From the NCBI RefSeq assembly GCF_002797755.1, contig NZ_PGFI01000011.1, forward strand, positions 1,860,001-1,924,000: DNA of 64,000 nt, in the 5' to 3' direction. The translations under genes and the position numbers were made by a program. Under the pieces are notes generated by a model. It searched no databases. It saw only the letters and a program-made list of their open reading frames with translations, and had not been told where the DNA came from. Every line of letters begins with the position of its first letter. Within the stretch, counting starts at the first letter, position 1. The stretch comes from Brevirhabdus pacifica. Its GTDB lineage: Bacteria > Pseudomonadota > Alphaproteobacteria > Rhodobacterales > Rhodobacteraceae. Shown one piece after another: positions 1 through 64,000 of this stretch.

Positions 1-2
1 AC

Positions 3-671
3 CGTGCGCGCCGGTCGCTCGACCGCACGACCCTGACAACGCCGTTCAACCTACGGGTGACTGAGGTGACTGCGGAGCAGTTTCAGACCGTCGCCCCTGG
101 CCAGGTAGTGATCCGTGCCGACGGCATCGCGGCGGCCGAGGTCGTGGCGCATCTGCCGATCGACAGTTTTCGACGGCTCGTGGGAGATGCAGCGGAAGGC
201 ATCTCCCTGGCGGACATGATGAGCGACTTGCCCGTCACGCGCATCGATGTGACACTCAGCCCGCTGTCGGACCCGACCCAAATCTGGACCTCCCGCGTTG
301 TCCGGATCGAAGGCGCGCTGGATGCCCGTGCGCGCACCGTGCCGGTCGTGGTCAGGGTTGACGACCCCTATGAGGGCGCGGACCCGCCCCGCCGCCTGCC
401 GCTGGTGCCCAACATGCAGGTACAGCTTTCCTTTTCGGGCGCTTCCATGACAGGCCTCATCCCGATCCCCGAGGCGGCGTTGCATGGCGACATGGTGCGT
501 ATCCTTGGCCCCGATGACTTGCTGGAATTGCGCCCCGTCACCGCCGCCTTTGCGCAGGATGGCCGCGTCGTTATCGCCGCTGGCCTGTCGCCGGGCGACC
601 GCGTGGTGATCGACGACATCGCGCCGGCCATTCCCGGCATGTCCTTGACGCCGGTCGAGGCCCCGCAATGA
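3..671 (+). CDS. Efflux RND transporter periplasmic adaptor subunit (5' end outside window)
   Basis: C-terminal two thirds of a HlyD/AcrA-type membrane-fusion protein that links an inner-membrane RND pump to an outer-membrane channel. The frame is open from base 3, and the residues before the first possible internal start (TTLTTPFNLRV) are the usual end of the lipoyl/barrel-sandwich region, so the true start lies before the window. The remainder is beta-barrel plus membrane-proximal domain, ending in a Gly/Val-rich strand region (SPGDRVVIDDI). The stop overlaps the start of the RND permease gene by 4 bases (ATGA), which supports translational coupling and a joint role. The substrate cannot be told from sequence. 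Confidence 0.85.
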   Translation, partial: RARRSLDRTTLTTPFNLRVTEVTAEQFQTVAPGQVVIRADGIAAAEVVAHLPIDSFRRLVGDAAEGISLADMMSDLPVTRIDVTLSPLSDPTQIWTSRVVRIEGALDARARTVPVVVRVDDPYEGADPPRRLPLVPNMQVQLSFSGASMTGLIPIPEAALHGDMVRILGPDDLLELRPVTAAFAQDGRVVIAAGLSPGDRVVIDDIAPAIPGMSLTPVEAPQ

Positions 672-3600
672 TCCGCTGGTTCACCGGCCACCCGACGGCG
701 GGCAACCTGCTGCTTCTGTTGTTCCTTGCAGCGGGCATCTTTGCCGCGCCGGGCCTGTTGCGCGAAACCTTCCCCGATTTCCGCGCCGTCGAGGCCGAGA
801 TCACCGTGCCCTACCGGGGCGCTGCAGCCGAGGATGTGGAAGCCGCGATCTGCGCGCCGCTTTGGGACGGGGTGCAGGGGGTCGAGGGGCTGGAAACCTT
901 CGCCTGCACGGCCCAAATTGGCCGCGCGCGGGCCGTGGCAACCATGGCGCCCGGTAACGATGCGCTGCGCTTCGTCAATTCGCTGCGCACCGAGGTTTCG
1001 GCCATCGACACCTTCCCTGACCGTGCCGATCCCGCGGTGGTACGCGAACTGCACCGCTCCGATCCGGTCACATCGGTCGCCATCTCGGGCGATCTGCCGC
1101 TGGGCGAACTGGATCTTTATGCCGACGCCCTGTCGGACCGCCTGACCGTCCTGCCGGGCGTTGCCAGCTTGACGCGCGGGGGCCTCGGCACCCGGACACT
1201 TTTCATCACCGCATCACGCCCTGTACTCGATAGCCACGGGCTGACGCCTGCCGCCTTGGCCGCCGCCATCGCCGCGCAGAACATCGACCTACCCGCGGGC
1301 ACGCTGGAGGGACCGGGCACGGACCTGACCCTTCGCTTCACTGCTGAACGCGACACAGCCACGGCGCTGGCCACGATCCCGCTGCTGGTCCTGCCCAATG
1401 GCGCAACCCTGACGCTGGGCGATGTGGCGGAGATCGAGGAACGGTTCGAACCGCCGCAGGACCGGGCTTTTGTCGACGGGGTGCCTGCCATCCTGCTCGA
1501 CGTATCAAAGGCGCTGGATGCCGACGCGCTTCGGGTGCTGGACGGCGTTGCCGCGCTGGTGGCCGAGGAAACTGCCCGCCTGCCGGACACGATCTCCGTT
1601 GAAGTGGTGCAGGACGTGACATCGATCATCCGCGACCGTCTGGTGATGCTGGTGCAGAACGGGGTGATCGGGCTGGTGCTCGTCGTCGTGGTGATGAGCA
1701 TGTTTTTCCGCCCCGGCTTTGCGATCTGGGCCGCGATGGGTCTGCCCGTGGCCTTTGCGGGGGCTTTTGTCTGGATGGCGCTGACCGGGCTCAGCCTGAA
1801 CATGATGACACTGGTGGCGCTTCTGATGGCGATCGGGATCGTGATGGACGATTCCATCGTGATCGCGGATTCCATCGCGGTGCATGCCGCCAAGGGCGCG
1901 ACGGTGGAAAATGTGGCGGTAGGCGTCGCCGCCGTGGCACCCGGCGTGATCTCGTCCTTTCTTACGACCCTCGCCGTGTTCCTGCCCCTGGCCTTTCTGG
2001 CGGGCGAGTTGGGCGCGGTGCTCGAGGTTCTGCCGGTGGTCTTGCTGGCAGCCCTTGCCGCCTCGCTTGTTGAGGCCTTCCTGATCCTACCCCATCACCT
2101 GAAGGGCGGCATCAAGGACACTGCCCCCTCCCGCTTCCGCAAAGGCTTCGACGCGGGCTTTGACGCTTTTCGCGAAGGGGTCGGCGGTCTGGCCGATACC
2201 GCGATCAAGACGCGCTGGCTGGTCGCAGGGCTGGCCATCGGTGCCTTGATCCTGACCGTCGGCGCCCTAGGCGGCGGCATGATCAAGCGCGAAGCCATGC
2301 CCGAGATCGACGGCGACGTGCTCGAGGCGCGGCTGATGCTGCCTGCCGGCACCCCGCTGGCACGAACGGGCCAGGCCGTGGCACAGGTCGAGGCCGCGCT
2401 GGACCGCGTGAACGCCCGTCTGACACCCGAACAGCCCGAGGCGCAACCGCTCGTGATCCGCCGCATCACCCGTCTGGGCCGTAACCTGTCGGCGGGCGAG
2501 ACCGGCGCCCATGTCGCCACCGTCGCGGTGGACCTTCTGGGCGCCGAGACGCGTAACAGCACGCTGGACGAGATCGTCACACTCTGGCGCGAAGAAATCG
2601 GCGCCCTGCCCGGCGTGAACTCACTGATCCTGACCGAGCCGGGCATCGGCCCGCAAGGCATCGCGGTCGAGTTGCGCCTGACCCACCCCGACCTCGCCAC
2701 GCTGGAGGCCGCGGGCCGCGCCACTTTGGCGGAACTCGAAACCTATGCCGGTGTGCGCAACGCGATCCTCGACCTGCGCCTCGGCGCATCCGAATTACGG
2801 CTGAACCTGTCGCCCGGCGCCGAGGCCTTGGGGCTGACCGCCACAGATGTGGCTGGCCAGCTTCGCGCGGCCTTTCTCGGCACGCAGCTTGCGGAAATCC
2901 GGCGCGGCGATCTGGCCTCGGACCTTGAGGTGCGGCTGGCCGATGATGATCGCGTCAGCCCCACCGATCTGAGCAACTTCGAAATCGCCTTGCCCATTGG
3001 CGGTACCGTGCCGCTGTCCAGCATCGCCACTGTTGACGAGGCGCGCGGCTGGGGCACCATCACACGACGCAACGGGTTGCGCACACTGACCGTCGCGGCC
3101 GATGTGGACGGTCGCATTGGAAATGCCGACGCGATCACCGCACGGCTGTCCGAGAGCTTCCTGCCGGACCTCGCGGCTGCCACCCCCGGCCTGATCTTCG
3201 AGATCGGTGGGCAAGCCGCGAATTCCGCGGAAACCGTCGCCTCGATCCTGCGCGGATTCCTGATCGGGTTGGTGGGCATCTACATCGTCCTCAGCTTCCA
3301 GTTCCGCAGCTATGTCGAGCCACTCATCGTGATGGTCACCATCCCGCTCGCATTCCTGGGCGTGATCTGGGGCCATGTGCTGATGGGCTATAACATCTCG
3401 ATGCCGTCACTGGTGGGGGCGGCCTCGCTTGCGGGCATCGTGGTGAATAACGCGATCTTATTGGTCGGCGTCATCAATGACCGCCGCGCCGAGGGCCTGT
3501 CCGCCGCATTGGCCGCCGGAGCGGCCGTTCGGTCGCGGTTCCGCCCGATCTTCGTGTCGGTCTCGACCACCATCATGGGGATGGCACCGCTGCTGCTGGA

Positions 3601-3766
3601 AACCTCCACCCAGGCCCAGACGCTCAAGCCGCTGGTGATCTCCGTGGTCTTCGGCCTGCTCGCAGCGACAGTTCTGATCCTGTTGGTATTGCCCGCATTC
3701 TATGCAGCGCTTGAGGATGTCCGGGGTAACCCAAGGTCACCCGACGTGACGGGGCCACGATCCTGA
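668..3766 (+). CDS. RND-family efflux permease
   Basis: A 1032-residue inner-membrane pump of the AcrB/HAE type, full family length, using the proton gradient to export substrates through a tripartite complex. It shows the RND pattern: an N-terminal membrane helix (about residues 12-30), a large periplasmic loop, a block of helices, a second loop and a C-terminal helix block. The adjacent aspartates of the proton relay are present at residues 394-395 (IGIVMDDSIVIADS), matching Asp407/Asp408 of AcrB. It overlaps the adaptor gene by 4 bases and no outer-membrane factor follows, so the pump probably uses a channel encoded elsewhere or upstream. Sequence features suit a drug/hydrophobe pump better than a metal pump, but the substrate is not established. 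Confidence 0.93.
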   Translation: MIRWFTGHPTAGNLLLLLFLAAGIFAAPGLLRETFPDFRAVEAEITVPYRGAAAEDVEAAICAPLWDGVQGVEGLETFACTAQIGRARAVATMAPGNDALRFVNSLRTEVSAIDTFPDRADPAVVRELHRSDPVTSVAISGDLPLGELDLYADALSDRLTVLPGVASLTRGGLGTRTLFITASRPVLDSHGLTPAALAAAIAAQNIDLPAGTLEGPGTDLTLRFTAERDTATALATIPLLVLPNGATLTLGDVAEIEERFEPPQDRAFVDGVPAILLDVSKALDADALRVLDGVAALVAEETARLPDTISVEVVQDVTSIIRDRLVMLVQNGVIGLVLVVVVMSMFFRPGFAIWAAMGLPVAFAGAFVWMALTGLSLNMMTLVALLMAIGIVMDDSIVIADSIAVHAAKGATVENVAVGVAAVAPGVISSFLTTLAVFLPLAFLAGELGAVLEVLPVVLLAALAASLVEAFLILPHHLKGGIKDTAPSRFRKGFDAGFDAFREGVGGLADTAIKTRWLVAGLAIGALILTVGALGGGMIKREAMPEIDGDVLEARLMLPAGTPLARTGQAVAQVEAALDRVNARLTPEQPEAQPLVIRRITRLGRNLSAGETGAHVATVAVDLLGAETRNSTLDEIVTLWREEIGALPGVNSLILTEPGIGPQGIAVELRLTHPDLATLEAAGRATLAELETYAGVRNAILDLRLGASELRLNLSPGAEALGLTATDVAGQLRAAFLGTQLAEIRRGDLASDLEVRLADDDRVSPTDLSNFEIALPIGGTVPLSSIATVDEARGWGTITRRNGLRTLTVAADVDGRIGNADAITARLSESFLPDLAAATPGLIFEIGGQAANSAETVASILRGFLIGLVGIYIVLSFQFRSYVEPLIVMVTIPLAFLGVIWGHVLMGYNISMPSLVGAASLAGIVVNNAILLVGVINDRRAEGLSAALAAGAAVRSRFRPIFVSVSTTIMGMAPLLLETSTQAQTLKPLVISVVFGLLAATVLILLVLPAFYAALEDVRGNPRSPDVTGPRS

Positions 3767-3801
3767 CGCCGACAGGACCAGTCATCTTTTGGACCGCGAG
3801 T

Positions 3802-3815
3802 TTGATCTACTGCAA
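3802..3815 (+). promoter_or_regulatory. FNR-type box upstream of the first hemN
   Basis: TTGATCTACTGCAA fits the FNR consensus TTGAT-N4-ATCAA at 8 of 10 positions. Its centre (3808.5) is exactly 41.5 bases before the ATG at 3850, the classic class II activator distance if transcription starts at the ATG. A -10-like CATGAT (3838-3843, 4 of 6) lies where that start would need it. The site also shows that an upstream TTG at 3802 is not the start codon. Confidence 0.6.
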
Positions 3816-3849
3816 AGATCCCTGGCTTCGACCCGCTCATGATCGATAC

Positions 3850-5205
3850 ATGGAACATACAGATTCACTCAAGGCGCTTGGCCTTTTCGACGCGCGTGTC
3901 CCCCGGTACACATCATACCCCACCGCAGCAGTCTTTTCCCCGAACGTCGGCTCGGCTTTTCAGAAGCGGGCCCTTGAGACGTTGGATCCGGATGTTCCGG
4001 TATCGGTTTATATCCACATCCCATTTTGCGAGCGACTCTGCTGGTTCTGCGCCTGTCACACCCAAGGCACGCAAACCCTCGGACCGGTGGAAAGCTACGT
4101 CGAGACCCTCGAAGCAGAGCTGGACATGCTGCGCGGCACACTGCCTGATGGTTCGCGCATGGGACGGTTGCATTGGGGCGGCGGCACACCCACGATCCTG
4201 CCGCCACCGTTGATCCACCGACTGAGCAAGGCGATCCGCAGCGTCTTCCCCACGGCAGACGACTTTGAATTTTCTGTCGAAATCGATCCGACGATGGTCA
4301 ACCGCTCCAAGATCGTTGCGCTTGCGGCGGAAGGCATGACCCGTGCGTCCATTGGCATTCAGGACTTCGATCCCGAGGTGCAGCAGGCGATCGGCCGCCT
4401 GCAACCATTCGACATCACGCGCGCCTGCGTCGAAGACCTGCGTGCCGCCGACATCACCTCGCTGAATACCGATCTGGTCTACGGCCTGCCGCACCAGACC
4501 CTGGCACGGCTCGAAGATACCATCGATAAGGTGCTGACATTTGCTCCGGACCGCATCGCTCTGTTCGGGTACGCGCATGTGCCCTGGGTGTCGAAACGTC
4601 AAAAGCTGATCGACGAAAGCGCCCTGCCGGGTGATCTGGCGCGGTACACACTTGCCACACGCGCCGCAGAGCGGTTCGTCCAGGCAGGACTGGCCCCTAT
4701 CGGCATTGATCATTTCGCGGCCCCCGGCGATGATCTTGCGGTTGCCCACGATGCCGGGCGCTTGCGCCGCAACTTCCAAGGCTACACGGCGGACAGCTGC
4801 CAGACCCTGATCGGACTTGGTGCGTCCTCCATCTCGCGCTTTCCGGGCGGATACGTCCAGAACGCCCCGGCAACGGCCGCCTACAAGCAGCGCATAGCGC
4901 AAGCGATTTTTCCCGGATCGCGCGGCTACGAGATGACCGCAGACGATCATCTGCATGCGCGCGCGATCGAGACATTGATGTGTTACTTCACGCTTGATCT
5001 GGAAGATCTGAGCCGCGACTATGGTCCCCGCGCCTACACGCTCAGGCCTTGTCTGGAAGCCATCGAAACCCGTTTCAAGCCTTTCGCGAAATTAGTTGGA
5101 CAGCGCATTAGCATTCTACCGGAAGGTCGATCGCTGACACGTATCATCGCCTCGATGCTTGACCAACACGTTCCAGAGGGAGTTCGCTACTCGCAGGCAT
5201 CTTGA
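3850..5205 (+). CDS. hemN: Oxygen-independent coproporphyrinogen III dehydrogenase (first copy)
   Basis: Radical-SAM enzyme of 451 residues, near E. coli HemN length, that oxidatively decarboxylates coproporphyrinogen III to protoporphyrinogen IX without oxygen for anaerobic haem synthesis. The [4Fe-4S] cluster cysteines are Cys60, Cys64 and Cys67 (CERLCWFC), and the HemN opening RVPRYTSYPTA and the HWGGGTPT segment are present. I place the start at ATG 3850 because an FNR-like box covers the farther TTG start. No Shine-Dalgarno sequence precedes the ATG, so the transcript may be leaderless. It is a paralogue of the hemN at 30136-31476. A DUF1858 gene follows 111 bases later. FNR/anaerobic control is inferred from the box. 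Confidence 0.9.
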   Translation: MEHTDSLKALGLFDARVPRYTSYPTAAVFSPNVGSAFQKRALETLDPDVPVSVYIHIPFCERLCWFCACHTQGTQTLGPVESYVETLEAELDMLRGTLPDGSRMGRLHWGGGTPTILPPPLIHRLSKAIRSVFPTADDFEFSVEIDPTMVNRSKIVALAAEGMTRASIGIQDFDPEVQQAIGRLQPFDITRACVEDLRAADITSLNTDLVYGLPHQTLARLEDTIDKVLTFAPDRIALFGYAHVPWVSKRQKLIDESALPGDLARYTLATRAAERFVQAGLAPIGIDHFAAPGDDLAVAHDAGRLRRNFQGYTADSCQTLIGLGASSISRFPGGYVQNAPATAAYKQRIAQAIFPGSRGYEMTADDHLHARAIETLMCYFTLDLEDLSRDYGPRAYTLRPCLEAIETRFKPFAKLVGQRISILPEGRSLTRIIASMLDQHVPEGVRYSQAS

Positions 5206-5255
5206 GACGTCATCATGTTTAGGAGCCGCGCCACATGTGGAGTCGGAGGATAAGT

Positions 5256-5269
5256 TTGCGTCAGCACAA
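5256..5269 (+). promoter_or_regulatory. Weak FNR/Dnr-like palindrome before the DUF1858 gene
   Basis: TTGCGTCAGCACAA keeps the outer TTG...CAA of an FNR/Dnr box but only 6 of 10 consensus positions. Its centre at 5262.5 would place a class II start near 5304, just upstream of the ribosome binding site of the next gene. The anaerobic neighbourhood makes it worth listing, but the match is weak. Confidence 0.25.
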
Positions 5270-5316
5270 CCTTTGGAAAATTCCAGCGCATAGTCTGGTT
5301 TTCAAGGGAGGCATCA

Positions 5317-5529
5317 ATGAACAAACCAAACCTCGACGACCCCGACCTGTCTCTGGCCGATCTGATGACCCATTGGCCCCGGACCATCCCCGTATTTATT
5401 CGCCACAGGATGCTCTGCGTCGGATGCCCAATAAGCCGCTTCCACACCGTTGCCAACGCTTGTGCCGAGTACCATCTGAATGGGAAGGATTTTTTAGCAG
5501 AGTTGAAGCAGACAATAGATCTTGAGTGA
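5317..5529 (+). CDS. DUF1858 domain protein
   Basis: A 70-residue cytoplasmic protein that is one DUF1858 domain, seen in the arrangement of an N-terminal DLMTHWP helix, a VFIRHRMLCVGCPI core with Cys34 and Cys37, and a final amphipathic helix. Such domains occur alone or fused to hybrid-cluster/ScdA-type iron-sulfur and nitric-oxide-related proteins, often in genes induced at low oxygen; a precise function is not known. Start is fixed by a strong AGGGAGG seven bases before ATG 5317. A longer frame beginning at 5235 reads through a different phase and has no such signal. Its place after hemN suggests shared anaerobic control. Confidence 0.8.
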   Translation: MNKPNLDDPDLSLADLMTHWPRTIPVFIRHRMLCVGCPISRFHTVANACAEYHLNGKDFLAELKQTIDLE

Positions 5530-6305
5530 GCGTAATCTGCCAGGATCGGACACCGAGTAGTCCCGGGAGTGCGGGTCCTTTGAGAGCATGCGCAGCGAAC
5601 GGCAGAAAGGTCCGCATCGGCGGCGCTGCGACGAGGCGCAGCGAAAGGTGGGTTTAGATTCCCCGACTTGACGCAGCCTTCAACGACCGCTTCCGTGATC
5701 TGCGCCGCGACGCAGAATTGAGCTGGCCGCAGCTGCGTGTCATGCTGGAGTTGCATCGTTTGGCTGCCGAACGACCGGAAAGTCCCGCGAAACGGACCCT
5801 ACCAGCGCCAACTTCGAACGGCTGCTTTCAGCTTCGCGTCCAGCCCCTGCGAACTAGCCACTATCGATTTCTCGTCCCCGCTGAACACTATGAGCCCGCG
5901 AGCAAACTAACATCGGCCGACGCACCGATAAGCGTGCGACGCCGCGCGACATCACGCGATCGAAACATGAACATGTACTGCACACAACGCCTTTCAACCA
6001 CTTGAAATCAGGACCTAATCGCGTCCATCCATCATCGGCGCCACGGAAAGGCGGGCGGCCCGGCGGACCTCCGACATTCCTTGCTTTGCTGGCTTTGCAC
6101 TCATGATCAACGGACCCGCCTTCCTCGATTTCCGGGCCTTTTGCCCCCGTTTGGGGGGATGGTGCAAGAAAATGCTTCTATCCGGGCGAATTGCGGCGCC
6201 GCCCTGCCGCCCCGGCCAAGCCTGTCGGCGGTGGGTTCAGCGTCATTCCGCAGCGGTGGGATGCCTCACGGCCGCCCTGCGAAGGACGGCCGTGGGAGTT
6301 CGCGA
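5530..6305. other. 776-base gap without a convincing gene
   Basis: Several short open frames occur, but none has a ribosome binding site, recognisable family or codon bias like the neighbours. A 6-bp hairpin (GCTGCG at 5625-5630, CGCAGC at 5637-5642) sits in a segment rich in GCAGCGAA-type words. Base composition between about 5700 and 6020 is visibly more AT-rich than the flanking genes. The gap separates an efflux/anaerobic group from the pca catabolic group and may be a decayed insertion or recombination junction; no transposase frame can be read. Confidence 0.5.
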
Positions 6306-7504
<1,199 letters not shown>

Positions 7505-7505
<1 letters not shown>

Positions 7506-8197
7506 CAGATCCCCTCCGGCACGACGATGGCACCGACCTCGCCCTCGATGTGCAGCCGGGCGCCGGTCACCGCCTGCAACTCCTCAAGGCTGATCGCCGG
7601 CAGCTTGTCGCGCAGCACGAACCGCCCCTCGGCGATGTCGATCACCGCCAGCGAGGTATAGACTCGGGTCACGCAGCCCACGCCTGTCAGCGGAAAGGTG
7701 CACTCCTCGACCAGTTTCGGGCCGCCGTCCTTGGTGACATGGTCGGTCACCACCGCCACGCGCCTTGCGCCATGCACCAGGTCCATGGCCCCGCCCACGG
7801 CCGGAACCCCCTTGGACCCCACGCGCCAGTTCGCCAGATCGCCGTTCTGCGCGACCTGGTAGGCGCCCAGCACGGCAAGATCCAGATGCCCGCCCCGGAC
7901 CATGGCGAAGCTGTCGGCATGGTGGAAAAAGGACGCGCCGGGATTGAGGGTGATCGCCTTCTTACCCGCGTTGATGAGGTCCCAGTCCTCCTCCCCCTCT
8001 GCGGGGGCCCGGCCGAAGCCCAGCACGCCGTTCTCGGTGTGGTAGGTCACGTTGCGACCCTCGGGCTGGAACTTGGCGATCATCTCGGGAAAGCCGATCC
8101 CGAGGTTCACATACGAGCCGTCCTCGAGGTCCTGCGCGGCGCGCCACGCGATCTGGGCATTGCTCAGCTTGTCTTCCATCAGATTGAAACCGGACAT
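7505..8197 (-). CDS. pcaJ: 3-oxoacid (3-oxoadipate) CoA-transferase, beta subunit
   Basis: A 230-residue B subunit of a family I CoA-transferase, which with PcaI moves CoA from succinyl-CoA to 3-oxoadipate. The catalytic glutamate motif ENGVLG (after TYHT) is present, followed by the GGAMDL segment typical of B subunits. Start and stop overlap its neighbours by one base on each side (TGATG junctions), as in a coupled pcaIJF operon. The direct link to PcaF favours 3-oxoadipate over acetoacetate as substrate, although close relatives act on acetoacetate. Confidence 0.9.
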
Positions 8198-8916
8198 CAG
8201 TAGATCACTCCCGTGCGGACGAGCATTTCTTCTTGCTGGGGTTCGGACACCTCGACGACCACGTCGACAAAGATGCCGGGGGTGATGACCGCCTCGGGGG
8301 CGATGCTGCCGGGGGCGCCCAGGTTCGAGACCTGCGCGATCGTGCGATCAGCGGCCATGGCCATCAGCGGGTTGAAATTGCGGCCCGCCAGCCGATAGGT
8401 CAGGTTGCCCGCCTCGTCGCCGTCATGCCCCTTCACCAGCGCAAAGTCGGCCTTCAACCACCGCTCGCGCACGTACATCTTGCCGTCGAACTCCTCGCTG
8501 GGCTTGCCCTCGGCCAGTTCGGTCCCGAAGGAGGTCGGGGTATAGAACGCGGGAATACCGGCGCCGGCAGCGCGGATACGTTCGGCAAGGGTGCCCTGCG
8601 GGACCAGTTCCAGTGCGATCTCCCCGGCCAGGTATTTCTCGTTGAAGGCCTCGGCGTTCGAGCTGCGTGGGAAGGAGCAGATCATCTTTCCGACCATACC
8701 CGCCTTGATCATCGCGGCGATCCCGATGGAGCCGTTGCCCGCGTTGTTGTTGATCAGGGTCAGGTTGCTTGGGCTGCCGGTGGCCCGAAAACGATCGATC
8801 AGCGCATGGATAAGCTCGATCGGGGCGCCGGAGCCGCCGAAGCCGCCGATCATGATCTGGGCGCCGTCGGGGATATCCGCGATCGCGTCGGCGACGCTGG
8901 GCGAAACCTTGGTCAT
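8197..8916 (-). CDS. pcaI: 3-oxoacid (3-oxoadipate) CoA-transferase, alpha subunit
   Basis: A 239-residue A subunit of the same family I CoA-transferase. It carries the glycine-rich GGFGGSGAP loop near residue 25 that lines the CoA site, and a standard A-subunit length. I choose ATG 8916 rather than an upstream start because AAGGAGGA lies six bases before it. It is the first gene of the pcaIJF operon, divergent from an IclR-type regulator, with three GTTCA-type repeats between them. Confidence 0.9.
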   Translation of the reverse strand: MTKVSPSVADAIADIPDGAQIMIGGFGGSGAPIELIHALIDRFRATGSPSNLTLINNNAGNGSIGIAAMIKAGMVGKMICSFPRSSNAEAFNEKYLAGEIALELVPQGTLAERIRAAGAGIPAFYTPTSFGTELAEGKPSEEFDGKMYVRERWLKADFALVKGHDGDEAGNLTYRLAGRNFNPLMAMAADRTIAQVSNLGAPGSIAPEAVITPGIFVDVVVEVSEPQQEEMLVRTGVIY

Positions 8917-8978
8917 GAGAGTCCTCCTTGGATTGGTCCCGAGATACTCCCGGCCCACCCACCAAGGCGAGGGCGTTT

Positions 8979-9030
8979 GTTCACATGTTGATATTTGTTC
9001 AAATGGCGCATATCAGCGTTCACATGTTGA
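8979..9030. promoter_or_regulatory. Three direct GTTCA[C/A]ATG repeats, candidate IclR-family operator
   Basis: GTTCACATGTTGA occurs at 8979-8991 and again, identically, at 9018-9030. A partial copy GTTCAAATGG lies between at 8997-9006. Spacings of 18 and 21 bases put the copies about two helical turns apart. The IclR-family regulators PcaU and PobR are known to bind sets of repeated 10-bp half sites beginning GTTC, so this is probably the binding region controlling both the pca operon and its regulator. The last copy overlaps the regulator start codon. Confidence 0.65.
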
Positions 9031-9782
9031 CGAAGCCGACAGATTACATCGCGTCGCTGGCCAAGGGGCTGAAGGTGATCGAGGCCTTCGGCGCCGACAC
9101 CCCGCGCCTGTCCATTGCCGAGGCTGCTGCCGCCAGCGGCTTTGACCGCGCCACCGCCCGCCGCGTGCTGCTTACCCTGCACCGCGAGGGCTACGCCGAT
9201 TACGACGGAAAATTCTTCACGCTCACCCCGCGCATCCTGCGGCTGGGGATCGCCACCCTCGCCTCGATGCCGCTTTCGCGCATGGTACAGCCCTGGCTGG
9301 ATCAGCTGACCGAACAGATCGGGCAAAGCTGCTCGGTCGCGATCCTGGACTTGAGAGAGATCGTCTATATTGCCCGCGCGGCCCAGACCCGCGTGATGTC
9401 GATCGGGCTGATGCCCGGCTCGCGCCTGCCTGCCCATTGCACATCGCTGGGGCGGGTCCTGCTGGCCGCCCTGCCCCGCGACGAAGCGCAATCGATCATC
9501 GAGACCTCGGACCTTGCCCCCCGCACCCGGTTCTCGCTCACCGAACCGGGGGAGGTGATGGCCCGGATTGCAAAGGCGGGCGAAGACGGTTTCGCCATCA
9601 TCGACCAGGAGGTGGAGCTTGGCCTGAGGTCCGTCGCCGTCCCGCTTTTCGACCGGCACGGCAAGGTGGTCGCCGCCCTCAACACCGGGCTTGCGGCAAG
9701 TCAGATGGAGGTGCCCGAGATGGTCAGCCAGCTTCTTCCCGCACTTCTGAGGGTTCAGTCGGGCCTGCGCCGGGTGCTCTAG
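9024..9782 (+). CDS. IclR-family transcriptional regulator of the pca genes (PcaR/PcaU-like)
   Basis: A 252-residue IclR protein with an N-terminal winged helix-turn-helix (residues about 10-75, LSIAEAAAASGFDRATARRV) and a C-terminal effector domain with the family HCTSLGRVLLA and IDQEVELGLRS segments. In relatives this domain senses beta-ketoadipate or protocatechuate. It is divergent from pcaI, the usual position for its target operon. Possible starts are ATG 9003 and ATG 9024; I use 9024 because about 20 residues then precede the helix-turn-helix as in relatives. Neither start has a strong ribosome binding site. Confidence 0.85.
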   Translation: MLTKPTDYIASLAKGLKVIEAFGADTPRLSIAEAAAASGFDRATARRVLLTLHREGYADYDGKFFTLTPRILRLGIATLASMPLSRMVQPWLDQLTEQIGQSCSVAILDLREIVYIARAAQTRVMSIGLMPGSRLPAHCTSLGRVLLAALPRDEAQSIIETSDLAPRTRFSLTEPGEVMARIAKAGEDGFAIIDQEVELGLRSVAVPLFDRHGKVVAALNTGLAASQMEVPEMVSQLLPALLRVQSGLRRVL

Positions 9783-9798
9783 GCCGACTGGCGGAACC

Positions 9799-10743
9799 TC
9801 AGCCCTCGGCGCTTGCCAATGCTGGCAGGTGAACCGCGTAATCGCCCAGAAGCGCGGAGTATTCATTCAGGATCGCGGGCACCAGAACCTTTCTGAGGGC
9901 CGGCAGAAGCCTTTGATCCAAGGTCTTGGAGACCACAAAATAAAGCGTCCGCGACAGGCGTGAACAGTCGATGGGACGGGCGCAGATCAGACCCTTCCGC
10001 GCCTCTTCCGCCATGGCTCCATAAGGCATGATGCTTGTCGCCGCCCCCTGCTGCACAAGCTTCTTGATGGCCGATTGGGACTGGACCTCGAAGGCGACGG
10101 TCATGTCCAGCGTGTAGTGCTGCGCCGTCTCGTCGACCATTTGCCAGATCATGTCCCGATGGCTCAGCAAGGCCAGGTTCGGGGTCAGCGCCTCTTCCAG
10201 CGAGATAGGCTGCCAGCTTTTCTCGGGATCCGGCGCGCTGACAAAGAACAGCCGCTCTTCCAGCAGCGCATAGCGCGAACTGTGATCGTCCTCGGCGATG
10301 TTGAACGCGAGCGCACAGTCGATCTCGGCGGTCTCCAGCGCCGAAACCAGGCGAAAGGACAGACCTTCCACGAACTGGACGGCCGCGACCTTGCCGATGG
10401 TCCCGGCCAGGTCGAAGACGCGCGCCCCCAGAAGATCCATGACGCTGGGGGTCAGCCCCATATTGACCCGGGGGCGGCCCGGGTCGGCAAGCTCGCGGAT
10501 GTCCTGCACCGTATCGTCCAGCAGCTTCTGGACCTGGCGGGCGCGCTCGGCAAAAAGGCGGCCGGCTTCGGTCAGCCCCACCCCCCGCGAATGGCGGGTG
10601 ATGAGTTCGGTGCCCAGCTCCTCCTCGAGATTCCTGATCTGAAGACCCAGGGCCGTCTGCGCGATATTGAGGGATTGCGCAGCCCGGCTGAGATTTTCTG
10701 TCTCTGACGCTTTGATGAAATATTTCAGCTGCTTGAGGTTCAT
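9799..10743 (-). CDS. LysR-family transcriptional regulator
   Basis: A 314-residue LysR regulator with the N-terminal helix-turn-helix (NLKQLKYFIKASETENLSRA opening, then IAQTALGLQIRNLEEELG) and a two-lobed effector-binding domain. ATG 10743 gives the standard LysR length; the frame runs further upstream but without family similarity. It is divergent from the Pht5-like decarboxylase gene, so it probably controls the decarboxylase/transporter operon in response to the aromatic substrate. The 158-base divergent region holds two direct ATATTC copies (about 10799-10811) that could belong to its binding site; that is only suggestive. Confidence 0.88.
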   Translation of the reverse strand: MNLKQLKYFIKASETENLSRAAQSLNIAQTALGLQIRNLEEELGTELITRHSRGVGLTEAGRLFAERARQVQKLLDDTVQDIRELADPGRPRVNMGLTPSVMDLLGARVFDLAGTIGKVAAVQFVEGLSFRLVSALETAEIDCALAFNIAEDDHSSRYALLEERLFFVSAPDPEKSWQPISLEEALTPNLALLSHRDMIWQMVDETAQHYTLDMTVAFEVQSQSAIKKLVQQGAATSIMPYGAMAEEARKGLICARPIDCSRLSRTLYFVVSKTLDQRLLPALRKVLVPAILNEYSALLGDYAVHLPALASAEG

Positions 10744-10901
10744 TCCCGCCCCGTTCCGTTCAGGCCCATGCGCCCAGCCCAAAGATTTTCTTTGGGCTAT
10801 ATTCCATATTCTATGTTGGACGGCACGTCCAGCGGCAGGCACCCTTCCATTCGACAGGCGCGCGCGGGCCCGCGCCAGGAAAATGATGTGGGGGGATGCC
10901 A

Positions 10902-11891
10902 ATGCGCAAGACGATCAACTTCGGATGCTGGGATTACGATCGGATGGCCCCGATCATGGATGGGCGGGTCAGGCCCCAGGGCATCGACCTGAACTTTCTG
11001 AACATGCCGGTCGAAGAGACGTTCTTCCGCATGCTCAGGAACCAGGAATTCGAGGCCTCCGAGCTTTCGCTGTCGTCCTATGTCGTCTCGCTGCACAAGC
11101 CCGAGCGGCCTTTCGTTGCCATTCCGGTCTTCCCCTCCCGCTTTTTCCGCCACAGCTCGATCTACGTGAATGCGGATAGCGGCATCGACCGGCCCGAGGA
11201 CCTCGTGGGCAAGCGCGTCGGCTGCCCGGAATACCAGATGACGGCCCCGGTCTGGATCCGCGGCATCCTCAGCGACGATTTCGGCGTCAACGTCGACTCG
11301 GTGACCTATTACACCGGCGGCGAGGAAGAGCCGAACCGCAGCGAGAAGCTGAAGCTCGACCTGCCCGACAACATCAAGGTGGTGCCGATCGGCCCCGACA
11401 AGACCCTGTCGCAGATGCTTCACGACGGCGAGATTGACGCCCTCTACACGGCGCGCAAGCCAAGCACCTATTCCGGGCCGAACGGCAAGGTCCGGCGCCT
11501 GTTCGAAAACTTCCCCGAGGTCGAGAAGGCCTATTTCGCGCGCACCGGCATCTTTCCGATCATGCACACGGTCGGCATCCGGCGCGCGGATTACGAGGCC
11601 GACCCCTGGATCTGCCAATCGCTGCTGAAGGCCTTCAGCGAGGCCAAGGACATCACCATGCAGAGCCTGTCGGAAACGGCGGCCCTGAAGGCGATGCTGC
11701 CCTGGGCGGCCGCGCATTTCGAAGAGGCGCAAGCCACGCTTGGCCCCGACTACTGGCCCTACGGATTCGACAGGAACCGCGAAACGATCGCGACCTTCCT
11801 GCGCTACTCCCACGAGCAAGGGCTGTCCCCGCGCATCCTGGAGCCCGAGGAGATCTTCGCCAAGGAAACGCTGGAGGCCTTCGTGATCTGA
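10902..11891 (+). CDS. 4,5-dihydroxyphthalate decarboxylase-like protein (Pht5 family)
   Basis: A 329-residue soluble protein of the 4,5-dihydroxyphthalate decarboxylase family, whose founding member Pht5 converts 4,5-dihydroxyphthalate to protocatechuate. The family fold is like a type 2 periplasmic binding protein but there is no signal peptide here. Family segments seen are FGCWDYDRMAPIMDG near the start, ELSLSSYVVS, FPSRFFRHSSIYVN, and IFPIMHTVGIRR. ATG 10902 is favoured over ATG 10896 because GGGGGGA sits at proper distance. The gene heads an operon with a TctC-like binding protein and a TctA-TctB permease. It could act on a related o-dicarboxylated catechol rather than phthalate itself. 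Confidence 0.8.
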   Translation: MRKTINFGCWDYDRMAPIMDGRVRPQGIDLNFLNMPVEETFFRMLRNQEFEASELSLSSYVVSLHKPERPFVAIPVFPSRFFRHSSIYVNADSGIDRPEDLVGKRVGCPEYQMTAPVWIRGILSDDFGVNVDSVTYYTGGEEEPNRSEKLKLDLPDNIKVVPIGPDKTLSQMLHDGEIDALYTARKPSTYSGPNGKVRRLFENFPEVEKAYFARTGIFPIMHTVGIRRADYEADPWICQSLLKAFSEAKDITMQSLSETAALKAMLPWAAAHFEEAQATLGPDYWPYGFDRNRETIATFLRYSHEQGLSPRILEPEEIFAKETLEAFVI

Positions 11892-11931
11892 AGCGCCATC
11901 CAGACAAAGATGAACATCAGGGAGGAAAACG

Positions 11932-12954
11932 ATGTCACTACTCAAATACATGAAGTCGGTCGCGGCGGTTGCGGCGATTGCACTGCCGGGCGCCGTCTCG
12001 GCACAGTCGGTCGAGGAGTTCTATTCCGGCAAGACGCTGGAGCTTTACATCGGCTACAGCGTCGGCGGCGGCTACGACACCTATGCGCGCGTGATCGCCT
12101 CGCACATGGGCAAGCACATCCCGGGCAACCCCACGATCGTTGCCACCAACATGCCCGGCGCCGGCAGCCTGCGCCTGGCGAACTGGCTTTACGAGGCCGC
12201 GCCGCGTGACGGTTCGGTCATCGGGACCATCGCCCGCGCCGCCCCCTTTGAGCCGCTGCTCCAGAATGAGGCCGCGACCTTCGATGCTGCCAAGTTCAAC
12301 TACATCGGCAACGCCAACACCGAGTATTCGCTTTGCGCCGCGATGTCCGACGCCGACATCTCGAATATCGACGATCTGCGCGCCAAGGAACTGCTTGTCG
12401 GCGGCACGGGTGCGGCCTCGGACCCCAACAAACAGGCCAATGTCGCCAACACGGCGCTGGGAACCAAGATGAAGATCATCGACGGCTATCCCGGCGGCAA
12501 CGACATCGTCCTCGCGATGGAGCGCGGCGAGGTCATGGGCCGCTGTGGCTGGTCGTGGTCCACCATCAAGGCGACCAAGGCCGATCTTCTCGAAAGCGGC
12601 AAGATCAAGCTGCTGCTCCAGTTCGCCGCCAAATCGCACCCTGAACTGACCGAGGTCCCGCTTGTCACCGACATCGCCGAGACCGACGAGGCGAAGGGCA
12701 TGCTCAACTTCATCATCGCACCGCAGGAAATGGGCCGCCCCTATGTCGCCCCTCCCGGCGTGCCGCAGGACCGTGTGGACGCGCTGCGCAAGGCGTTCAT
12801 GGACACGATGCAGGATCCCGAGTTCCTGAAGGCCGCGGCCGAGGCCGGGCTTGAGATCACCCCCTCCGACGGGGAGCAGCTTCAGCAGATCGTCGAGTCG
12901 GTCTACGCAACCGACCCCGCGGTCATCGCGAAGGTGATCGAAGCCACCAACTGA
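11932..12954 (+). CDS. Tripartite tricarboxylate transporter substrate-binding protein (TctC/Bug family)
   Basis: A 340-residue exported binding protein with a clear signal peptide (residues 1-24, cleavage near VSAQS) and the family segments GYSVGGGYDTYARVIASHMGKHIPGNP and NMPGAG near the ligand pocket. Bug/TctC proteins bind carboxylates and deliver them to a TctA-TctB permease. A good ribosome binding site (GGGAGGAAA) precedes ATG 11932. The fused permease is encoded two genes downstream. The setting with a Pht5-like decarboxylase suggests an aromatic carboxylate ligand, as in the TphC/TctAB terephthalate uptake system; the ligand is inferred, not shown. Confidence 0.88.
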   Translation: MSLLKYMKSVAAVAAIALPGAVSAQSVEEFYSGKTLELYIGYSVGGGYDTYARVIASHMGKHIPGNPTIVATNMPGAGSLRLANWLYEAAPRDGSVIGTIARAAPFEPLLQNEAATFDAAKFNYIGNANTEYSLCAAMSDADISNIDDLRAKELLVGGTGAASDPNKQANVANTALGTKMKIIDGYPGGNDIVLAMERGEVMGRCGWSWSTIKATKADLLESGKIKLLLQFAAKSHPELTEVPLVTDIAETDEAKGMLNFIIAPQEMGRPYVAPPGVPQDRVDALRKAFMDTMQDPEFLKAAAEAGLEITPSDGEQLQQIVESVYATDPAVIAKVIEATN

Positions 12955-13027
12955 GAAGGCGCGGCGACCGGCCCGGTGCCGGTCGTCGCCAATCGCGCTG
13001 CCAGAAGACGGCCGGGGAGGGAAGGTC

Positions 13028-13866
13028 ATGGGTCTGAAAGATATCCTGGTGCCCTATAACGGCAGCAGCTCGGCAAGCCACGCCCTCGCACAGGCGCTGT
13101 CCCTGGCATCCGAGCGTGACGGCCACGTCACCGGATGCTTCCCGTACGAAGCCTCACAACTCCTGGGCCCCTCGACCTGCCGATGAGCCGCGGCCTGAGA
13201 GAGGAATTCCGCAAGATCGCGGAGCGCCTGGAGAACGAGGCGCGCAAGACCGTCGAGGCCCGTTTTTTCCAGGAGGCCGAGACCTTCGCCGCGCAGGACA
13301 GGCTTCACTGCCTCAAGCTTGCTGGCAATGCCGACCTGGCCATCACCAAGGCCGCACGGCATTACGACCTGACAGTGCTGGGGGCCCGTGCCCACGATGA
13401 CGACCCGGAAACCCGCCAGGTCCGTCCCGATGTAATTGCCCTGCGCAGCGGCAAGCCCGTCCTCATCGTGCCAGGCCGCAAGCCCGGCACGTCGCTGGGG
13501 CGCCGCGTGGTCATCGGCTGGGACGGCAAGCGCGCGGCCGCGCGCACGGTGGGCGAGTTGCTGCAACTGTTCGGTCCCGTCGACGAGGCGTTCGTGCTTC
13601 GCATCGGCCCGCCCGACGAGGCCGCCGATTACTGGAGCGAGCAGCTGTGCGCCCATTTCGCCCGGCACGACAGCGTCGCATCGCCCGTGCGACGCGACGC
13701 GCGCGGATCCATCGCTAGGACGATCCTGGGCTTTTGCGAGGAGGTCGGCGCCGACCTGCTGGCGATGGGCGCCTACGAGCATTCGAAGTTCAGCGAGGAT
13801 GTGCTGGGCGGCACGACGAACGACATTCTGAAACATCTGAACATTCCCGTTTTCATGGCCCATTGA
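13028..13866 (+). pseudogene. Universal stress protein (UspA family) with a -1 frame change
   Basis: Reading from ATG 13028 (good ribosome binding site AGGGAAGG) gives a typical UspA opening, MGLKDILVPYNGSSSASHAL, running to VTGCFPYEASQLLGP. This frame stops at 13184-13186. The rest of the protein (LDLPMSRGLREEF to the stop at 13864-13866) is in the -1 frame, with UspA features such as LTVLGARA, LRSGKPVLIVPG, and a second half with LLAMGAYEHSKFSEDVLGGTT. One extra C in the CCCC run at 13168-13171 would restore a single frame of about 279 residues. The cause may be a real mutation, a sequencing error or frameshifting at the G-GGC-CCC heptamer (13165-13171). It sits between two transporter genes. 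Confidence 0.8.
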
Positions 13867-13957
13867 GCGCTGCGCGACCGGCCCTCCTGCCGGGTTTCAC
13901 GCGCGTATTCTCCGGTTCGGAAATCGCGGAAAGAAAGAACAAAGGTCTCGACGCAAA

Positions 13958-16000
13958 ATGATCGAAAGCCTCGCTGACGCATTATTCCTGGTCCTGCAAT
14001 TCGAGCGGCTGATCTACCTGGCAGCGGGGGTGATGCTGGGCCTGATGCTGGGCATCCTGCCCGGCGTGGGCGGCGTGGCCGGCATGGCCCTGCTGCTGCC
14101 CTTCACCTTCGGGATGGACCCGATCGCGGCCTTTGCCTTCATGCTGGGCCTGTCGTCCGTGGCGGCCACCTCCGATACCATCCCGGCGGTGCTGTTCGGC
14201 GTGCCGGGCACGCAGGCCTCACAGGCGACTGTGATCGACGGTCACGCCATGGCCCGCAAGGGCGAAGCGGGCCGGGCGCTGGCCGCCGCTTATGTCTCGT
14301 CGGTGATTGGCGGGTTGTTCGGCGCCTTCCTTCTGGCGCTGACGATCCCCATCCTGCGCCCCGTCATGCTTTACATCGGCTCGCCCGAGCTACTGGCCTG
14401 TTCGATCTTCGGGATTTCCATGGTCGCGGTCCTGGCCGGAAGCTCCCCCCTGCGCGGACTGGGGGTCGCGGGGTTCGGCATCTTGCTTTCCATGATCGGC
14501 AGCGATCCCCAGGGCGGTGATTTGCGCTGGACGCTTGGGACGACCTATCTTTACGACGGGCTGCCGCTGCTGCCCATCGCGCTGGGGCTTTTCGCCCTGC
14601 CCGAGCTTTGCGACCTGGCGATCCGCCGCGTGGCCATTGCCAGCAAGACCCGCCACGAGGTCCGCGAAGGGATGCTGCGCGGGGCCCAAGACGCGTTGCG
14701 CAACTGGTGGCTGATCCTGCGCTGTTCGGGGATCGGCGCGGCGCTTGGCGCCATGCCGGGGCTGGGATCCTCCATCATCGACTGGTTCGCCTATGGCTTT
14801 GCCGCACGCAACGTAAAGGGCGCCCGCGAAAGCTTTGGTACGGGCGACGTGCGCGGCGTGATCGCCCCCGAAAGCGCCAACAACGCCGCCACCAGCGGTG
14901 CGCTGGTCCCGACCATCGCCTTCGGTGTGCCCGGAAGCGCCAGCATGGCCATCCTGCTTGGCGCCTTCCTCATCCATGGCCTGCAACCCGGGCCGGCGAT
15001 GCTGACCACCAATCTGTCGATCACCTATTCCATGGTCTGGAGTGTCGCCATCGCCAACATCCTCGGCGCGGGCGTCTGCTTTGCCATGAGCGGTCAGATG
15101 GCCAAGATCGCGACGCTTCGCTACACGCTCATCATGCCGATGATCCTCAGCATCGTTTACCTGGGCGCATTTCAGGGCAACCGGGATTGGGGCGATCTGT
15201 TCGCACTGCTTGCGTTTGGCGTCCTGGGTTGGGTGATGAAAAGCCTCCGCTGGCCGCGCCCGCCGCTGATTCTCGGCTTCGTGCTGGGCGCAATCATCGA
15301 ACGCTATCTGTTCATCTCCATCGCCCGCTATTCCTACGAATGGCTTTTGCGGCCCGCCGTCCTCGTGCTGCTGCTCGCGGCGGTGGTGATGGTGCTGCGT
15401 CCCTTCATCGGCGAAATCATCGAGCGGCGCCGCAGCGGCGCCCAGGGACTGCCCTTCCACGCGCCGACCTTCCACCTCACCGACATCTTCACGGGCCTTC
15501 TGGTCGTGGCGGTCGGCTGGATGGTGTTCGAGGCCGCGGGCTTTTCCGACAAGGCAAGGCTTGCCCCTCTCAGCGTCGGCATCGCCACCTTCGCGGTGCT
15601 GGTCCTCAGCCTTCTGAACCAGGTGCTGCGCCGGCCGGGCCGCGCGGCGGCGGTCGGGGTGGCCGGCGGGGCCGTCCGCAAGGAGGTGCACCTCGACCTG
15701 GTGGAGGATTATCAGGGCCTGTCGGTGGGCACGGTCGTCCTGCGCGGATCGATCTTCTTCGGCTGGATGCTGGCTTTCATGGCACTGATGGCCCTGATCG
15801 GCCTCATCCCGACCGTCTTCCTGTTCATCGTGGCCTACATGCGCCTCGAGAACCGCGAGCCGTGGAAGCTGGTCCTGCCGATCGCCCTGGGAACCACCAC
15901 GTTCATCTACGTGGTCTTCGACGTGTTCCTGACCATCCCCTGGCCAAGCACGGTGCTGGGCACGCTGGTGCCGGCGCTCAAGTCGCTGCCATCGATCTGA
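13958..16000 (+). CDS. Fused TctA-TctB tripartite tricarboxylate transporter permease
   Basis: A 680-residue membrane protein, much longer than a normal TctA (about 500). Residues 1-500 are a TctA large permease, with its LGILPGVGGVAGMALLLPFT motif near the start and GVPGSASMAILLGAF in the second half. The remainder (from about residue 505, FHLTDIFTGLLVVAVGWMVF) has the four-helix pattern of TctB (DUF1468). The small and large membrane subunits of the transporter are therefore one polypeptide. With the TctC-like protein at 11932 it should form a complete secondary uptake system. A strong terminator follows 20 bases downstream, closing the operon that starts at 10902. Confidence 0.88.
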   Translation: MIESLADALFLVLQFERLIYLAAGVMLGLMLGILPGVGGVAGMALLLPFTFGMDPIAAFAFMLGLSSVAATSDTIPAVLFGVPGTQASQATVIDGHAMARKGEAGRALAAAYVSSVIGGLFGAFLLALTIPILRPVMLYIGSPELLACSIFGISMVAVLAGSSPLRGLGVAGFGILLSMIGSDPQGGDLRWTLGTTYLYDGLPLLPIALGLFALPELCDLAIRRVAIASKTRHEVREGMLRGAQDALRNWWLILRCSGIGAALGAMPGLGSSIIDWFAYGFAARNVKGARESFGTGDVRGVIAPESANNAATSGALVPTIAFGVPGSASMAILLGAFLIHGLQPGPAMLTTNLSITYSMVWSVAIANILGAGVCFAMSGQMAKIATLRYTLIMPMILSIVYLGAFQGNRDWGDLFALLAFGVLGWVMKSLRWPRPPLILGFVLGAIIERYLFISIARYSYEWLLRPAVLVLLLAAVVMVLRPFIGEIIERRRSGAQGLPFHAPTFHLTDIFTGLLVVAVGWMVFEAAGFSDKARLAPLSVGIATFAVLVLSLLNQVLRRPGRAAAVGVAGGAVRKEVHLDLVEDYQGLSVGTVVLRGSIFFGWMLAFMALMALIGLIPTVFLFIVAYMRLENREPWKLVLPIALGTTTFIYVVFDVFLTIPWPSTVLGTLVPALKSLPSI

Positions 16001-16020
16001 GGCTGGTATCGACCATCAAG

Positions 16021-16042
16021 GGGGCGCCGCGGCGCCCCTTTT
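16021..16042. terminator. Rho-independent terminator after the tctAB gene
   Basis: GGGGCGCC (16021-16028), GC, then GGCGCCCC (16031-16038), directly followed by TTTT. It lies between the convergent permease and MarR genes and serves the forward operon; the reverse strand also shows a few Ts after the stem. Confidence 0.85.
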
Positions 16043-16080
16043 CGTGTCCGGGATCTGGGGGCGACACCAGAGACCCGAAA

Positions 16081-16518
16081 TCAGTCGGCGTTATCCAGGT
16101 TGGCGATGACCTTGGACAGCATCTTGCGCAGGGCTGCTTTCTGCGTCTCGCGAAAACCGCGCAGGGCGATGTCGTTCACCTCCACGGCAAGCGGTACAAG
16201 TTCGGCCTCAAGCGCGCGCCCCGCCTCCGTCAGCTCGATATAGACGGTCTTCTTGTCGCCGTCCCGCTTGCGCCGGGTGACATAGCCCAGCTTGTCGAGG
16301 GCCTGAACGGCCGTCACCGTCGCCGGCTTTGCAATGCTTGCCCGGAGGCTGAGCTCGGTCACGCTCAGAGAATCCTGATTCCAGAGGATGCGCAGGATCG
16401 TCCAGTGGCTGTAGGCAATGTCATGCCTGGCCAGTCGATCCTGCAAGGCCCGGGAGGTGGCCTTGCTGGCCAGTTTCAGCAGGTGCGCCATGCGATCGGC
16501 ATTGGGGTTGTGTAACAT
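16081..16518 (-). CDS. MarR-family transcriptional regulator
   Basis: A 145-residue MarR protein with the central winged helix-turn-helix (SVTELSLRASIAKPATVTAV, then the wing YVTRRKRDGDKKTVYIELT) and flanking dimerisation helices. AGGAG lies before ATG 16518. It is divergent from the Rieske oxygenase gene, and the spacer contains a 22-base inverted repeat near the oxygenase start, so it is likely a ligand-released repressor of the ring-oxygenation operon. The ligand is unknown; an aromatic acid or a CoA ester would be usual for the family. Confidence 0.88.
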   Translation of the reverse strand: MLHNPNADRMAHLLKLASKATSRALQDRLARHDIAYSHWTILRILWNQDSLSVTELSLRASIAKPATVTAVQALDKLGYVTRRKRDGDKKTVYIELTEAGRALEAELVPLAVEVNDIALRGFRETQKAALRKMLSKVIANLDNAD

Positions 16519-16585
16519 GTTCCGCTCCTGGCCGCTGTCCGGTTCTTGCGCCCGGCGCCTACCGCATATTGGTAGGCCATTAACG

Positions 16586-16596
16586 ATATCAGATAT
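16586..16596. promoter_or_regulatory. Palindrome ATATC-A-GATAT before marR
   Basis: A perfect 11-base palindrome, 68 bases upstream of the MarR start codon in an AT-rich spacer. It could be an autoregulatory site, but it does not match the stronger inverted repeat at 16656-16677. Confidence 0.35.
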
Positions 16597-16655
16597 GAAT
16601 AAGTCAACATACGCTGACGGAATAGAGATTTTTGACCGTTGACGACTCGCGCTAC

Positions 16656-16677
16656 TATTGTTATTCGCTTAACAATA
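16656..16677. promoter_or_regulatory. 22-base inverted repeat, candidate MarR operator
   Basis: TATTGTTA (16656-16663), six bases, TAACAATA (16670-16677): arms are perfect reverse complements, with the size and symmetry of a MarR operator. It lies 51 bases before the oxygenase ATG, in the region expected for its promoter. Confidence 0.7.
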
Positions 16678-16728
16678 TCTGCGGGGCGACCCACGTGCGC
16701 CGACACAGCCAAGAGAAGGAAGCCTGAG

Positions 16729-18003
16729 ATGCTGACCCAAGAACAGAACGACATGCTCACTCGCGTTGGTGCCGGAACGCCCGCGGGGGAGCTGATGCGG
16801 CGCTACTGGCACCCCATCGCCGCGATGGAGGACCTGAAGGAAAAATGGTCCATCCCGGTGCGCATCCTGGGCGAGGATCTGGTGCTGTTTCGTGACCGCC
16901 AGGGCCGTCTTGGCCTGCTGGATCGCCACTGTCCCCACCGCCGCGCATCGCTTGTGAACGGTATCCCCACCCAGGAGGGCATCCGCTGCCCCTACCACGG
17001 CTGGGCCTTCGGACATGACGGGCAGTGCCTGGAACAGCCGAACGAGCCCGAAGGCTCCTCCTTCTGCCAGAAGATCAAGACCAAGGCCTACAAGGTCGAG
17101 GAGCTGGGCGGCATGATCTGGGCCTACATGGGGCCCGACCCCGCCCCCCTGCTGCCGCGCGTCGACGGCTTTGTCGAGCCTGGCACCGTCCGGATGATGG
17201 GTCGGACCGTCATCCCGATCAACTGGCTCCAGGCCATGGAAAACTCGCTCGACCCGATCCATACCGAGTGGCTGCACGGCCACCTCTACGAGTTCGTGAA
17301 AGAGCAGGAGAACGTGAAGGTCGCGATCAGCGCGCCCCACGCCAAGATCGCTTTCAAGGAATTCGAATACGGCATCACCAAGCACCGGCTGCTGGTGGGC
17401 CAGTCCGAGGAATCCGACGACTGGAAGGTCGGCCACCCGATCATGTTCCCCAACACCCTGTCGGTCGGAAACGGCGACGAGAACTCGCGCTACTACGCGT
17501 TCCAGATCCGTGTCCCCATGGATGACGAGAACACGCTTCACATTTGGTATACGGCCTACGTGCCGCCCGCGGACGCCAAGGTGCCCGCCCACCTGACCGA
17601 GAAGCTTCACACCTACGAGGTGCCGATCTACGACGAGAACGGCGAGTTCATCGTCGACAATGTCGACGGCCAGGACATGATGGCCTGGATTTCCCAGGGC
17701 CGGATCACCGACCGCACCGCCGAGAACCTCGGCTCGACCGACCAGGGCGTCGCCGCCTACCGCCGGATGCTGCGCCGCGAGATCAAGAAGGTCGAGGCGG
17801 GCGAGGATCCGATGTGCGTCTTCCGCGATCCCGCCGAGAACGAGCGGATCGACCTGCCCAACGAGAAGAAGAAGCACCACAACAGCGACGGCATGAAAAG
17901 CTGGCTGATGCGGACCCATATGCGCTTCTCGCCGATCCTCGACGACCTTGTCGAAATCTACGAGCCCAGCAAGGAAGAGCTTCTGACCGCCGACGCGGTC
18001 TGA
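16729..18003 (+). CDS. Rieske non-haem iron ring-hydroxylating oxygenase (phthalate 4,5-dioxygenase-like)
   Basis: A 424-residue oxygenase subunit. The Rieske [2Fe-2S] ligands are Cys68-X-His70 and Cys87-X2-His90 (CPH...CPYH). The mononuclear iron site is in NSLDPIHTEWLHG with Asp175 bridging and His178, His183 as ligands. Length and the opening MLTQEQNDMLTRVG resemble the oxygenase of phthalate 4,5-dioxygenase (Pht3/OphA2 group), which adds O2 to an aromatic acid to give a cis-dihydrodiol. Start is ATG 16729, with AAGGA upstream. The electron donor is probably the PDR-type reductase at 20499. There is no small beta subunit, as expected for this homomultimeric class. Vanillate-type O-demethylation is an alternative activity. 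Confidence 0.87.
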   Translation: MLTQEQNDMLTRVGAGTPAGELMRRYWHPIAAMEDLKEKWSIPVRILGEDLVLFRDRQGRLGLLDRHCPHRRASLVNGIPTQEGIRCPYHGWAFGHDGQCLEQPNEPEGSSFCQKIKTKAYKVEELGGMIWAYMGPDPAPLLPRVDGFVEPGTVRMMGRTVIPINWLQAMENSLDPIHTEWLHGHLYEFVKEQENVKVAISAPHAKIAFKEFEYGITKHRLLVGQSEESDDWKVGHPIMFPNTLSVGNGDENSRYYAFQIRVPMDDENTLHIWYTAYVPPADAKVPAHLTEKLHTYEVPIYDENGEFIVDNVDGQDMMAWISQGRITDRTAENLGSTDQGVAAYRRMLRREIKKVEAGEDPMCVFRDPAENERIDLPNEKKKHHNSDGMKSWLMRTHMRFSPILDDLVEIYEPSKEELLTADAV

Positions 18004-18004
18004 T

Positions 18005-18074
18005 CCCCGCCCTTGCGGGGCAGAGGCATCCCCTGCCCCGACCTGAAGATCCCGCCGGCATCATAGCCGGCGGG
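18005..18074 (+). other. Three stem-loops between oxygenase and dehydrogenase genes
   Basis: CCCCGC/GCGGGG (18005-18020), GGGGCAG/CTGCCCC (18017-18039, partly exclusive with the first), and CCCGCCGGC/GCCGGCGGG with a 6-base loop (18051-18074). None is followed by a T run. They probably attenuate read-through or protect the upstream message, favouring more oxygenase than the downstream enzymes. Confidence 0.55.
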
Positions 18075-18103
18075 AAATCCCCTCCCCTCCGAAAGTGCGC
18101 GCA

Positions 18104-19231
18104 ATGATCCGATTGGGACTGATAGGCCTAGGGGCGGCAGCCCAGGCGTTCCTGACGCCCCTGAGGCGGCACGGGGAATTTGCCGTCGCCGCCGCCTGCG
18201 ATCCCCGCCCCGAGGCGCGCGACGATTTCACCGCCGCCTTCGACCGGCCCGCCTTCGACACGATCGCCGGGCTTCTGGGCGCGGGCCTGTGCGACGCGAT
18301 CTACATCGGCACCCCGACCGAGCTGCACCACGAGCATGCGATGGCCGCGCTTGAGGCGGGAATGCATGTTCTGCTGGAAAAACCCATGTGCATCCGCGCC
18401 GAGGATGGCTTTGCCCTGGCCCGCGCCGCCGAGGCGCGGGGCCTGACGCTGGTCGTCGGACATTCGCACAGCCACGATCTGCCCATTCGCACCATGCGCG
18501 AAATCATCCGCTCGGGCCGTCTGGGTGCGGTCCGGATGGTCAACAGCTGGTGCTACACCGATTGGGTCTACCGCCCCCGCCGGCCCGAAGAGCTGCGCCC
18601 CGAACTGGGCGGCGGCGTGACCTATCGCCAAGGCGCGCATCAGTTCGACATTCTGCGAAGCCTGTGCGGCGACCGGATCGTTTCGGTCACCGGTCACGCC
18701 TTCGATTTCGACCCCGACCGCAGCACGATCGGCGCCCACAGCGCGACGCTGAGCTTTGCCAACGGCGCCGTCGGAACTGCCGTCTACAGCGGCTATGGCC
18801 ATTTCGGCTCCGCCGACCTGACGGGAAATGTGGGCGAATGGGGCTACCCGGCCACGCCATTGCGCCGGGCCTCCGGCGCTGCGGCACGCCCCGAAGATGA
18901 GCTGAAGGCAAAACGCGCCCGCGCCAAGTCAGCCATCGGCAGCGACGCGCCCCACCAGCCCCATTTCGGCCTGACCCTGGTGAGTTGCGAGAAGGGCGAC
19001 ATGCGCCAATCACCCGACGGGTTGCTGATCTACACGGCGGACGGATGCGAGGAAGTGCCCCTCGACAACAGCCGCACCCCGCGGGAGCTGGTGCTTGACG
19101 AATTCGCGGCGGCAATCGGCGGCGAGCCACCCCTGCACGATGGCTTCTGGGGGGCCTCCATCGTCTCCGTCTGCGACGCGGTGCTTGAATCCGCCCGCAC
19201 CGGCCGGCCCGTCGCCCTGCCCCAAACCTGA
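18104..19231 (+). CDS. Gfo/Idh/MocA-family dehydrogenase (phthalate dihydrodiol dehydrogenase-like)
   Basis: A 375-residue NAD(P)-dependent oxidoreductase. The N-terminal Rossmann fold begins IRLGLIGLGAAAQAF, and the family EKP motif is present (LLEKPMC, about residue 92). The C-terminal half is the alpha/beta substrate domain with GGGVTYRQGAHQFDIL, containing the likely catalytic His. Pht4, which oxidises the cis-dihydrodiol of phthalate to 4,5-dihydroxyphthalate, belongs to this family. Its position right after the oxygenase supports that role. ATG 18104 is used; a GTG nine bases earlier is possible. Gfo/Idh enzymes act on many sugars too, so the assignment rests on context. Confidence 0.82.
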   Translation: MIRLGLIGLGAAAQAFLTPLRRHGEFAVAAACDPRPEARDDFTAAFDRPAFDTIAGLLGAGLCDAIYIGTPTELHHEHAMAALEAGMHVLLEKPMCIRAEDGFALARAAEARGLTLVVGHSHSHDLPIRTMREIIRSGRLGAVRMVNSWCYTDWVYRPRRPEELRPELGGGVTYRQGAHQFDILRSLCGDRIVSVTGHAFDFDPDRSTIGAHSATLSFANGAVGTAVYSGYGHFGSADLTGNVGEWGYPATPLRRASGAAARPEDELKAKRARAKSAIGSDAPHQPHFGLTLVSCEKGDMRQSPDGLLIYTADGCEEVPLDNSRTPRELVLDEFAAAIGGEPPLHDGFWGASIVSVCDAVLESARTGRPVALPQT

Positions 19232-19255
19232 ACGAATTTCCTGGAGCGTCCAAAG

Positions 19256-19663
19256 ATGAAGATTACGGCCACGACGAACGACACGGCGACCGGTGCCACG
19301 CTTTCGGTCACCCTGGGCGACGAGACCCTGAACGGGACCTGCGATGTCGCGGAGATCGACGCGGCAATCGCCGAGCTGGTCGCCCTTCGGGCACAGATGA
19401 GCCCGGCACGAAAGGTCGAGCATACCCCCGGAGAGACGCAGGTCTACGAATGCGACAACCTGCTGTGGGATACCCTGCCCGATCCGTCCCGCCGGGGCGT
19501 GATGATCGCTCATTACCACGGCGGCCTGGGGTGGGTGACGGTGCGCCTGTCGCGCGCCCAGCTTGAGGATCTGGTGACGGACATCCAGTTCTCCCTCGCC
19601 GATCTTGCACGGCTGCCGGGGTTCCAGAACGCGCGTGCGCTGGCGGTGGACAACGCGGACTGA
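19256..19663 (+). CDS. Uncharacterised protein in the aromatic operon
   Basis: A 135-residue soluble protein that I do not recognise. It has no signal peptide, membrane segment or cysteine cluster; the first third is rich in Thr and Asp, and the C-terminal half contains HYHGGLGWVTVRLSRAQLEDL. A ribosome binding site (TGGAG) is found 10 bases before ATG 19256, and the gene follows the dehydrogenase by 24 bases, so it is co-transcribed with the ring-oxidation genes. An accessory role for the oxygenase or decarboxylase is possible but not shown. Confidence 0.7.
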   Translation: MKITATTNDTATGATLSVTLGDETLNGTCDVAEIDAAIAELVALRAQMSPARKVEHTPGETQVYECDNLLWDTLPDPSRRGVMIAHYHGGLGWVTVRLSRAQLEDLVTDIQFSLADLARLPGFQNARALAVDNAD

Positions 19664-19763
19664 TCCGGGGTTGGGCGGTCGGGACACGGACGCCGCCGTC
19701 TGAAGAACGAGACTTACGGTTGCCCCCATGAAGAGCGGCAGCCGGCACATCAAGGGGAGCTGA

Positions 19764-20456
19764 ATGATGAACTATCCGGAATTGCGGGAAAAACTGGTCC
19801 AGGCCGGGCGGGTGCTGTGTGCCAATGGTCAGGATGACCTGACCCGGGGACATGTCTCGGCACGGCTGCCGGACAACCCGGATCTTTTCCTCATGAAGCC
19901 GCATTCGGTGGGGCTCGATGAACTCACTCCCGAGTGTCTGCTGACCATCGACCTCGACGGCAATGTCGTCGCAGGCGACGGCCGCCGCCATAGCGAGGCG
20001 TTCATCCACACCGAGGTTTTCCGCGCCCGGCCCGACGTGGGGGCGATCCTGCACACCCACCCCACCTATTGCGTCGCCCTGACCGCGGCCGGCACGCCCC
20101 TGCGCCCGGCAAGCCAACCGGCGGCCCTGTTCCACCAGATGCTTGGCCTCTACGACGATACGATCAACCTGATCCGCACCCCCGAGATGGGACAGGGCGT
20201 TGCCCGCGCCCTTGGCGACATGCGTGCCGTCCTGCTCAAGCATCATGGCATCGTCTGCACGGGCGAGACGGTCGAGGAGGCCGTGATCGGGGCGATCATG
20301 CTGGAAAACGCCGCGATGATTCAGCTTCTTGCCGACGCCAGCGGCAACCGCGCCGAGGCGTTCTCCGACGAGGACATCGCCAAGCTTCGCGATGCCCTGG
20401 GCAAGCAGGAACAGTTCACCATCAATTTCGACTACCTGGTCCGCCGCCTGGCCTGA
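19764..20456 (+). CDS. Class II aldolase/adducin-family protein, possible dihydroxyphthalate decarboxylase
   Basis: A 230-residue metal-dependent class II aldolase/adducin domain. The metal ligands are seen as HTHP (His97, His99) and the later HHG (about residue 160); GHVSARLP near residue 30 is the usual phosphate-side loop. In actinobacterial phthalate pathways the 3,4-dihydroxyphthalate decarboxylase PhtC belongs to this family, which fits its place between the dehydrogenase and reductase. A sugar-phosphate aldolase would have no obvious role here. Two adjacent ATGs (19764, 19767) follow GGGGAG; the second has the better spacing. Confidence 0.8.
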   Translation: MMNYPELREKLVQAGRVLCANGQDDLTRGHVSARLPDNPDLFLMKPHSVGLDELTPECLLTIDLDGNVVAGDGRRHSEAFIHTEVFRARPDVGAILHTHPTYCVALTAAGTPLRPASQPAALFHQMLGLYDDTINLIRTPEMGQGVARALGDMRAVLLKHHGIVCTGETVEEAVIGAIMLENAAMIQLLADASGNRAEAFSDEDIAKLRDALGKQEQFTINFDYLVRRLA

Positions 20457-20498
20457 GCCCGGCAAGCGGATCGACAAACTGACAGGAAAGGTGCCCGG

Positions 20499-21455
20499 AT
20501 GGAGATGCGACAACTGAAGGTCGGAAGCACGCGCATCGTGGCCAGCGACATACACGAATATGTGCTGGTCGATCCCGATGGGCGCGCGCTGCCCCCCTTC
20601 ACCCCCGGCGCGCATGTCCATGTCTCGGTTCCCGCGGGCGGCACGCGGCAATATTCACTGCTCAACGACCCGGCCGAGCGCGACGCCTACCGGATCGCGA
20701 TCAAGCGTGAGAACGAGGGGCAAGGCGGCTCACGCAGCTTTGTCGATACGGTCTCGGCCGGCGACATGGTCGAGGTATCGGCACCGGCCAACGACTTCCA
20801 GCTTGGACAGGATGGCGAGCGGGTCATCCTCATCGCGGGGGGCATTGGCATCACGCCCATCCTCAGCATGGCGCGATACCTGCACCGCACCGGCGAGCGG
20901 CCTTTCCACATGTATTACCTGACGCGCGACCCCGCGCAGACCGCCTATCTGGACGAGATCACGTCGGCCCCGTTCGCAAAGAACGTGACCATCCATCACG
21001 ACATGGGCGATCCCGCCCGGTCACTGGACCTTCAGGCCCTTCTGGCCGAGCAGGACGGCGCGGTCCTTTACTGCTGCGGGCCGACGGGTCTTCTGCACGC
21101 CGTGCGCGCGGCCGCCTCCCACTGGGGCCGGGGCGATGTGCGGTTCGAGGATTTCGGCACCACCCCCGCCCCCCAGGCCGAGGATGGCGAGGGTTTCCAG
21201 GTCCGCGTGGCAGGCCACGAGGGGGCCTTCCGCGTGCCGGCGGACAAATCCATCCTCGAGGTGCTGAATGAAGCGGGGCTTGAAATGCCAAGCTCCTGCG
21301 AGGCGGGGACATGCGGAACCTGCCGGATGCGCCTGATCGAGGGCGAGGCCGATCACCGCGACCTGGTGCTTTTCGACGACGAGATGGAGGACAGCATCAT
21401 CATCTGCTGCTCGCGCGCGAAAAGCCCCGAGATCACCATCGGATTTCCGGAATAA
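20499..21455 (+). CDS. Phthalate dioxygenase reductase-type ferredoxin/flavin reductase
   Basis: A 318-residue class IA oxygenase reductase, almost the length of phthalate dioxygenase reductase (PDR). Domains in order: FMN-binding barrel (residues 1-105, with RQYSLLND), NADH-binding domain (about 106-225, GGIGITPILSM and CCGPTGLLHAVR), and C-terminal plant-type [2Fe-2S] ferredoxin with Cys267, Cys272, Cys275 and Cys304 (CX4CX2CX28C). It would pass electrons from NADH to the Rieske oxygenase at 16729. It is the last gene of the ring-oxidation operon and ends 13 bases from the convergent kinase gene. Confidence 0.92.
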   Translation: MEMRQLKVGSTRIVASDIHEYVLVDPDGRALPPFTPGAHVHVSVPAGGTRQYSLLNDPAERDAYRIAIKRENEGQGGSRSFVDTVSAGDMVEVSAPANDFQLGQDGERVILIAGGIGITPILSMARYLHRTGERPFHMYYLTRDPAQTAYLDEITSAPFAKNVTIHHDMGDPARSLDLQALLAEQDGAVLYCCGPTGLLHAVRAAASHWGRGDVRFEDFGTTPAPQAEDGEGFQVRVAGHEGAFRVPADKSILEVLNEAGLEMPSSCEAGTCGTCRMRLIEGEADHRDLVLFDDEMEDSIIICCSRAKSPEITIGFPE

Positions 21456-21468
21456 TCCGGGCGCCCGC

Positions 21469-22494
21469 TCAGACTTTCGCCGTTTCTCCCGCCTCCTTGG
21501 CGATCACCTCCAGCCCGCGGATGGCGAAACGCTCGGCCAGGGGGGCCAGGGTCGCGGCCTCGTCCGAGGTGGCATTGCCGGCCCGCGCCCTGTCCGCGAT
21601 GCCGACGAAGATCACCGCGAAACGGAACAAGGCGAAGGCCATGTGAAACGCCCCAAGGGGCGCGGTCGGGCGGGCATGTGCATGATATTCCGCCTCGAAT
21701 TCGGTCCGGGTCGGAACGCCCGCCCCCTCCCAGCCGCTGCCCATCAGCCCGCCGTATTCATCCGGGGATGTCAGCCAGGGCATGACGCAGAAGCCCAAGT
21801 CCGCAAGCGGATGCCCAAGTGTCGAAAGCTCCCAGTCGAGCACACCGATCACCCGCGGCTCGGTGGGGTGGTAGATCATGTTGCCTAGACGAAAATCGCC
21901 ATGCGCAATCGAGACCGCGCCGTCATCTTCCGGCATGTGCGACGTCAGCCAGTCGAGCAGCCGGTCCAGCGCCGGGACCGCGCCCCCCGGGCGTTCGCGA
22001 TACTGGCGGCCCCAGCGCCTGATCTGACGCTCGAAATAATTGCCGGGCTTGCCGAAATCGCCCAGGCCCACCGCCTCGGGCCGGACCGCGTGCAGCCTCG
22101 CCAGCGTGCGCGCCATGTCGAGGTAGATCTCCCGCCGCTCCGCGGGGGCCAGACCCGGCAAGGCGCAATCGGAAAAGACCCGACCTTCCAGCCGCTCCAT
22201 CAGGTAGAAGGGCGTGCCGAGAATGGCCGCGTCCTCCTCCAGCCACAGGGCCCTGGGCACGGGAACCTCGCTGCCCTCCAGGGCGCGCAGGACCCGGAAC
22301 TCACGCTCGATCGCGTGGGCGCCGGGCAGGATCGGACCCGCGGGTTTCTTGCGCAGGACCATCCGCGCCCGGCCCCAGTCCACATACCAGGTCGGGTTGG
22401 ACTGGCCGCCGCCGATCCGCTCGGTCCCCAGGTCATTCCCGGGCATCCTGTCTGCAAGCCATGTCTTCAGCGCGGCCAGGTCCAGATCGCTCAT
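21469..22494 (-). CDS. APH-fold phosphotransferase (LvaA/ACAD10-kinase type)
   Basis: A 341-residue protein kinase-like phosphotransferase. The nucleotide region GGGQSNPTW, the catalytic loop HGDFRLGN and the metal-binding GVLDWELSTLG are all intact. Such genes are named after aminoglycoside kinases, but those paired with an acyl-CoA dehydrogenase belong to the ACAD10/11 N-domain and LvaA group, which phosphorylate the 4-hydroxyl of 4-hydroxyacyl-CoA. Its ATG (22494) overlaps the stop of the acyl-CoA dehydrogenase gene by 4 bases, so the two products are coupled. It is the last gene of the GntR-controlled operon. Antibiotic resistance is unlikely. Confidence 0.85.
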   Translation of the reverse strand: MSDLDLAALKTWLADRMPGNDLGTERIGGGQSNPTWYVDWGRARMVLRKKPAGPILPGAHAIEREFRVLRALEGSEVPVPRALWLEEDAAILGTPFYLMERLEGRVFSDCALPGLAPAERREIYLDMARTLARLHAVRPEAVGLGDFGKPGNYFERQIRRWGRQYRERPGGAVPALDRLLDWLTSHMPEDDGAVSIAHGDFRLGNMIYHPTEPRVIGVLDWELSTLGHPLADLGFCVMPWLTSPDEYGGLMGSGWEGAGVPTRTEFEAEYHAHARPTAPLGAFHMAFALFRFAVIFVGIADRARAGNATSDEAATLAPLAERFAIRGLEVIAKEAGETAKV

Positions 22495-23720
22495 TCCGCC
22501 GCGACCCCTTTGCGGACCTCTTGGGTCTGCCAGGTCCAGAAGTCGCGCCCCTCCTCGGCCAGGAAGCGGTGCAGCACCATCTGGTGCACCTCGTCCGCGC
22601 CATCGACCAGCCGGGCCTGCCGGGCATAGCGGTAGATCCATTCAAGCACCGTGTCGCGGCTGTAGCCGCGCGCGCCGTTAACCTGGATCGCCACGTCGGC
22701 GGCCTTGTGCAGCAGGTTGGCGACGTGGATCTTGGCCATCGAGACCTCCTTGCGGGCGAAGCTGCCCTGATCCAGCGCCCAGGCGGCCTTCATCACCAGC
22801 AGGCGGCCAATCTCGATCCCCATGGCCAGATCGCCCATCTTGATCTGGATGCTCTCCCGGTCCGACAGGCGGATGCCGAACCCGTGCCGGTTCTGGGCGT
22901 ATTCCTGCGCGATCTCGGTGCAGCGCTTGGCCAGTCCCAGCCAGCGCATGCAATGGGTCAGCCGCGCCGGGCCAAGGCGCATCTGCGTGACCTTCAGGCC
23001 CAGCCCCTCGCCCAGCAGCACCCGGTCGGCGGGCAGCCGCATGTCCTGATAGACCAGCTCGCAATGACCGCCATGCTCCTCGGGGCCCATGATCGGAATG
23101 CGCCGGTCGATGTGCCAGCCCGGATCCTCGCGGTGGTGGAGAAAGGCCGTCAGCCCCCGGCGCGGATCGTCCGATGTGCGCGCCATCAGGATGAAATGCG
23201 ATGCGTCCTCTGCCCCGGTGATGAACCATTTGCGCCCCCGGATGACGTAGGACTCCCCGTCCTTCGTCGCGGTGGTCAGCATCATCCCCGGGTCCGATCC
23301 GCCGCCCGGATGCGGCTCGGTCATGGCAAAGGCCGAGCGGACCTTGCCCTGCACGATGGGTTGCAGCCAACGCTCTTTCTGTGCGTCGGTCGCGGCCTGT
23401 TCCAGGACCATCATGTTGCCGTCGTCCGGCGCGGCCGAGTTAAAGACGACAGGCCCGAAGATCGAGCGGTTCATCTCCTCGTAGCAGGCGGCCATGCCGA
23501 CGCGGCCCAGCTCCTGACCGCCCGTCTCGCGCCTGAGCTGGAGGCACCAGAGCCCTTCCGCGCGGGCCTTTTCGCGCAGCATCTCAAGCGGTTCTGCAGC
23601 GATGTTGTCATGGGCGTCCCAGTTGGAACGATCCTCTTCGACCGGCAGAACCTCCTCCTCGACAAAACGGGCGATGCGGGCGCGGAAATCCTCGACGCGG
23701 GGGGAAAGCGTGAAATCCAT
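22491..23720 (-). CDS. Acyl-CoA dehydrogenase (ACAD10/11-like, LvaC-like)
   Basis: A 409-residue flavoprotein of acyl-CoA dehydrogenase fold: N-terminal helical domain, central beta domain (SAFAMTEPHPGGGSDP, WFITGAEDA) and C-terminal helices. Where classical enzymes have the catalytic glutamate in a YEGT motif, this protein has RLVDGADEVHQM, the form found in ACAD10/11 and relatives. Those work with an APH-like kinase to eliminate phosphate from 4-phosphoacyl-CoA. The kinase gene overlaps its stop codon. Ordinary alpha,beta-dehydrogenation of an unusual acyl-CoA remains an alternative. Confidence 0.88.
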   Translation of the reverse strand: MDFTLSPRVEDFRARIARFVEEEVLPVEEDRSNWDAHDNIAAEPLEMLREKARAEGLWCLQLRRETGGQELGRVGMAACYEEMNRSIFGPVVFNSAAPDDGNMMVLEQAATDAQKERWLQPIVQGKVRSAFAMTEPHPGGGSDPGMMLTTATKDGESYVIRGRKWFITGAEDASHFILMARTSDDPRRGLTAFLHHREDPGWHIDRRIPIMGPEEHGGHCELVYQDMRLPADRVLLGEGLGLKVTQMRLGPARLTHCMRWLGLAKRCTEIAQEYAQNRHGFGIRLSDRESIQIKMGDLAMGIEIGRLLVMKAAWALDQGSFARKEVSMAKIHVANLLHKAADVAIQVNGARGYSRDTVLEWIYRYARQARLVDGADEVHQMVLHRFLAEEGRDFWTWQTQEVRKGVAAE

Positions 23721-23723
23721 GAC

Positions 23724-23882
23724 TCAGACCCCTTCCAGCACAAGGCTCGCACCCGCGTCCGCACCCGGCCTGCCGGTCAGGGTGACGGTGACGCCCGGCT
23801 TGAGGTCCGGGTTGCCGTCTGCGGACCGGACCGACCCGGCGCGCGCCCCGTGGGTGCAGGAGGTGGCGTAGATGGTTTTCAT
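23724..23882 (-). CDS. Small 52-residue ORF in the acyl-CoA operon
   Basis: A short frame starting MKTIYATSCTHGARAG and ending SLVLEGV. AAGGA lies eight bases before its ATG and it fits exactly between quinone oxidoreductase (12 bases) and acyl-CoA dehydrogenase (3 bases) without wasting sequence. I do not recognise it; the first 25 residues faintly resemble the opening strands of OsmC/Ohr proteins, so it might be a truncated relic. In levulinate operons a small protein (LvaB) partners the kinase, but no similarity is claimed. Confidence 0.55.
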   Translation of the reverse strand: MKTIYATSCTHGARAGSVRSADGNPDLKPGVTVTLTGRPGADAGASLVLEGV

Positions 23883-23894
23883 GGCAGGGATCCT

Positions 23895-24872
23895 TCAGGG
23901 GATGAGAATGGTGGTGCCCGTGGTCGCGCGGCTTTCAAGGGCGTCATGCGCCTCGGCGGCGCGGGTCAGGGCGAACCGGTTGGGCGCCTCTGGCCGCAGC
24001 GTGCCGTCGGAAAGGGCCGCGAACAGGGCCCCTGCCCGGCGCTGTAGATCCTGCGTGTGCGCGATGAAGTGGAAAAGCACCGGGCGCGTGGCCATGAAAG
24101 AACCCTTGGCCAGGTCCGAGAAGGCGAAATCCGTGATCGGCCCCGAGGCCTGTCCGAAATTCACGAAGGTTCCGTGCGGGCGCAGGCAGTCCAGCGATCC
24201 GCGCCAGGTGTCGGCGCCGACGCTGTCGTAGACTGCGTGAACCAGGCGCCCCTCGGTTAATTCCTTGACGCGGGCGACAAAATCCTCGGCGCGGTAGTCG
24301 ATTACCGCGTCATACCCATGCGCCATCGCCAGCGCGACCTTCTCGGGACCGCCCGCCGTGCCGATGGCGTGCACGCCCTTGGCCCGCAGCCATTGGCCCA
24401 GCAACAGGCCCACGCCCCCGGCGGCGGCATGGACCAGCACCGTATCGCCCCGGGCGACCGGATAGCTGTCGTGGATCAGGTAATGGGCCGTCAGCCCCTT
24501 CAGGATCATGCCCGCCGCCATCTCGGTCGAGATCCCGTCGGGAAGCTTCAGCAGCCGGTCGGCGGCGATCACCCGGGCACTGGCATAGGCACCCAGCGGA
24601 TGGGTGTAGCCGACCCGGTCGCCGGGGCGCAGGTCGCTGACCCCCGGGCCCACCCGCTCGACCACGCCGGCCGCTTCCGAGCCGGGGACAAGGTCCCGGG
24701 GCGTCGCCCAAGGGTAGGCGCCGCTGCGGTGGTAGATGTCGAGGAAGTTCAGCCCGATCGCCTCATGGCGGACCAGCACCTCGCCCGCCCCGGGCGGATC
24801 GAGCGTGATCTCCCGGCGTTCAAGAACCTCCGAGCCGCCGGGCTCGCGGGCGATGATGACGTAATCCTGCAT
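23895..24872 (-). CDS. NADPH:quinone oxidoreductase-type medium-chain reductase
   Basis: A 325-residue zinc-free MDR-family enzyme of the QorA type. It shows the GLNFLDIYHRSGAYP motif of quinone reductases, the PGSEAAGVVERVGPGV segment and the Rossmann motif HAAAGGVGLLLGQWLRAKG. It probably reduces a quinone or an enone/enoyl thioester intermediate with NADPH. A GGAGGAACC site before ATG 24872 sets the start; the frame extends upstream but overlaps the SDR gene. Ten bases separate it from the SDR stop. Confidence 0.88.
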   Translation of the reverse strand: MQDYVIIAREPGGSEVLERREITLDPPGAGEVLVRHEAIGLNFLDIYHRSGAYPWATPRDLVPGSEAAGVVERVGPGVSDLRPGDRVGYTHPLGAYASARVIAADRLLKLPDGISTEMAAGMILKGLTAHYLIHDSYPVARGDTVLVHAAAGGVGLLLGQWLRAKGVHAIGTAGGPEKVALAMAHGYDAVIDYRAEDFVARVKELTEGRLVHAVYDSVGADTWRGSLDCLRPHGTFVNFGQASGPITDFAFSDLAKGSFMATRPVLFHFIAHTQDLQRRAGALFAALSDGTLRPEAPNRFALTRAAEAHDALESRATTGTTILIP

Positions 24873-24882
24873 GGTTCCTCCG

Positions 24883-25686
24883 CTAAAGCCCGCTGACCAG
24901 GTGCCCCCCATCGACCACCAGCGTCGTACCAGTGATATACCTGCCCGCCTCGGATGCCAGCAGCAACAGCGCGCCGTCCAGCTCCGCGGGCTGGCCGAGG
25001 CGGCGCATCGGGATGCGCCGGACCTGCGCCTTGCCCGCGTCGGAGGCGAAGAAATCGCGGTTGAGGTCGGTCTCAACGTAGCCCGGGCAAAGGGCGTTGG
25101 CACGGATACCGTGGCGCGCCCATTCCAGCGCCTGCTGCTTGGTCAGTTGAATCAGCGCCGCCTTGGAAGTGGCGTAAGCGGCCACCCCGGCCCCCTGCCT
25201 CAACCCTAGGATCGAGGCCACGTTGATGACGCAACCGCCCTGCCCCGCCGCGATCAGCCGCCGCGCCGCGTGGCTGGCCACCCGCCGCGCCCCGTCGAGG
25301 TTGACGGTCATCAGGCCGGCCCAATCCTCGTCCGGCTGATCGACCAGGCTGCCCGGCGTGGCAACGCCCGAGTTGTTCACCACCAGATCCACGGGACCAC
25401 CGAACGCCTCCTCGGCCCTGTCGAAGGCGGCGGCGATGGTTTCGGGCCGGGCCAGGTCGAGGGAGGTGGCGACGGCCTGCCCGCCCGTCCCGACGATCCG
25501 GTCCCGCACCCCCTCCATCGGGCCCGTCCGGCGCGCCGCCAGTAGGACCGAGGCGCCGGCACTGGCCAGCACCTCGGCAAAGCGCCCGCCCAGCGCGCCC
25601 GAGGCGCCCGTGACCAGCGCGCGCCGCCCGGCCAAGGAGAACCCGGCCGTGACGCCGGGCAGGCCCGGGGGCGTCGCTGGCGTCAT
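24883..25686 (-). CDS. Short-chain dehydrogenase/reductase
   Basis: A 267-residue classical SDR. The cofactor motif TGASGALG (about residue 27), NNSG, the catalytic Ser in [11 protein letters not shown] and the Tyr/Lys of YATSK are intact, and the C terminus [11 protein letters not shown] is typical. In this operon it could interconvert a hydroxyacyl-CoA and an oxoacyl-CoA, the role of LvaD. Its start overlaps the stop of the TPP-enzyme gene by 4 bases. Confidence 0.9.
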
Positions 25687-27410
25687 TCAAGGCCCCGGCG
25701 CTTGCGCTCCGCATCGTCCCAATAGATCAGCGGCTGGTAATCGGGCACGAAGCCCAGCCCCTTCTTGGCATCCGACGAGACCGCGTCCTGCGACGTGACG
25801 ACATCGATCACGGCGGGCGCGCTTTCCAGCGCCCGGGCGATCGCGCCGGGCAGGTCCGCCGGGTTCTCGACCCGTTCCCCGTAGAGGCCGAGGGCCTGCG
25901 CCATCCCCGCATAATCGGAATGGCGCAGCAGCGTGCCCACGACCCTTCCGCCGTAATTGTCGGACTGGTCGAACCGCTCGATGTTCCAGGCGGCGTTGTT
26001 GGACACGATGATCACCGGCTTGGCGCCCTGGCGCACGGCGGTGTCGATCTCCATCGCGTTCAGCCCGTAGGCCCCGTCGCCCGTGACGCAGATCACCTGG
26101 CGGTCGGGAAAGGCCAGGCTGGCGGCGTTGGCGTAAGGCACACCGACGCCCAGGCAGCCGAAGGCGCCCGCATCAAGGTAAGTGCCGGCCTCCAGCCCGA
26201 CGCGCGCGAAGCTCAGAAGATCGCCGCCGTCGGCCACGGCGATGTAATCGGGCGCAGCCACGTCCTTCAGCGCGTCGAAGATCGCCATCGGGTGGATCTT
26301 GCCGTCGCTGCCGGTCTGCGGCGTCTCGCGGTTGCCGCCCGAGGCACGGGCCACGTGCTTGGAACGGACCCCCTCGGCCCATTCCCGGTCCAGCGCCGGT
26401 GCGCCGATCTGCTGCCCGGCCTTGGCGATGGCCTCAAGCGCCAGGGCGGGTGTCGCCAGCAGCTCGGGCGCGCCGCGCCGGTTGTCGATCAGCTCGGACG
26501 CGGTGTCCGAGATACGGATGAACCTGGCGTTCGGGAAGACGGCCGGCGAGCCATAGCCAAGCTGATAGTCCAGGCGGCGGCCGATGGTGATGACCAGATC
26601 GGCATCCTGCATGGCCTGCCCGCGCATCGCCCCCACGAAAGAGGCGTGATCGCCCGAAACCAGGCCGCGCGATTCCTGCGTGTCGAGGTAAAGCGCGCCC
26701 GAGGCATCGAGCAGCCCGTTCAGCGCCTCGGCCGCGCCGTTGGCGCCCCTGCCCGTCACCACCACGGGGCGTTTGGCCGACCAGAGCGCCTGCGCCGCCT
26801 CGGTCACCGCCGCCGGATCGGGCGGCATGACGCGCGGCGCCTTGGGCCGCATCCAGTCGTCCAGAACCAGGTTCTCGGCGACATGCTCGCGCAGCACGTC
26901 GGTGGGGATCTCCAGGTAGACCGGACCGGGCTCTCCCCCGTCGCCCATGGCGCGCGCCACGGCCTCGTCCAGTTCGCGGATCACCTGCTCGGCCACCCGT
27001 GCCGTGCGCGACTGGCGCGCGACGGGTCGGATGATGTCCACGTGGGGGATGTCCTGAAGCGGCCCCATGTTCGCCTGCGGCCGCGACGTGCAGCCCCCGA
27101 TCAGCAAAAGCGGGATCCGCGCCAGCGAGGCGTTGGCGATGGCGGTCACCGTGTTGGTCACGCCGGGACCGGCGGTCACCATGGCGACGCCGAAGCCGCC
27201 GGTCAGCTCCGCGTGGGCGTGGGCCATGTGCACCGCCGCGCATTCGTGGCGCACGTCGACGATGCGAATGCCGCGCTGTGCGGCGAAATCCCAGATCGGC
27301 TGGATATGCCCGCCCTGCAGGCCGAAGATGCGGTCGACCCCGCGCGCCTGGAGGAATTTCGCGATCCAGGCGGCGACGCTGAGTTCGTCACTGTTGAGGT
27401 CTTGGGTCAT
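25683..27410 (-). CDS. Thiamine-pyrophosphate-dependent enzyme (acetolactate synthase-like), first copy
   Basis: A 575-residue TPP enzyme with PYR, central and PP domains. The activating glutamate is in [19 protein letters not shown] (about residue 52), the glycine segment VTAGPGVTN follows, and the ThDP/Mg motif runs from GDGAYG to SNN in the C-terminal third. This fold covers acetolactate synthase, oxalyl-CoA decarboxylase, 2-hydroxyacyl-CoA lyase and related carboligases. Placement between an acyl-CoA ligase and an SDR argues for cleavage of an acyl-CoA or oxoacid rather than amino-acid synthesis. No small regulatory subunit is nearby. Overlaps of 4 bases on both sides show tight coupling. 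Confidence 0.85.
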
Positions 27411-28999
27411 TCGGCTTCTGCTCCTGCTGTCTGCTTGGTGTCGAAAGCCCCCGAGAGGAGCTTTTCCTTGAGAATTCCGTGCTGGATCTTGCCCGTCGCC
27501 GTGCGCGGAATGTCATCGGCGTCGACGAAGGTGACGCCGCGCGGGCGCTTGAACCGGGCGATGCCGGTGCAGCTTGCGCCGATGAGGTCGGCCGCACCGA
27601 TCCGCGCGTCCTTCTGCAGGACGACGACGGCGTGGACCCGCTCTCCCCACTTGTCGTCGGGCAGGCCGACCACGGCCACGTCACGCACCTCCTCGGCGGC
27701 ACCGATGGCGGCCTCGACCTCGGCGGGGTAGATGTTCTCGCCGCCCGAAATGATCATGTTCTTCTTGCGATCGATCAGCTTGATGAAGCCGTTCTCGTCC
27801 CTCAGCGCCATGTCCCCGACGGTGCAATAATCGCCCCGGAACGCCTCGGCGGTCTTTTCGGGCAGGTTCCAGTAGCCGTCGAACGTGTAGGGGGTGCAGT
27901 GGAAAAGCTCTCCGGGCTGGCCGTCGGGCACCTCGTTGCCGTCATCGTCCAGCAGGCGGATCGGGGCGGTGCCCACGCATTCCCGCCCGACGGTGCCGAG
28001 GTTGGTGAACTGCTCGTCGGGGTGCAGCATCGTCACCCACCCTCCCTCGGAGGAGCCGTACAGCTCGAAGAGGCCCGAGTTCGGGAACATCTCCATCACC
28101 GCCCGCTTGGTGTCGGCCCGTGCCGGCGCCGAGGAGATCATCAGCTTGCTCATCCGCCCCAGTTCGCGCGCGCGGCCGTCGGCCTTCGCCTGTTCCAGCA
28201 TCATCGAATAATGGGTCGGCACCAGCGACGTGAAGGTGGCGCCCGAGCGTTCCATCACGTCCAGCGCCTCCTCGGGGTCGAAACTGGCGCGCGAATAGAT
28301 CGAGGTGACGCCGCCCCGGTAGCTGAAGGACGAGAAGAAGTTCAGCGAATTGGCGTGGCACATGGGCATGACCAGCAGCGCGTCGTCGCGCCCGCCGATC
28401 GACAGCTCGATGTCGGTGACAAACGCGATCAGCGCCTGGCCCCGGTGGCTTCGGATCACGCCCTTGGGCTTGCCGGTGGTGCCCGAGGTATACATCAGCG
28501 CCCAAGGGTCGGTGTCGGCGATTGCCATATCAGGGGCCGAGGACGCGGCCTGCTGAAGCAAATCCTCGTAGTCTCGCCAGCCGGCGGCCCGCCCCCCGAA
28601 AAGGACATAGCGCGACGGGTCGATCCCCAGCGCGTCGCGCACTTCCTCGATCTCCTCATGAAGGCCGTGCTGGGCCAGGATCGCGGTGGCGCCGCAATCC
28701 TCGATGATGAACCGCATCTCCTGCGGGCTGAGCCGGAAGTTGAGGGGCACCGCGATGATGCCGGTCTTGGCTGTGGCGGCATAGATCTCGGCCCATTCCA
28801 GCCGGTTGTAGGCCAGAAGGGCAACGCGGTCGCCCTTGCCCAGGCCCATACCCAGCAGGGCGTTGCCAAGCCGCCGCGCGCGCTCGTTCCACTGGCCAAA
28901 GCTCATCGAGCGTTCAAGATCCCGCGCACCCAGTTCCTCGGGCCGCAACCGGGCAAACCCGTCCAGCATCTGCCCGAAGGTCAACAAGGACTTCGTCAT
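27407..28999 (-). CDS. AMP-forming acyl-CoA ligase, head of the GntR-controlled operon
   Basis: A 530-residue class I adenylate-forming enzyme activating a carboxylate with ATP and CoA. The P-loop-like [11 protein letters not shown], the YGSSEGG motif and the C-terminal lysine in TATGKIQHG are all present. First gene of the reverse-strand operon, following the GntR-family regulator with a 237-base spacer that contains a perfect 15-base palindrome. Its substrate sets the pathway entry: by analogy with LvaE it might be a 4-oxo or 4-hydroxy acid, but the binding pocket cannot be judged here. Confidence 0.9.
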
Positions 29000-29085
29000 T
29001 CCTGCCCCTTTCCCACGTTCCGATCGCTTGCTGTCACCTGGAACCGGATCCGATCACATCCCGCCACGGGTCGCATCCGGCGTTC

Positions 29086-29100
29086 TGAATTCCGAATTCA
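29086..29100. promoter_or_regulatory. Perfect 15-base palindrome, candidate GntR operator before the acyl-CoA operon
   Basis: TGAATTC-C-GAATTCA is fully symmetric around 29093 and lies 87 bases upstream of the ligase start. The core TGAATTCA recurs upstream of the GntR gene itself. Confidence 0.7.
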
Positions 29101-29236
29101 CAATCTCGCCGGAAGGGATTCGAGTCAAGCGATGGCTGTTGGGCGCAATTGTCCGTTTTAGTCTCGGCACTGGCATAGCCCACGCGGGCCTATAGCCCCT
29201 GTCGGGGTGTCGCGCGGCCCGCATGCAGCGGCGCGA

Positions 29237-29980
29237 TCAGCGCCGGGCTGGGGCCGAGTTGCGCTGTGCCGAAGCGTCCGGCGAGGCGTTGAAAAGGTGG
29301 TCCGTCTGGCCCGAAGCCATGGCGGCGCTCAGGGCCTCTTCGGCGCCGGTCACGTGCTCGGCCGCGCGGGCCACGGCGCCGTCCGCATCCCCGGCCACCA
29401 GCGCATCGAGGATCTCGTGATGCTGCGCCCAGACAAGGGGGCCGCGCTTGGCGTGCAGCAGGACACCGATCATCACCCGGCGCAGAAACAGCCAATGGGC
29501 CTCGGCCGTGGGCTTGATGAGCGGGTTGCCGGACATGTCGTAGATGAAGGTGTGAAAATCCACGTCGTGGCGCACGGCCTCGGCCACGCCGCCCGATTTC
29601 TCGGCCCCGTTTCCGGCCGCCAGGATCGCATCGCCCTCGCGGCGTAGGCGCGCCTTGAACCCCTGGTCCGCGCGGGACCTTTCGGCGACCAGGCGGGCCG
29701 CCAACTGGTCCAGCACCAGCCGGATCTGGTAATGATGCTGCATGCCGGCGCGGTCGATCGGCGCCACGTAAAGCCCCCGTCCCCCGCTTTCGACCACCAG
29801 CCCATCGTTCTTGAGAAGCAGCATCGCCTGCTGGATCGGCTGGCGCGAGACGCCGAGGGCGGCGGCCAGCTCTTCCTGAACAAGATGGGTGCCCGGTGCC
29901 AGGATGCAGTCGCAGATGTCTTCGCGCACGGAGTGATAGACCTGTTCGGTCCGGCTGGGGATGCTCGACAATTTCTGCAC
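29237..29980 (-). CDS. GntR-family (FCD-type) transcriptional regulator
   Basis: A 247-residue GntR protein: N-terminal winged helix (YHSVREDICDCILAPG, then LAAALGVSRQPIQQAMLLL) and an all-helical FCD effector domain with a metal-site pattern (HDVDFHTFIYDMSGN and a later AEHV). The start is GTG 29980, with GGAG eight bases before it. It precedes the acyl-CoA operon on the same strand and shares a TGAATTC-type operator with it, so it is the likely local controller and autoregulator. The inducer is probably an acid or CoA ester from the pathway. Confidence 0.88.
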   Translation of the reverse strand: MQKLSSIPSRTEQVYHSVREDICDCILAPGTHLVQEELAAALGVSRQPIQQAMLLLKNDGLVVESGGRGLYVAPIDRAGMQHHYQIRLVLDQLAARLVAERSRADQGFKARLRREGDAILAAGNGAEKSGGVAEAVRHDVDFHTFIYDMSGNPLIKPTAEAHWLFLRRVMIGVLLHAKRGPLVWAQHHEILDALVAGDADGAVARAAEHVTGAEEALSAAMASGQTDHLFNASPDASAQRNSAPARR

Positions 29981-30005
29981 TTGGGTACTCCGAATCGCGT
30001 GAACT

Positions 30006-30015
30006 CTGAATTCAG
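30006..30015. promoter_or_regulatory. CTGAATTCAG palindrome before the GntR gene
   Basis: A 10-base perfect palindrome sharing the TGAATTCA core with the 29086-29100 operator, 26 bases before the GTG start of the GntR gene. It is likely an autoregulatory site. Confidence 0.6.
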
Positions 30016-30107
30016 CAGTCGGAATGGACGCTAGTCGGAGCGCCGCGTAATGTCACCACGGTTGCATCCGGGGGGACCTCGACCAGCGGCAGGCGAGAGT
30101 GGGAAAT

Positions 30108-30134
30108 GGCAGGGCAAGCCGCAAGGCCCCTGCC
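30108..30134 (-). terminator. Possible terminator after hemN (second copy)
   Basis: GGCAGGG (30108-30114) pairs with CCCTGCC (30128-30134) across a 13-base loop, directly after the hemN stop on the reverse strand. No clear T run follows. Confidence 0.35.
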
Positions 30135-30135
30135 C

Positions 30136-31476
30136 TCAGACCGCGCGGCTGAACATGGTCTCGCTGGTCGAAAGATCCTCGATGCCGGCGGCGATGGGCC
30201 GGGCATAGGCGAAGGAGGCCAGCCGGATACGCCCCTGGTCTTCGACCGCGGCGCCGGGCAGGTCCTTCAGCACCCGCTGTGCCCGGGCAAGGATAGGCGC
30301 GGGGTCCAGCCCCTGGGCGCGGCACTGGGCGTCGATGTCGGCCGCGCCTTCGCACATCAGCCCCTCGATGATGGCGCCGATTGCGCGCTCCTCGGGGCCA
30401 AGGCGGAAGCCCCTGGCGGTGGGAAGGCTCTCCCGGCCCAGCATCTCCTGCCAGGCGCCGGTGGCGGCGACGTTTTGGGCATACCCCTCCGGGTAGCGCG
30501 AAATGGCCGATGCGCCCATGCCGATCAGCACCCTTGCCGTGTCGGTCGTGTAGCCCTGGAAATTGCGCCGCAGGGTGCCGGCGCGCGCGGCGTTGGCCAT
30601 GGAATCCCCGGGCAAGGCGTAGTGATCGATCCCGATCGCCACATATCCCGCGCCGGTCAGCCGCTCACGCGCCAGTGCCTCCAGGTCCAGACGCTCCTCG
30701 GCGTCCGGCAGATGCTGTTCGCAGATCAGGTTCTGGCGCCGGGCCATCCAGGGCACGTGGGCATAGCCGTAAAGGGCGATGCGGTCCGGGCCCAGGTCGA
30801 GCACCTGGTCCACCGTCGCCCCGAGCTTGGCCGGGCTCTGGTGCGGCAATCCGAAGAGCAGGTCCATGTTGACGCTGCCGATCCCCGCCTCGCGCAGCAG
30901 GCGCATCGCCCGCTGGGTCACCTCGAAATCCTGGAACCTTCCGATGGCGCGCTGAACCACGGGGTCGAAATCCTGAACCCCCAGCGATCCCCGCGTGAGC
31001 CCCATGGACAGCAGCGCCTCCAGACGCTCGGGCCCGAACTCGCAAGGGTCGATCTCGACCGAGACCTCGCGGGCCTCCGCAATGGGAAAGGCGCGCAGCA
31101 TCTCGCCCAGGCGCGTCAGAAGTGCCGGCGACAGAAGGGTCGGCGTGCCGCCCCCGAGATGAAGCTGCGAGACCCCGACCCCGTCGGGCAGGCTTGCGCG
31201 CACCAGCGCGATCTCGGTCTCGAGATGGTCGAGGTAGCGGATCAGCGGCCCCTCGCTGCGGGTGCCCTGGGTGCGGCAGGCGCAGAACCAGCAGAGCCTG
31301 CGGCAGAAGGGCAGATGAACGTAAAGCGAGACCGCATCCCCCGCCGGAACCCGCGCCAGCCATTCGGCGGTGTCGGCGGGGCCGATCGCCGGTCCGAAAC
31401 GGTTCGCCGGGGGGTAGCTGGTGTATCTGGGGGCGCGAGAACGGGCCAGCGCGCGGCGAAGGTCATCCTGTGTCAT
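30136..31476 (-). CDS. hemN: Oxygen-independent coproporphyrinogen III dehydrogenase (second copy)
   Basis: A 446-residue radical-SAM HemN with cluster cysteines Cys58, Cys62 and Cys65 (CRRLCWFC), the APRYTSYPPANRF opening and LHLGGGTPTLL. It makes protoporphyrinogen IX for haem and bacteriochlorophyll-type synthesis without oxygen. It is divergent from fnrL with an FNR box between, as in Rhodobacter. The box centre lies exactly 41.5 bases before the ATG and no Shine-Dalgarno sequence is seen, so a leaderless FNR-activated transcript is likely. It is clearly distinct in sequence from the copy at 3850. Confidence 0.92.
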   Translation of the reverse strand: MTQDDLRRALARSRAPRYTSYPPANRFGPAIGPADTAEWLARVPAGDAVSLYVHLPFCRRLCWFCACRTQGTRSEGPLIRYLDHLETEIALVRASLPDGVGVSQLHLGGGTPTLLSPALLTRLGEMLRAFPIAEAREVSVEIDPCEFGPERLEALLSMGLTRGSLGVQDFDPVVQRAIGRFQDFEVTQRAMRLLREAGIGSVNMDLLFGLPHQSPAKLGATVDQVLDLGPDRIALYGYAHVPWMARRQNLICEQHLPDAEERLDLEALARERLTGAGYVAIGIDHYALPGDSMANAARAGTLRRNFQGYTTDTARVLIGMGASAISRYPEGYAQNVAATGAWQEMLGRESLPTARGFRLGPEERAIGAIIEGLMCEGAADIDAQCRAQGLDPAPILARAQRVLKDLPGAAVEDQGRIRLASFAYARPIAAGIEDLSTSETMFSRAV

Positions 31477-31510
31477 GGCGCATCAATGGGACCGCGACCA
31501 AGGGACCGCA

Positions 31511-31524
31511 TTGATACAGGTCAA
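31511..31524. promoter_or_regulatory. FNR box between hemN and fnrL
   Basis: TTGATACAGGTCAA matches TTGAT-N4-ATCAA at 9 of 10 positions. It sits 41.5 bases from the hemN ATG (activating position if transcription starts there) and about 27 bases upstream of the inferred fnrL start (overlapping the -35 region, a repressing position). Confidence 0.8.
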
Positions 31525-31531
31525 CACGCAC

Positions 31532-31537
31532 TATAAA
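31532..31537 (+). promoter_or_regulatory. -10 element of the fnrL promoter
   Basis: TATAAA (5 of 6 to consensus) ends eight bases before the fnrL ATG, so transcription should start within a couple of bases of the start codon. No Shine-Dalgarno sequence is present, consistent with a nearly leaderless message. Confidence 0.5.
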
Positions 31538-31545
31538 CTGGTCCC

Positions 31546-32286
31546 ATGGTAGCCCAGACAAGAACCTCCGCCTGCTCCGAATGCCCGATCCGCCACCGCG
31601 CCGTCTGCGCCGAATGCGGCACGGACGACCTGGCCGTGCTGGAGATGGCGAAAAGCTACAAGACCTACCCCGCCGGCACGCGCCTGGCCTCGGAAGGTCA
31701 GCCCCTGATGCATTTCTCCTCCTTCGTCGCGGGGGCGGCGACCATGTCGCGCATGCTGGAGGACGGGCGCCGGCAGACCGTGGGCCTGCTGATGGCGTCT
31801 GATTTCATCGGTCGCCCCGGGCGCGCCGTCTCGGCCTATGATGTCGAGGCGCTGAGCGAGGTGACCCTGTGCCGGTTCGAGCGCCGGACCTTCGAGACGC
31901 TGGTCAAGCGCACGCCCGCCATCGCGGCGCGCATGCTGACCATGACCCTCGACGAGCTGGACGCCGCCCGCGAGCTGGCGGTGATCCTGGGCCGCATGAC
32001 CGCCCGCGAGAAGGTCGCCGCCTTCCTGGTCAGCATGGTGCGGCGCCTGGCGCTGATCGACGGCGCCGAGGTGCCCACCGACGAGGTGACCTTCAAGCTG
32101 CCCCTGTCGCGCGACCAGATCGCCGACCACCTGGGCCTGACCATCGAGACGACCAGCCGCCAGTTCACTGCCCTGCGCAAGGAAGGTCTGATCGACCTGC
32201 CGGGCGGGCGCAGCGTACGCATCCCCGATTTCCAGCGCCTGACGCTGGAGACGGGCGAGGATGACGACGGCGGTCCGCTGGACTGA
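31546..32286 (+). CDS. fnrL: FnrL, oxygen-sensing Crp/Fnr-family regulator
   Basis: A 246-residue Crp/Fnr protein. Cys10, Cys13, Cys21 and Cys109 have the same mutual spacing as the [4Fe-4S] ligands of Rhodobacter FnrL. The recognition helix reads ETTSRQF, which contains the E-x2-S-R residues that read TTGAT. The cluster is destroyed by oxygen, so the dimer activates genes only under low oxygen. FNR boxes in this window before both hemN genes, ccoN and ccoG are its likely targets, and the box before its own gene suggests autoregulation. Confidence 0.94.
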   Translation: MVAQTRTSACSECPIRHRAVCAECGTDDLAVLEMAKSYKTYPAGTRLASEGQPLMHFSSFVAGAATMSRMLEDGRRQTVGLLMASDFIGRPGRAVSAYDVEALSEVTLCRFERRTFETLVKRTPAIAARMLTMTLDELDAARELAVILGRMTAREKVAAFLVSMVRRLALIDGAEVPTDEVTFKLPLSRDQIADHLGLTIETTSRQFTALRKEGLIDLPGGRSVRIPDFQRLTLETGEDDDGGPLD

Positions 32287-32378
32287 TATCCCGACTTTTC
32301 CAGCTGATTCCTTCGCATGAGTGCGCCTGTCCGATTGGCGCGGTCGGCAGGCGTTCGGGCGCGTGGTTTGCCGGGGAT

Positions 32379-32410
32379 GCCTCCGGCGGGGATATTTTTG
32401 CGACAATGAA
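32379..32410 (+). repeat. GCCTCCGGCGGGG-type intergenic repeat, copy 1
   Basis: GCCTCCGGCGGGGATATTT followed after five bases by CGACAATGAA; the first part can fold as GCC-TCC-GGC. Almost the same 32 bases recur at 59648-59679. Similar elements are scattered between genes in Rhodobacterales. Confidence 0.7.
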
Positions 32411-32510
32411 GGTAGGCCCGCCGCGGGGCGGATACGCGGTTTGGCCCCTGCAATGGCGGGCGGGCTGTGCGCGTCTGCCGCAGCATGAGGGGGCGCATGG
32501 CTGCCCGCGC

Positions 32511-32524
32511 TTGATCTGGGTCAA
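32511..32524 (+). promoter_or_regulatory. FNR box upstream of ccoN
   Basis: TTGATCTGGGTCAA fits the FNR consensus at 9 of 10 positions. Its centre is 90 bases before the ccoN ATG, placing a class II transcription start near 32559 and a leader of about 49 bases. Confidence 0.85.
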
Positions 32525-32607
32525 GGAGCGGACCCTGCTGACGTGACATCGAAGGTCGGACTGCCGCGGTCGCCCGTGGCTTCGAAGTTCGATTCAGGGA
32601 AGCCGGA

Positions 32608-34212
32608 ATGTCCGACATATTCAAACTGCCGTTATTGGGTCTGATCACCCTCCTGGCCGCGGTCGCGGCCGACTGGGGGCGCGACCTGGCCTACAGCGTC
32701 CACGCCGTCATCATCATGCTGACCGCGGGGGGGCTTTTCCTGTGGCAGCTGCGCCAGGTGGGGGTCGAGCGACCGGCCCCGGACCTCGGGGCCTACATGG
32801 ACGGGCCGGTGCGCGCCGGTGTCATCGCCACCGCCTTCTGGGGGATCACCGGCTTTCTGGTCGGGGTATTCATCGCGGCACAGCTGGCCTTTCCGGCGCT
32901 GAACTTCGACTGGTCCGAGGGCTACCTGAACTTCGGCCGGCTGCGGCCGCTGCACACCTCGGCGGTGATCTTCGCCTTCGGGGGCAACGCCCTGCTGGGG
33001 ACCTCGTTCTACATCGTCCAGCGCACCAGCGCCGCCCGTCTCTGGGGCGGCAACCTGGCCTGGTTCGTCTTCTGGGGATACCAGCTGTTCATCGTGCTGG
33101 CCGCCACCGGCTACCTGCTGGGGGCGACCCAGGGCAAGGAATACGCCGAGCCCGAGTGGTACGTCGATCTGTGGCTGACCGTGGTGTGGCTGGCCTATCT
33201 GGCCGTGTTCATGGGCACCATCCTGAACCGGCGCGAGCGGCATATCTACGTCGCCAACTGGTTCTTCCTGGCCTTCATCGTCACGGTGGCGATGCTGCAC
33301 GTGGTCAACAACCTGTCGATCCCGGTGTCGATCTTCGGGTCGAAATCGGTGCAGGTCTTCGCCGGGGTCCAGGACGCCATGGTGCAATGGTGGTACGGCC
33401 ACAACGCCGTGGGCTTCTTCCTGACGGCCGGCTTTCTGGGAATGATGTATTACTTCGTGCCCAAGCAGGCCGGTCGGCCGGTCTACAGCTACAAGCTGTC
33501 GATCATCCACTTCTGGGCGCTGATCTTCCTTTATATCTGGGCAGGGCCCCATCACCTGCATTACACCGCGCTGCCCGACTGGGCCTCGACCCTGGGCATG
33601 GTCTTCTCGGTCATCCTGTGGATGCCCTCCTGGGGCGGCATGATCAACGGGCTGATGACCCTGGAAGGGGCCTGGGACAAGATCCGCACCGACCCGATCA
33701 TCCGAATGTTCGTGGGCTCGCTTGCCTTTTACGGCATGTCGACCTTCGAGGGGCCGATGATGTCGATCCGCGCGGTCAACTCGCTGTCCCACTACACCGA
33801 CTGGACCATCGGCCACGTCCATTCCGGCGCGCTGGGCTGGAACGGGCTGATCACCTTCGGCGCCATCTACTTCCTGACGCCGCGTCTGTGGGGCCGCGAG
33901 AAGATGCATTCCATGGCCGCCATCAACTGGCACTTCTGGCTCGCGACGATCGGCATCGTTCTCTACGCCTCGTCGATGTGGGTGTCGGGGCTGATGGAAG
34001 GGCTGATGTGGCGCGAGGTGGATTCCCAGGGCTTCCTGGTGAACGCCTTCGCCGACACCGTCGCCGCCAAGTTTCCGATGAACGTGGTCCGCGCGCTGGG
34101 CGGCCTGCTCTACCTCGCCGGGGCGCTGGTGATGGCCTGGAACATGTGGATGACCATCCGCGCGCCCTCGGCCCACCCCGTCCTTGCCCGCCAACCCGCT
34201 TTCGAGAAGTGA
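32608..34212 (+). CDS. ccoN: cbb3-type cytochrome c oxidase subunit I
   Basis: A 534-residue polytopic haem-copper oxidase subunit carrying the low-spin haem b and the haem b3-CuB site, where oxygen is reduced at high affinity. At least twelve membrane segments can be traced. Histidine motifs include [21 protein letters not shown] and [13 protein letters not shown], which supply haem and CuB ligands. First gene of ccoNOQP, behind an FNR box, so expressed at low oxygen. Confidence 0.95.
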
Positions 34213-34216
34213 GCCG

Positions 34217-35056
34217 ATGAGCAACAACACCCACATCCCCCCGATCGCGGACGATCCCCGTGTCCTGCAGCCGGCCGACAGCGCCCGGGGCGCCCACCCT
34301 GGTCCCGACCCCGACCCGGCGCCGCCCGAGGCGGGCCTGATCGACAAGCATAAGGTGCTGGAGCGCAACGCCACCCTGCTTCTGGTCTTCTCGTTCCTGG
34401 CCGTCACCGTCGGCGGCATCGTCGAGATCGCGCCGCTCTTCTGGCTGGAGAACACGATCGAGGAGGTGGAGGGCGTGCGCCCCTACTCCCCCCTCGAGCT
34501 TGCCGGGCGCGACATCTACCTGCGCGAGGGCTGCTATACCTGCCACAGCCAGATGGTGCGGCCCATGCGCGACGAGAACGAGCGCTACGGCCATTACTCG
34601 CTGGCCGCCGAGTCGATGTACGACCACCCGTTCCAATGGGGCTCCAAGCGGACGGGGCCTGACCTGGCCCGGGTTGGCGGGCGCTATTCGGACGAGTGGC
34701 AGCTGGATCACCTGCGGGACCCGCAGTCGGTCGTCCCCGAGAGCATCATGCCCAAATACGACTATCTGGAGCGGGTCGAGCTGGACGGCGCCCATATCGC
34801 CGAGCTGATGCAGACCCACCAGCTGGTGGGCGTGCCCTACAGCGACGAGATGATCGCCAGCGCCCGCGAGGATTTCGCGGTCCAGGTCGATCCCTTCGGC
34901 GACACAGACGGGCTGCTTGAACGCTACCCGGGGGCGCAGGTGCGCAATTTCGACGGTCAGCCCGGCATTTCCGAGATGGATGCCCTGATCGCCTATCTCC
35001 AGATGCTCGGGACGCTGGTCGATTTCTCGACCTTCGTCGCCGACAGCAGCCGCTGA
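34217..35056 (+). CDS. ccoO: cbb3-type cytochrome c oxidase subunit II (monohaem cytochrome c)
   Basis: A 279-residue membrane-anchored cytochrome c. One membrane helix (about residues 52-74, [18 protein letters not shown]) is followed by the haem motif [12 protein letters not shown] (Cys106, Cys109, His110). It passes electrons from CcoP to CcoN. The start ATG 34217 is four bases after the ccoN stop. Unusual is a Pro/Asp-rich stretch of about 40 residues before [12 protein letters not shown], where most CcoO proteins begin. Confidence 0.94.
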
Positions 35057-35065
35057 GGACATGCC

Positions 35066-35410
35066 ATGACCTATACCCTGCTCCGTGAATTCGCCGACAG
35101 CTGGATGCTGCTTGCGATGATGATGTTCTTCCTGGGCTGCGCCTTCTGGGCCTTCCGCCCGGGCAGCAGGCACCTGCACGACGAGGCCGCCAACCTGATC
35201 TTCGTGCGCAGTGACAACGCCGCCATGCCCCGCGGCCCGGTTCCTCGGCCTCTTCCCGGCTCCGGCTCCGGCTCTGACTCTGGCCCGGAATCCGGCCCTG
35301 TCTTCGCCCCCAGCTCAGATGCTGCCCCGGGCGAGCCACAGGAACCGACCCTGACGGCTGGCTGCGGGCGCAACTGTGCCGACTGCGCCTGCGGGGAGAT
35401 CGGGAAATGA
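35066..35410 (+). CDS. ccoQ: cbb3-type oxidase subunit IV (CcoQ) with long Cys-rich tail
   Basis: A 114-residue protein, about twice the usual CcoQ length. Residues 1-50 are standard: REFADSW, one membrane helix with Cys25, and the FRPGSR...DEAAN end. There follow a low-complexity linker of Gly, Ser, Asp and Pro (residues about 58-98) and a tail with four cysteines, Cys100, Cys104, Cys107 and Cys109 (CX3CX2CXC). The tail would face the cytoplasm if topology is as in other CcoQ, and could hold copper or an iron-sulfur centre. CcoQ stabilises the complex. The stop overlaps the ccoP start (ATGA). Confidence 0.88.
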   Translation: MTYTLLREFADSWMLLAMMMFFLGCAFWAFRPGSRHLHDEAANLIFVRSDNAAMPRGPVPRPLPGSGSGSDSGPESGPVFAPSSDAAPGEPQEPTLTAGCGRNCADCACGEIGK

Positions 35411-36276
35411 GCGAGAAAAGCACCGGAAAGCCCGACCCCGGCACCACCGGCCACAACTGGGACGGCATCGAAGAGCTGAACAATCCCCTGCCCCGCTGGT
35501 GGCTGTGGACCTTCTACGCCACGATCTTCTGGGGGGTGATCTACACGCTGCTCTTCCCCGCCTGGCCGCTGGTCTCGGGGGCGACCTCGGGCATGCTGAA
35601 CTGGAGCACGCGGGGCGATGTCGCCGCCGAGATTGCCGCCGCCGACGCCCTCCAGGCCCCCCGCCTCGAGGCGCTGGCGGGGACCGACCTTGCCGCGCTG
35701 GGCGGCGACCCCGAGCTGGAAAGCTTTGCCCTTCACGCGGGCGGCGCCCTCTTCCGCAACAATTGCTCGACCTGCCACGGCTCGGGCGCGGCGGGGGCCA
35801 GGGGCTATCCCAACCTTCTGGACGACGATTGGCTTTGGGGCGGCTCGATCGAGGAGATCGCGATTTCGATCCGCCACGGCATCCGCAATGAAGAGGATCC
35901 GGACGCGCGCTTCTCCCAGATGCCCGCCTATGGCGAGATGCTGAGCAAGGCCGAGATCGCGGCCGTCGCCGACCACGTCTGGCGCCTGTCACGCAACATG
36001 CCCGCGAAGGCCCAAGGCAAGACCCTGTTCGCGGACAATTGCGCGGCCTGCCACGGCGAGGATGCGACCGGCAACCGCGATGAAGGTGCACCCGACCTGA
36101 CCGACGCGATCTGGCTTTACGGCGGCACACTCGAGGAGATCGCCCACACCGTCACGCGCGGCCCCTTCGGGGTAATGCCGGCCTGGGGCGAACGCTTGGG
36201 CGAGGCGCAGGTGCGTGCCCTTGCCGCCTATGTCCACCAGCTTGGCGGCGGCGAGGAAAGCCCCCCCGCCAACTGA
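35407..36276 (+). CDS. ccoP: cbb3-type cytochrome c oxidase subunit III (dihaem cytochrome c)
   Basis: A 289-residue membrane-anchored dihaem cytochrome c, the entry point for electrons. The N terminus DGIEELNNPLPRWWLWTFY precedes a membrane helix at about residues 31-54. Two haem motifs follow: CSTCH (Cys120, Cys123, His124) and CAACH (Cys212, Cys215, His216), each with a later methionine ligand candidate (SQMPAY and GVMPAW). It ends the ccoNOQP operon; a strong stem-loop lies about 35 bases downstream. Confidence 0.95.
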   Translation: MSEKSTGKPDPGTTGHNWDGIEELNNPLPRWWLWTFYATIFWGVIYTLLFPAWPLVSGATSGMLNWSTRGDVAAEIAAADALQAPRLEALAGTDLAALGGDPELESFALHAGGALFRNNCSTCHGSGAAGARGYPNLLDDDWLWGGSIEEIAISIRHGIRNEEDPDARFSQMPAYGEMLSKAEIAAVADHVWRLSRNMPAKAQGKTLFADNCAACHGEDATGNRDEGAPDLTDAIWLYGGTLEEIAHTVTRGPFGVMPAWGERLGEAQVRALAAYVHQLGGGEESPPAN

Positions 36277-36311
36277 GATCCTCGGGCCAATCAGCCCCCC
36301 GCCCGGGGCAC

Positions 36312-36340
36312 ACCGGGGGCCGCCACCGGCGGCCCCCGGT
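36312..36340 (+). terminator. Strong stem-loop after ccoP
   Basis: Arms ACCGGGGGCCGCC and GGCGGCCCCCGGT are exact complements of 13 bases around an ACC loop. There is no T run, so it may be a partial terminator or a message-stabilising hairpin separating ccoNOQP from ccoGHIS. Confidence 0.65.
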
Positions 36341-36431
36341 AAATTCCGCATCCCGCCCGCGCCCTGCCGCTACCCTGGCCCGCCCTGCCACGCATGACCG
36401 CGCGGGCAACGGGGCCATCGGGGGCCGCCCC

Positions 36432-36445
36432 TTGAGCCACATCAA
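36432..36445 (+). promoter_or_regulatory. FNR box upstream of ccoG
   Basis: TTGAGCCACATCAA matches TTGAT-N4-ATCAA at 9 of 10 positions. A class II start would fall near 36480, just before the ribosome binding site of ccoG. It gives ccoGHIS its own low-oxygen promoter. Confidence 0.8.
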
Positions 36446-36495
36446 TGCGACCCCCGCACCACCCGGGCCAGATGGTCCGGAAAACAGGATCGATC

Positions 36496-38085
36496 ATGAC
36501 AGCCTCTCCGCCCACAAGCGCGCTTTACGCCCCGCGCGAGCCGATTTTCCCCCGCCGCGTCACCGGCCGGTTCCGCCGGCTGAAATGGCAGATCATGGCG
36601 GTGACGCTGGGCATCTACTATCTGACACCCTGGCTGCGCTGGGACCGGGGGGCCGGACGGCCCGACCAGGCGGTCTTGGTGGACCTGGCGCACCGCCGTT
36701 TCTATTTCTTCGGCATTGAGGTCTGGTCGCACGAGTTCTACTTCGTCGCGGGCCTGCTTGTGATGGCCGGGCTGGGGCTGTTCCTGTTCACCTCGGCCCT
36801 TGGCCGGGTCTGGTGCGGCTATGGCTGTCCGCAGACGGTCTGGACCGACCTGTTTCTGGCGGTGGAACGCTGGCTGGAGGGGGACCGCAACGCGCGGATG
36901 CGCCTGCACCACGCGCCCTGGGGCCTGCGCAAATGGTCCCTTCGACTTGGCAAATGGGCGATCTGGATCCTGATCTCCGTCGGAACGGGCGGCGCCTGGA
37001 TTTTCTATTTCGCCGATGCGCCCAGCCTCGCGCGGGACCTTGTGACACTTCAGGCGGCGCCGGTGGCTTGGATCACCATCGCCATCCTGACCGCGACGAC
37101 CTTCGTCTTCGGCGGCTTCATGCGCGAACAGGTCTGCATCTACATGTGCCCCTGGCCCCGCATCCAGGCCGCGATGATGGACGAGGACACCTTGACAGTC
37201 GCCTATCGCGACTGGCGTGGAGAGCCGCGCGGCAAGGGCCTGCGCCGCCGGGCGGCGGCAGCCGCCGCGACGGATGCCCCATCCGCCACCGACCCGGGCG
37301 ACACGATCACCCGCGCTGCCGGCCCCCGGATCGGGGGCCGCTCCCCGGTGATCCCGATGCTGGTGCGCGGCACCGCCCCCGCCACCCCCGAGGCATTCTC
37401 CCCGCCGCCCGCCGGCCGGGTGCCCGGCGACTGCATCGACTGCAACGCCTGCGTCAACGTCTGCCCCATGGGGATCGACATCCGCGACGGACAGCAGATG
37501 GCCTGCATCACCTGCGCCCTGTGCATCGACGCCTGTGACGAGGTGATGGAGCGCACGGGCCTCCAGCGGGGGCTGATCGACTATATCGCCCTGTCGGACG
37601 CCCCGTCCGAACGCGCAGGCCTGGCCCCCCGCTCGCTGCGCCGCCACCTGCTGCGGCCGCGCAACTTCGTCTATATGCTGATCTGGGGCGGCATCGGTCT
37701 GGCGCTGCTGGCGGCCCTGGTAATGCGCCCCGAGCTTGAGATGACCGTCCACCCCGTGCGCAATCCCACCTTCGTCACCCTGTCCGACGGGGCGGTGCGC
37801 AACACCTACGACATCCGCCTGCGCAACAAGGCAGGAGAGACCCGGCGCCTGGCCCTTTCGCTGGACCCCGCCGCCGCGCTCGCCCTCGAGGTCGAGGGCG
37901 CGCCCACGGCCTCGGTCGAGGTGGGGCCCGACAGCCAGCGCCAGCTGCGCCTCTATCTCACGGCGCCGGCCGGCAGCGCGGCTGCGGCCGCTGCCATCAC
38001 CCATGTCACCCTTGATGTGACCGACACCACCAGCGGCGAGACCGCCCACGTCGCCACCATCTTCAACGGAAGGGAATACCGATGA
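36496..38085 (+). CDS. ccoG: Cytochrome c oxidase accessory protein CcoG (RdxA/FixG)
   Basis: A 529-residue polytopic membrane protein with two 4Fe-4S ferredoxin motifs (CIDCNACVNVCPMG and CITCALCIDACDEV, about residues 313-350) and an Ig-like C-terminal domain. In Rhodobacter CcoG reduces Cu(II) for delivery to the cbb3 oxidase. Conserved WCGYGCPQTVWTD and CMYMCPWPR-type segments (here CIYMCPWPR) are present. ATG 36496 follows an AGGA site. An Ala/Pro/Gly-rich insert before the first cluster (about residues 250-310) is longer than usual. ccoH overlaps its end by 4 bases. Confidence 0.94.
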   Translation: MTASPPTSALYAPREPIFPRRVTGRFRRLKWQIMAVTLGIYYLTPWLRWDRGAGRPDQAVLVDLAHRRFYFFGIEVWSHEFYFVAGLLVMAGLGLFLFTSALGRVWCGYGCPQTVWTDLFLAVERWLEGDRNARMRLHHAPWGLRKWSLRLGKWAIWILISVGTGGAWIFYFADAPSLARDLVTLQAAPVAWITIAILTATTFVFGGFMREQVCIYMCPWPRIQAAMMDEDTLTVAYRDWRGEPRGKGLRRRAAAAAATDAPSATDPGDTITRAAGPRIGGRSPVIPMLVRGTAPATPEAFSPPPAGRVPGDCIDCNACVNVCPMGIDIRDGQQMACITCALCIDACDEVMERTGLQRGLIDYIALSDAPSERAGLAPRSLRRHLLRPRNFVYMLIWGGIGLALLAALVMRPELEMTVHPVRNPTFVTLSDGAVRNTYDIRLRNKAGETRRLALSLDPAAALALEVEGAPTASVEVGPDSQRQLRLYLTAPAGSAAAAAAITHVTLDVTDTTSGETAHVATIFNGREYR

Positions 38086-38552
38086 CCGTCGCTCCGAACG
38101 CCAGGCCGCTGACAGGCCGCGCCGTGCTTGCGCTTTTCGTGCTGGGCTTTGGCGTCATCATCGGCGTCAACATGCTGCTCGCCGTCAGCGCGGTGCGCAC
38201 CTTCCCGGGGCTTGAGGTGCCTAACAGCTATGTCGCCAGCCAGGAATTCGACGCCCGCCGTGCCGCGCAGGAACGTCTGGGCTGGCAGGTCGCGGCCAGC
38301 TATGCGCCCGGGCGCCTGTCGCTCAGCCTCACTGACGCCGACGGCCGGCCCCTGCGCCCCGCCGACCTGACCCTCGACATCGGCCGCCCGACCGAGGTTG
38401 CCGACGAGCTGACGGCGGTGCTGGACATGGGCCCCGACGGTCTGGGCGCCACGGTCAGCCTTGCGCCCGGGCGCTGGCGGCTGGACGTGGGCGCCACCGC
38501 CCCCGACGGCACCCGGTTCCAGAAGATACTGTTGATCGGCGTGCCGGGATGA
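38082..38552 (+). CDS. ccoH: cbb3 oxidase assembly protein CcoH (FixH)
   Basis: A 156-residue protein with one N-terminal membrane helix (about residues 12-36, VLALFVLGFGVIIGVNMLLA) and a FixH-type periplasmic domain beginning GLEVPNSYVASQEFD. CcoH is needed for stable assembly of the cbb3 oxidase and interacts with CcoN. Overlaps of 4 bases with ccoG and ccoI show one coupled operon. Confidence 0.93.
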   Translation: MTVAPNARPLTGRAVLALFVLGFGVIIGVNMLLAVSAVRTFPGLEVPNSYVASQEFDARRAAQERLGWQVAASYAPGRLSLSLTDADGRPLRPADLTLDIGRPTEVADELTAVLDMGPDGLGATVSLAPGRWRLDVGATAPDGTRFQKILLIGVPG

Positions 38553-40702
38553 GCACGCTTGCCACCTGCCCCGGCTGCGCCATCCCGCCCCGCCCGGTGC
38601 CTGCCGAAACCATTCGCGCGGACCTGGTCCTGCACCTGCCCGACATCCATTGCGCCGCCTGCATCGCCTCGGTCGAGACCATGCTGGCCGAGGTGCCGGG
38701 CGTGCGCTCGGCGCGGGTCAACCTGACCCTGCGCCGCGCCATGGTCGAGACCGACGGCAGCGTCGAGGCCCCTGACCTGATCGCGCGGCTGGCCGCCGGC
38801 GGGCACCGCGCCTCGGTCTTCGAGCCGGGGGTGCGGACGGGACAAAGCCCCGAGATGCGCGACCTGGCCTCGCGCATCGGCGTCGCGGGCTTTGCCGCCA
38901 TGAACGTCATGCTGCTGTCGGTAGCCGTCTGGGCCGGCGCGGGCGATGTCACCGCGCGCATGTTCCACTTGATCTCGGGGGCGATCGCGCTGCCGGCCGT
39001 GGCCTGGGCCGGACAGCCCTTCTTCCGCTCGGCCTACCGCGCGCTGCGGGCGGGTCGGATGAACATGGACGTGCCGATCAGCCTTGCGATCATCCTGGCC
39101 TCGGCGGTGTCGCTGGCCGTGGCGCTTGGCTCCTCGGACCGGCCCGGCTGGTTCGAGGCGGCGCTGTCGCTGACCTTCTTCCTGCTGATCGGGCGCTATC
39201 TGGACATGGCCGGGCGCCATGCCTCGCGCTCGGCCGCGGCCGAGCTTGCCGCGCTCGAGGTGCCCCAGGCCATCCGCCTGGCGAACGGCGCCGAAGAGAT
39301 CGTCCCCGCCCGCAGCCTCGCCCCCGGGGATCACGTGCTGATCCGCCCCGGCGACCGCATCCCGGCAGACGGGCGCGTGATCGACGGCGACAGCGATCTC
39401 GACCGCTCGATCCTGACGGGCGAAAGCCTTCCGGTCGCCATCTCGCCCGGCGCCGACGTCGCGGCGGGGGAGTTGAACCTGACCGGCACCCTGACCCTGC
39501 GCGTCACCCGTGCGGGCGCCGAGACCGGCCTTGCCCGCCTTGCCGCAATGGTCGCCACCGCCGAGATGCAGCGCTCTCGCTACACCGGGTTCGCCGACCG
39601 GGCCTCGCGCCTTTACGCACCGGCGGTACATGCGCTTGGCGCAATGGCCTTCGTCATGTGGTGGTCGCTGACCGGCGACCCGATCCGGGGGATCGACGTT
39701 GCCATCTCGGTGCTGGTCATCACCTGCCCATGCGCCCTGGGCCTTGCGGTGCCCGCCGTCTCGACCGTCAGCACGGCGCGGCTTTTCCGGGCCGGTCTGC
39801 TGGTACGCTCGCCCACCGCGCTGGAGCGGCTGGCCGAGGTGGATACGGTCGTCTTCGACAAGACCGGCACCCTGACCACCGGTGAGTTGCGCCTGGGCGC
39901 GGACACCGATCCGAAGGCGCTGGCCCTGGCCGCGGGGCTGGCACGCGGATCCTCCCACCCGCTGTCGCGCGCCATTGCCAAGGCAGCCCGCGCCCGCGGC
40001 ATCAGCCCCGCCCCCGTCGGCGCCCTGCAGGAAAAAGCGGGCCGCGGGGTCGAGGGGATCTTCCACGGAGAGCGGATCCGCCTCGGCCGACCCGGCTGGG
40101 CCGGCGCCATGGGCGCGGGCGGCGGCTCGGTCCAGCTTCTGGACGGGGCCGGCAAGGTCTCCAGCTTTACCGTCGACGAGGTGCCCCGCCCCGACGCGGT
40201 CGAGGCGGTTCAACAGCTTGAGGCGATGGGAATGCGCGTGACCCTTCTGTCGGGCGACGCGCCCGACAGCGCCGCGCGGCTGGCCCGGCGCCTGGGGATT
40301 GCCGAGGTCATGGGCGGTGTTTCGCCCGAGGGCAAGCATGAGGTCCTGGCCCGGATGGCGGCGGAGGGTCGGCGTCCCTTGATGGTGGGCGACGGGCTGA
40401 ACGACACCGGCGCGCTTGCGGGGGCCCATGCCTCTATGGCACCGGCCCGCGCGGTCGATGCCGCGCGCAGCCTGGCCGATGTGGTGATCCTGTCCGAGGG
40501 CATCGCCTCGGTCGCGACGGCCGTCTCGGTCGCGCGCCGCGCCCATGGATTGGCCCGACAGAACGTGGCGCTGGCGATTGGCTATAACCTGGTCTCGGTG
40601 CCGGTTGCCTTCGCGGGCTTGGCATCGCCGCTGGTGGCGGCGCTGGCGATGTCATCGTCGTCCCTGGCAGTCACACTGAACGCGATGAGGGCAAGGAAAT
40701 GA
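38549..40702 (+). CDS. ccoI: Copper-exporting P1B-type ATPase CcoI (FixI)
   Basis: A 717-residue copper ATPase that supplies copper for CuB assembly. The N-terminal heavy-metal domain has CAAC (Cys35, Cys38) plus an earlier CPGC pair. The transport motif CPC is at residues 393-395 (ITCPCALGLAVP), the phosphorylated Asp437 is in DKTGTLT, and the hinge GDGLNDTGAL is intact. It is the FixI/CcoI (CopA2-like) type rather than a detoxifying CopA, judged by position in ccoGHIS. Confidence 0.94.
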   Translation: MSTLATCPGCAIPPRPVPAETIRADLVLHLPDIHCAACIASVETMLAEVPGVRSARVNLTLRRAMVETDGSVEAPDLIARLAAGGHRASVFEPGVRTGQSPEMRDLASRIGVAGFAAMNVMLLSVAVWAGAGDVTARMFHLISGAIALPAVAWAGQPFFRSAYRALRAGRMNMDVPISLAIILASAVSLAVALGSSDRPGWFEAALSLTFFLLIGRYLDMAGRHASRSAAAELAALEVPQAIRLANGAEEIVPARSLAPGDHVLIRPGDRIPADGRVIDGDSDLDRSILTGESLPVAISPGADVAAGELNLTGTLTLRVTRAGAETGLARLAAMVATAEMQRSRYTGFADRASRLYAPAVHALGAMAFVMWWSLTGDPIRGIDVAISVLVITCPCALGLAVPAVSTVSTARLFRAGLLVRSPTALERLAEVDTVVFDKTGTLTTGELRLGADTDPKALALAAGLARGSSHPLSRAIAKAARARGISPAPVGALQEKAGRGVEGIFHGERIRLGRPGWAGAMGAGGGSVQLLDGAGKVSSFTVDEVPRPDAVEAVQQLEAMGMRVTLLSGDAPDSAARLARRLGIAEVMGGVSPEGKHEVLARMAAEGRRPLMVGDGLNDTGALAGAHASMAPARAVDAARSLADVVILSEGIASVATAVSVARRAHGLARQNVALAIGYNLVSVPVAFAGLASPLVAALAMSSSSLAVTLNAMRARK

Positions 40703-40893
40703 ATGTACTGGTGGTGCTGATGCCGATCTCGATCGGGCTGGGGCTGGCGGGTCTTGCGGTCTTCGTCTGGACCCTGCGCGCCCGGCAATACGACGATCCG
40801 GAGGGGGACAGCGTCCGCCTGCTGGATCCGCGCTGGGACGACCGGCCCATGGCGCCCCCGAAAACGCATGAGGCCCCCGGCCCGGGGGCGTGA
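40699..40893 (+). CDS. ccoS: cbb3 oxidase maturation protein CcoS
   Basis: A 64-residue protein with one membrane helix (residues 3-27) followed by the CcoS signature RARQYDDPEGDSVRLL. It is needed for cofactor insertion into the cbb3 oxidase. It overlaps ccoI by 4 bases and closes the cluster. Confidence 0.92.
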   Translation: MNVLVVLMPISIGLGLAGLAVFVWTLRARQYDDPEGDSVRLLDPRWDDRPMAPPKTHEAPGPGA

Positions 40894-40918
40894 CCATGGC
40901 GCCCCGGGGGCGCCATGG
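40894..40918. terminator. Bidirectional stem-loop between ccoS and the anchor-protein gene
   Basis: CCATGGCGCCCC (40894-40905), one base, GGGGCGCCATGG (40907-40918) is a perfect palindrome between two convergent operons. It starts right after the ccoS stop. Confidence 0.65.
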
Positions 40919-40943
40919 CTGTTCGTTCGGTCAGGGACCAGGC

Positions 40944-41597
40944 TTAGCTGGCGTCCTTGAACTCGGCATATTCACCGCGCACCTGCACCGTGACCGTCAA
41001 CTCCGCGCTGTCGCGGTTGCGCCAGAACCAACCGTGCTGCCCATCGAACTCGGCCGTGATCGTGCCCTCCTCCCCGGTGGAGCCGCGGCCCTTCTGATAG
41101 GTCACCGACTTGCCGCCTCCATGGCCGTGCAGGTCGAAATTGACCCGCCCGCCGGTCACAACCATGCGGTATTCGGCGGTCTGACCTTGCTCCATCGCCA
41201 TCTTCCATTCGGCCGAGGCGCCGGGCGTCAGGGTGAATGTCACCTCGTCGCGCCAGGCATCGGCCTGGCCCCCATCGGCCTCGGGCTCGGCCTCTGCCGA
41301 TTGGGCATGGGCGGCCCCGATCAGCAGGCCGAAGAGGCCCCCCGACAGGCTCGATTGCTGCTCGGGGGTGGCCATCTGGCGATCCATCTCGGCCTCTTCG
41401 GCAAGCTGGGTCTTGATCTCGCCCATCTCGGTCAGGCCAAGCACCCGTCCGACCCGGGTCGGGTCGATGCCGTATTCCGCCGGCAGGACCACGGTCACCA
41501 GGATGACCGCCGCCGCCCCCGCCGCGACGAGGGTCGAGCGCAGCAGCTGGCCCTTGCTGGGCAGGTTTTCGAGAGAGGGTTTATCTGCATTGAACAT
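40944..41597 (-). CDS. Membrane-anchored periplasmic protein next to HupE (transmembrane anchor family)
   Basis: A 217-residue protein with a cytoplasmic N terminus, one membrane helix (residues 20-40, TLVAAGAAAVILVTVVLP) and a periplasmic part. A charged segment rich in Glu and Gln is followed by a beta-rich domain with FDLHGHGGGKSV and GQHGWFWRN. The His/Gly and Trp residues would suit metal binding or cupredoxin-like packing, but I know no function. It follows the HupE-type gene by 22 bases and has AAGGGA before its start. This pairing with a HupE/UreJ protein appears conserved in Rhodobacterales, from memory. Confidence 0.75.
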   Translation of the reverse strand: MFNADKPSLENLPSKGQLLRSTLVAAGAAAVILVTVVLPAEYGIDPTRVGRVLGLTEMGEIKTQLAEEAEMDRQMATPEQQSSLSGGLFGLLIGAAHAQSAEAEPEADGGQADAWRDEVTFTLTPGASAEWKMAMEQGQTAEYRMVVTGGRVNFDLHGHGGGKSVTYQKGRGSTGEEGTITAEFDGQHGWFWRNRDSAELTVTVQVRGEYAEFKDAS

Positions 41598-41619
41598 TTT
41601 GATTTCCCTTGAGGTTTTG

Positions 41620-42348
41620 TTACGCGGCCAGGACGAGGCCGGTGAGCTGGTAGCCCACGAGAATGAAGCCCAGCGCCATCATCACGACGTTGGCCGTATA
41701 GGCCTGGCGCAGGAAATCCGGGGACCGGCGCCAATAGCCCATGACGATCAGGATCACGGCCAGCGCCATCAACTGGCCCAGTTCGACCCCGACGTTGAAG
41801 GCGAGCAGGTTGGGCAAAAGCCCTTCGCGCGCGATGTCGTAGTCGAGGATCTTGGTGGCCAGGCCCGTGCCGTGGAAAAGGCCGAAGATCAGCGTCGCGG
41901 CCCGGGTGTCGGGTTGAACCCCGAACCAGCGGCGATAGGCGCCAAGGTTGTCCAGAGCCTTGTAGACCACCGACAGGCCGATAATCGCGTCGATGACATA
42001 GGCGTTGATGCCCCAGCCGAACCAGACGCCCAGCAGCATCGTGGTCGAATGCCCCAGCGCGAACAGGCTGACGTAAAGGGCGACATCCTTCATCCTGTAA
42101 AGGAAGAAGACGACGCCCAGCAGGAACAGGATGTGGTCGTAGCCGGTCACCATGTGCTTGGCGCCGAGATACATGAAGGGGATGATGTTCACCCCCCAGA
42201 TCTCCTGGATGTAGCCGGCGTCACCCTCGGTGACGTTGTGGGCCGCGGCCTGGACCGCGCTCAGGACAAGCGTGGCCAGCACGGCAAGGGACAGGGTGGC
42301 GATCCGGCGCGTGCCGGGATCGCTCCAGCCCCGTTGGACTGTGGTCAT
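41620..42348 (-). CDS. HupE/UreJ-family membrane protein
   Basis: A 242-residue protein with a cleavable or anchor-type N-terminal segment ending AAAHNVTEG and about six further membrane helices. The family motif HMVTGYDHILFLLGV and a second GLFHGTGLATK are present; such His/Asp residues are thought to bind Ni2+ or similar metals in HupE and UreJ permeases. There is no hydrogenase or urease gene in the window, so the metal is open. ATG 42348 has GGAG upstream. It lies between a His-rich exported protein and a membrane-anchored protein, forming a three-gene set. Confidence 0.82.
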   Translation of the reverse strand: MTTVQRGWSDPGTRRIATLSLAVLATLVLSAVQAAAHNVTEGDAGYIQEIWGVNIIPFMYLGAKHMVTGYDHILFLLGVVFFLYRMKDVALYVSLFALGHSTTMLLGVWFGWGINAYVIDAIIGLSVVYKALDNLGAYRRWFGVQPDTRAATLIFGLFHGTGLATKILDYDIAREGLLPNLLAFNVGVELGQLMALAVILIVMGYWRRSPDFLRQAYTANVVMMALGFILVGYQLTGLVLAA

Positions 42349-42451
42349 GGAAATACTCCGAATGGTCTTTCTTTGATCGGTCTGAGAAGGGGCCGTCACG
42401 CGCGGCCCGGCCAACAGGGCTGGCCGGGGATCGCACGCGGGCGCTGATGGC

Positions 42452-42808
42452 TCAGGCGCGCGGAGGTCTCTCGATCAGAAAGGCCATGGTCGGACCCTTG
42501 GGTCCGGGCCGAAGCCGCCATTCGGCGCGGTGGCTGCGGAACGGTCGGTGGGCGCGCGGTGGCGCCGCCATCATCGCCGGGCTGTGGTCGTGATCGGCCC
42601 CGTCGTGCCCGTGGCCGTGCAGGGCCCAGACCACATCTCGGTCAAGATCGTGCACGTGGCCATGCTCGGCCAGGATCTCTGCCTGGAGGCTCAGCGCCTC
42701 GACCACCTTGGGCGCGTGAGAGGCCGAGGGCATCACCAGCCAAGTCACCAGCCCCAGACAAAGCACGAGCGCCACGAAGTGCCGCGCGAATGCACGTGCC
42801 ATCGTCAT
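42452..42808 (-). CDS. His-rich exported small protein
   Basis: A 118-residue protein with an N-terminal membrane/signal segment (residues 8-26, FVALVLCLGLVTWLVMPSAS) and a histidine-rich stretch with HGHVHDLD, ALHGHGHDGADHDHSP. The C-terminal part is basic. I do not recognise a family. The His/Asp pattern is typical of periplasmic metal sequestration, and the gene leads the HupE operon, so it may collect the metal that HupE imports. ATG 42808 is preferred over a longer frame reaching 43015, which would add a non-hydrophobic leader in front of the signal segment. Confidence 0.65.
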   Translation of the reverse strand: MTMARAFARHFVALVLCLGLVTWLVMPSASHAPKVVEALSLQAEILAEHGHVHDLDRDVVWALHGHGHDGADHDHSPAMMAAPPRAHRPFRSHRAEWRLRPGPKGPTMAFLIERPPRA

Positions 42809-42997
42809 CTTTTCGCTGTCCGCTCGTCTTGCATCATGCGCCTTCTCTTGGGCGTTCTTGGTGACGTCAAAAGCCTTAAGATAACGTCTATCCCGGCAGG
42901 GCCCGCCCGGGCAACCCCGCCCGTCGACCCGCGCTTTGAGGGGCCGGAAAGCGCCGAGGCGCATTTTGGATTTGCACAGGCGCGGGTCGCACGCTAC

Positions 42998-43015
42998 ATC
43001 ATTCAAGTGAATCAT
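42998..43015. promoter_or_regulatory. Imperfect palindrome in the HupE/MFS divergent region
   Basis: ATTCA-AG-TGAAT at 43001-43012 is a perfect inverted repeat inside an 18-base imperfect palindrome. It lies about 40 bases before the MFS start and about 190 before the His-rich gene. ArsR- or MarR-type operators have this form; no cognate regulator gene is adjacent. Confidence 0.4.
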
Positions 43016-43053
43016 TGATTGTATAGAGACAGCCCAACTCGAAGGCGACCGCC

Positions 43054-44370
43054 ATGACCCCGAACACCCCGCCCCTGCGCCACGGCCTGCGCGAGAACCT
43101 CGACCAGGTGATCCACCAGCTGATCCAGGTCATGCTGGTCGGGCTTGCCATCGGCATGACCCGCACCGTCGTCCCTGCCCTGGCCGAGTCCGAATTCGGG
43201 CTGGCCCGTGGCTCGTTCCTGTTGCTGACCTCGTTCGTGGTGGTCTTCGGCCTGGTCAAGGCGGTGATGAACTTCGTCGCCGGAAGCTGGTCCGAGCGGA
43301 TCGGGCGCAAGCGGGTGCTGCTGTGGGGCTGGGTCGCCGCCCTGCCGATCCCGGTGATGATCTGGGCCGCCCCCGACTGGAACTGGATCGTGGCCGCGAC
43401 CGTGCTTCTGGGGATCAACCAGGGCCTCTGCTGGTCGATGACCCAGACCGCCAAGCTGGACATCACCCGCGCCGAGGAACGCGGCCTGACCATGGGCCTG
43501 AACGAATTCTCGGGCTATGTCGGCGTGGCGTTGGCGGGCATCCTGACCGCCTATGCCGCAGAGTGGCTGGGCGCGCGGACGGGCCTTTTGCTGTTCGGGC
43601 TGGCGGTGGTTCTGTCAGGCCTTCTGCTGACCGTGATCGGGGTCCGCGACACGCGCGCCTGGGCCCGCGCCGAAAGCGCCGCGCACAAGGCCGCGCCCCC
43701 CGCCAACCTGCCCCGCTACCCGCAGGGCTTGCCGGCCAGCCCCACCACCGCCCAGGTCTTCGCAGTGATGAGCTGGCGCGACCCGCGCCTTTTCGCCATC
43801 TCCCAGGCGGGACTGGTCGAGAAATTCGTCGACGCACTGGTCTGGGCGCTGTTCCCGGTCTTTCTGGCCGGGCGTGGCGCGGGCCTGACCGAGGTCGGCT
43901 GGATCGTCGGCACATACGGGTTCGTCTGGGGCGGATCGCAGCTTGTGACCGGGCGGCTCTCGGACCGGGTGGGCCGCTTCTGGCCCAATGTCCTGGGCAT
44001 GTGGATCTGCGGCGCGGGCGTGGCGATGGTCGTGCTGGGCCAGGGGGTGGCGTGGTGGTCGGTCTCGGCCGGCATCACGGGCCTTGGCATGGCGCTGCTC
44101 TATCCCAACCTTTCGGCGGCGGTGGCCGACATCACGCCCCCCGAATGGCGCGGCTCGGCGATCGGGATCTATCGCTTCTGGCGCGATCTGGGCTATGCGA
44201 TCGGGGCCCTGGGCCTCGGCCTGGCCGCCAGCCTGACCGGCGCGGCCGAAGCGGCCTTCTGGTTCGTCGCCCTTTCGATGTTCGTCTCGGGCGGGCTGCT
44301 GTTCTGGCTGTCTGAAGAGACCCACCCCCGGCTGAACCCGGCCAAACCCTCGGAGACCTTGGATGCGTAA
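43054..44370 (+). CDS. Major facilitator superfamily transporter
   Basis: A 438-residue MFS protein with twelve predicted membrane helices and the loop 2-3 signature here as GSWSERIGRKRVLL; the matching loop in the second half is TGRLSDRVGRFWPN. The helices are interrupted by a long Pro/Ala cytoplasmic loop around residues 205-235. It is divergent from the HupE set and may export a metal chelate or a drug, but the substrate is unknown. The next gene overlaps its end by 8 bases. Confidence 0.88.
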   Translation: MTPNTPPLRHGLRENLDQVIHQLIQVMLVGLAIGMTRTVVPALAESEFGLARGSFLLLTSFVVVFGLVKAVMNFVAGSWSERIGRKRVLLWGWVAALPIPVMIWAAPDWNWIVAATVLLGINQGLCWSMTQTAKLDITRAEERGLTMGLNEFSGYVGVALAGILTAYAAEWLGARTGLLLFGLAVVLSGLLLTVIGVRDTRAWARAESAAHKAAPPANLPRYPQGLPASPTTAQVFAVMSWRDPRLFAISQAGLVEKFVDALVWALFPVFLAGRGAGLTEVGWIVGTYGFVWGGSQLVTGRLSDRVGRFWPNVLGMWICGAGVAMVVLGQGVAWWSVSAGITGLGMALLYPNLSAAVADITPPEWRGSAIGIYRFWRDLGYAIGALGLGLAASLTGAAEAAFWFVALSMFVSGGLLFWLSEETHPRLNPAKPSETLDA

Positions 44371-45088
44371 CCCGACCGCCACCCTGCTTGGATGGGCCGC
44401 CGCCCTTCTCGGCGCCGCCTCGATCCTGCTGCTGGCGCTGGCCGCCCTTGGCTTTCGCCGCGACTGGTGGCCAGTGCCCCGGGCGCTGGATCTTGCCGCC
44501 TGGGGCGCCTGGGCCTCGGCCGCCGGCGTGGTCCTGGCGCTCGTCGCGCTCATCGTCTGGCTGCTGCGCCGGCCGGGCGGCGGCTGGCCCCCGCTGCTGG
44601 GGTTGATCCTGTCGCTGCCGGTGCTGCTTGCGGCGGGTGCCTGGCAATATGCCACCGTGACGACGCCGGCGATCAACGACATCTCGACCGACACCGGCAA
44701 TCCGCCCGTCTTCTGGTTCACGGTCACGCCCAGCGACTATCCCGCGCGCAACGCCGAACCCCAGCGCGCGGCCTACCCCGGCGTGCGCCCGCTGGACCTG
44801 CCCCTGCCCTTCGAGGCGGCCTTCTCCGAGGCCCTCGCCCTGGTCGAAGCCCGGGGCTGGGAGGTGCTGTCGGCCGATCCCTCGGAAAACCAGATCGAGG
44901 CCATCGCCCGCAGCCGCCTTTTCGGTTTCGAGGACGAGGTCGCGATCCGCGTCACCCCCGCCGAGGAGGGAGAGGGCAGCCGCGTCGACATGCGCTCACG
45001 CTCGCGCCTGGGGCAGATCGACCGGGGCGCCAACGCCCGCCGCATCCGGGCTTTCCTGGACGATCTAGAGGCCCGCGCCGCCGACTGA
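44363..45088 (+). CDS. DUF1499 family membrane protein
   Basis: A 241-residue protein with three N-terminal membrane helices (about residues 8-95) and a C-terminal DUF1499 domain (YPGVRPLDLPLPFEAAFSEAL, IEAIARSRLFGFEDEVAIRV, VDMRSRSRLGQIDRGANARRI). The function of DUF1499 is not known. It overlaps the MFS gene by 8 bases, so it belongs to the same transcript, and converges on a LysR gene. Confidence 0.82.
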   Translation: MRNPTATLLGWAAALLGAASILLLALAALGFRRDWWPVPRALDLAAWGAWASAAGVVLALVALIVWLLRRPGGGWPPLLGLILSLPVLLAAGAWQYATVTTPAINDISTDTGNPPVFWFTVTPSDYPARNAEPQRAAYPGVRPLDLPLPFEAAFSEALALVEARGWEVLSADPSENQIEAIARSRLFGFEDEVAIRVTPAEEGEGSRVDMRSRSRLGQIDRGANARRIRAFLDDLEARAAD

Positions 45089-45124
45089 GCCTGGGCAAGG
45101 TGCCCTGCCCCGACCCCGCGTCTG

Positions 45125-46030
45125 CTACCACTCGGGCGCGCGCAGGTTGTCGACCATGTAGTCGATGAAGCTGCGCAGCCGGGGTTGCAGGTTCCTCTCG
45201 GGCAGGAAGACGGCGAAGACCGCGCCATCGTCGCTGACGGTGAAATCCTCGAGGATCTGCACCAGGCGGCCGTCGCGGATCGCGGGGCGCGCCAGATGCT
45301 CAGCACAGCGCATGACCCCGAAGCCCGCCAGGCACATCTGGAAAAGGGACATGCCGTCATTGCTGCGAAAGCGGCCGTCAGCATGGAAATCATGGGCCTC
45401 GCCGTCGCGCAGGAACGGCCAGTGGTTCAATTTTTCATGGGCGCCGTCCCAGCTCAGGCATGGCATCGCGCCCAGGTCGCGCGGCGTCTCGGGATGGCCG
45501 TGCACCTCCAGCAGGGCGGGGGCTGCGATCACGATCCGCCGCAGGTCGCACAGGCGCCGGTGCATCAGGGTCGAGTCCCCCAGCCGCCCCATCCGGATCG
45601 CCACATCGATCCTGTCCTCGATCAGGTTGACGCTTTCGTCCGTAAGACGCAGGTCCAGCGACAGTTTCGGATGCTGCTCGAGGAAAGCCGGAAGCAACGG
45701 CGTCACCCGGTCCATCCCGAAGGCCAGCGGTGCCGAGACGCGCAGCTCTCCGGTGATCTGGCGCGTCTCTTCCTGCAAGGCGGCTTCGGCGGCGTCGACG
45801 GCCTGAACGGCCTCGCGGCAGCCGTCGATGAACCGCTCGCCCGCGGGCGTCAGCCGGTGTCCCCGGGTGGTGCGGTGCAGCAGCCGCGCGCCCAGCCGGT
45901 CCTCCAACCTCTGGATGGTCTGGCTGACGAAGGGCTGGGAGACATTGAGGGCGCGGGCGGCCGTGGTGAAGCCCCCGGTCTCGGCCACGGCAAGAAACAC
46001 GCGCATCGCGATCAGCCTGTCGTCCTTCAC
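45125..46030 (-). CDS. LysR-family transcriptional regulator
   Basis: A 301-residue LysR protein with MRVFLAVAETGGFTTAARALNVSQPFVSQTIQRLEDRLG as the DNA-binding part (positions 9-47) and a standard effector domain; it resembles the CrgA/AaeR-type group (HADGRFRSNDGMSLFQMCLAGFG). It is divergent from the class II aldolase gene at 46237, its probable target. Confidence 0.88.
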   Translation of the reverse strand: MKDDRLIAMRVFLAVAETGGFTTAARALNVSQPFVSQTIQRLEDRLGARLLHRTTRGHRLTPAGERFIDGCREAVQAVDAAEAALQEETRQITGELRVSAPLAFGMDRVTPLLPAFLEQHPKLSLDLRLTDESVNLIEDRIDVAIRMGRLGDSTLMHRRLCDLRRIVIAAPALLEVHGHPETPRDLGAMPCLSWDGAHEKLNHWPFLRDGEAHDFHADGRFRSNDGMSLFQMCLAGFGVMRCAEHLARPAIRDGRLVQILEDFTVSDDGAVFAVFLPERNLQPRLRSFIDYMVDNLRAPEW

Positions 46031-46236
46031 CGTGCCCCTCCGCTTTGCGCCGCGCCGGTCTGCCGGCGCGCGATCCGCCCCATTACAGCGCCAATCGACC
46101 TGCCGGGAAAGGGATAAGACTTATTGCAAGCGCTTCGTTGACCGATTGTGCCGCAACATCCGATCCTTCGGGGCATATCGGCGGCCCGACCCGGCGCCGC
46201 CCCGGCCAGAAGCCGCCAACCCCGAAAGGACCCGAC

Positions 46237-47049
46237 ATGCTTGACCTTGGCAACCGCGTCTCCATCTACCAGCCCGAGCAGGAAGGGCTGATCTACCCCG
46301 AGCTTCCCGAATTCGACAATTTCGAGGATGAGCGCCGCCACCGCAAGGAACGGCTGGTCGCCGCCTGCCGCGCCTTCGACCAGCAGGGGTTCGACTATGG
46401 CTTCGCCGGTCACCTGACCGTGCGCGACCCCGAGCGCCCCGAGCTTTACTGGACCAACCCCATGTGCGTGCATTTCGCCAAGGTGAAGATGTCCAACCTG
46501 ATCCTGGTCGATCACAAGGGCACGGTGATCGAGGGCAACCACGCCGTCAACCGCGCGGGCTTCGTGCTGCACGCCAACGTGCACGAGGAACATCCCGACA
46601 TCATCGCCATGTGCCATGCGCACACCGTCTATGGCACCGCCTGGGCCGCCACCGGCCTGCCGATCGAGCCGATCACCCAGGATGCCTGCGCCTTCTTCGA
46701 GGATCACGTCATCATCGGTGACGAGGCCGGCGCCGTCGCGGTCGAAAACCACGCAGGCTCGAACGTGGCCAAGGCATTCAAGGGGGTGAAGGCCGCCATT
46801 CACCAGAACCACGGCCTGCTGACCGCCAGCCGCCACAGCATCGAGGCGGCGGCCTTCTGGTTCATCGCTCTGGAACGCTGCTGCCAGCAGCAGCTCGACA
46901 TCGCGGCCTCGGGGATCCAGCCCACCTATGTCAAGCCTGACCGCGCCCGCTACAGCCGCGAACACGTGGGCAGCGAATATATCGGCTGGCTGCATTTCCA
47001 GACGATCTGGGGCCAGCTGGTCGAGGATCAGCCCGACATGTTCGACTGA
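46237..47049 (+). CDS. Class II aldolase/adducin-family protein
   Basis: A 270-residue class II aldolase/adducin domain with an N-terminal extension of about 40 residues. Metal ligands are HAHT (His127, His129) and a later HQNHGLL. FAGHLTVRDPE is the usual loop. GAAAGGA precedes ATG 46237. Similar proteins are often found alone with a LysR regulator and act as aldolases or dehydratases on unknown substrates. It shares little sequence with the class II protein at 19764. Confidence 0.85.
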   Translation: MLDLGNRVSIYQPEQEGLIYPELPEFDNFEDERRHRKERLVAACRAFDQQGFDYGFAGHLTVRDPERPELYWTNPMCVHFAKVKMSNLILVDHKGTVIEGNHAVNRAGFVLHANVHEEHPDIIAMCHAHTVYGTAWAATGLPIEPITQDACAFFEDHVIIGDEAGAVAVENHAGSNVAKAFKGVKAAIHQNHGLLTASRHSIEAAAFWFIALERCCQQQLDIAASGIQPTYVKPDRARYSREHVGSEYIGWLHFQTIWGQLVEDQPDMFD

Positions 47050-47362
47050 TCCTGCCGGAGCCTGTCCGGTAACATCGCGCGCGCCCGTGGCGCGCCGGGG
47101 GCGGGCCGCCGGGTCCGCCCCCTGTCGTTCGTGCCAAAGCGTGGGCGCGGGGCTTTCCGTGCCATGGCGGACCCCCGCGCGGGGCGCCGCCTATGGGGCC
47201 GAAGTCGCTGTTTCCCCAGCGTCAGCTTTCCGCTAGCCTGCCGCCAGGACGGGCAATCTTTGCGCCCCTTCACCGATTTTTTCCGCGCCGGTTCAAGGCG
47301 CACGCATTGCTTTCCCCGGGGCGGCCAGGCCCGCCCGCACATCCCGTCAAAGGAGTCCCCCC
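47050..47362. other. 313-base spacer before the amidase gene
   Basis: Contains a stem-loop at 47097-47122 (GGGGGCGG pairing with CCGCCCCC across 10 bases), probably terminating the aldolase transcript, and a T-rich stretch near 47275-47282. The last 30 bases hold the ribosome binding site AAGGAG of the next gene. No gene seen. Confidence 0.5.
47097..47122 (+). terminator. Stem-loop after the class II aldolase gene
   Basis: GGGGGCGG (47097-47104) pairs with CCGCCCCC (47115-47122). It lies 47 bases after the stop. There is no T run, so termination would be weak or factor-dependent. Confidence 0.45.
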
Positions 47363-48688
47363 ATGCCCGATGGTAACACCCCCTCCTCGACCGCCGCGCG
47401 CCGCAGCGTCGTCGTGCAGGAATTCACCAACAGCGTCCTCGACCCTGCCCAGCCGATGCTGGGCCCGGTCCAGAGCGGCGGCACCATCATCGCGAACACC
47501 GCGCCCGGCTGCTGGGGCCCCATGATCACCCCGCGCCTGCGCGGCGGGCACGAGGTCACGCGCCCCGTCTATGTCGAGGGGGCCGAGGTGGGCGACGGCA
47601 TCGCCATCCGCATCCGCGACATCACCGTCACCTCGACCGCCACGGCCTCGGGGCACGACAGCTCTCCCGAGGGGTTCTGCTTGGGCGATCCCTACGTCGC
47701 CGCCCGCTGCCCCGAATGCGATACCGTCTGGCCCGAAACCCATGTCGAGGGGGTCGGGCAGAAATCCGTGCGCTGCGACGCCTGCGGCAACCCCGTCACC
47801 CCGTTCGAGATCGTCCACGGCTATACCGTCACCTTCGACGACACCCGCAGCGTCGGTCTGACTGTGCCCAAGGCCGCGGCCGAGAAGATCGCCGGCCAGG
47901 CCGACCATTTCGCGGCCCTTCCCGACGGCAGCCGCCAGCACTCGATCCTGCATTACGCGCCCTCGGACATGCCGGGCACCCTGATCCGCATGCGCCCCTT
48001 CATGGGACAGTTGGGCACCTGCCCCTCGATGCCCATGCCCGACAGTCACAACGCGGGCGATTTCGGGGCCTTCCTGGTCGGCGCGCCCCATGACTATGCC
48101 ATCACCCCCGAGCAACTGGCCGAGCACAAGACCGACGGCCACATGGACATTGACGCCGTGCGCGCCGGCGCCATCCTGATCGCCCCGGTCAAGGTCCCGG
48201 GCGCCGGGATCTACATGGGCGACATGCACGCAGGCCAGGGCGACGGAGAGATCGCCGGGCACACGATGGATGTCTCGGGCAGCGTCACCCTTCAGGTCGA
48301 GGTGGTGAAGGATTATCCGCTGGACGGGCCGGTCCTGTTCCCGCTGGAGGAGGATCTTCCCCCCCTCGCCCGCCCCTTTACCGAGGCCGAGATCGCCAAG
48401 GGTCGCCGCCTGGCCGACCGCTGGGCGGTCAAGGAAATCGCGCCGCTGGCGCCCATCTCGGTCGTGGGCACGGCAGCCAACCTGAACGCTGCCATCGAGA
48501 ACGGGCTGGAACGGGCGGCCAAGCTGCTGGACATGTCCGTCGCCGAGGTGCGCAACCGCGCCACCGTCAACGGCGCCATCGAGATCGGGCGCGCCCCGGG
48601 GGTGATCCAGGTCACGTTCCTGGCACCGCTCGACAAGCTCGACGCCGTCGGCCTGGGCGACTACGCCCGTGAGCAATACGGCCTTTGA
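47363..48688 (+). CDS. Acetamidase/formamidase family protein
   Basis: A 441-residue protein of the FmdA/AmdA family, which hydrolyses formamide or short amides to ammonium and acid. The beta-rich core with TAPGCWGPMITPRLRGGHEV, MGDMHAGQGDGEIAGHTMDV and SVVGTAANLNAAI is seen. A four-cysteine set, CPEC (about residue 114) and CDAC (about 137), is inserted and looks like a zinc ribbon not present in all members. It is downstream of an aldolase gene and convergent with a DapA-type gene. The substrate is not certain. Confidence 0.85.
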   Translation: MPDGNTPSSTAARRSVVVQEFTNSVLDPAQPMLGPVQSGGTIIANTAPGCWGPMITPRLRGGHEVTRPVYVEGAEVGDGIAIRIRDITVTSTATASGHDSSPEGFCLGDPYVAARCPECDTVWPETHVEGVGQKSVRCDACGNPVTPFEIVHGYTVTFDDTRSVGLTVPKAAAEKIAGQADHFAALPDGSRQHSILHYAPSDMPGTLIRMRPFMGQLGTCPSMPMPDSHNAGDFGAFLVGAPHDYAITPEQLAEHKTDGHMDIDAVRAGAILIAPVKVPGAGIYMGDMHAGQGDGEIAGHTMDVSGSVTLQVEVVKDYPLDGPVLFPLEEDLPPLARPFTEAEIAKGRRLADRWAVKEIAPLAPISVVGTAANLNAAIENGLERAAKLLDMSVAEVRNRATVNGAIEIGRAPGVIQVTFLAPLDKLDAVGLGDYAREQYGL

Positions 48689-48694
48689 CAGGCT

Positions 48695-48728
48695 GCCGCG
48701 CCCCGCGTCGATAAGGCGGGGGCGCGGC
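48695..48728. terminator. Bidirectional terminator hairpin
   Basis: GCCGCGCCCCGC (48695-48706) pairs with GCGGGGGCGCGGC (48716-48728), one G bulged, between the convergent amidase and DapA-family genes. Confidence 0.65.
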
Positions 48729-48743
48729 TAGGCCGCCACCAGA

Positions 48744-49646
48744 TCAGGCCGGGCGCAGCGCCTTCACGCTGTCCAGCGCGGCGCCCACCGCCTCCCGCTC
48801 GGCCTCCGGCAGGGGCAGGACGGGGCGCGGCGGCTGCAACGCGCCGTGGCCCAGCAACTCCGCCAGAAGATACATCACCCGGTAGCTGCCGAAGCGCCGG
48901 AAAAGGGCCCAGAGCGGTTGAAACGCCTCGTCGATCCGCCCTGCCTCGTCCCGGTCGCCCGCCTGCGCGGCGCGGGCCAGCGCCACCGCCGGGCCGGGCA
49001 GCAGGCCCGCCACCACGCTGTACCAGCATTCCGCCCCCGCCAGCAGCGCCGCGCGCGCGTCCCAGTCGCCGCTGTGGCCGATGGCAAAGTCCCGGGGCGT
49101 GATGGCCTGAAGGCGCGCTGACTGGGCCGCGTAATCGGCCCCCGCCAGCGGCGGCATCTTGATCGCCTGCACGCCCGACACCCCCGCCAGCCGCGCGACA
49201 AGCGCGTCGCTGAAGGTGAAATGGGTCGTGCCGGGGTTGTTGTAGATGCACAAGGGAAGCTTCCCCGCCCTGGCAACGGCCTGGAAATGCACGAAAACCT
49301 CCTCCTCGGTCAGCGCCTGGTAGGATACGGGCGCCAGCAGAAGCCCGTCGGCCCCCGCCTCCCGGGCGTCCCGCGCCAGATCCTCGGCCACCCCGGTCGC
49401 GACCGCGCCCACGCCAACGATGATCGGGCATCGCCCGGCGACGCTTTCGACAGCGACCCGCAGGACGCGGCGGCGCTCCTCGGGGGCCATGTAGGCGTAG
49501 CTTCCGGTGCTGCCCAGAAGCCCGATCGAGTCGGCCTTCGCCGCGACGATCCCTTCCAAGAACTGGCCCAGAAGATCGGCATCAAGACGCCCCTCGGCAT
49601 CCGTCGGGGTCAGGGGAAAGGCGCTGAGGCCGGCGAAGAGGGACAT
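48744..49646 (-). CDS. DapA-family aldolase/lyase (dihydrodipicolinate synthase/NAL superfamily)
   Basis: A 300-residue TIM-barrel enzyme forming a Schiff base. The proton-relay tyrosine is in YNNPGTTHF and the lysine in IKMPPL; LGSTGSYAYM corresponds to the pyruvate-binding GTTGE-type loop but lacks its acidic residue. That change, and isolation from lysine genes, suggests a catabolic or transport-linked aldolase rather than DapA itself. ATG 49646 is set by AGGAG; the frame extends further upstream without similarity. Confidence 0.85.
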   Translation of the reverse strand: MSLFAGLSAFPLTPTDAEGRLDADLLGQFLEGIVAAKADSIGLLGSTGSYAYMAPEERRRVLRVAVESVAGRCPIIVGVGAVATGVAEDLARDAREAGADGLLLAPVSYQALTEEEVFVHFQAVARAGKLPLCIYNNPGTTHFTFSDALVARLAGVSGVQAIKMPPLAGADYAAQSARLQAITPRDFAIGHSGDWDARAALLAGAECWYSVVAGLLPGPAVALARAAQAGDRDEAGRIDEAFQPLWALFRRFGSYRVMYLLAELLGHGALQPPRPVLPLPEAEREAVGAALDSVKALRPA

Positions 49647-49828
49647 TCGGACGCTCCTGTCGTGGCGTGATGGCCGGCGCCTAGAACAGGTCACCGCCGG
49701 GGCAATCCAACCGATTGGCCGGGGCGGCGCAAACACAATCGTCCCCGCCCCGCGAATTTGCGTCACGGATGCGGGGGTGTGCGGCGCGAGGGACGCGCGC
49801 GTTCAGTCAGGGCAGGATTGGCAGGGGG

Positions 49829-50443
49829 TCAGACGAACCCGGTCTCTTTCGCGATCATCGCGGCATGGGTGCGGTTGCGCGCCGAAAGCTTGCGGCTGAG
49901 CGTCTTGACGTGCAGCTTCACGGTCACTTCCTGAAGGTTCAGATCCCGGGCGATTTCCTTGTTGGAGAGGCCCTGCGTCAGGCCGACCAGCACCTCCTGC
50001 TCGCGGGGCGAGAGGGTGGAATGGAACTGATGCTCGGGTTCTTCGTCGCGCTTGGCCATGAAGTCGACGGGCGCATATACCTCGCCGGCCGCCATGAAGC
50101 GCACGGCGTTGAGCAGCGAGCGCGCCGGCAGCGTCTTGGGCAGGAAGCCCGCGGCCCCCATCTCCAGCGCCTTCTCGGCCACGTCGCGCGATGCGGTGCC
50201 CGAGATCAGGCCGACCGGCGTCTTGCCGATCCGCGCCTGCGCCTTGCCCAGCCCTTCCAGGCCGTTCATTCCCGGCATTTCGAAATCCAGCAGAACGATG
50301 TCGAACGCGGCCTCGTCGCCGATGGCGTCGATCACCTCGTCCAGGGTCGAGACCGCGGTGACGCTGGTCCCTTCGTCGCTTTCGAGAAAGGCCGCGATGG
50401 TTTCGCGCACCAGGTCGTGGTCGTCGGCCAGCAATACTTTCAT
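49829..50443 (-). CDS. LuxR/NarL-type response regulator
   Basis: A 204-residue response regulator. The receiver domain has the acidic pair DD (residues 7-8), phosphoacceptor Asp53 (LLDFEMPG) and Lys103 (LPKTL). The output domain (about 143-197) is a LuxR helix-turn-helix, LSPREQEVLVGLTQGLSNKEIARDL. It is divergent from an exported oxidoreductase-like gene that is followed by a hybrid histidine kinase with an HPt domain, the expected phosphodonor. The spacer contains an inverted TACGAATGGG pair that may be its binding site. Confidence 0.9.
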   Translation of the reverse strand: MKVLLADDHDLVRETIAAFLESDEGTSVTAVSTLDEVIDAIGDEAAFDIVLLDFEMPGMNGLEGLGKAQARIGKTPVGLISGTASRDVAEKALEMGAAGFLPKTLPARSLLNAVRFMAAGEVYAPVDFMAKRDEEPEHQFHSTLSPREQEVLVGLTQGLSNKEIARDLNLQEVTVKLHVKTLSRKLSARNRTHAAMIAKETGFV

Positions 50444-50564
50444 AACCTGCCTTTCCTAGAACAAACGAAGGGTAATGCCTTCGCCGGTACTCATCATTAA
50501 CGCGGGATCGGGGCGATTTGTGGACAAGCCCTTCTGGTCGCGAACACAACTTGGAAATTACATT

Positions 50565-50635
50565 TACGAATGGGGACGGACAACCCCTTGATAGGTCAAC
50601 CGATACGCCTGCGACGGCCCACCTACCCATTCGTA
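50565..50635. promoter_or_regulatory. Inverted TACGAATGGG pair in the divergent signalling promoter
   Basis: TACGAATGGG (50565-50574) and its exact complement CCCATTCGTA (50626-50635) face each other 51 bases apart in the 310-base spacer between the response-regulator and exported-protein genes. An AT-rich run (TATATATACC) follows the second copy. No gene is seen in the spacer. The arrangement fits two half sites of the LuxR-type regulator. Confidence 0.45.
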
Positions 50636-50753
50636 TATATACCATATTCTCCTGATCATGTGGAATATTCGTCCGCCGGGGTTACTCTGCCCGAGTGCCG
50701 CCGGAATTGGCGCACATGTTACCAGTTCGCCGTCGTTGATGCAGGAGCAGCCC

Positions 50754-51371
50754 ATGTCCCACCGTTCCACGCCCCGCCATCCCGCCCGCTCCAACCAGTC
50801 CTCGGACGGGTTCCGCGCACCCCGATCGGGCGAGCTGTTTGGCCGCCGTGTCGTCGCGGCCGGACTGATGGTGGCCGGACTGACCCTGGGCGCCGGTGCT
50901 GCCCTGCCCGCCCTGGCCGCGGACCCGGGCACGGCCCTGCCCGCGCCCACGGGCGAGGTGGTGCTGACGGTCACCGGCAAGATCGCCCGCACCAATGGCG
51001 ACGGCGCGGCCAGCTTCGACATGGAGATGCTCAAGGCCCTGCCCGCCGTCTCCTTCGAGACCGAAACCATCTGGACCAAGGGCAGCCAGAGCTTTGTCGG
51101 GGTCGAGCTGAAGACCCTGGTCGAGGAGCTGGGCATCGAGGGCGAGATTCTGGGCGCGAGCGCGATCAACGACTACCGGGTCGACATCCCGCTCTCGGAC
51201 GCGATCGAGAACGGGCCCATCGTCGCCTACACCATGAACGGTCAAGCCATGTCGCGCCGCGACAAGGGACCGCTCTGGATCGTCTACTCCTACGGGTCGG
51301 ACGCGAAGTACCGGACCGAAGCCATCTACAACCGCAGCATCTGGCAGCTTGTCACCCTGGTTGCGGGGTAG
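50754..51371 (+). CDS. Exported molybdopterin-oxidoreductase-like protein
   Basis: A 205-residue exported protein. The first 55 residues contain a basic stretch and a hydrophobic signal segment (VVAAGLMVAGLTLGAGAALPALA), then a domain related to the oxidoreductase molybdopterin-binding fold of SUOX/YedY (VVLTVTGKIARTNGD...FDMEMLKALPAVSFETETIW, LVEELGIEG, GPLWIVYSYG). The cysteine that binds molybdenum in true members is missing; there is no cysteine at all. So it is probably a cofactor-free sensor or binding protein. ATG 50754 has AGGAG upstream. The kinase gene follows within 5 bases. Confidence 0.8.
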   Translation: MSHRSTPRHPARSNQSSDGFRAPRSGELFGRRVVAAGLMVAGLTLGAGAALPALAADPGTALPAPTGEVVLTVTGKIARTNGDGAASFDMEMLKALPAVSFETETIWTKGSQSFVGVELKTLVEELGIEGEILGASAINDYRVDIPLSDAIENGPIVAYTMNGQAMSRRDKGPLWIVYSYGSDAKYRTEAIYNRSIWQLVTLVAG

Positions 51372-51375
51372 TCGC

Positions 51376-54138
51376 GTGAAGCACACCGCCCCCCCGGTTC
51401 CGGGCCTGGCGCCCCCGCCCGAGGCGGAGCGCCGGATGACCCTCATGCGACTGGCCATCGGATCGGTGATCCTGATCGGCGTCATCATCACCTTCTACCT
51501 GTCGGCCACCCTGACCGACAGGTTCGACAAGCTGCGCGAGGCGCCGCATGACAATTCCCAGTGGAACCTGACCCAGCTTGAGGTCGATTTCCTCAAGCTG
51601 ATGAATGCCGAACAACAGGCCCGGCAGGCGGTCGAGGTTGCCCAGTCGCGCCCCCCCGCGACCGCCGGCGCCGACAGCGAGGCGGCCCCGGTCGAGCCGG
51701 GCGTTGGCCCGGGGGCCATGCCGGGGGTCGTGCCCGACCCCGCCACCGCCCTGGACGACCTGCGCAAGGCCTTCGACATTTTCTACAGCCGGGTCTACGT
51801 CCTTGAGGACAGCAAGGACGCCGAAATCTTCTTCCGCGACCAGGAGCTCAGGGACCATCAGGACGCGATCAAGATGTTCCTGCACGAGATGGCCCCGGCC
51901 ATGGACGGCGACGACGCGATGCTGATCGCCACCCTGCCCCGCCTGGACCGGCGCCTGGCCGAGATCTCGGCCCTGCCGCGCGAGATTGCGCTCAAGTCCG
52001 TGCCGATCAAGGCCCGGATCTCGGACAACCAGCGCCTGGAGATCACCAACCTGCTGAAGGCGATCGCCTTCGTCGCGCTGATCGTGATGATCGCGCTGAT
52101 GCTGGCCTTCGCGATCCTGCTGCTTCAGAAGTCCGAGCTGAACCGCAAGACCCGGATCATCGCCCGGGGCAACGAGCGGCTGGCCTCGACGCTGAAGGCC
52201 TCGCTCGACGCGATCATCGTCATCGACGAGCAGGGGCTGATCATGGATTTCAACGGCTCGGCCGAAAAGGTCTTCGGCCATGCCCGCGCCGATGTCCTGG
52301 GCCGCTCCTTGGCCGATGTCATCATCCCCGAACGCTTCCGCGAGGCCCATACCTCGGGCATGGCGCGCTTTCTCGACACGCGCAGCTCGCAGATCGTCGA
52401 TGCGGGGCGGCTGAACCTGGTCGCACTGCACGCCGACGGGCACGAATTCCAGACCGAGACCTCGATCACCGCCGTGCCCGGCGAGAAGGGCATCAACTTC
52501 ATCTCCTACATCCGCGACATCACCGACGAAGTTGCCAACCGCGCCGAGCTGCACGAGGCCCGCGACAGCGCCCTGGCCGCCTATCGCGAGAAATCCAAGT
52601 TCTTCGCGGTGATGAGCCACGAGATGCGCACGCCGCTCAACGGCATCATTTCGTCGCTGGACCTTCTGGCCGACACGCCCCTGAACGACGGGCAGCGCCA
52701 TTTCCTGCAGATCGCCAACGCCTCCTCCGAGATCCTGCTGGGCCATATCAACGACGTGCTGGACATCGAGCGGATCGATGCCAACCAGCAGGGCGACCGA
52801 ATGGAACCCGTGGACCTGGCCGATATGCTGGAGGCGCTGTGCCAGAACCTGCGTGCGCTGGCCGACCGGCAGAACACCAGGATCGGCTGGAACATCAGCG
52901 GGCTGGAGGATCCCAGCATCAACTGCGACGCGCGCGGCCTGCGCCAGATCCTGCTGAACCTGATGAGCAATGCCATCAAGTTCACCACCAGCGGCCGGGT
53001 CGAGGTCGACGTCCAGGCCGCGCCGACGGACAATCCCGACACCTGCCAACTGTCCTTCGCCGTCTCGGACACCGGCATCGGCATCTCGGAAGAGGATCAG
53101 AAGCGGATCTTCGACGATTTCGTCACCGTCGACAGCGCCTATGAGCGGACGTCGACCGGAACGGGCCTGGGCCTGGGCATCGCGCGCCGGCTGGTGGCGT
53201 CGATGGGTGGCCGGCTGAGCGTCGAAAGCGCGCCCAAGCGCGGCTCGACCTTTACCTTCACCGTCGAGGTGCCCAAGACCGTCGGCGGACAGGCAGAAGC
53301 CCCCCTCGCCGAGGCTGAGGCCGAGCGTCCGATCGTTCCCCGCCGCGTGCTGGTGGTCGAGGACAACGAGGTCAACCGCGAGCTGCTGCACGTCATGCTC
53401 AGCGGCGACGGCCACCATGTCGACCTGGCCGAGGACGGGTTCGAGGGGGTGCACAAGGCATCGCGCAACCATTACGACCTGATCCTGATGGACATCAGCA
53501 TGCCCAACCTCGACGGGGTGAAGGCGACCCAGATGATCCAGGACTCGCGCGGGCTGTCGGCGGCGACCCCGATCTACGCGGTGACCGCCCACGCCATGCC
53601 CGAGGAGCGGGCCAAGTTCCTGGCCGCCGGCATGGCGGGATGCCTCATCAAACCCTTGCGCCGGGCCGATATCCGGACACTGATGGCCGAAGTGCCCGGG
53701 CCGCAGGAGACGGACGGCCCCGAGACAGCCCGCCCCGAGGATGAGACGGACCAGATGCCGGATACGGACGCCCCCAAACCCCACGCGAACGGGATCGACC
53801 CCGCGAAGATGATCGACCTGGAGCAGTTCCGCGACATCGCCTCGCTGTTGGGTCAGGAGAAGCTGAGCCTGCAGCTGGAGCGGTTCGAGGCCGAGGGCGA
53901 CGAGTTGATCGCCGCCATGCGCAGCGATGCCGAGCAAGGCAGGCTTTCCCAGGTTCAGGCCGCCGCCCACCGCATGGCCGGGTCCTGCGGCACCTTTGGC
54001 GCCCGCGAGATGCACCAGCATCTCAAGTCCCTCGAGACCGCCTGCAAATCCGAGGACGCCGCCGGCGCCGTGCGGATCGCAGGAGACCTCGACAGGGTCT
54101 GGGCCGAAACCCGCGCGGGCATCGCCGCCGCAAGCTGA
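51376..54138 (+). CDS. Hybrid sensor histidine kinase with PAS, receiver and HPt domains
   Basis: A 920-residue membrane kinase. Order: membrane helix (about residues 23-41), periplasmic region (about 45-225) with a predicted helical character, second helix (about 226-250), PAS (about 265-385), HisKA with His415 (VMSHEMRTPLNG), HATPase with NLMSNAIKF, DTGIG and GTGLGLG, receiver with Asp706 (LMDISMPN), and HPt with His865 (AAHRMAGSCG). The start is GTG 51376, five bases after the exported-protein stop. The phosphorelay His-Asp-His should end at the divergent LuxR-type regulator. The periplasmic stretch contains an Ala/Pro/Gly insert (about 80-125). Confidence 0.9.
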   Translation: MKHTAPPVPGLAPPPEAERRMTLMRLAIGSVILIGVIITFYLSATLTDRFDKLREAPHDNSQWNLTQLEVDFLKLMNAEQQARQAVEVAQSRPPATAGADSEAAPVEPGVGPGAMPGVVPDPATALDDLRKAFDIFYSRVYVLEDSKDAEIFFRDQELRDHQDAIKMFLHEMAPAMDGDDAMLIATLPRLDRRLAEISALPREIALKSVPIKARISDNQRLEITNLLKAIAFVALIVMIALMLAFAILLLQKSELNRKTRIIARGNERLASTLKASLDAIIVIDEQGLIMDFNGSAEKVFGHARADVLGRSLADVIIPERFREAHTSGMARFLDTRSSQIVDAGRLNLVALHADGHEFQTETSITAVPGEKGINFISYIRDITDEVANRAELHEARDSALAAYREKSKFFAVMSHEMRTPLNGIISSLDLLADTPLNDGQRHFLQIANASSEILLGHINDVLDIERIDANQQGDRMEPVDLADMLEALCQNLRALADRQNTRIGWNISGLEDPSINCDARGLRQILLNLMSNAIKFTTSGRVEVDVQAAPTDNPDTCQLSFAVSDTGIGISEEDQKRIFDDFVTVDSAYERTSTGTGLGLGIARRLVASMGGRLSVESAPKRGSTFTFTVEVPKTVGGQAEAPLAEAEAERPIVPRRVLVVEDNEVNRELLHVMLSGDGHHVDLAEDGFEGVHKASRNHYDLILMDISMPNLDGVKATQMIQDSRGLSAATPIYAVTAHAMPEERAKFLAAGMAGCLIKPLRRADIRTLMAEVPGPQETDGPETARPEDETDQMPDTDAPKPHANGIDPAKMIDLEQFRDIASLLGQEKLSLQLERFEAEGDELIAAMRSDAEQGRLSQVQAAAHRMAGSCGTFGAREMHQHLKSLETACKSEDAAGAVRIAGDLDRVWAETRAGIAAAS

Positions 54139-54904
54139 CCCCGGCGCGCATGGGGATGTTAGGGCGCTGCTGCCCCCCTGACCGGCCAAGGCGGGGCCAT
54201 GGCACTGGGTCGCCTGTCGGCGCCCAGAGGCACATATATTCTAGGCTGAAACGGAAAAGGCCCCGATCCCGCGATTTCTTCCGCGGGATCGAAGCAGGTG
54301 GCCCGGGATCATTCCTCGTTGGAAATGTCCCGGACCGCTACGCCAGGCGACTTCTTCGGCCTGTAACGCCAGTGGCGCCAATTCGCACAGTGATGATCCA
54401 GGGGAGGGAACTGGAAAGGTTGAACCACTACTGCGATGCTCGTTACGAAACCAACTTCCGGCTCCTGAATTCACCATAGCCTGATGCGGCCGCGTCCGAA
54501 ATATCTCGTTGGAACAGGCACTTGGCGCAATGGGCGAATTGGCCTGTCCAAAAGGATATGCCTCCCCGGCCTGTGATCCCCGTCCCAGAACGCTCCTATA
54601 CCGGGTCGCCGCGCGCCACGGTGCGCGTGCAGCCGTCCGGGGCAGACATCTTGAGTCGCGAGGCAACCCCTGGACGACTCGGCCGCGTCCGCCCCGGCCC
54701 GCAAAATCCGCCCCACCACGTGGGTTCCCGGCGCAGGCCGGCAGGAGGCGCCCCCCTTCGCGTCGCGCCCCTCTCCTTTGGGATAGGGCGCCTGCCCGAC
54801 CGCTCTGCCGGATCGCCTTTTGCCGAGATGCGGGGCACCGAGGCCCCTTGTTAAAAGGATGTTAGTCAATTTGCCGAAAGGCGCAGCCCTCTAGGAGTAA
54901 CCCC
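54139..54904. other. 766-base gap with hairpins and no convincing gene
   Basis: Short frames occur on both strands but none has a start signal or recognisable family. Contains a hairpin at 54264-54291 and the promoter region of the following small gene, with a TTGTTA about 55 bases before its ATG. Sequence between about 54240 and 54550 is less GC-rich than neighbours. Confidence 0.5.
54264..54291. terminator. Hairpin downstream of the kinase gene
   Basis: CGATCCCGCG (54264-54273) and CGCGGGATCG (54282-54291) are exact complements around an 8-base loop (ATTTCTTC), 126 bases past the kinase stop. No T run follows on the forward strand, so it is a possible, not certain, terminator. Confidence 0.4.
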
Positions 54905-55099
54905 ATGTTCGTCACCTTCACCCTCGCCGGCATCGCCCTGGGCCTGACTGCCGGAACCGCTGTCTGGGCCGGTGGCTTCTCCCTTCTGACCGCCACGCTG
55001 GTCTATGCCTTCATCGGCAACCTCGTCATGGCGCTGATCGGCATCCTGTTCGATCACCTGCACTGGCGCGAAAGCTCGTTCGATCTGTTCGAGCGCTGA
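54905..55099 (+). CDS. Small two-helix membrane protein
   Basis: A 64-residue protein with two hydrophobic segments (residues 1-22 and 26-48) and a charged end HLHWRESSFDLFER. A clear AGGAG lies eight bases before ATG 54905. I do not recognise it. Its isolation between two gap regions suggests a monocistronic gene. Confidence 0.65.
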   Translation: MFVTFTLAGIALGLTAGTAVWAGGFSLLTATLVYAFIGNLVMALIGILFDHLHWRESSFDLFER

Positions 55100-55153
55100 G
55101 TTTTTCCACGGAACCGGGTGCGGCCCCGCGCCGCCCCGGTCTTCTTTTCCGGC

Positions 55154-56887
55154 CTAAAGAGCCGCTCCGCCCTGTTCCTGCAACTCGCGCCACTGGACCT
55201 TGCCGGTCGAGGAGCGGGGCAGCGCCGCCAGGAAACGCACCTCGGCAGGGCATTTGTAGGCCGCCATCCGGTCGCGGCACCACGCCATGACATCCGCCCC
55301 CTTCTCCGACGTTCCCGCCACGCCCGCGCGTGCGACGGCATAGGCGATCACCGCCTCGCCCCGCCGCGGATCGGGGCGGCCGACCACGCAGACCTCGGTC
55401 AGGTCGGGATGTTCGTGCATCATCGCCTCGACCTCGCTGGGCCAGACCTTGTAGCCCGAGACGTTGATCATGCGTTTGAGGCGATCGGTCATGTGAAAAT
55501 ACCCCTCCGCATCGCGCATGCCGATATCGCCCGTCCGCAGGAACCGCCTGCCGTCGATGGTGACGAAAGCGGCCTCGGTCGCGGCGGGGTTGTTCCAGTA
55601 TCCCAGCATCACCTGGGGCGCGTGGATAATGATCTCTCCCGGTGTGTCATGGGGCAGGATGGCCCCCGTCTCGGGGTCCATGATCCGCGCATCCACGCCG
55701 AACACGGCCAGCCCCAGACATTGCAGGCGGGGCGCGGTCACCGGGTTGATATGGGTGGCGGCGATGGTCTCGGACATGCCGTAACCCTCGATGTAATCCA
55801 GCCCCGTCAGCTCTCGCAGGCGGCGCGCCACGGCCGAGGGCATCGCCGCCCCGCCGCCGCCGATCATCTCGAGGCTGGCAAGGTCCTGCGGGTCCAGTTC
55901 CGGATCGCTCACCAGGTCGATGGCCATGGTGGTGATGCTGCGCCAGCGCGCGACCTTGTGCTGGCGGATCAGGCGACAGGCCAGGCGCCGGTCCCAGCGG
56001 GTCATGATGACCATGGTCTCCCCCGCCAGGATCGGACCGTTCATCGAATTCTGCATGCCCGTCACGTGAAAGAGCGGCAGCGACACCAGCGAGGGCGCGC
56101 CCGAGCGGATCGGGTTCCAGGCCAACCCGCCCGCCATCGTGACCATCACCGTTCGGTGGCTGTGCATGCAGCCCTTGGGCAGACCCGTCGTGCCCGAGCT
56201 GTAGGGGATCACCGCCAGGTCATCGGGTCCGGCGACCTGCGGCCCCGGCGCATGGCCCGCGCCCAGCGCGTCATCCCAGCGGGTGACATGCGTCAGGCCA
56301 TAGTCGGCCAGCGCCCCGCGGTTCAGCGGCGCCGGCAGGTCGTCGCGATCGGCGCCGGCCGCGTCGGCATAGGCGCAAACAAGGCCGTGACCAACCGCCT
56401 CGCCCAGCAGCGGGGCTGCGTGGTCCAGCAGTTCCTGGCCCAGCACGATCAGCCGCGCGCCGGTGTCCCGGGCCAGATGCGCAAGCTCGGCCGTGCGGTT
56501 CATCGGGTTGACCGGCACCACCACCGCGTCGGCCCGCAGGATGGCGTAATAGGCGGTGACGAACTGCGGGCTGTTCTGCATGTAAAGCAGCACCCGGTCG
56601 CCCTTGGCCACGCCCGCCACACGCTGCATCCAGCCGGCCAGCGCCTCGACCCGCCCGGCCAGCGCGCCATAGCTCAGCGTGGCACCGTAATAGTGGATCG
56701 CGGGCTTGTCCGGCAGGCGCGCCGCCGTGCGCGACAGGTTCTCGGAGATCGGGCGCAACGGCACCTGAACCGCGGCTGGCAGGTGGGCGGGCCAGGCCGG
56801 CGGCAGGTCCACGTTGCCGCCGATGGTGAAGCTGGGCCCTTCGTCGACAGGGGCGATCGCGGCAGGCTCGCGCGGGGGGGCGTTCAT
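55154..56887 (-). CDS. AMP-forming acyl-CoA ligase
   Basis: A 577-residue adenylate-forming ligase, with PYSSGTTGLPKGCMHSHR, GYGMSETIA and the C-terminal lysine in RSSTGKVQW. It is related in layout to long-chain and aromatic acid CoA ligases (DitJ-like). It follows another ligase gene by 7 bases on the same strand, so two different acids, or one acid and its product, may be activated together. The substrate is not known. Confidence 0.9.
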   Translation of the reverse strand: MNAPPREPAAIAPVDEGPSFTIGGNVDLPPAWPAHLPAAVQVPLRPISENLSRTAARLPDKPAIHYYGATLSYGALAGRVEALAGWMQRVAGVAKGDRVLLYMQNSPQFVTAYYAILRADAVVVPVNPMNRTAELAHLARDTGARLIVLGQELLDHAAPLLGEAVGHGLVCAYADAAGADRDDLPAPLNRGALADYGLTHVTRWDDALGAGHAPGPQVAGPDDLAVIPYSSGTTGLPKGCMHSHRTVMVTMAGGLAWNPIRSGAPSLVSLPLFHVTGMQNSMNGPILAGETMVIMTRWDRRLACRLIRQHKVARWRSITTMAIDLVSDPELDPQDLASLEMIGGGGAAMPSAVARRLRELTGLDYIEGYGMSETIAATHINPVTAPRLQCLGLAVFGVDARIMDPETGAILPHDTPGEIIIHAPQVMLGYWNNPAATEAAFVTIDGRRFLRTGDIGMRDAEGYFHMTDRLKRMINVSGYKVWPSEVEAMMHEHPDLTEVCVVGRPDPRRGEAVIAYAVARAGVAGTSEKGADVMAWCRDRMAAYKCPAEVRFLAALPRSSTGKVQWRELQEQGGAAL

Positions 56888-56894
56888 CGCGCCC

Positions 56895-58529
56895 TCATTC
56901 CGGTGCCGCCGCCAGGTAGGGCGCGCGCAGCTCGCGCTTGAGCACCTTGCCGATGGACGAGCGGGGCAGCTCCGCCCGCAGTTCCACCGCCGAAAGCCGC
57001 TGGATCTTGCCCAGCCGCGCGTTGGCCCATTCGCAGATCTGCTTGGGCGTCACGCCTGAGTCGGGGCGCGCCACGACCAGGCCCAGCGGCGTCTCGCCCC
57101 AGCGGGCGCTGGGGATGCCGATGACCGCACAGTCGACCACGTCCGGATGCTCCAGCAGCACCCGCTCAAGGTCCACCGCGTAGATGTTGAACCCGCCCGA
57201 GATGATCATGTCCTTGCTGCGGTCCAGCAGCACCAGGAAGCCATCCTCGTCCAGCTTGCCCATGTCGCCAGAGCGGATGAAATCCAGCCCGTCGGGACTG
57301 CGCCAGCTGGCCTCGCGGGTCTTGTCGGGCGCGTTGCGGTATCCGGTCATGATGGTGGGCGAATGGCCGACCACCTCGCCCACCTCGCCGGGCGGCAGGG
57401 CGTTGCCCTCGGCATCGAGGATGCGGATCACCGCGCCGTTGATCGCCCGTCCGACGGTGTGCAGCTTGTCGGGAAAGGCCCCGCAATCCAGGATCGCGCT
57501 GACCCCGCCCTCGGTCATGCCGTAGATGTTGACCAGCCGGCCGGGCCAGCGGGCCAGCGCGTCGCGCACCAGATCGGGGGTCAGCGGCGCGCTGGTGGAC
57601 AGTTTCACCTGACAGGAGGTCAGATCGAAAGCGTCGAAACGGGGATGGGCCAGGAGGCGCCGATACTGGACCGGAACCAGCATCATGTGGGTGACGCGGT
57701 GGGCCTCGCACAGCTCGAGAAAGCGTTCCTCGTTGAACTTGCGCATCAGGACCATCCGGCCGCCGTGGGCGATCATCGGCAGAAGCAGCGCGAGGGTGGT
57801 GTTGGAATAGACGGGGGTCGAGACAAGCGCCACGCTGTCCCGGCCCAGCCCGTAGCCCTTCAGCCGGATGTTCTGGCGCGAGCGGAAGCGGTGGTCGTGC
57901 TGGATGCCCTTGGGCGTGCCGGTGGTGCCCGAGCTGTAGATGATATCGAAGGCATCACCGGGCGACGCCGTGCGCGGGGGCAGCGGCGCGAGGGTGGCGA
58001 GGGCTTTGTCGAGGGTGGACAGGTCGATCACCGTGGCGATGCTCAGCCCCGAGGCAAGCGGCACCTGTTCGGCATCGGCGAGGATCACCCCGGCCCCGCA
58101 ATCATTGGCCATCCCCGCCAGCGCGTCCGGGTGGGCGCCCAGCGGCAGGGGCGCCATGCAGGCCCCGAGCCACAGGCTCGCCATGTAGACGACCACATGG
58201 TCGGGCGAGGTGCCGGCGAGACTGGCGACCACATCGCCCGGCCGCACCCCCTGCCCCTCCAGCAGGCGTGCCGTGCGGGCCACCCGGTCGCCGAATCCGG
58301 CCCAGTCCAGCACCTGATCCTCGGCGACCAGCGCCGGGGCGCCGGGATTCTCGGCGGCGTGGCGGCGGATCGCGGCAGGCAGGTCGATGAACTGCTCATC
58401 CGGGACGGCGGCGGGTTGCAGGGCAGTCGCGGGCGCTTTGTCCGCAAGGGGCTCGGCCTCTGCGCCCTCCCCCTTCGGGACCCCTTGAGCGGGGTGGATA
58501 TCGCTGATCTGCCTGCCGATGACCGTCAC
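56895..58529 (-). CDS. AMP-forming acyl-CoA ligase, first gene of the pair
   Basis: A 544-residue adenylate-forming ligase with IYSSGTTGTPKGIQHDH, YGMTEGG and lysine in RSSIGKVLK. The start is a GTG at 58529, supported by GGGAGG seven bases before it; the frame runs on upstream, without similarity. An N-terminal stretch of about 45 residues precedes the first ligase helix. It is divergent from a TesB-type thioesterase, with a 241-base spacer. Confidence 0.88.
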   Translation of the reverse strand: MTVIGRQISDIHPAQGVPKGEGAEAEPLADKAPATALQPAAVPDEQFIDLPAAIRRHAAENPGAPALVAEDQVLDWAGFGDRVARTARLLEGQGVRPGDVVASLAGTSPDHVVVYMASLWLGACMAPLPLGAHPDALAGMANDCGAGVILADAEQVPLASGLSIATVIDLSTLDKALATLAPLPPRTASPGDAFDIIYSSGTTGTPKGIQHDHRFRSRQNIRLKGYGLGRDSVALVSTPVYSNTTLALLLPMIAHGGRMVLMRKFNEERFLELCEAHRVTHMMLVPVQYRRLLAHPRFDAFDLTSCQVKLSTSAPLTPDLVRDALARWPGRLVNIYGMTEGGVSAILDCGAFPDKLHTVGRAINGAVIRILDAEGNALPPGEVGEVVGHSPTIMTGYRNAPDKTREASWRSPDGLDFIRSGDMGKLDEDGFLVLLDRSKDMIISGGFNIYAVDLERVLLEHPDVVDCAVIGIPSARWGETPLGLVVARPDSGVTPKQICEWANARLGKIQRLSAVELRAELPRSSIGKVLKRELRAPYLAAAPE

Positions 58530-58770
58530 GCCGTTCCTCCCTCGAACGAAATGGATTTTCGCACTGCGGAAGTGTTGCCTTCGCCGTCCCCGAAGGTCAA
58601 GCACCTCGGACCGCGTCTGCCGCCGGGCCGGATCCCGGGCCCGGCCGGGTCTGCTCCGGGTCTGCTCCGAGAGGCCCGCTCGCGGGTCTTGGCGCCGATT
58701 GTGCCCCCGGGCGCGGTATGTGTAAACAGGTGCCAACCGGCAGTTTCCTGCCCCAGCCACCGGAGCTTCC

Positions 58771-59646
58771 ATGACCGATCCCGTCGCGACCCTGCTGGAC
58801 ATCCTGGATGTCGAACGCCTGGAGAAGAACCTCTTTCGCGGTCGTGGCGAGGGCGGCGAGACCACCCGGCGCATCTTTGGCGGCCAGGTCGTGGCCCAGG
58901 CGCTGGCGGCGGCCTATCGCACGGTCGAGGGGCGGCAGTGCCATTCGCTGCATTCCTACTTCCTGCGCCCCGGCGATCCATCGGTCCCTGTGATCTACGA
59001 GGTCGACCGCGCCCGCGACGGCGGCAGCTTCACCACCCGCCGGGTGGTGGCGATCCAGCACGGGCGGCCGATCTTCAACCTCGCGGCCTCTTTCCACGTC
59101 GAGGAGGAGGGCCAGAGCCACCAGCACCCGATGCCCGCCGTCCCCCTGCCCGCCGATCTGCCCGACTGGCGCAAGGAGCGCGAGCGGATGGCCCAGCACC
59201 TGCCCGAGGAGCGGCGCGCCGATTTCCTGCGCCCCTCGCCCATCGAGGCCTGCCCGGTCGATCCCTACGACTACGTCAACCCGAGCCCGGCCGACGGAAC
59301 CCATGCCTGGTGGTTCCGGGTCGCGCGCCCGGTCGAGGGGCCGGCGGCCCTGCACCAGTGCCTGATGGCCTATGCCTCGGACAAGTATCTGCTGGGCGCC
59401 TCGCTCCGGCCCCACGGCGAATCCTACGTCACCGGCAACATCATGACCGCCAGCCTCGACCACGCGATCTGGTTCCATAACCCGGTGCGGTTCGATGAAT
59501 GGCACCTTTACGCGATGGACAGCCCCTTTGCGGGCCATGCGCGGGGCTTCACCCGGGGGGCGATCTATACCGCCGAGGGGGTGCTGGTGGCCAGCGTCGC
59601 GCAGGAGGGGCTGGTGCGCCCGCTGAAGGACCGCCGGAAGCGGTGA
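58771..59646 (+). CDS. tesB: Acyl-CoA thioesterase II
   Basis: A 291-residue double-hotdog thioesterase releasing free acids from acyl-CoA. Family segments seen: FGGQVVAQALAAAYRTV, HSLHSYFLRPGDPSVPV, SLDHAIWFHNPVR, and the closing ASVAQEGLVR with the catalytic Gln. It sits opposite two acyl-CoA ligases, so it may relieve CoA trapping or end a pathway. A Rhodobacterales-type repeat follows its stop. Confidence 0.92.
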   Translation: MTDPVATLLDILDVERLEKNLFRGRGEGGETTRRIFGGQVVAQALAAAYRTVEGRQCHSLHSYFLRPGDPSVPVIYEVDRARDGGSFTTRRVVAIQHGRPIFNLAASFHVEEEGQSHQHPMPAVPLPADLPDWRKERERMAQHLPEERRADFLRPSPIEACPVDPYDYVNPSPADGTHAWWFRVARPVEGPAALHQCLMAYASDKYLLGASLRPHGESYVTGNIMTASLDHAIWFHNPVRFDEWHLYAMDSPFAGHARGFTRGAIYTAEGVLVASVAQEGLVRPLKDRRKR

Positions 59647-59647
59647 C

Positions 59648-59679
59648 GCCTCCGGCGGGGATATTTATCCGACAATGAG
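59648..59679 (+). repeat. GCCTCCGGCGGGG-type intergenic repeat, copy 2
   Basis: GCCTCCGGCGGGGATATTT then, after four bases, GACAATGA: nearly identical to 32379-32410. Lies between convergent tesB and thiolase genes and may act as a terminator. Confidence 0.7.
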
Positions 59680-59700
59680 ACTGGCCCCGGGCGGGAAGGG

Positions 59701-60903
<1,203 letters not shown>

Positions 60904-60923
60904 CGGGTCGTTTCCTTTCAAGT

Positions 60924-62591
60924 TCAGGCGCGGGAGGCGGTGGCGCGGCGGTTGATCTCGTCGATCGTGGCGAAGGCCGAGATGGCCTGGGCGCTGGCGC
61001 GCACATGCAGAACGGCCGCCCCGTCGTGGGCCAGGAAGTCGCGGACCACGGCATCGACATCGTCGCCCTGCCCCACGACAAAGCCCCCGGCACCGAAGCT
61101 GCGCGCCCATTGGGCAAAGTCGGGATTGACCAGGTCGGTGCCCGCCACCCGGCCCGGGTGATCCCGTTCCTGATGCAGGCGGATGGTTCCGTAGGTGCCA
61201 TTGTCGGAGATCACGATCCGGGGCCGCGCGCCCTGGGCCATGGCGGTTGCAAGCTCGTTGCCGGTCATCAGCACGCCGCCGTCGCCGACGAAACCCAGCA
61301 CGCAGCGGTCGGGATGGCGCATGGCGGCGGCGACGGCGCCGGGCACGCCCAGCCCCATCGCGCCGCCGACGGAACCCACGGCAAGCTCTTCGCCGGTCCA
61401 GGGCCAGACCCTGTGCACCCAGCCCGAGAAATTGCCCGAATCCGTCACCACGATCGTCTGAGGCGGGGCGGCCCGGGCCAGGGCCGAGGCGACCGCGCCG
61501 AAATCGAGCCCGTCCTCCATCGCCCGGGGGCTGTAATCGGCGACCCCCTGCATGAATTCCCTGATCCGTGCCTGCCAGGGGGCGCGGTCAGGAGCGTCAC
61601 CGCGCGCTTCGGCCGCCAGGGCAGTGCAGAAATCCGCGGGCGCGCAGACCAGCGCCACCTCGGTCCGGAAGACGCGGCCCGGCACCTCGGCGTCGGGCCA
61701 GACATGGACCAGGGGCTGGTCCGGTTCAGGGGCACGCGGGAAGCTGTAGCCCTGGGTCGGCACATCGCCCAGTCTGGTGCCGATGGCCAGCACCAGATCC
61801 GCGTCCGCCAACAGGTCGACATGGGGTTTCGGGATCTTGAAGCCTAGGTGCCCGGCATAGAGGGGCGAGGAGTTGTCGAAGATTTCCTGATGCTTGAATG
61901 TCAGCGCCACGGGGATGCCGTGGGCTTTTGCCAGCGCGGCCAGCGCCTGCCGCCCCTCGGGCGCGGCCAGGCCGCCGCCGGCGATGATCAGCGGTCGGCT
62001 GGCGCGGGAAAGCAGCGCGCCGACCCGCGCCAGCTCCTGCCGGGAGACGCCGGCGACGGGCGTCGGCTGGGGCGCGATGACGGGGGCCGAGACCGCGTCG
62101 CCCAGCATGTCCTCCGGCAGCGACAGGATCACCGGGCCGGGGGTGCCGCTGGCGGCGACGTGGAAGGCACGGGCTACCGTCTCGGCCAGTTGAGCGGGGT
62201 CGCTGACCTCCCACACGCCCTTGGCGATGCCGCCGAACATCTGGGAATAGTCGACCTCCTGGAAGGCGCCGCGACCGCGCTCGAATCGGGCGACCTGCCC
62301 GATCAGCACCACCAGCGGCACGGCGTCCTGCTGCGCCAGGTGGACGGCGATGGAGACGTTGGTCGCCCCGGGACCGCGGCTGACCGCAACCAGCCCCGCG
62401 CGCCCCGTCAGCTTGGCATCGGCCACGGCCATCAGCCCGGCGCCCCCCTCGTGGCGGCAGACCACCGTCGCGATCCGGTCGCTGTCGCGCAAGGCGTCCA
62501 GAAGGGCCAGGTAGCTTTCGCCCGGAACACAGAAAAGCCTGTCCGCGCCCTGGGCGCCCAGACAGTCCACAAGATGATCGGCTGCACGCAT
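60924..62591 (-). CDS. Thiamine-pyrophosphate-dependent enzyme, second copy
   Basis: A 555-residue TPP enzyme with the activating glutamate in CRHEGGAGLMAVADAKLTGR (about residue 45), RGPGATN, and the cofactor motif GDGGVLMTGNEL to SDN. It is only distantly similar to the one at 25683. No regulatory subunit is nearby. With a thiolase downstream and a TAXI-TRAP gene divergent, a catabolic decarboxylase or lyase role on an imported oxoacid is plausible. It may instead be an acetolactate synthase-like enzyme. Confidence 0.85.
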   Translation of the reverse strand: MRAADHLVDCLGAQGADRLFCVPGESYLALLDALRDSDRIATVVCRHEGGAGLMAVADAKLTGRAGLVAVSRGPGATNVSIAVHLAQQDAVPLVVLIGQVARFERGRGAFQEVDYSQMFGGIAKGVWEVSDPAQLAETVARAFHVAASGTPGPVILSLPEDMLGDAVSAPVIAPQPTPVAGVSRQELARVGALLSRASRPLIIAGGGLAAPEGRQALAALAKAHGIPVALTFKHQEIFDNSSPLYAGHLGFKIPKPHVDLLADADLVLAIGTRLGDVPTQGYSFPRAPEPDQPLVHVWPDAEVPGRVFRTEVALVCAPADFCTALAAEARGDAPDRAPWQARIREFMQGVADYSPRAMEDGLDFGAVASALARAAPPQTIVVTDSGNFSGWVHRVWPWTGEELAVGSVGGAMGLGVPGAVAAAMRHPDRCVLGFVGDGGVLMTGNELATAMAQGARPRIVISDNGTYGTIRLHQERDHPGRVAGTDLVNPDFAQWARSFGAGGFVVGQGDDVDAVVRDFLAHDGAAVLHVRASAQAISAFATIDEINRRATASRA

Positions 62592-62614
62592 CGCCTACGT
62601 CCTCCCCCGTTCGC

Positions 62615-62643
62615 TTGACACAATCTGTCTCGGCTTCTAGTAA
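62615..62643 (+). promoter_or_regulatory. Possible promoter for the TAXI gene
   Basis: TTGACA (62615-62620) with TAGTAA 17 bases later (62638-62643). The -35 is perfect, the -10 weak. Transcription would start near 62650, just before the inverted repeat. Confidence 0.4.
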
Positions 62644-62650
62644 ATCGCTA

Positions 62651-62669
62651 TGCGAAATGCAATTCCGCA
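62651..62669. promoter_or_regulatory. 19-base imperfect palindrome in the TPP-enzyme/TAXI divergent region
   Basis: TGCG-A-AAT-GCA-ATT-C-CGCA: a symmetric TGCG...CGCA frame with inner AAT...ATT, as seen in IclR-family operators. It lies 60 bases before the TPP-enzyme start and 82 before the TAXI start. No regulator gene is in reach within the window. Confidence 0.5.
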
Positions 62670-62750
62670 AAACAAAAGACGGCGCCGTCTTCCGTGTTTG
62701 AGCGCCACAGGATTTGCTCTACGCTGACCGTGTCACAGGGAGGAGACAAC

Positions 62751-63893
62751 GTGAGACATCAGATCATCGCCATGGTGGGCGCTTTGGCGCTTGGCGCCGG
62801 CTCTGCCGCCGCCGAAAGCCACATCCAGCTTCCGAAACAGCTGTCGTGGACGGCCTATGATACCGGCTCGGCCGGCTACAACCAGTCGGTCGCCATCGGG
62901 GCGGCCCTCCAGGATGCCATGGGCATCAACCTGCGGGTGCTGCCGGGCAAGAACGACGTCTCGCGCACCGAGCCGCTGCGCCAGGGACGGGTGCAGTTCT
63001 CGGCCACGGGCGTGGGCGGCAGCTTCATGGCTCAAGAAGGCGTCTTCGAGTTCGGCGCCGAGAACTGGGGCCCGCAGCCCATCCGCGTGCTGCTGGCCAA
63101 CAACGGCGGCGCCATCAACCTGGCCGTCGGCGTTGCCGGCGATATCGGGGTCGAGGAATTCTCGGACCTCAAGGGCAAGCGCGTGGCCTGGATCGTCGGC
63201 GCCCCGGCGCTTAACGTGAACACCGAAGCCTATCTCGCCTATGGCGGCCTGACCTGGGACGACGTGGAGCGCGTTGATTTTGGCGGCTTCGGCGCCTCAT
63301 GGAAGGGCCTGATCGAGGGTCAGGTCGACGCGGCCTTCGCCTCGACCAACTCGGGCATGGCCTACGAGGCTGCGTCCAGCCCGCGCGGACTGATCTGGCC
63401 GCCGATCGACCCCGAGAACAAGGACGGCGTCGCGCGGATGAAGAAGATCGCGCCCTTCTTCTCGCCGAACGTGGCCAAGGTCGGGGCCACCATCGACGGC
63501 GGTCCGGGCTATGCCGGGGCCGGTTATGCCTACCCGGTGCTGGTCGCCACCAGCGAGACCGACACCGACCTGGCCTACAACATGACCAAGGCCATGGTTG
63601 AGCTTTACGACCAGTACAAGGGCAAGGCCCCCGGCATCAACGGCTGGGCGCTGGACAAGCAGGACCTGAACTGGGTCGCCCCCTACCACGAGGGCGCGGT
63701 GAAGTATTTCAAGGAAGCCGGCATCTGGACGGACGAGGCCCAGGCCCACAACGAAAAGCTGCTCGCCCGCCAGGAGGCGCTGGCCGCCGCCTGGGAAGAG
63801 CTGAAGGCCGAGGGCCCCTCGGACTGGGAAGCTGCCTGGACCGAGAAACGCCGTGCAGCACTTGAGGCCGGCGGCTTCGAGCTGGTGTTCTAA
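62751..63893 (+). CDS. TAXI-family TRAP transporter solute-binding protein
   Basis: A 380-residue exported binding protein with a signal peptide (residues 1-21, ending SAAAES) and the TAXI layout: SWTAYDTGSAGYNQSVAIG, GVGGSFMAQEG, LKGKRVAWIVGAPALNVN, and the final WTEKRRAALEAGGFELVF. The start GTG 62751 has GGGAGGAG upstream. It would bind an organic acid and hand it to a TRAP permease, whose gene probably begins at 63971. Confidence 0.9.
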   Translation: MRHQIIAMVGALALGAGSAAAESHIQLPKQLSWTAYDTGSAGYNQSVAIGAALQDAMGINLRVLPGKNDVSRTEPLRQGRVQFSATGVGGSFMAQEGVFEFGAENWGPQPIRVLLANNGGAINLAVGVAGDIGVEEFSDLKGKRVAWIVGAPALNVNTEAYLAYGGLTWDDVERVDFGGFGASWKGLIEGQVDAAFASTNSGMAYEAASSPRGLIWPPIDPENKDGVARMKKIAPFFSPNVAKVGATIDGGPGYAGAGYAYPVLVATSETDTDLAYNMTKAMVELYDQYKGKAPGINGWALDKQDLNWVAPYHEGAVKYFKEAGIWTDEAQAHNEKLLARQEALAAAWEELKAEGPSDWEAAWTEKRRAALEAGGFELVF

Positions 63894-63970
63894 GGCGACA
63901 CTGACCCTGCGGCGGCCCGCCCCTTCGGGTGCGCGGGCCGCCCACCTGCCCTTTTGCGGAGGCTCGGAGC

Positions 63971-64000
63971 TTGACCGACAGACCCACAGATCCCGCCCGT
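63971..64000 (+). CDS. Start of next gene, probably TRAP permease (3' end outside window)
   Basis: A TTG start preceded by CGGAGGCTCGGAG opens a frame MTDRPTDPAR that runs off the window. The position directly after a TAXI binding protein is where the fused TRAP permease is normally found. Only ten residues are visible, so this rests on context. Confidence 0.4.
   Translation, partial: MTDRPTDPAR

Follow-up and report, generated by a model that had tools for sequence, protein, structure and literature searches.

The 2-hydroxyacyl-CoA lyase AcHACL of Actinomycetospora chiangmaiensis is encoded in a gene cluster that, in the available portions of the literature, includes a ligase gene, the lyase gene and a GntR gene (PMC7176365). 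This type of lyase has been characterised on 2-hydroxyisobutyrate (2-HIBA) (PMC7176365, PMC8760513), and the same portions of the literature centre on actinobacteria and this substrate (PMC7176365, PMC8760513, PMC13327070). Such lyases are wanted for one-carbon chemistry. The lva operon of Pseudomonas putida and P. citronellolis encodes a kinase, an acyl-CoA dehydrogenase (ACAD), an SDR and a CoA ligase under the sigma54-dependent regulator LvaR, with no lvaB in the P. citronellolis cluster as far as the available text describes it (PMC6692424). In mammals, ACAD10 and ACAD11 contain a kinase and a dehydrogenase of related kinds, and the available text adds that 4-hydroxy acids in the liver are also processed by an arm with an alpha-oxidation step (PMC12440821, PMC11342911). 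The catabolism of 1,4-butanediol by P. putida involves a PQQ alcohol dehydrogenase and a 4-hydroxy acid, for which beta-oxidation as far as glycolyl-CoA, itself a 2-hydroxyacyl-CoA, has been proposed; the accessible part of that report proposes no lyase or kinase step (PMC7090098), unlike the operon described here.

We analysed a 64,000-nucleotide stretch of Brevirhabdus pacifica DNA (the window) containing seven genes on the minus strand in which two known kinds of system are newly combined. We found no description of a lyase, an ACAD and a kinase in one operon when the open-licence literature was searched by title and start of abstract. In their order along the minus strand the features are:

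29237..29980, minus strand: GntR/FCD-type transcriptional regulator (Pfam FCD and GntR)
27407..28999, minus strand: AMP-forming acyl-CoA ligase, not of the HCL family (module A; Pfam AMP-binding)
25683..27410, minus strand: TPP enzyme, a 2-hydroxyacyl-CoA lyase (module A; NF058623, 1026.2 bits; 7pt1)
24883..25686, minus strand: SDR, LvaD-like by position (module B; Pfam adh_short_C2)
23895..24872, minus strand: QorA-type zinc-family reductase (PRK10754, 312 bits, below cut-off)
23724..23882, minus strand: 52-codon remnant resembling both ends of an ohr/osmC gene
22491..23720, minus strand: ACAD10/11-type acyl-CoA dehydrogenase, probable 4-phosphoacyl-CoA eliminase (module B)
21469..22494, minus strand: APH-fold kinase of ACAD10/11 type, probable 4-hydroxyacyl-CoA kinase (module B; Pfam APH)

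Overlaps of 4 bases join the ligase to the TPP gene, the TPP gene to the SDR gene (the border between modules A and B) and the ACAD to the kinase gene, while 10 bases separate the SDR and QorA-type genes. The kinase start is best placed at 22494; a longer ORF from 22641 is also listed. The first-pass annotation of this DNA had described this gene set, its 4-base overlaps and short gaps, and one motif each in the dehydrogenase and the kinase, all of which are present. The GntR gene lies 237 bases from the ligase gene on the same strand, and this position suggests that the GntR/FCD protein is the probable regulator of the operon; it is the nearest regulator, whereas the lva operon has the sigma54-type LvaR (PMC6692424, available portions). 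A promoter and terminator scan of positions 21200-30200 gave no sigma-70-like promoter, which is weak evidence for such an organism. No beta-oxidation gene lies inside the operon.

On balance, we favour the view that this operon serves the breakdown of short hydroxy acids and combines two modules that can also occur separately, with one shared CoA ligase. The protein families, their key residues, the layout and the recurrence of module A joined to module B can be read from the DNA directly; the individual reactions are assigned by homology. In module A, the ligase would make a 2-hydroxyacyl-CoA that the lyase, with thiamine diphosphate, would split into formyl-CoA and a carbonyl product, aldehyde or ketone, with one carbon less. 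In module B, a 4-hydroxyacyl-CoA would first receive a phosphate from the kinase on its 4-hydroxyl; the ACAD10/11-type enzyme would then use its flavin to expel this phosphate, giving a 2-enoyl-CoA for beta-oxidation, and the SDR would interconvert 4-keto and 4-hydroxy forms. More tentatively, both modules may serve one substrate family through the shared ligase. Their likeliest meeting point would be a single beta-oxidation round that turns a 4-hydroxyacyl-CoA into a 2-hydroxyacyl-CoA, to be removed by the lyase.

The TPP enzyme belongs to the AcHACL type of 2-hydroxyacyl-CoA lyases. Its score against NCBIfam NF058623 is well above the family cut-off of 600 bits, the next-best family reached 357 bits, and it matched 7pt1 with an E value of 4.5e-209. 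Residues L118, Q119, I477 and E478 align with AcHACL L127, Q128, I492 and E493, so that the equivalents of the catalytic Glu493, of Gln128 and of the size-limiting Leu127 and Ile492 are all kept (compare PMC7176365, PMC8760513 and PMC13327070, available portions). The catalytic and size-limiting residues are invariant or nearly so across 92 aligned rows, and the C-terminal stretch matches the C-terminal lid of AcHACL. The predicted substrate probably has an acyl part of C5 or less, a limit carried over from A. chiangmaiensis, and the genome encodes a formate dehydrogenase that could take the C1 product. Two other candidates were rejected because their scores fell far short of that for NF058623: acetolactate synthase at 357 bits and oxalyl-CoA decarboxylase at 230 bits. 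We also considered cyclohexane-1,2-dione hydrolase, since cleavage of a ring by a TPP enzyme would fit well with the dehydrogenases, and rejected it at only 103 bits to 2pgn. The TPP enzyme had earlier been placed outside any known route. This is not supported, since ligase, lyase and GntR gene together are the layout of the published lyase cluster (PMC7176365, available portions). The lyase assignment is in line with the accompanying suggestion of cleavage of a 2-hydroxylated intermediate.

As in the A. chiangmaiensis cluster, the ligase gene adjoins the lyase gene and a GntR gene is nearby, but the ligase is of another family. Compared with the HCL of the Methylibium petroleiphilum 2-HIBA cluster, it gave only a 26-residue match (E 6e-4), which is no real similarity, and it lies outside the HCL family. 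Its best NCBIfam match, PRK06187, scored 417.6 bits, below the cut-off of 476, and neither Pfam nor NCBIfam gave a specific name for the ligase, the SDR or the QorA-type protein. The operon also differs in that no mpdB or mpdC was seen, as these are described in the available text, and in its added SDR, ACAD, kinase and QorA-type genes (PMC7176365, PMC8760513, PMC13327070). A 2-hydroxyisobutyrate or 1,2-diol pathway, in which a diol would be oxidised to a tertiary 2-hydroxy acid whose CoA ester would then be split to yield formyl-CoA and a ketone such as acetone, with module B handling a later or side product, seems to us unlikely. It would suit the substrate on which this lyase type was characterised, and M. 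petroleiphilum PM1 has a relative of the lyase within its 2-HIBA mutase cluster. PQQ alcohol dehydrogenase genes occur in 8 of 83 mapped lyase loci, directly before the operon in L021, L023, L024, L027, L035 and L045, as well as near the operon in Azoarcus KH32C, and L090 has an aldehyde dehydrogenase and a GMC oxidoreductase. It is these clusters of relatives only that share the PQQ enzyme with P. putida 1,4-butanediol catabolism (PMC7090098, available portions). In the present genome no such dehydrogenase was found: a search with the L021 enzyme, run without a positive control, gave no match. The operon shows no diol dehydrogenase gene, the ligase is not that of the published clusters, and a diol pathway leaves the kinase and the phosphate-expelling enzyme without a reason.

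These two enzymes resemble ACAD10 and ACAD11. The dehydrogenase carries the conserved Pro, an upstream Arg, the HCMR motif and the catalytic Asp, as do the mammalian proteins (PMC12440821, PMC11342911, available portions). All four features are kept in 16 of 16 distinct ACAD copies near a lyase, and the set is absent from four other aligned ACADs of the same genome. The Asp motif had been noted as a departure from the usual catalytic Glu; because the available text predicts that Asp serves as the catalytic residue in LvaC and in ACAD10/11 (PMC12440821), we regard it as a mark of the family, in which it is the norm. Against solved structures, the operon ACAD scored 232 bits with both ACAD11 and 4hr3 and 167 with the next kind, and structure comparison gave the ACAD11 kind a narrow lead (Z 45.0, 44.4 and 43.2 versus 41.8). 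By homology, its probable role is to expel phosphate from a 4-phosphoacyl-CoA without net oxidation. The kinase motif HGDFRLGN retains the catalytic Asp and, five positions further, the Asn, and matches to 3dxp (308 bits) and to the ACAD11 kinase domain (230 bits) point to probable phosphorylation of a 4-hydroxyacyl-CoA. The SDR had no specific NCBIfam match over cut-off among the best 25 matches listed. Unlike the mammalian enzymes, the kinase and dehydrogenase are separate proteins here, with a lyase gene in the same operon.

As first proposed, the SDR, ACAD and kinase correspond in kind to LvaD, LvaC and LvaA, with the checkable key residues kept, and these three lva gene kinds stand together with a CoA ligase gene. 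Unlike the lva operon, the locus has the lyase and QorA-type genes added (PMC6692424, available portions). Levulinate as the substrate is better suited to a second set (ACAD, histidine phosphatase, APH, SDR; L123:13495-17332) about 44 kb away. Against mouse ACAD11, the ACAD of this second set reaches 395 bits and the operon ACAD 232, and the gene kinds of the set match the P. citronellolis lva cluster as available (PMC6692424). The operon ACAD falls in a subfamily far from the ACAD11-like copy of this genome, to which it is only 34% identical, and thus its substrate may differ. The operon has no LvaB-like small kinase partner, and a DUF6285 query of the whole genome, run without a positive control, gave no match; we take LvaB to be a DUF6285 protein. 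We consider it rather improbable that this is a plain levulinate or 4-hydroxyvalerate operon in which the lyase is a late addition of little consequence. The SDR, ACAD, kinase and ligase are all of lva kinds, and in 20 lyase-free neighbourhoods tblastn placed a kinase beside the ACAD in 18 and an SDR in 16. However, the second set is the nearer to ACAD11, the lyase gene overlaps both of its neighbours by 4 bases, and its linkage to the ACAD subfamily of the operon has changed repeatedly.

We examined this linkage among relatives. A ligase adjoins the lyase in 70 of 73 testable loci (80 gathered, mostly Alphaproteobacteria). In the census of 52 lyase loci (28 of the 80 were left out, having less than 5 kb downstream of the lyase), the ACAD is absent from 41 and joined to the lyase in 11, all 11 of which have an SDR. 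Conversely, the lyase is absent from 48 of 52 family genomes carrying an operon-type ACAD. Thus, the operon is a mosaic in which the ligase-lyase pair (A) and the SDR-dehydrogenase-kinase set (B) are each commoner apart. The earlier description of the added enzymes as locked in stands for this operon and fails for the module. ACAD and lyase co-occur in four family genomes versus 1.45 expected, which is marginal (P 0.044, relatedness ignored). On the ACAD tree the linkage needs six changes, five forced by starred branches; the absence of a lyase from 28 tree genomes comes from a search of the same 394 genomes. L123 and L009 form very long rows in the ACAD trees, and the lyase tree is a quick one with long branches. 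The 20 lyase-free neighbourhoods came from among the 48 ACAD-only genomes, for the most part those ranked highest by identity. Gene maps of relatives came from a simple ORF picker that sometimes took an antisense frame (the kinase in L170, L173 and L175), and therefore tblastn was used to repeat the counts for module B. L023 and L105 are one locus, as are L090 and L104, and each was counted once for residues.

Gene content varies among joined operons. The ACAD near the lyase in L009 is on the opposite strand, and G020 has an adjoining but broken set, with a partial lyase containing an internal TAG, an SDR in two pieces and 145 residues of the ACAD; it was excluded from the 52 ACAD-bearing genomes. 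The phthalate-like cluster next door was rejected as the cause, as it was not recognised in the mapped flanks of relatives, where matches to its genes were at most 37% identical. That the modules are metabolically unrelated, sharing a regulator or brought together by chance, is suggested by their being commoner alone and by the varied content of joined operons, but it is very unlikely given at least five linkage changes on the ACAD tree, the closeness of both modules on opposite strands in Azoarcus KH32C, the 4-base overlap across the A/B border and the failure to find, in joined loci, the second ligase type of lyase-free operons.

The lyase is thus a regular neighbour of a ligase in mostly alphaproteobacterial loci and is repeatedly joined to a putative 4-hydroxyacyl-CoA kinase/eliminase set. 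Beside a lyase, the same ACAD subfamily is served by either of two types of kinase, of which one is paired with a DUF6285 protein, and so the phosphorylation step seems to matter. The 11 joined loci offer a handle on the natural role of the lyase and on bacterial handling of gamma-hydroxy acids. A bolder extension of the two-module reading, which we put forward as a speculative possibility, is that the operon equips the cell fully for using short 4-hydroxy acids derived from gamma-lactones or 1,4-diols, with the two arms described for perfused liver brought together in one bacterial gene set. The kinase and ACAD10/11-type enzyme would form the phosphorylation arm. In the minor arm, which runs through beta-, alpha- and again beta-oxidation, the lyase would carry out the alpha-oxidation step by removing glycolyl-, lactyl- or 2-hydroxybutyryl-CoA. 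If true, it would show which kind of enzyme is able to perform that step, and it could also allow crotonyl-CoA to be made aerobically from 4-hydroxybutyryl-CoA, with no need for 4-hydroxybutyryl-CoA dehydratase, which is oxygen-sensitive.

The QorA-type gene is found in 5 of the 52 lyase loci with enough flank, and its product falls short of the PRK10754 cut-off of 348 bits. The 52-codon remnant in the gap between this gene and the ACAD gene is an open frame like the two ends of ohr/osmC, its C-terminal part matched by eye. Ohr is tied to peroxide stress. An intact ohr gene occupies the position of the remnant in loci L021 and L023.

Seven genes on the minus strand read as a single predicted operon, in the order GntR/FCD regulator, AMP-forming acyl-CoA ligase, TPP enzyme, SDR, QorA-type reductase, ACAD dehydrogenase, and APH-fold kinase. 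There are 4-base overlaps at three joints (ligase/TPP, TPP/SDR, and ACAD/kinase) and 10 bases between the SDR and QorA genes. The gap between QorA and ACAD holds a remnant that resembles both ends of an ohr/osmC gene, the likeness of the C-terminal part being judged by eye; a whole ohr/osmC gene occupies its place in two related loci, L021 and L023.

21469-22494, minus strand: APH-fold kinase
22491-23720, minus strand: ACAD
23724-23882, minus strand: 52-codon open remnant resembling ohr/osmC
25683-27410, minus strand: TPP enzyme

The first-pass annotation proposed a levulinate-like operon with an extra TPP enzyme. This was partly right, and the TPP enzyme can now be named as a 2-hydroxyacyl-CoA lyase: it scored 1026 bits against NCBIfam NF058623 (cut-off 600; runner-up family 357). 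Its closest solved relative is the Actinomycetospora chiangmaiensis lyase, 7pt1 (E 4.5e-209; next group E 2.9e-61). In an alignment of 92 lyase rows, 87 of which differ from one another, the residues matching L127, Q128, and E493 never vary, and the one matching I492 is kept in 91. A limit on substrate size is carried over from the A. chiangmaiensis enzyme and would apply by analogy.

Other TPP enzymes match this family below its cut-off. One (171 bits) lies in the window at 55154-62591 (minus strand), where it stands in a row with a thiolase and a pair of acyl-CoA ligases; these three neighbours were assigned by eye. Another (239 bits) lies elsewhere in the same genome (C4:217812-228077); about 6.6 kb away is a formate dehydrogenase alpha gene that passes its own cut-off.

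The top solved relatives of the ACAD are ACAD11 and 4hr3 (232 bits each; next kind 167). The suggested structural comparison with ACAD11 agreed, as the AlphaFold model (mean pLDDT 82) is nearest to 4hr3 and ACAD11 (Z 45.0, 44.4, and 43.2), a narrow lead over the next at 41.8. The Asp motif, which had been singled out as an oddity, is instead the family's own mark. A conserved Pro, R626, HCMR, and the catalytic Asp, linked in parts of PMC12440821 and PMC11342911 to substrate fit and phosphate elimination, are present in all 16 distinct lyase-proximal copies and are not retained in four other aligned ACADs of this genome. The kinase motif is intact as described, with the catalytic Asp and Asn retained.

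We compared 80 lyase loci, the best of 522 from one scan. Where the upstream sequence is long enough (73 loci), the ligase adjoins the lyase in 70; of 55 loci, 26 have a GntR gene no more than 4.5 kb away. Of the 52 with at least 5 kb downstream, 12 contain the SDR, 11 the ACAD, and 5 QorA. All 11 ACAD loci contain a kinase gene when both kinase types are counted; the first count was eight, and three (L027, L035, and L090) were found when a second type was added. This type is without the Arg beside the alpha-C Glu and retains the catalytic Asp and Asn. A DUF6285 gene accompanies it in L090 and L009; a match in L045 (27.8 bits) is slightly below the Pfam cut-off of 28.1. The occurrence of two kinase lineages alongside one ACAD subfamily argues that the phosphorylation step matters.

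Of 83 mapped lyase loci, 5 carry Ohr-family genes and 3 carry peroxiredoxin genes:

L021, 12528-12989: Ohr-family gene (TIGR03561, 137 bits, cut-off 89)
L023, 12528-12989: Ohr-family gene
L027, 14276-14743: Ohr-family or peroxiredoxin gene
L062, L074, and L092: Ohr-family or peroxiredoxin genes

Speculatively, these genes could perhaps defend against peroxy products formed from the TPP carbanion and oxygen.

Both module A (ligase and lyase) and module B (SDR, ACAD, and kinase) are commoner alone than joined. Among 394 genomes of this organism's family, the lyase is found in 11 and the ACAD subfamily, defined at no less than 63% identity, in 52. Four genomes have both (1.45 expected, P 0.044, relatedness ignored); the two genes adjoin in three and are about 98 kb apart in the fourth. 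An additional genome contains an adjoining set that is broken. Of 20 neighbourhoods inspected among the 48 lyase-free ACADs, 18 contain the kinase, 16 the SDR, and 9 another ligase. When one second-type ligase, taken from an operon that lacks the lyase, served as the query, 17 of the 18 joined loci gave a match, solely at the lyase-type ligase (identity 30-35%), and L108 gave none. On the ACAD tree (46 rows) lyase linkage requires six changes, five forced by starred branches; the lyase tree requires seven changes to account for the joined state, four of them forced. Gain and loss are indistinguishable on both. The operon is a well-formed, recurrent combination of two catabolic kinds that are already known; our literature searches, which covered open-licence papers, listed none whose title or opening abstract lines describe lyase, ACAD, and kinase in a single operon.

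Module A would convert a 2-hydroxy acid to its CoA ester and then split this ester, releasing formyl-CoA together with a carbonyl compound. Module B would remove a 4-hydroxyl by phosphorylation followed by flavin-assisted elimination. We infer the link between them, and by analogy its most natural source is the liver, where, according to sections of PMC12440821, 4-hydroxy acids follow a major arm of phosphorylation and a minor arm of beta-, alpha-, and beta-oxidation. One beta-oxidation round turns a 4-hydroxyacyl-CoA into a 2-hydroxyacyl-CoA, which a short-chain lyase would clear. Glycolyl-CoA is proposed as such a product, in part of PMC7090098, for 1,4-butanediol breakdown in P. putida. Eight of the 83 mapped lyase loci, including that of Azoarcus KH32C, carry PQQ alcohol dehydrogenase genes, which are consistent with an alcohol or diol source; one such enzyme used as a query, in a search without a positive control, found none in this genome. 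These genes also fit a 2-hydroxyisobutyrate/1,2-diol pathway, but the operon's ligase is not HCL, the ligase of published 2-hydroxyisobutyrate clusters. Separately, a lyase relative (51% identical; L010:8974-10734) lies within the 2-hydroxyisobutyrate mutase cluster of Methylibium petroleiphilum PM1, so that one plasmid carries the mutase and a possible lyase.

Next to the operon lies a cluster that we take to resemble the phthalate 4,5-dioxygenase pathway; the score of its aldolase for dihydroxyphthalate decarboxylase is 110 bits, where the cut-off is 200.

16081-21455: MarR regulator (minus strand), then Rieske oxygenase, Gfo/Idh, small protein, class II aldolase, and PDR-type reductase (plus strand)

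Should this organism use levulinate, a second set is the better candidate. It comprises ACAD, histidine phosphatase, APH, and SDR genes (L123:13495-17332, contig C1), the same gene kinds as the P. citronellolis levulinate cluster as given in part of PMC6692424. The set lies outside the window, about 9.5 kb beyond its end; the operon is 44 kb away. Its ACAD scored 395 bits against mouse ACAD11, which makes this set closer to ACAD11 than the operon is, and identity to the operon's proteins is 34% for ACAD, 43% for kinase, and 37% for SDR. Beside it are FadB-like, ligase, and further ACAD genes, named by eye.
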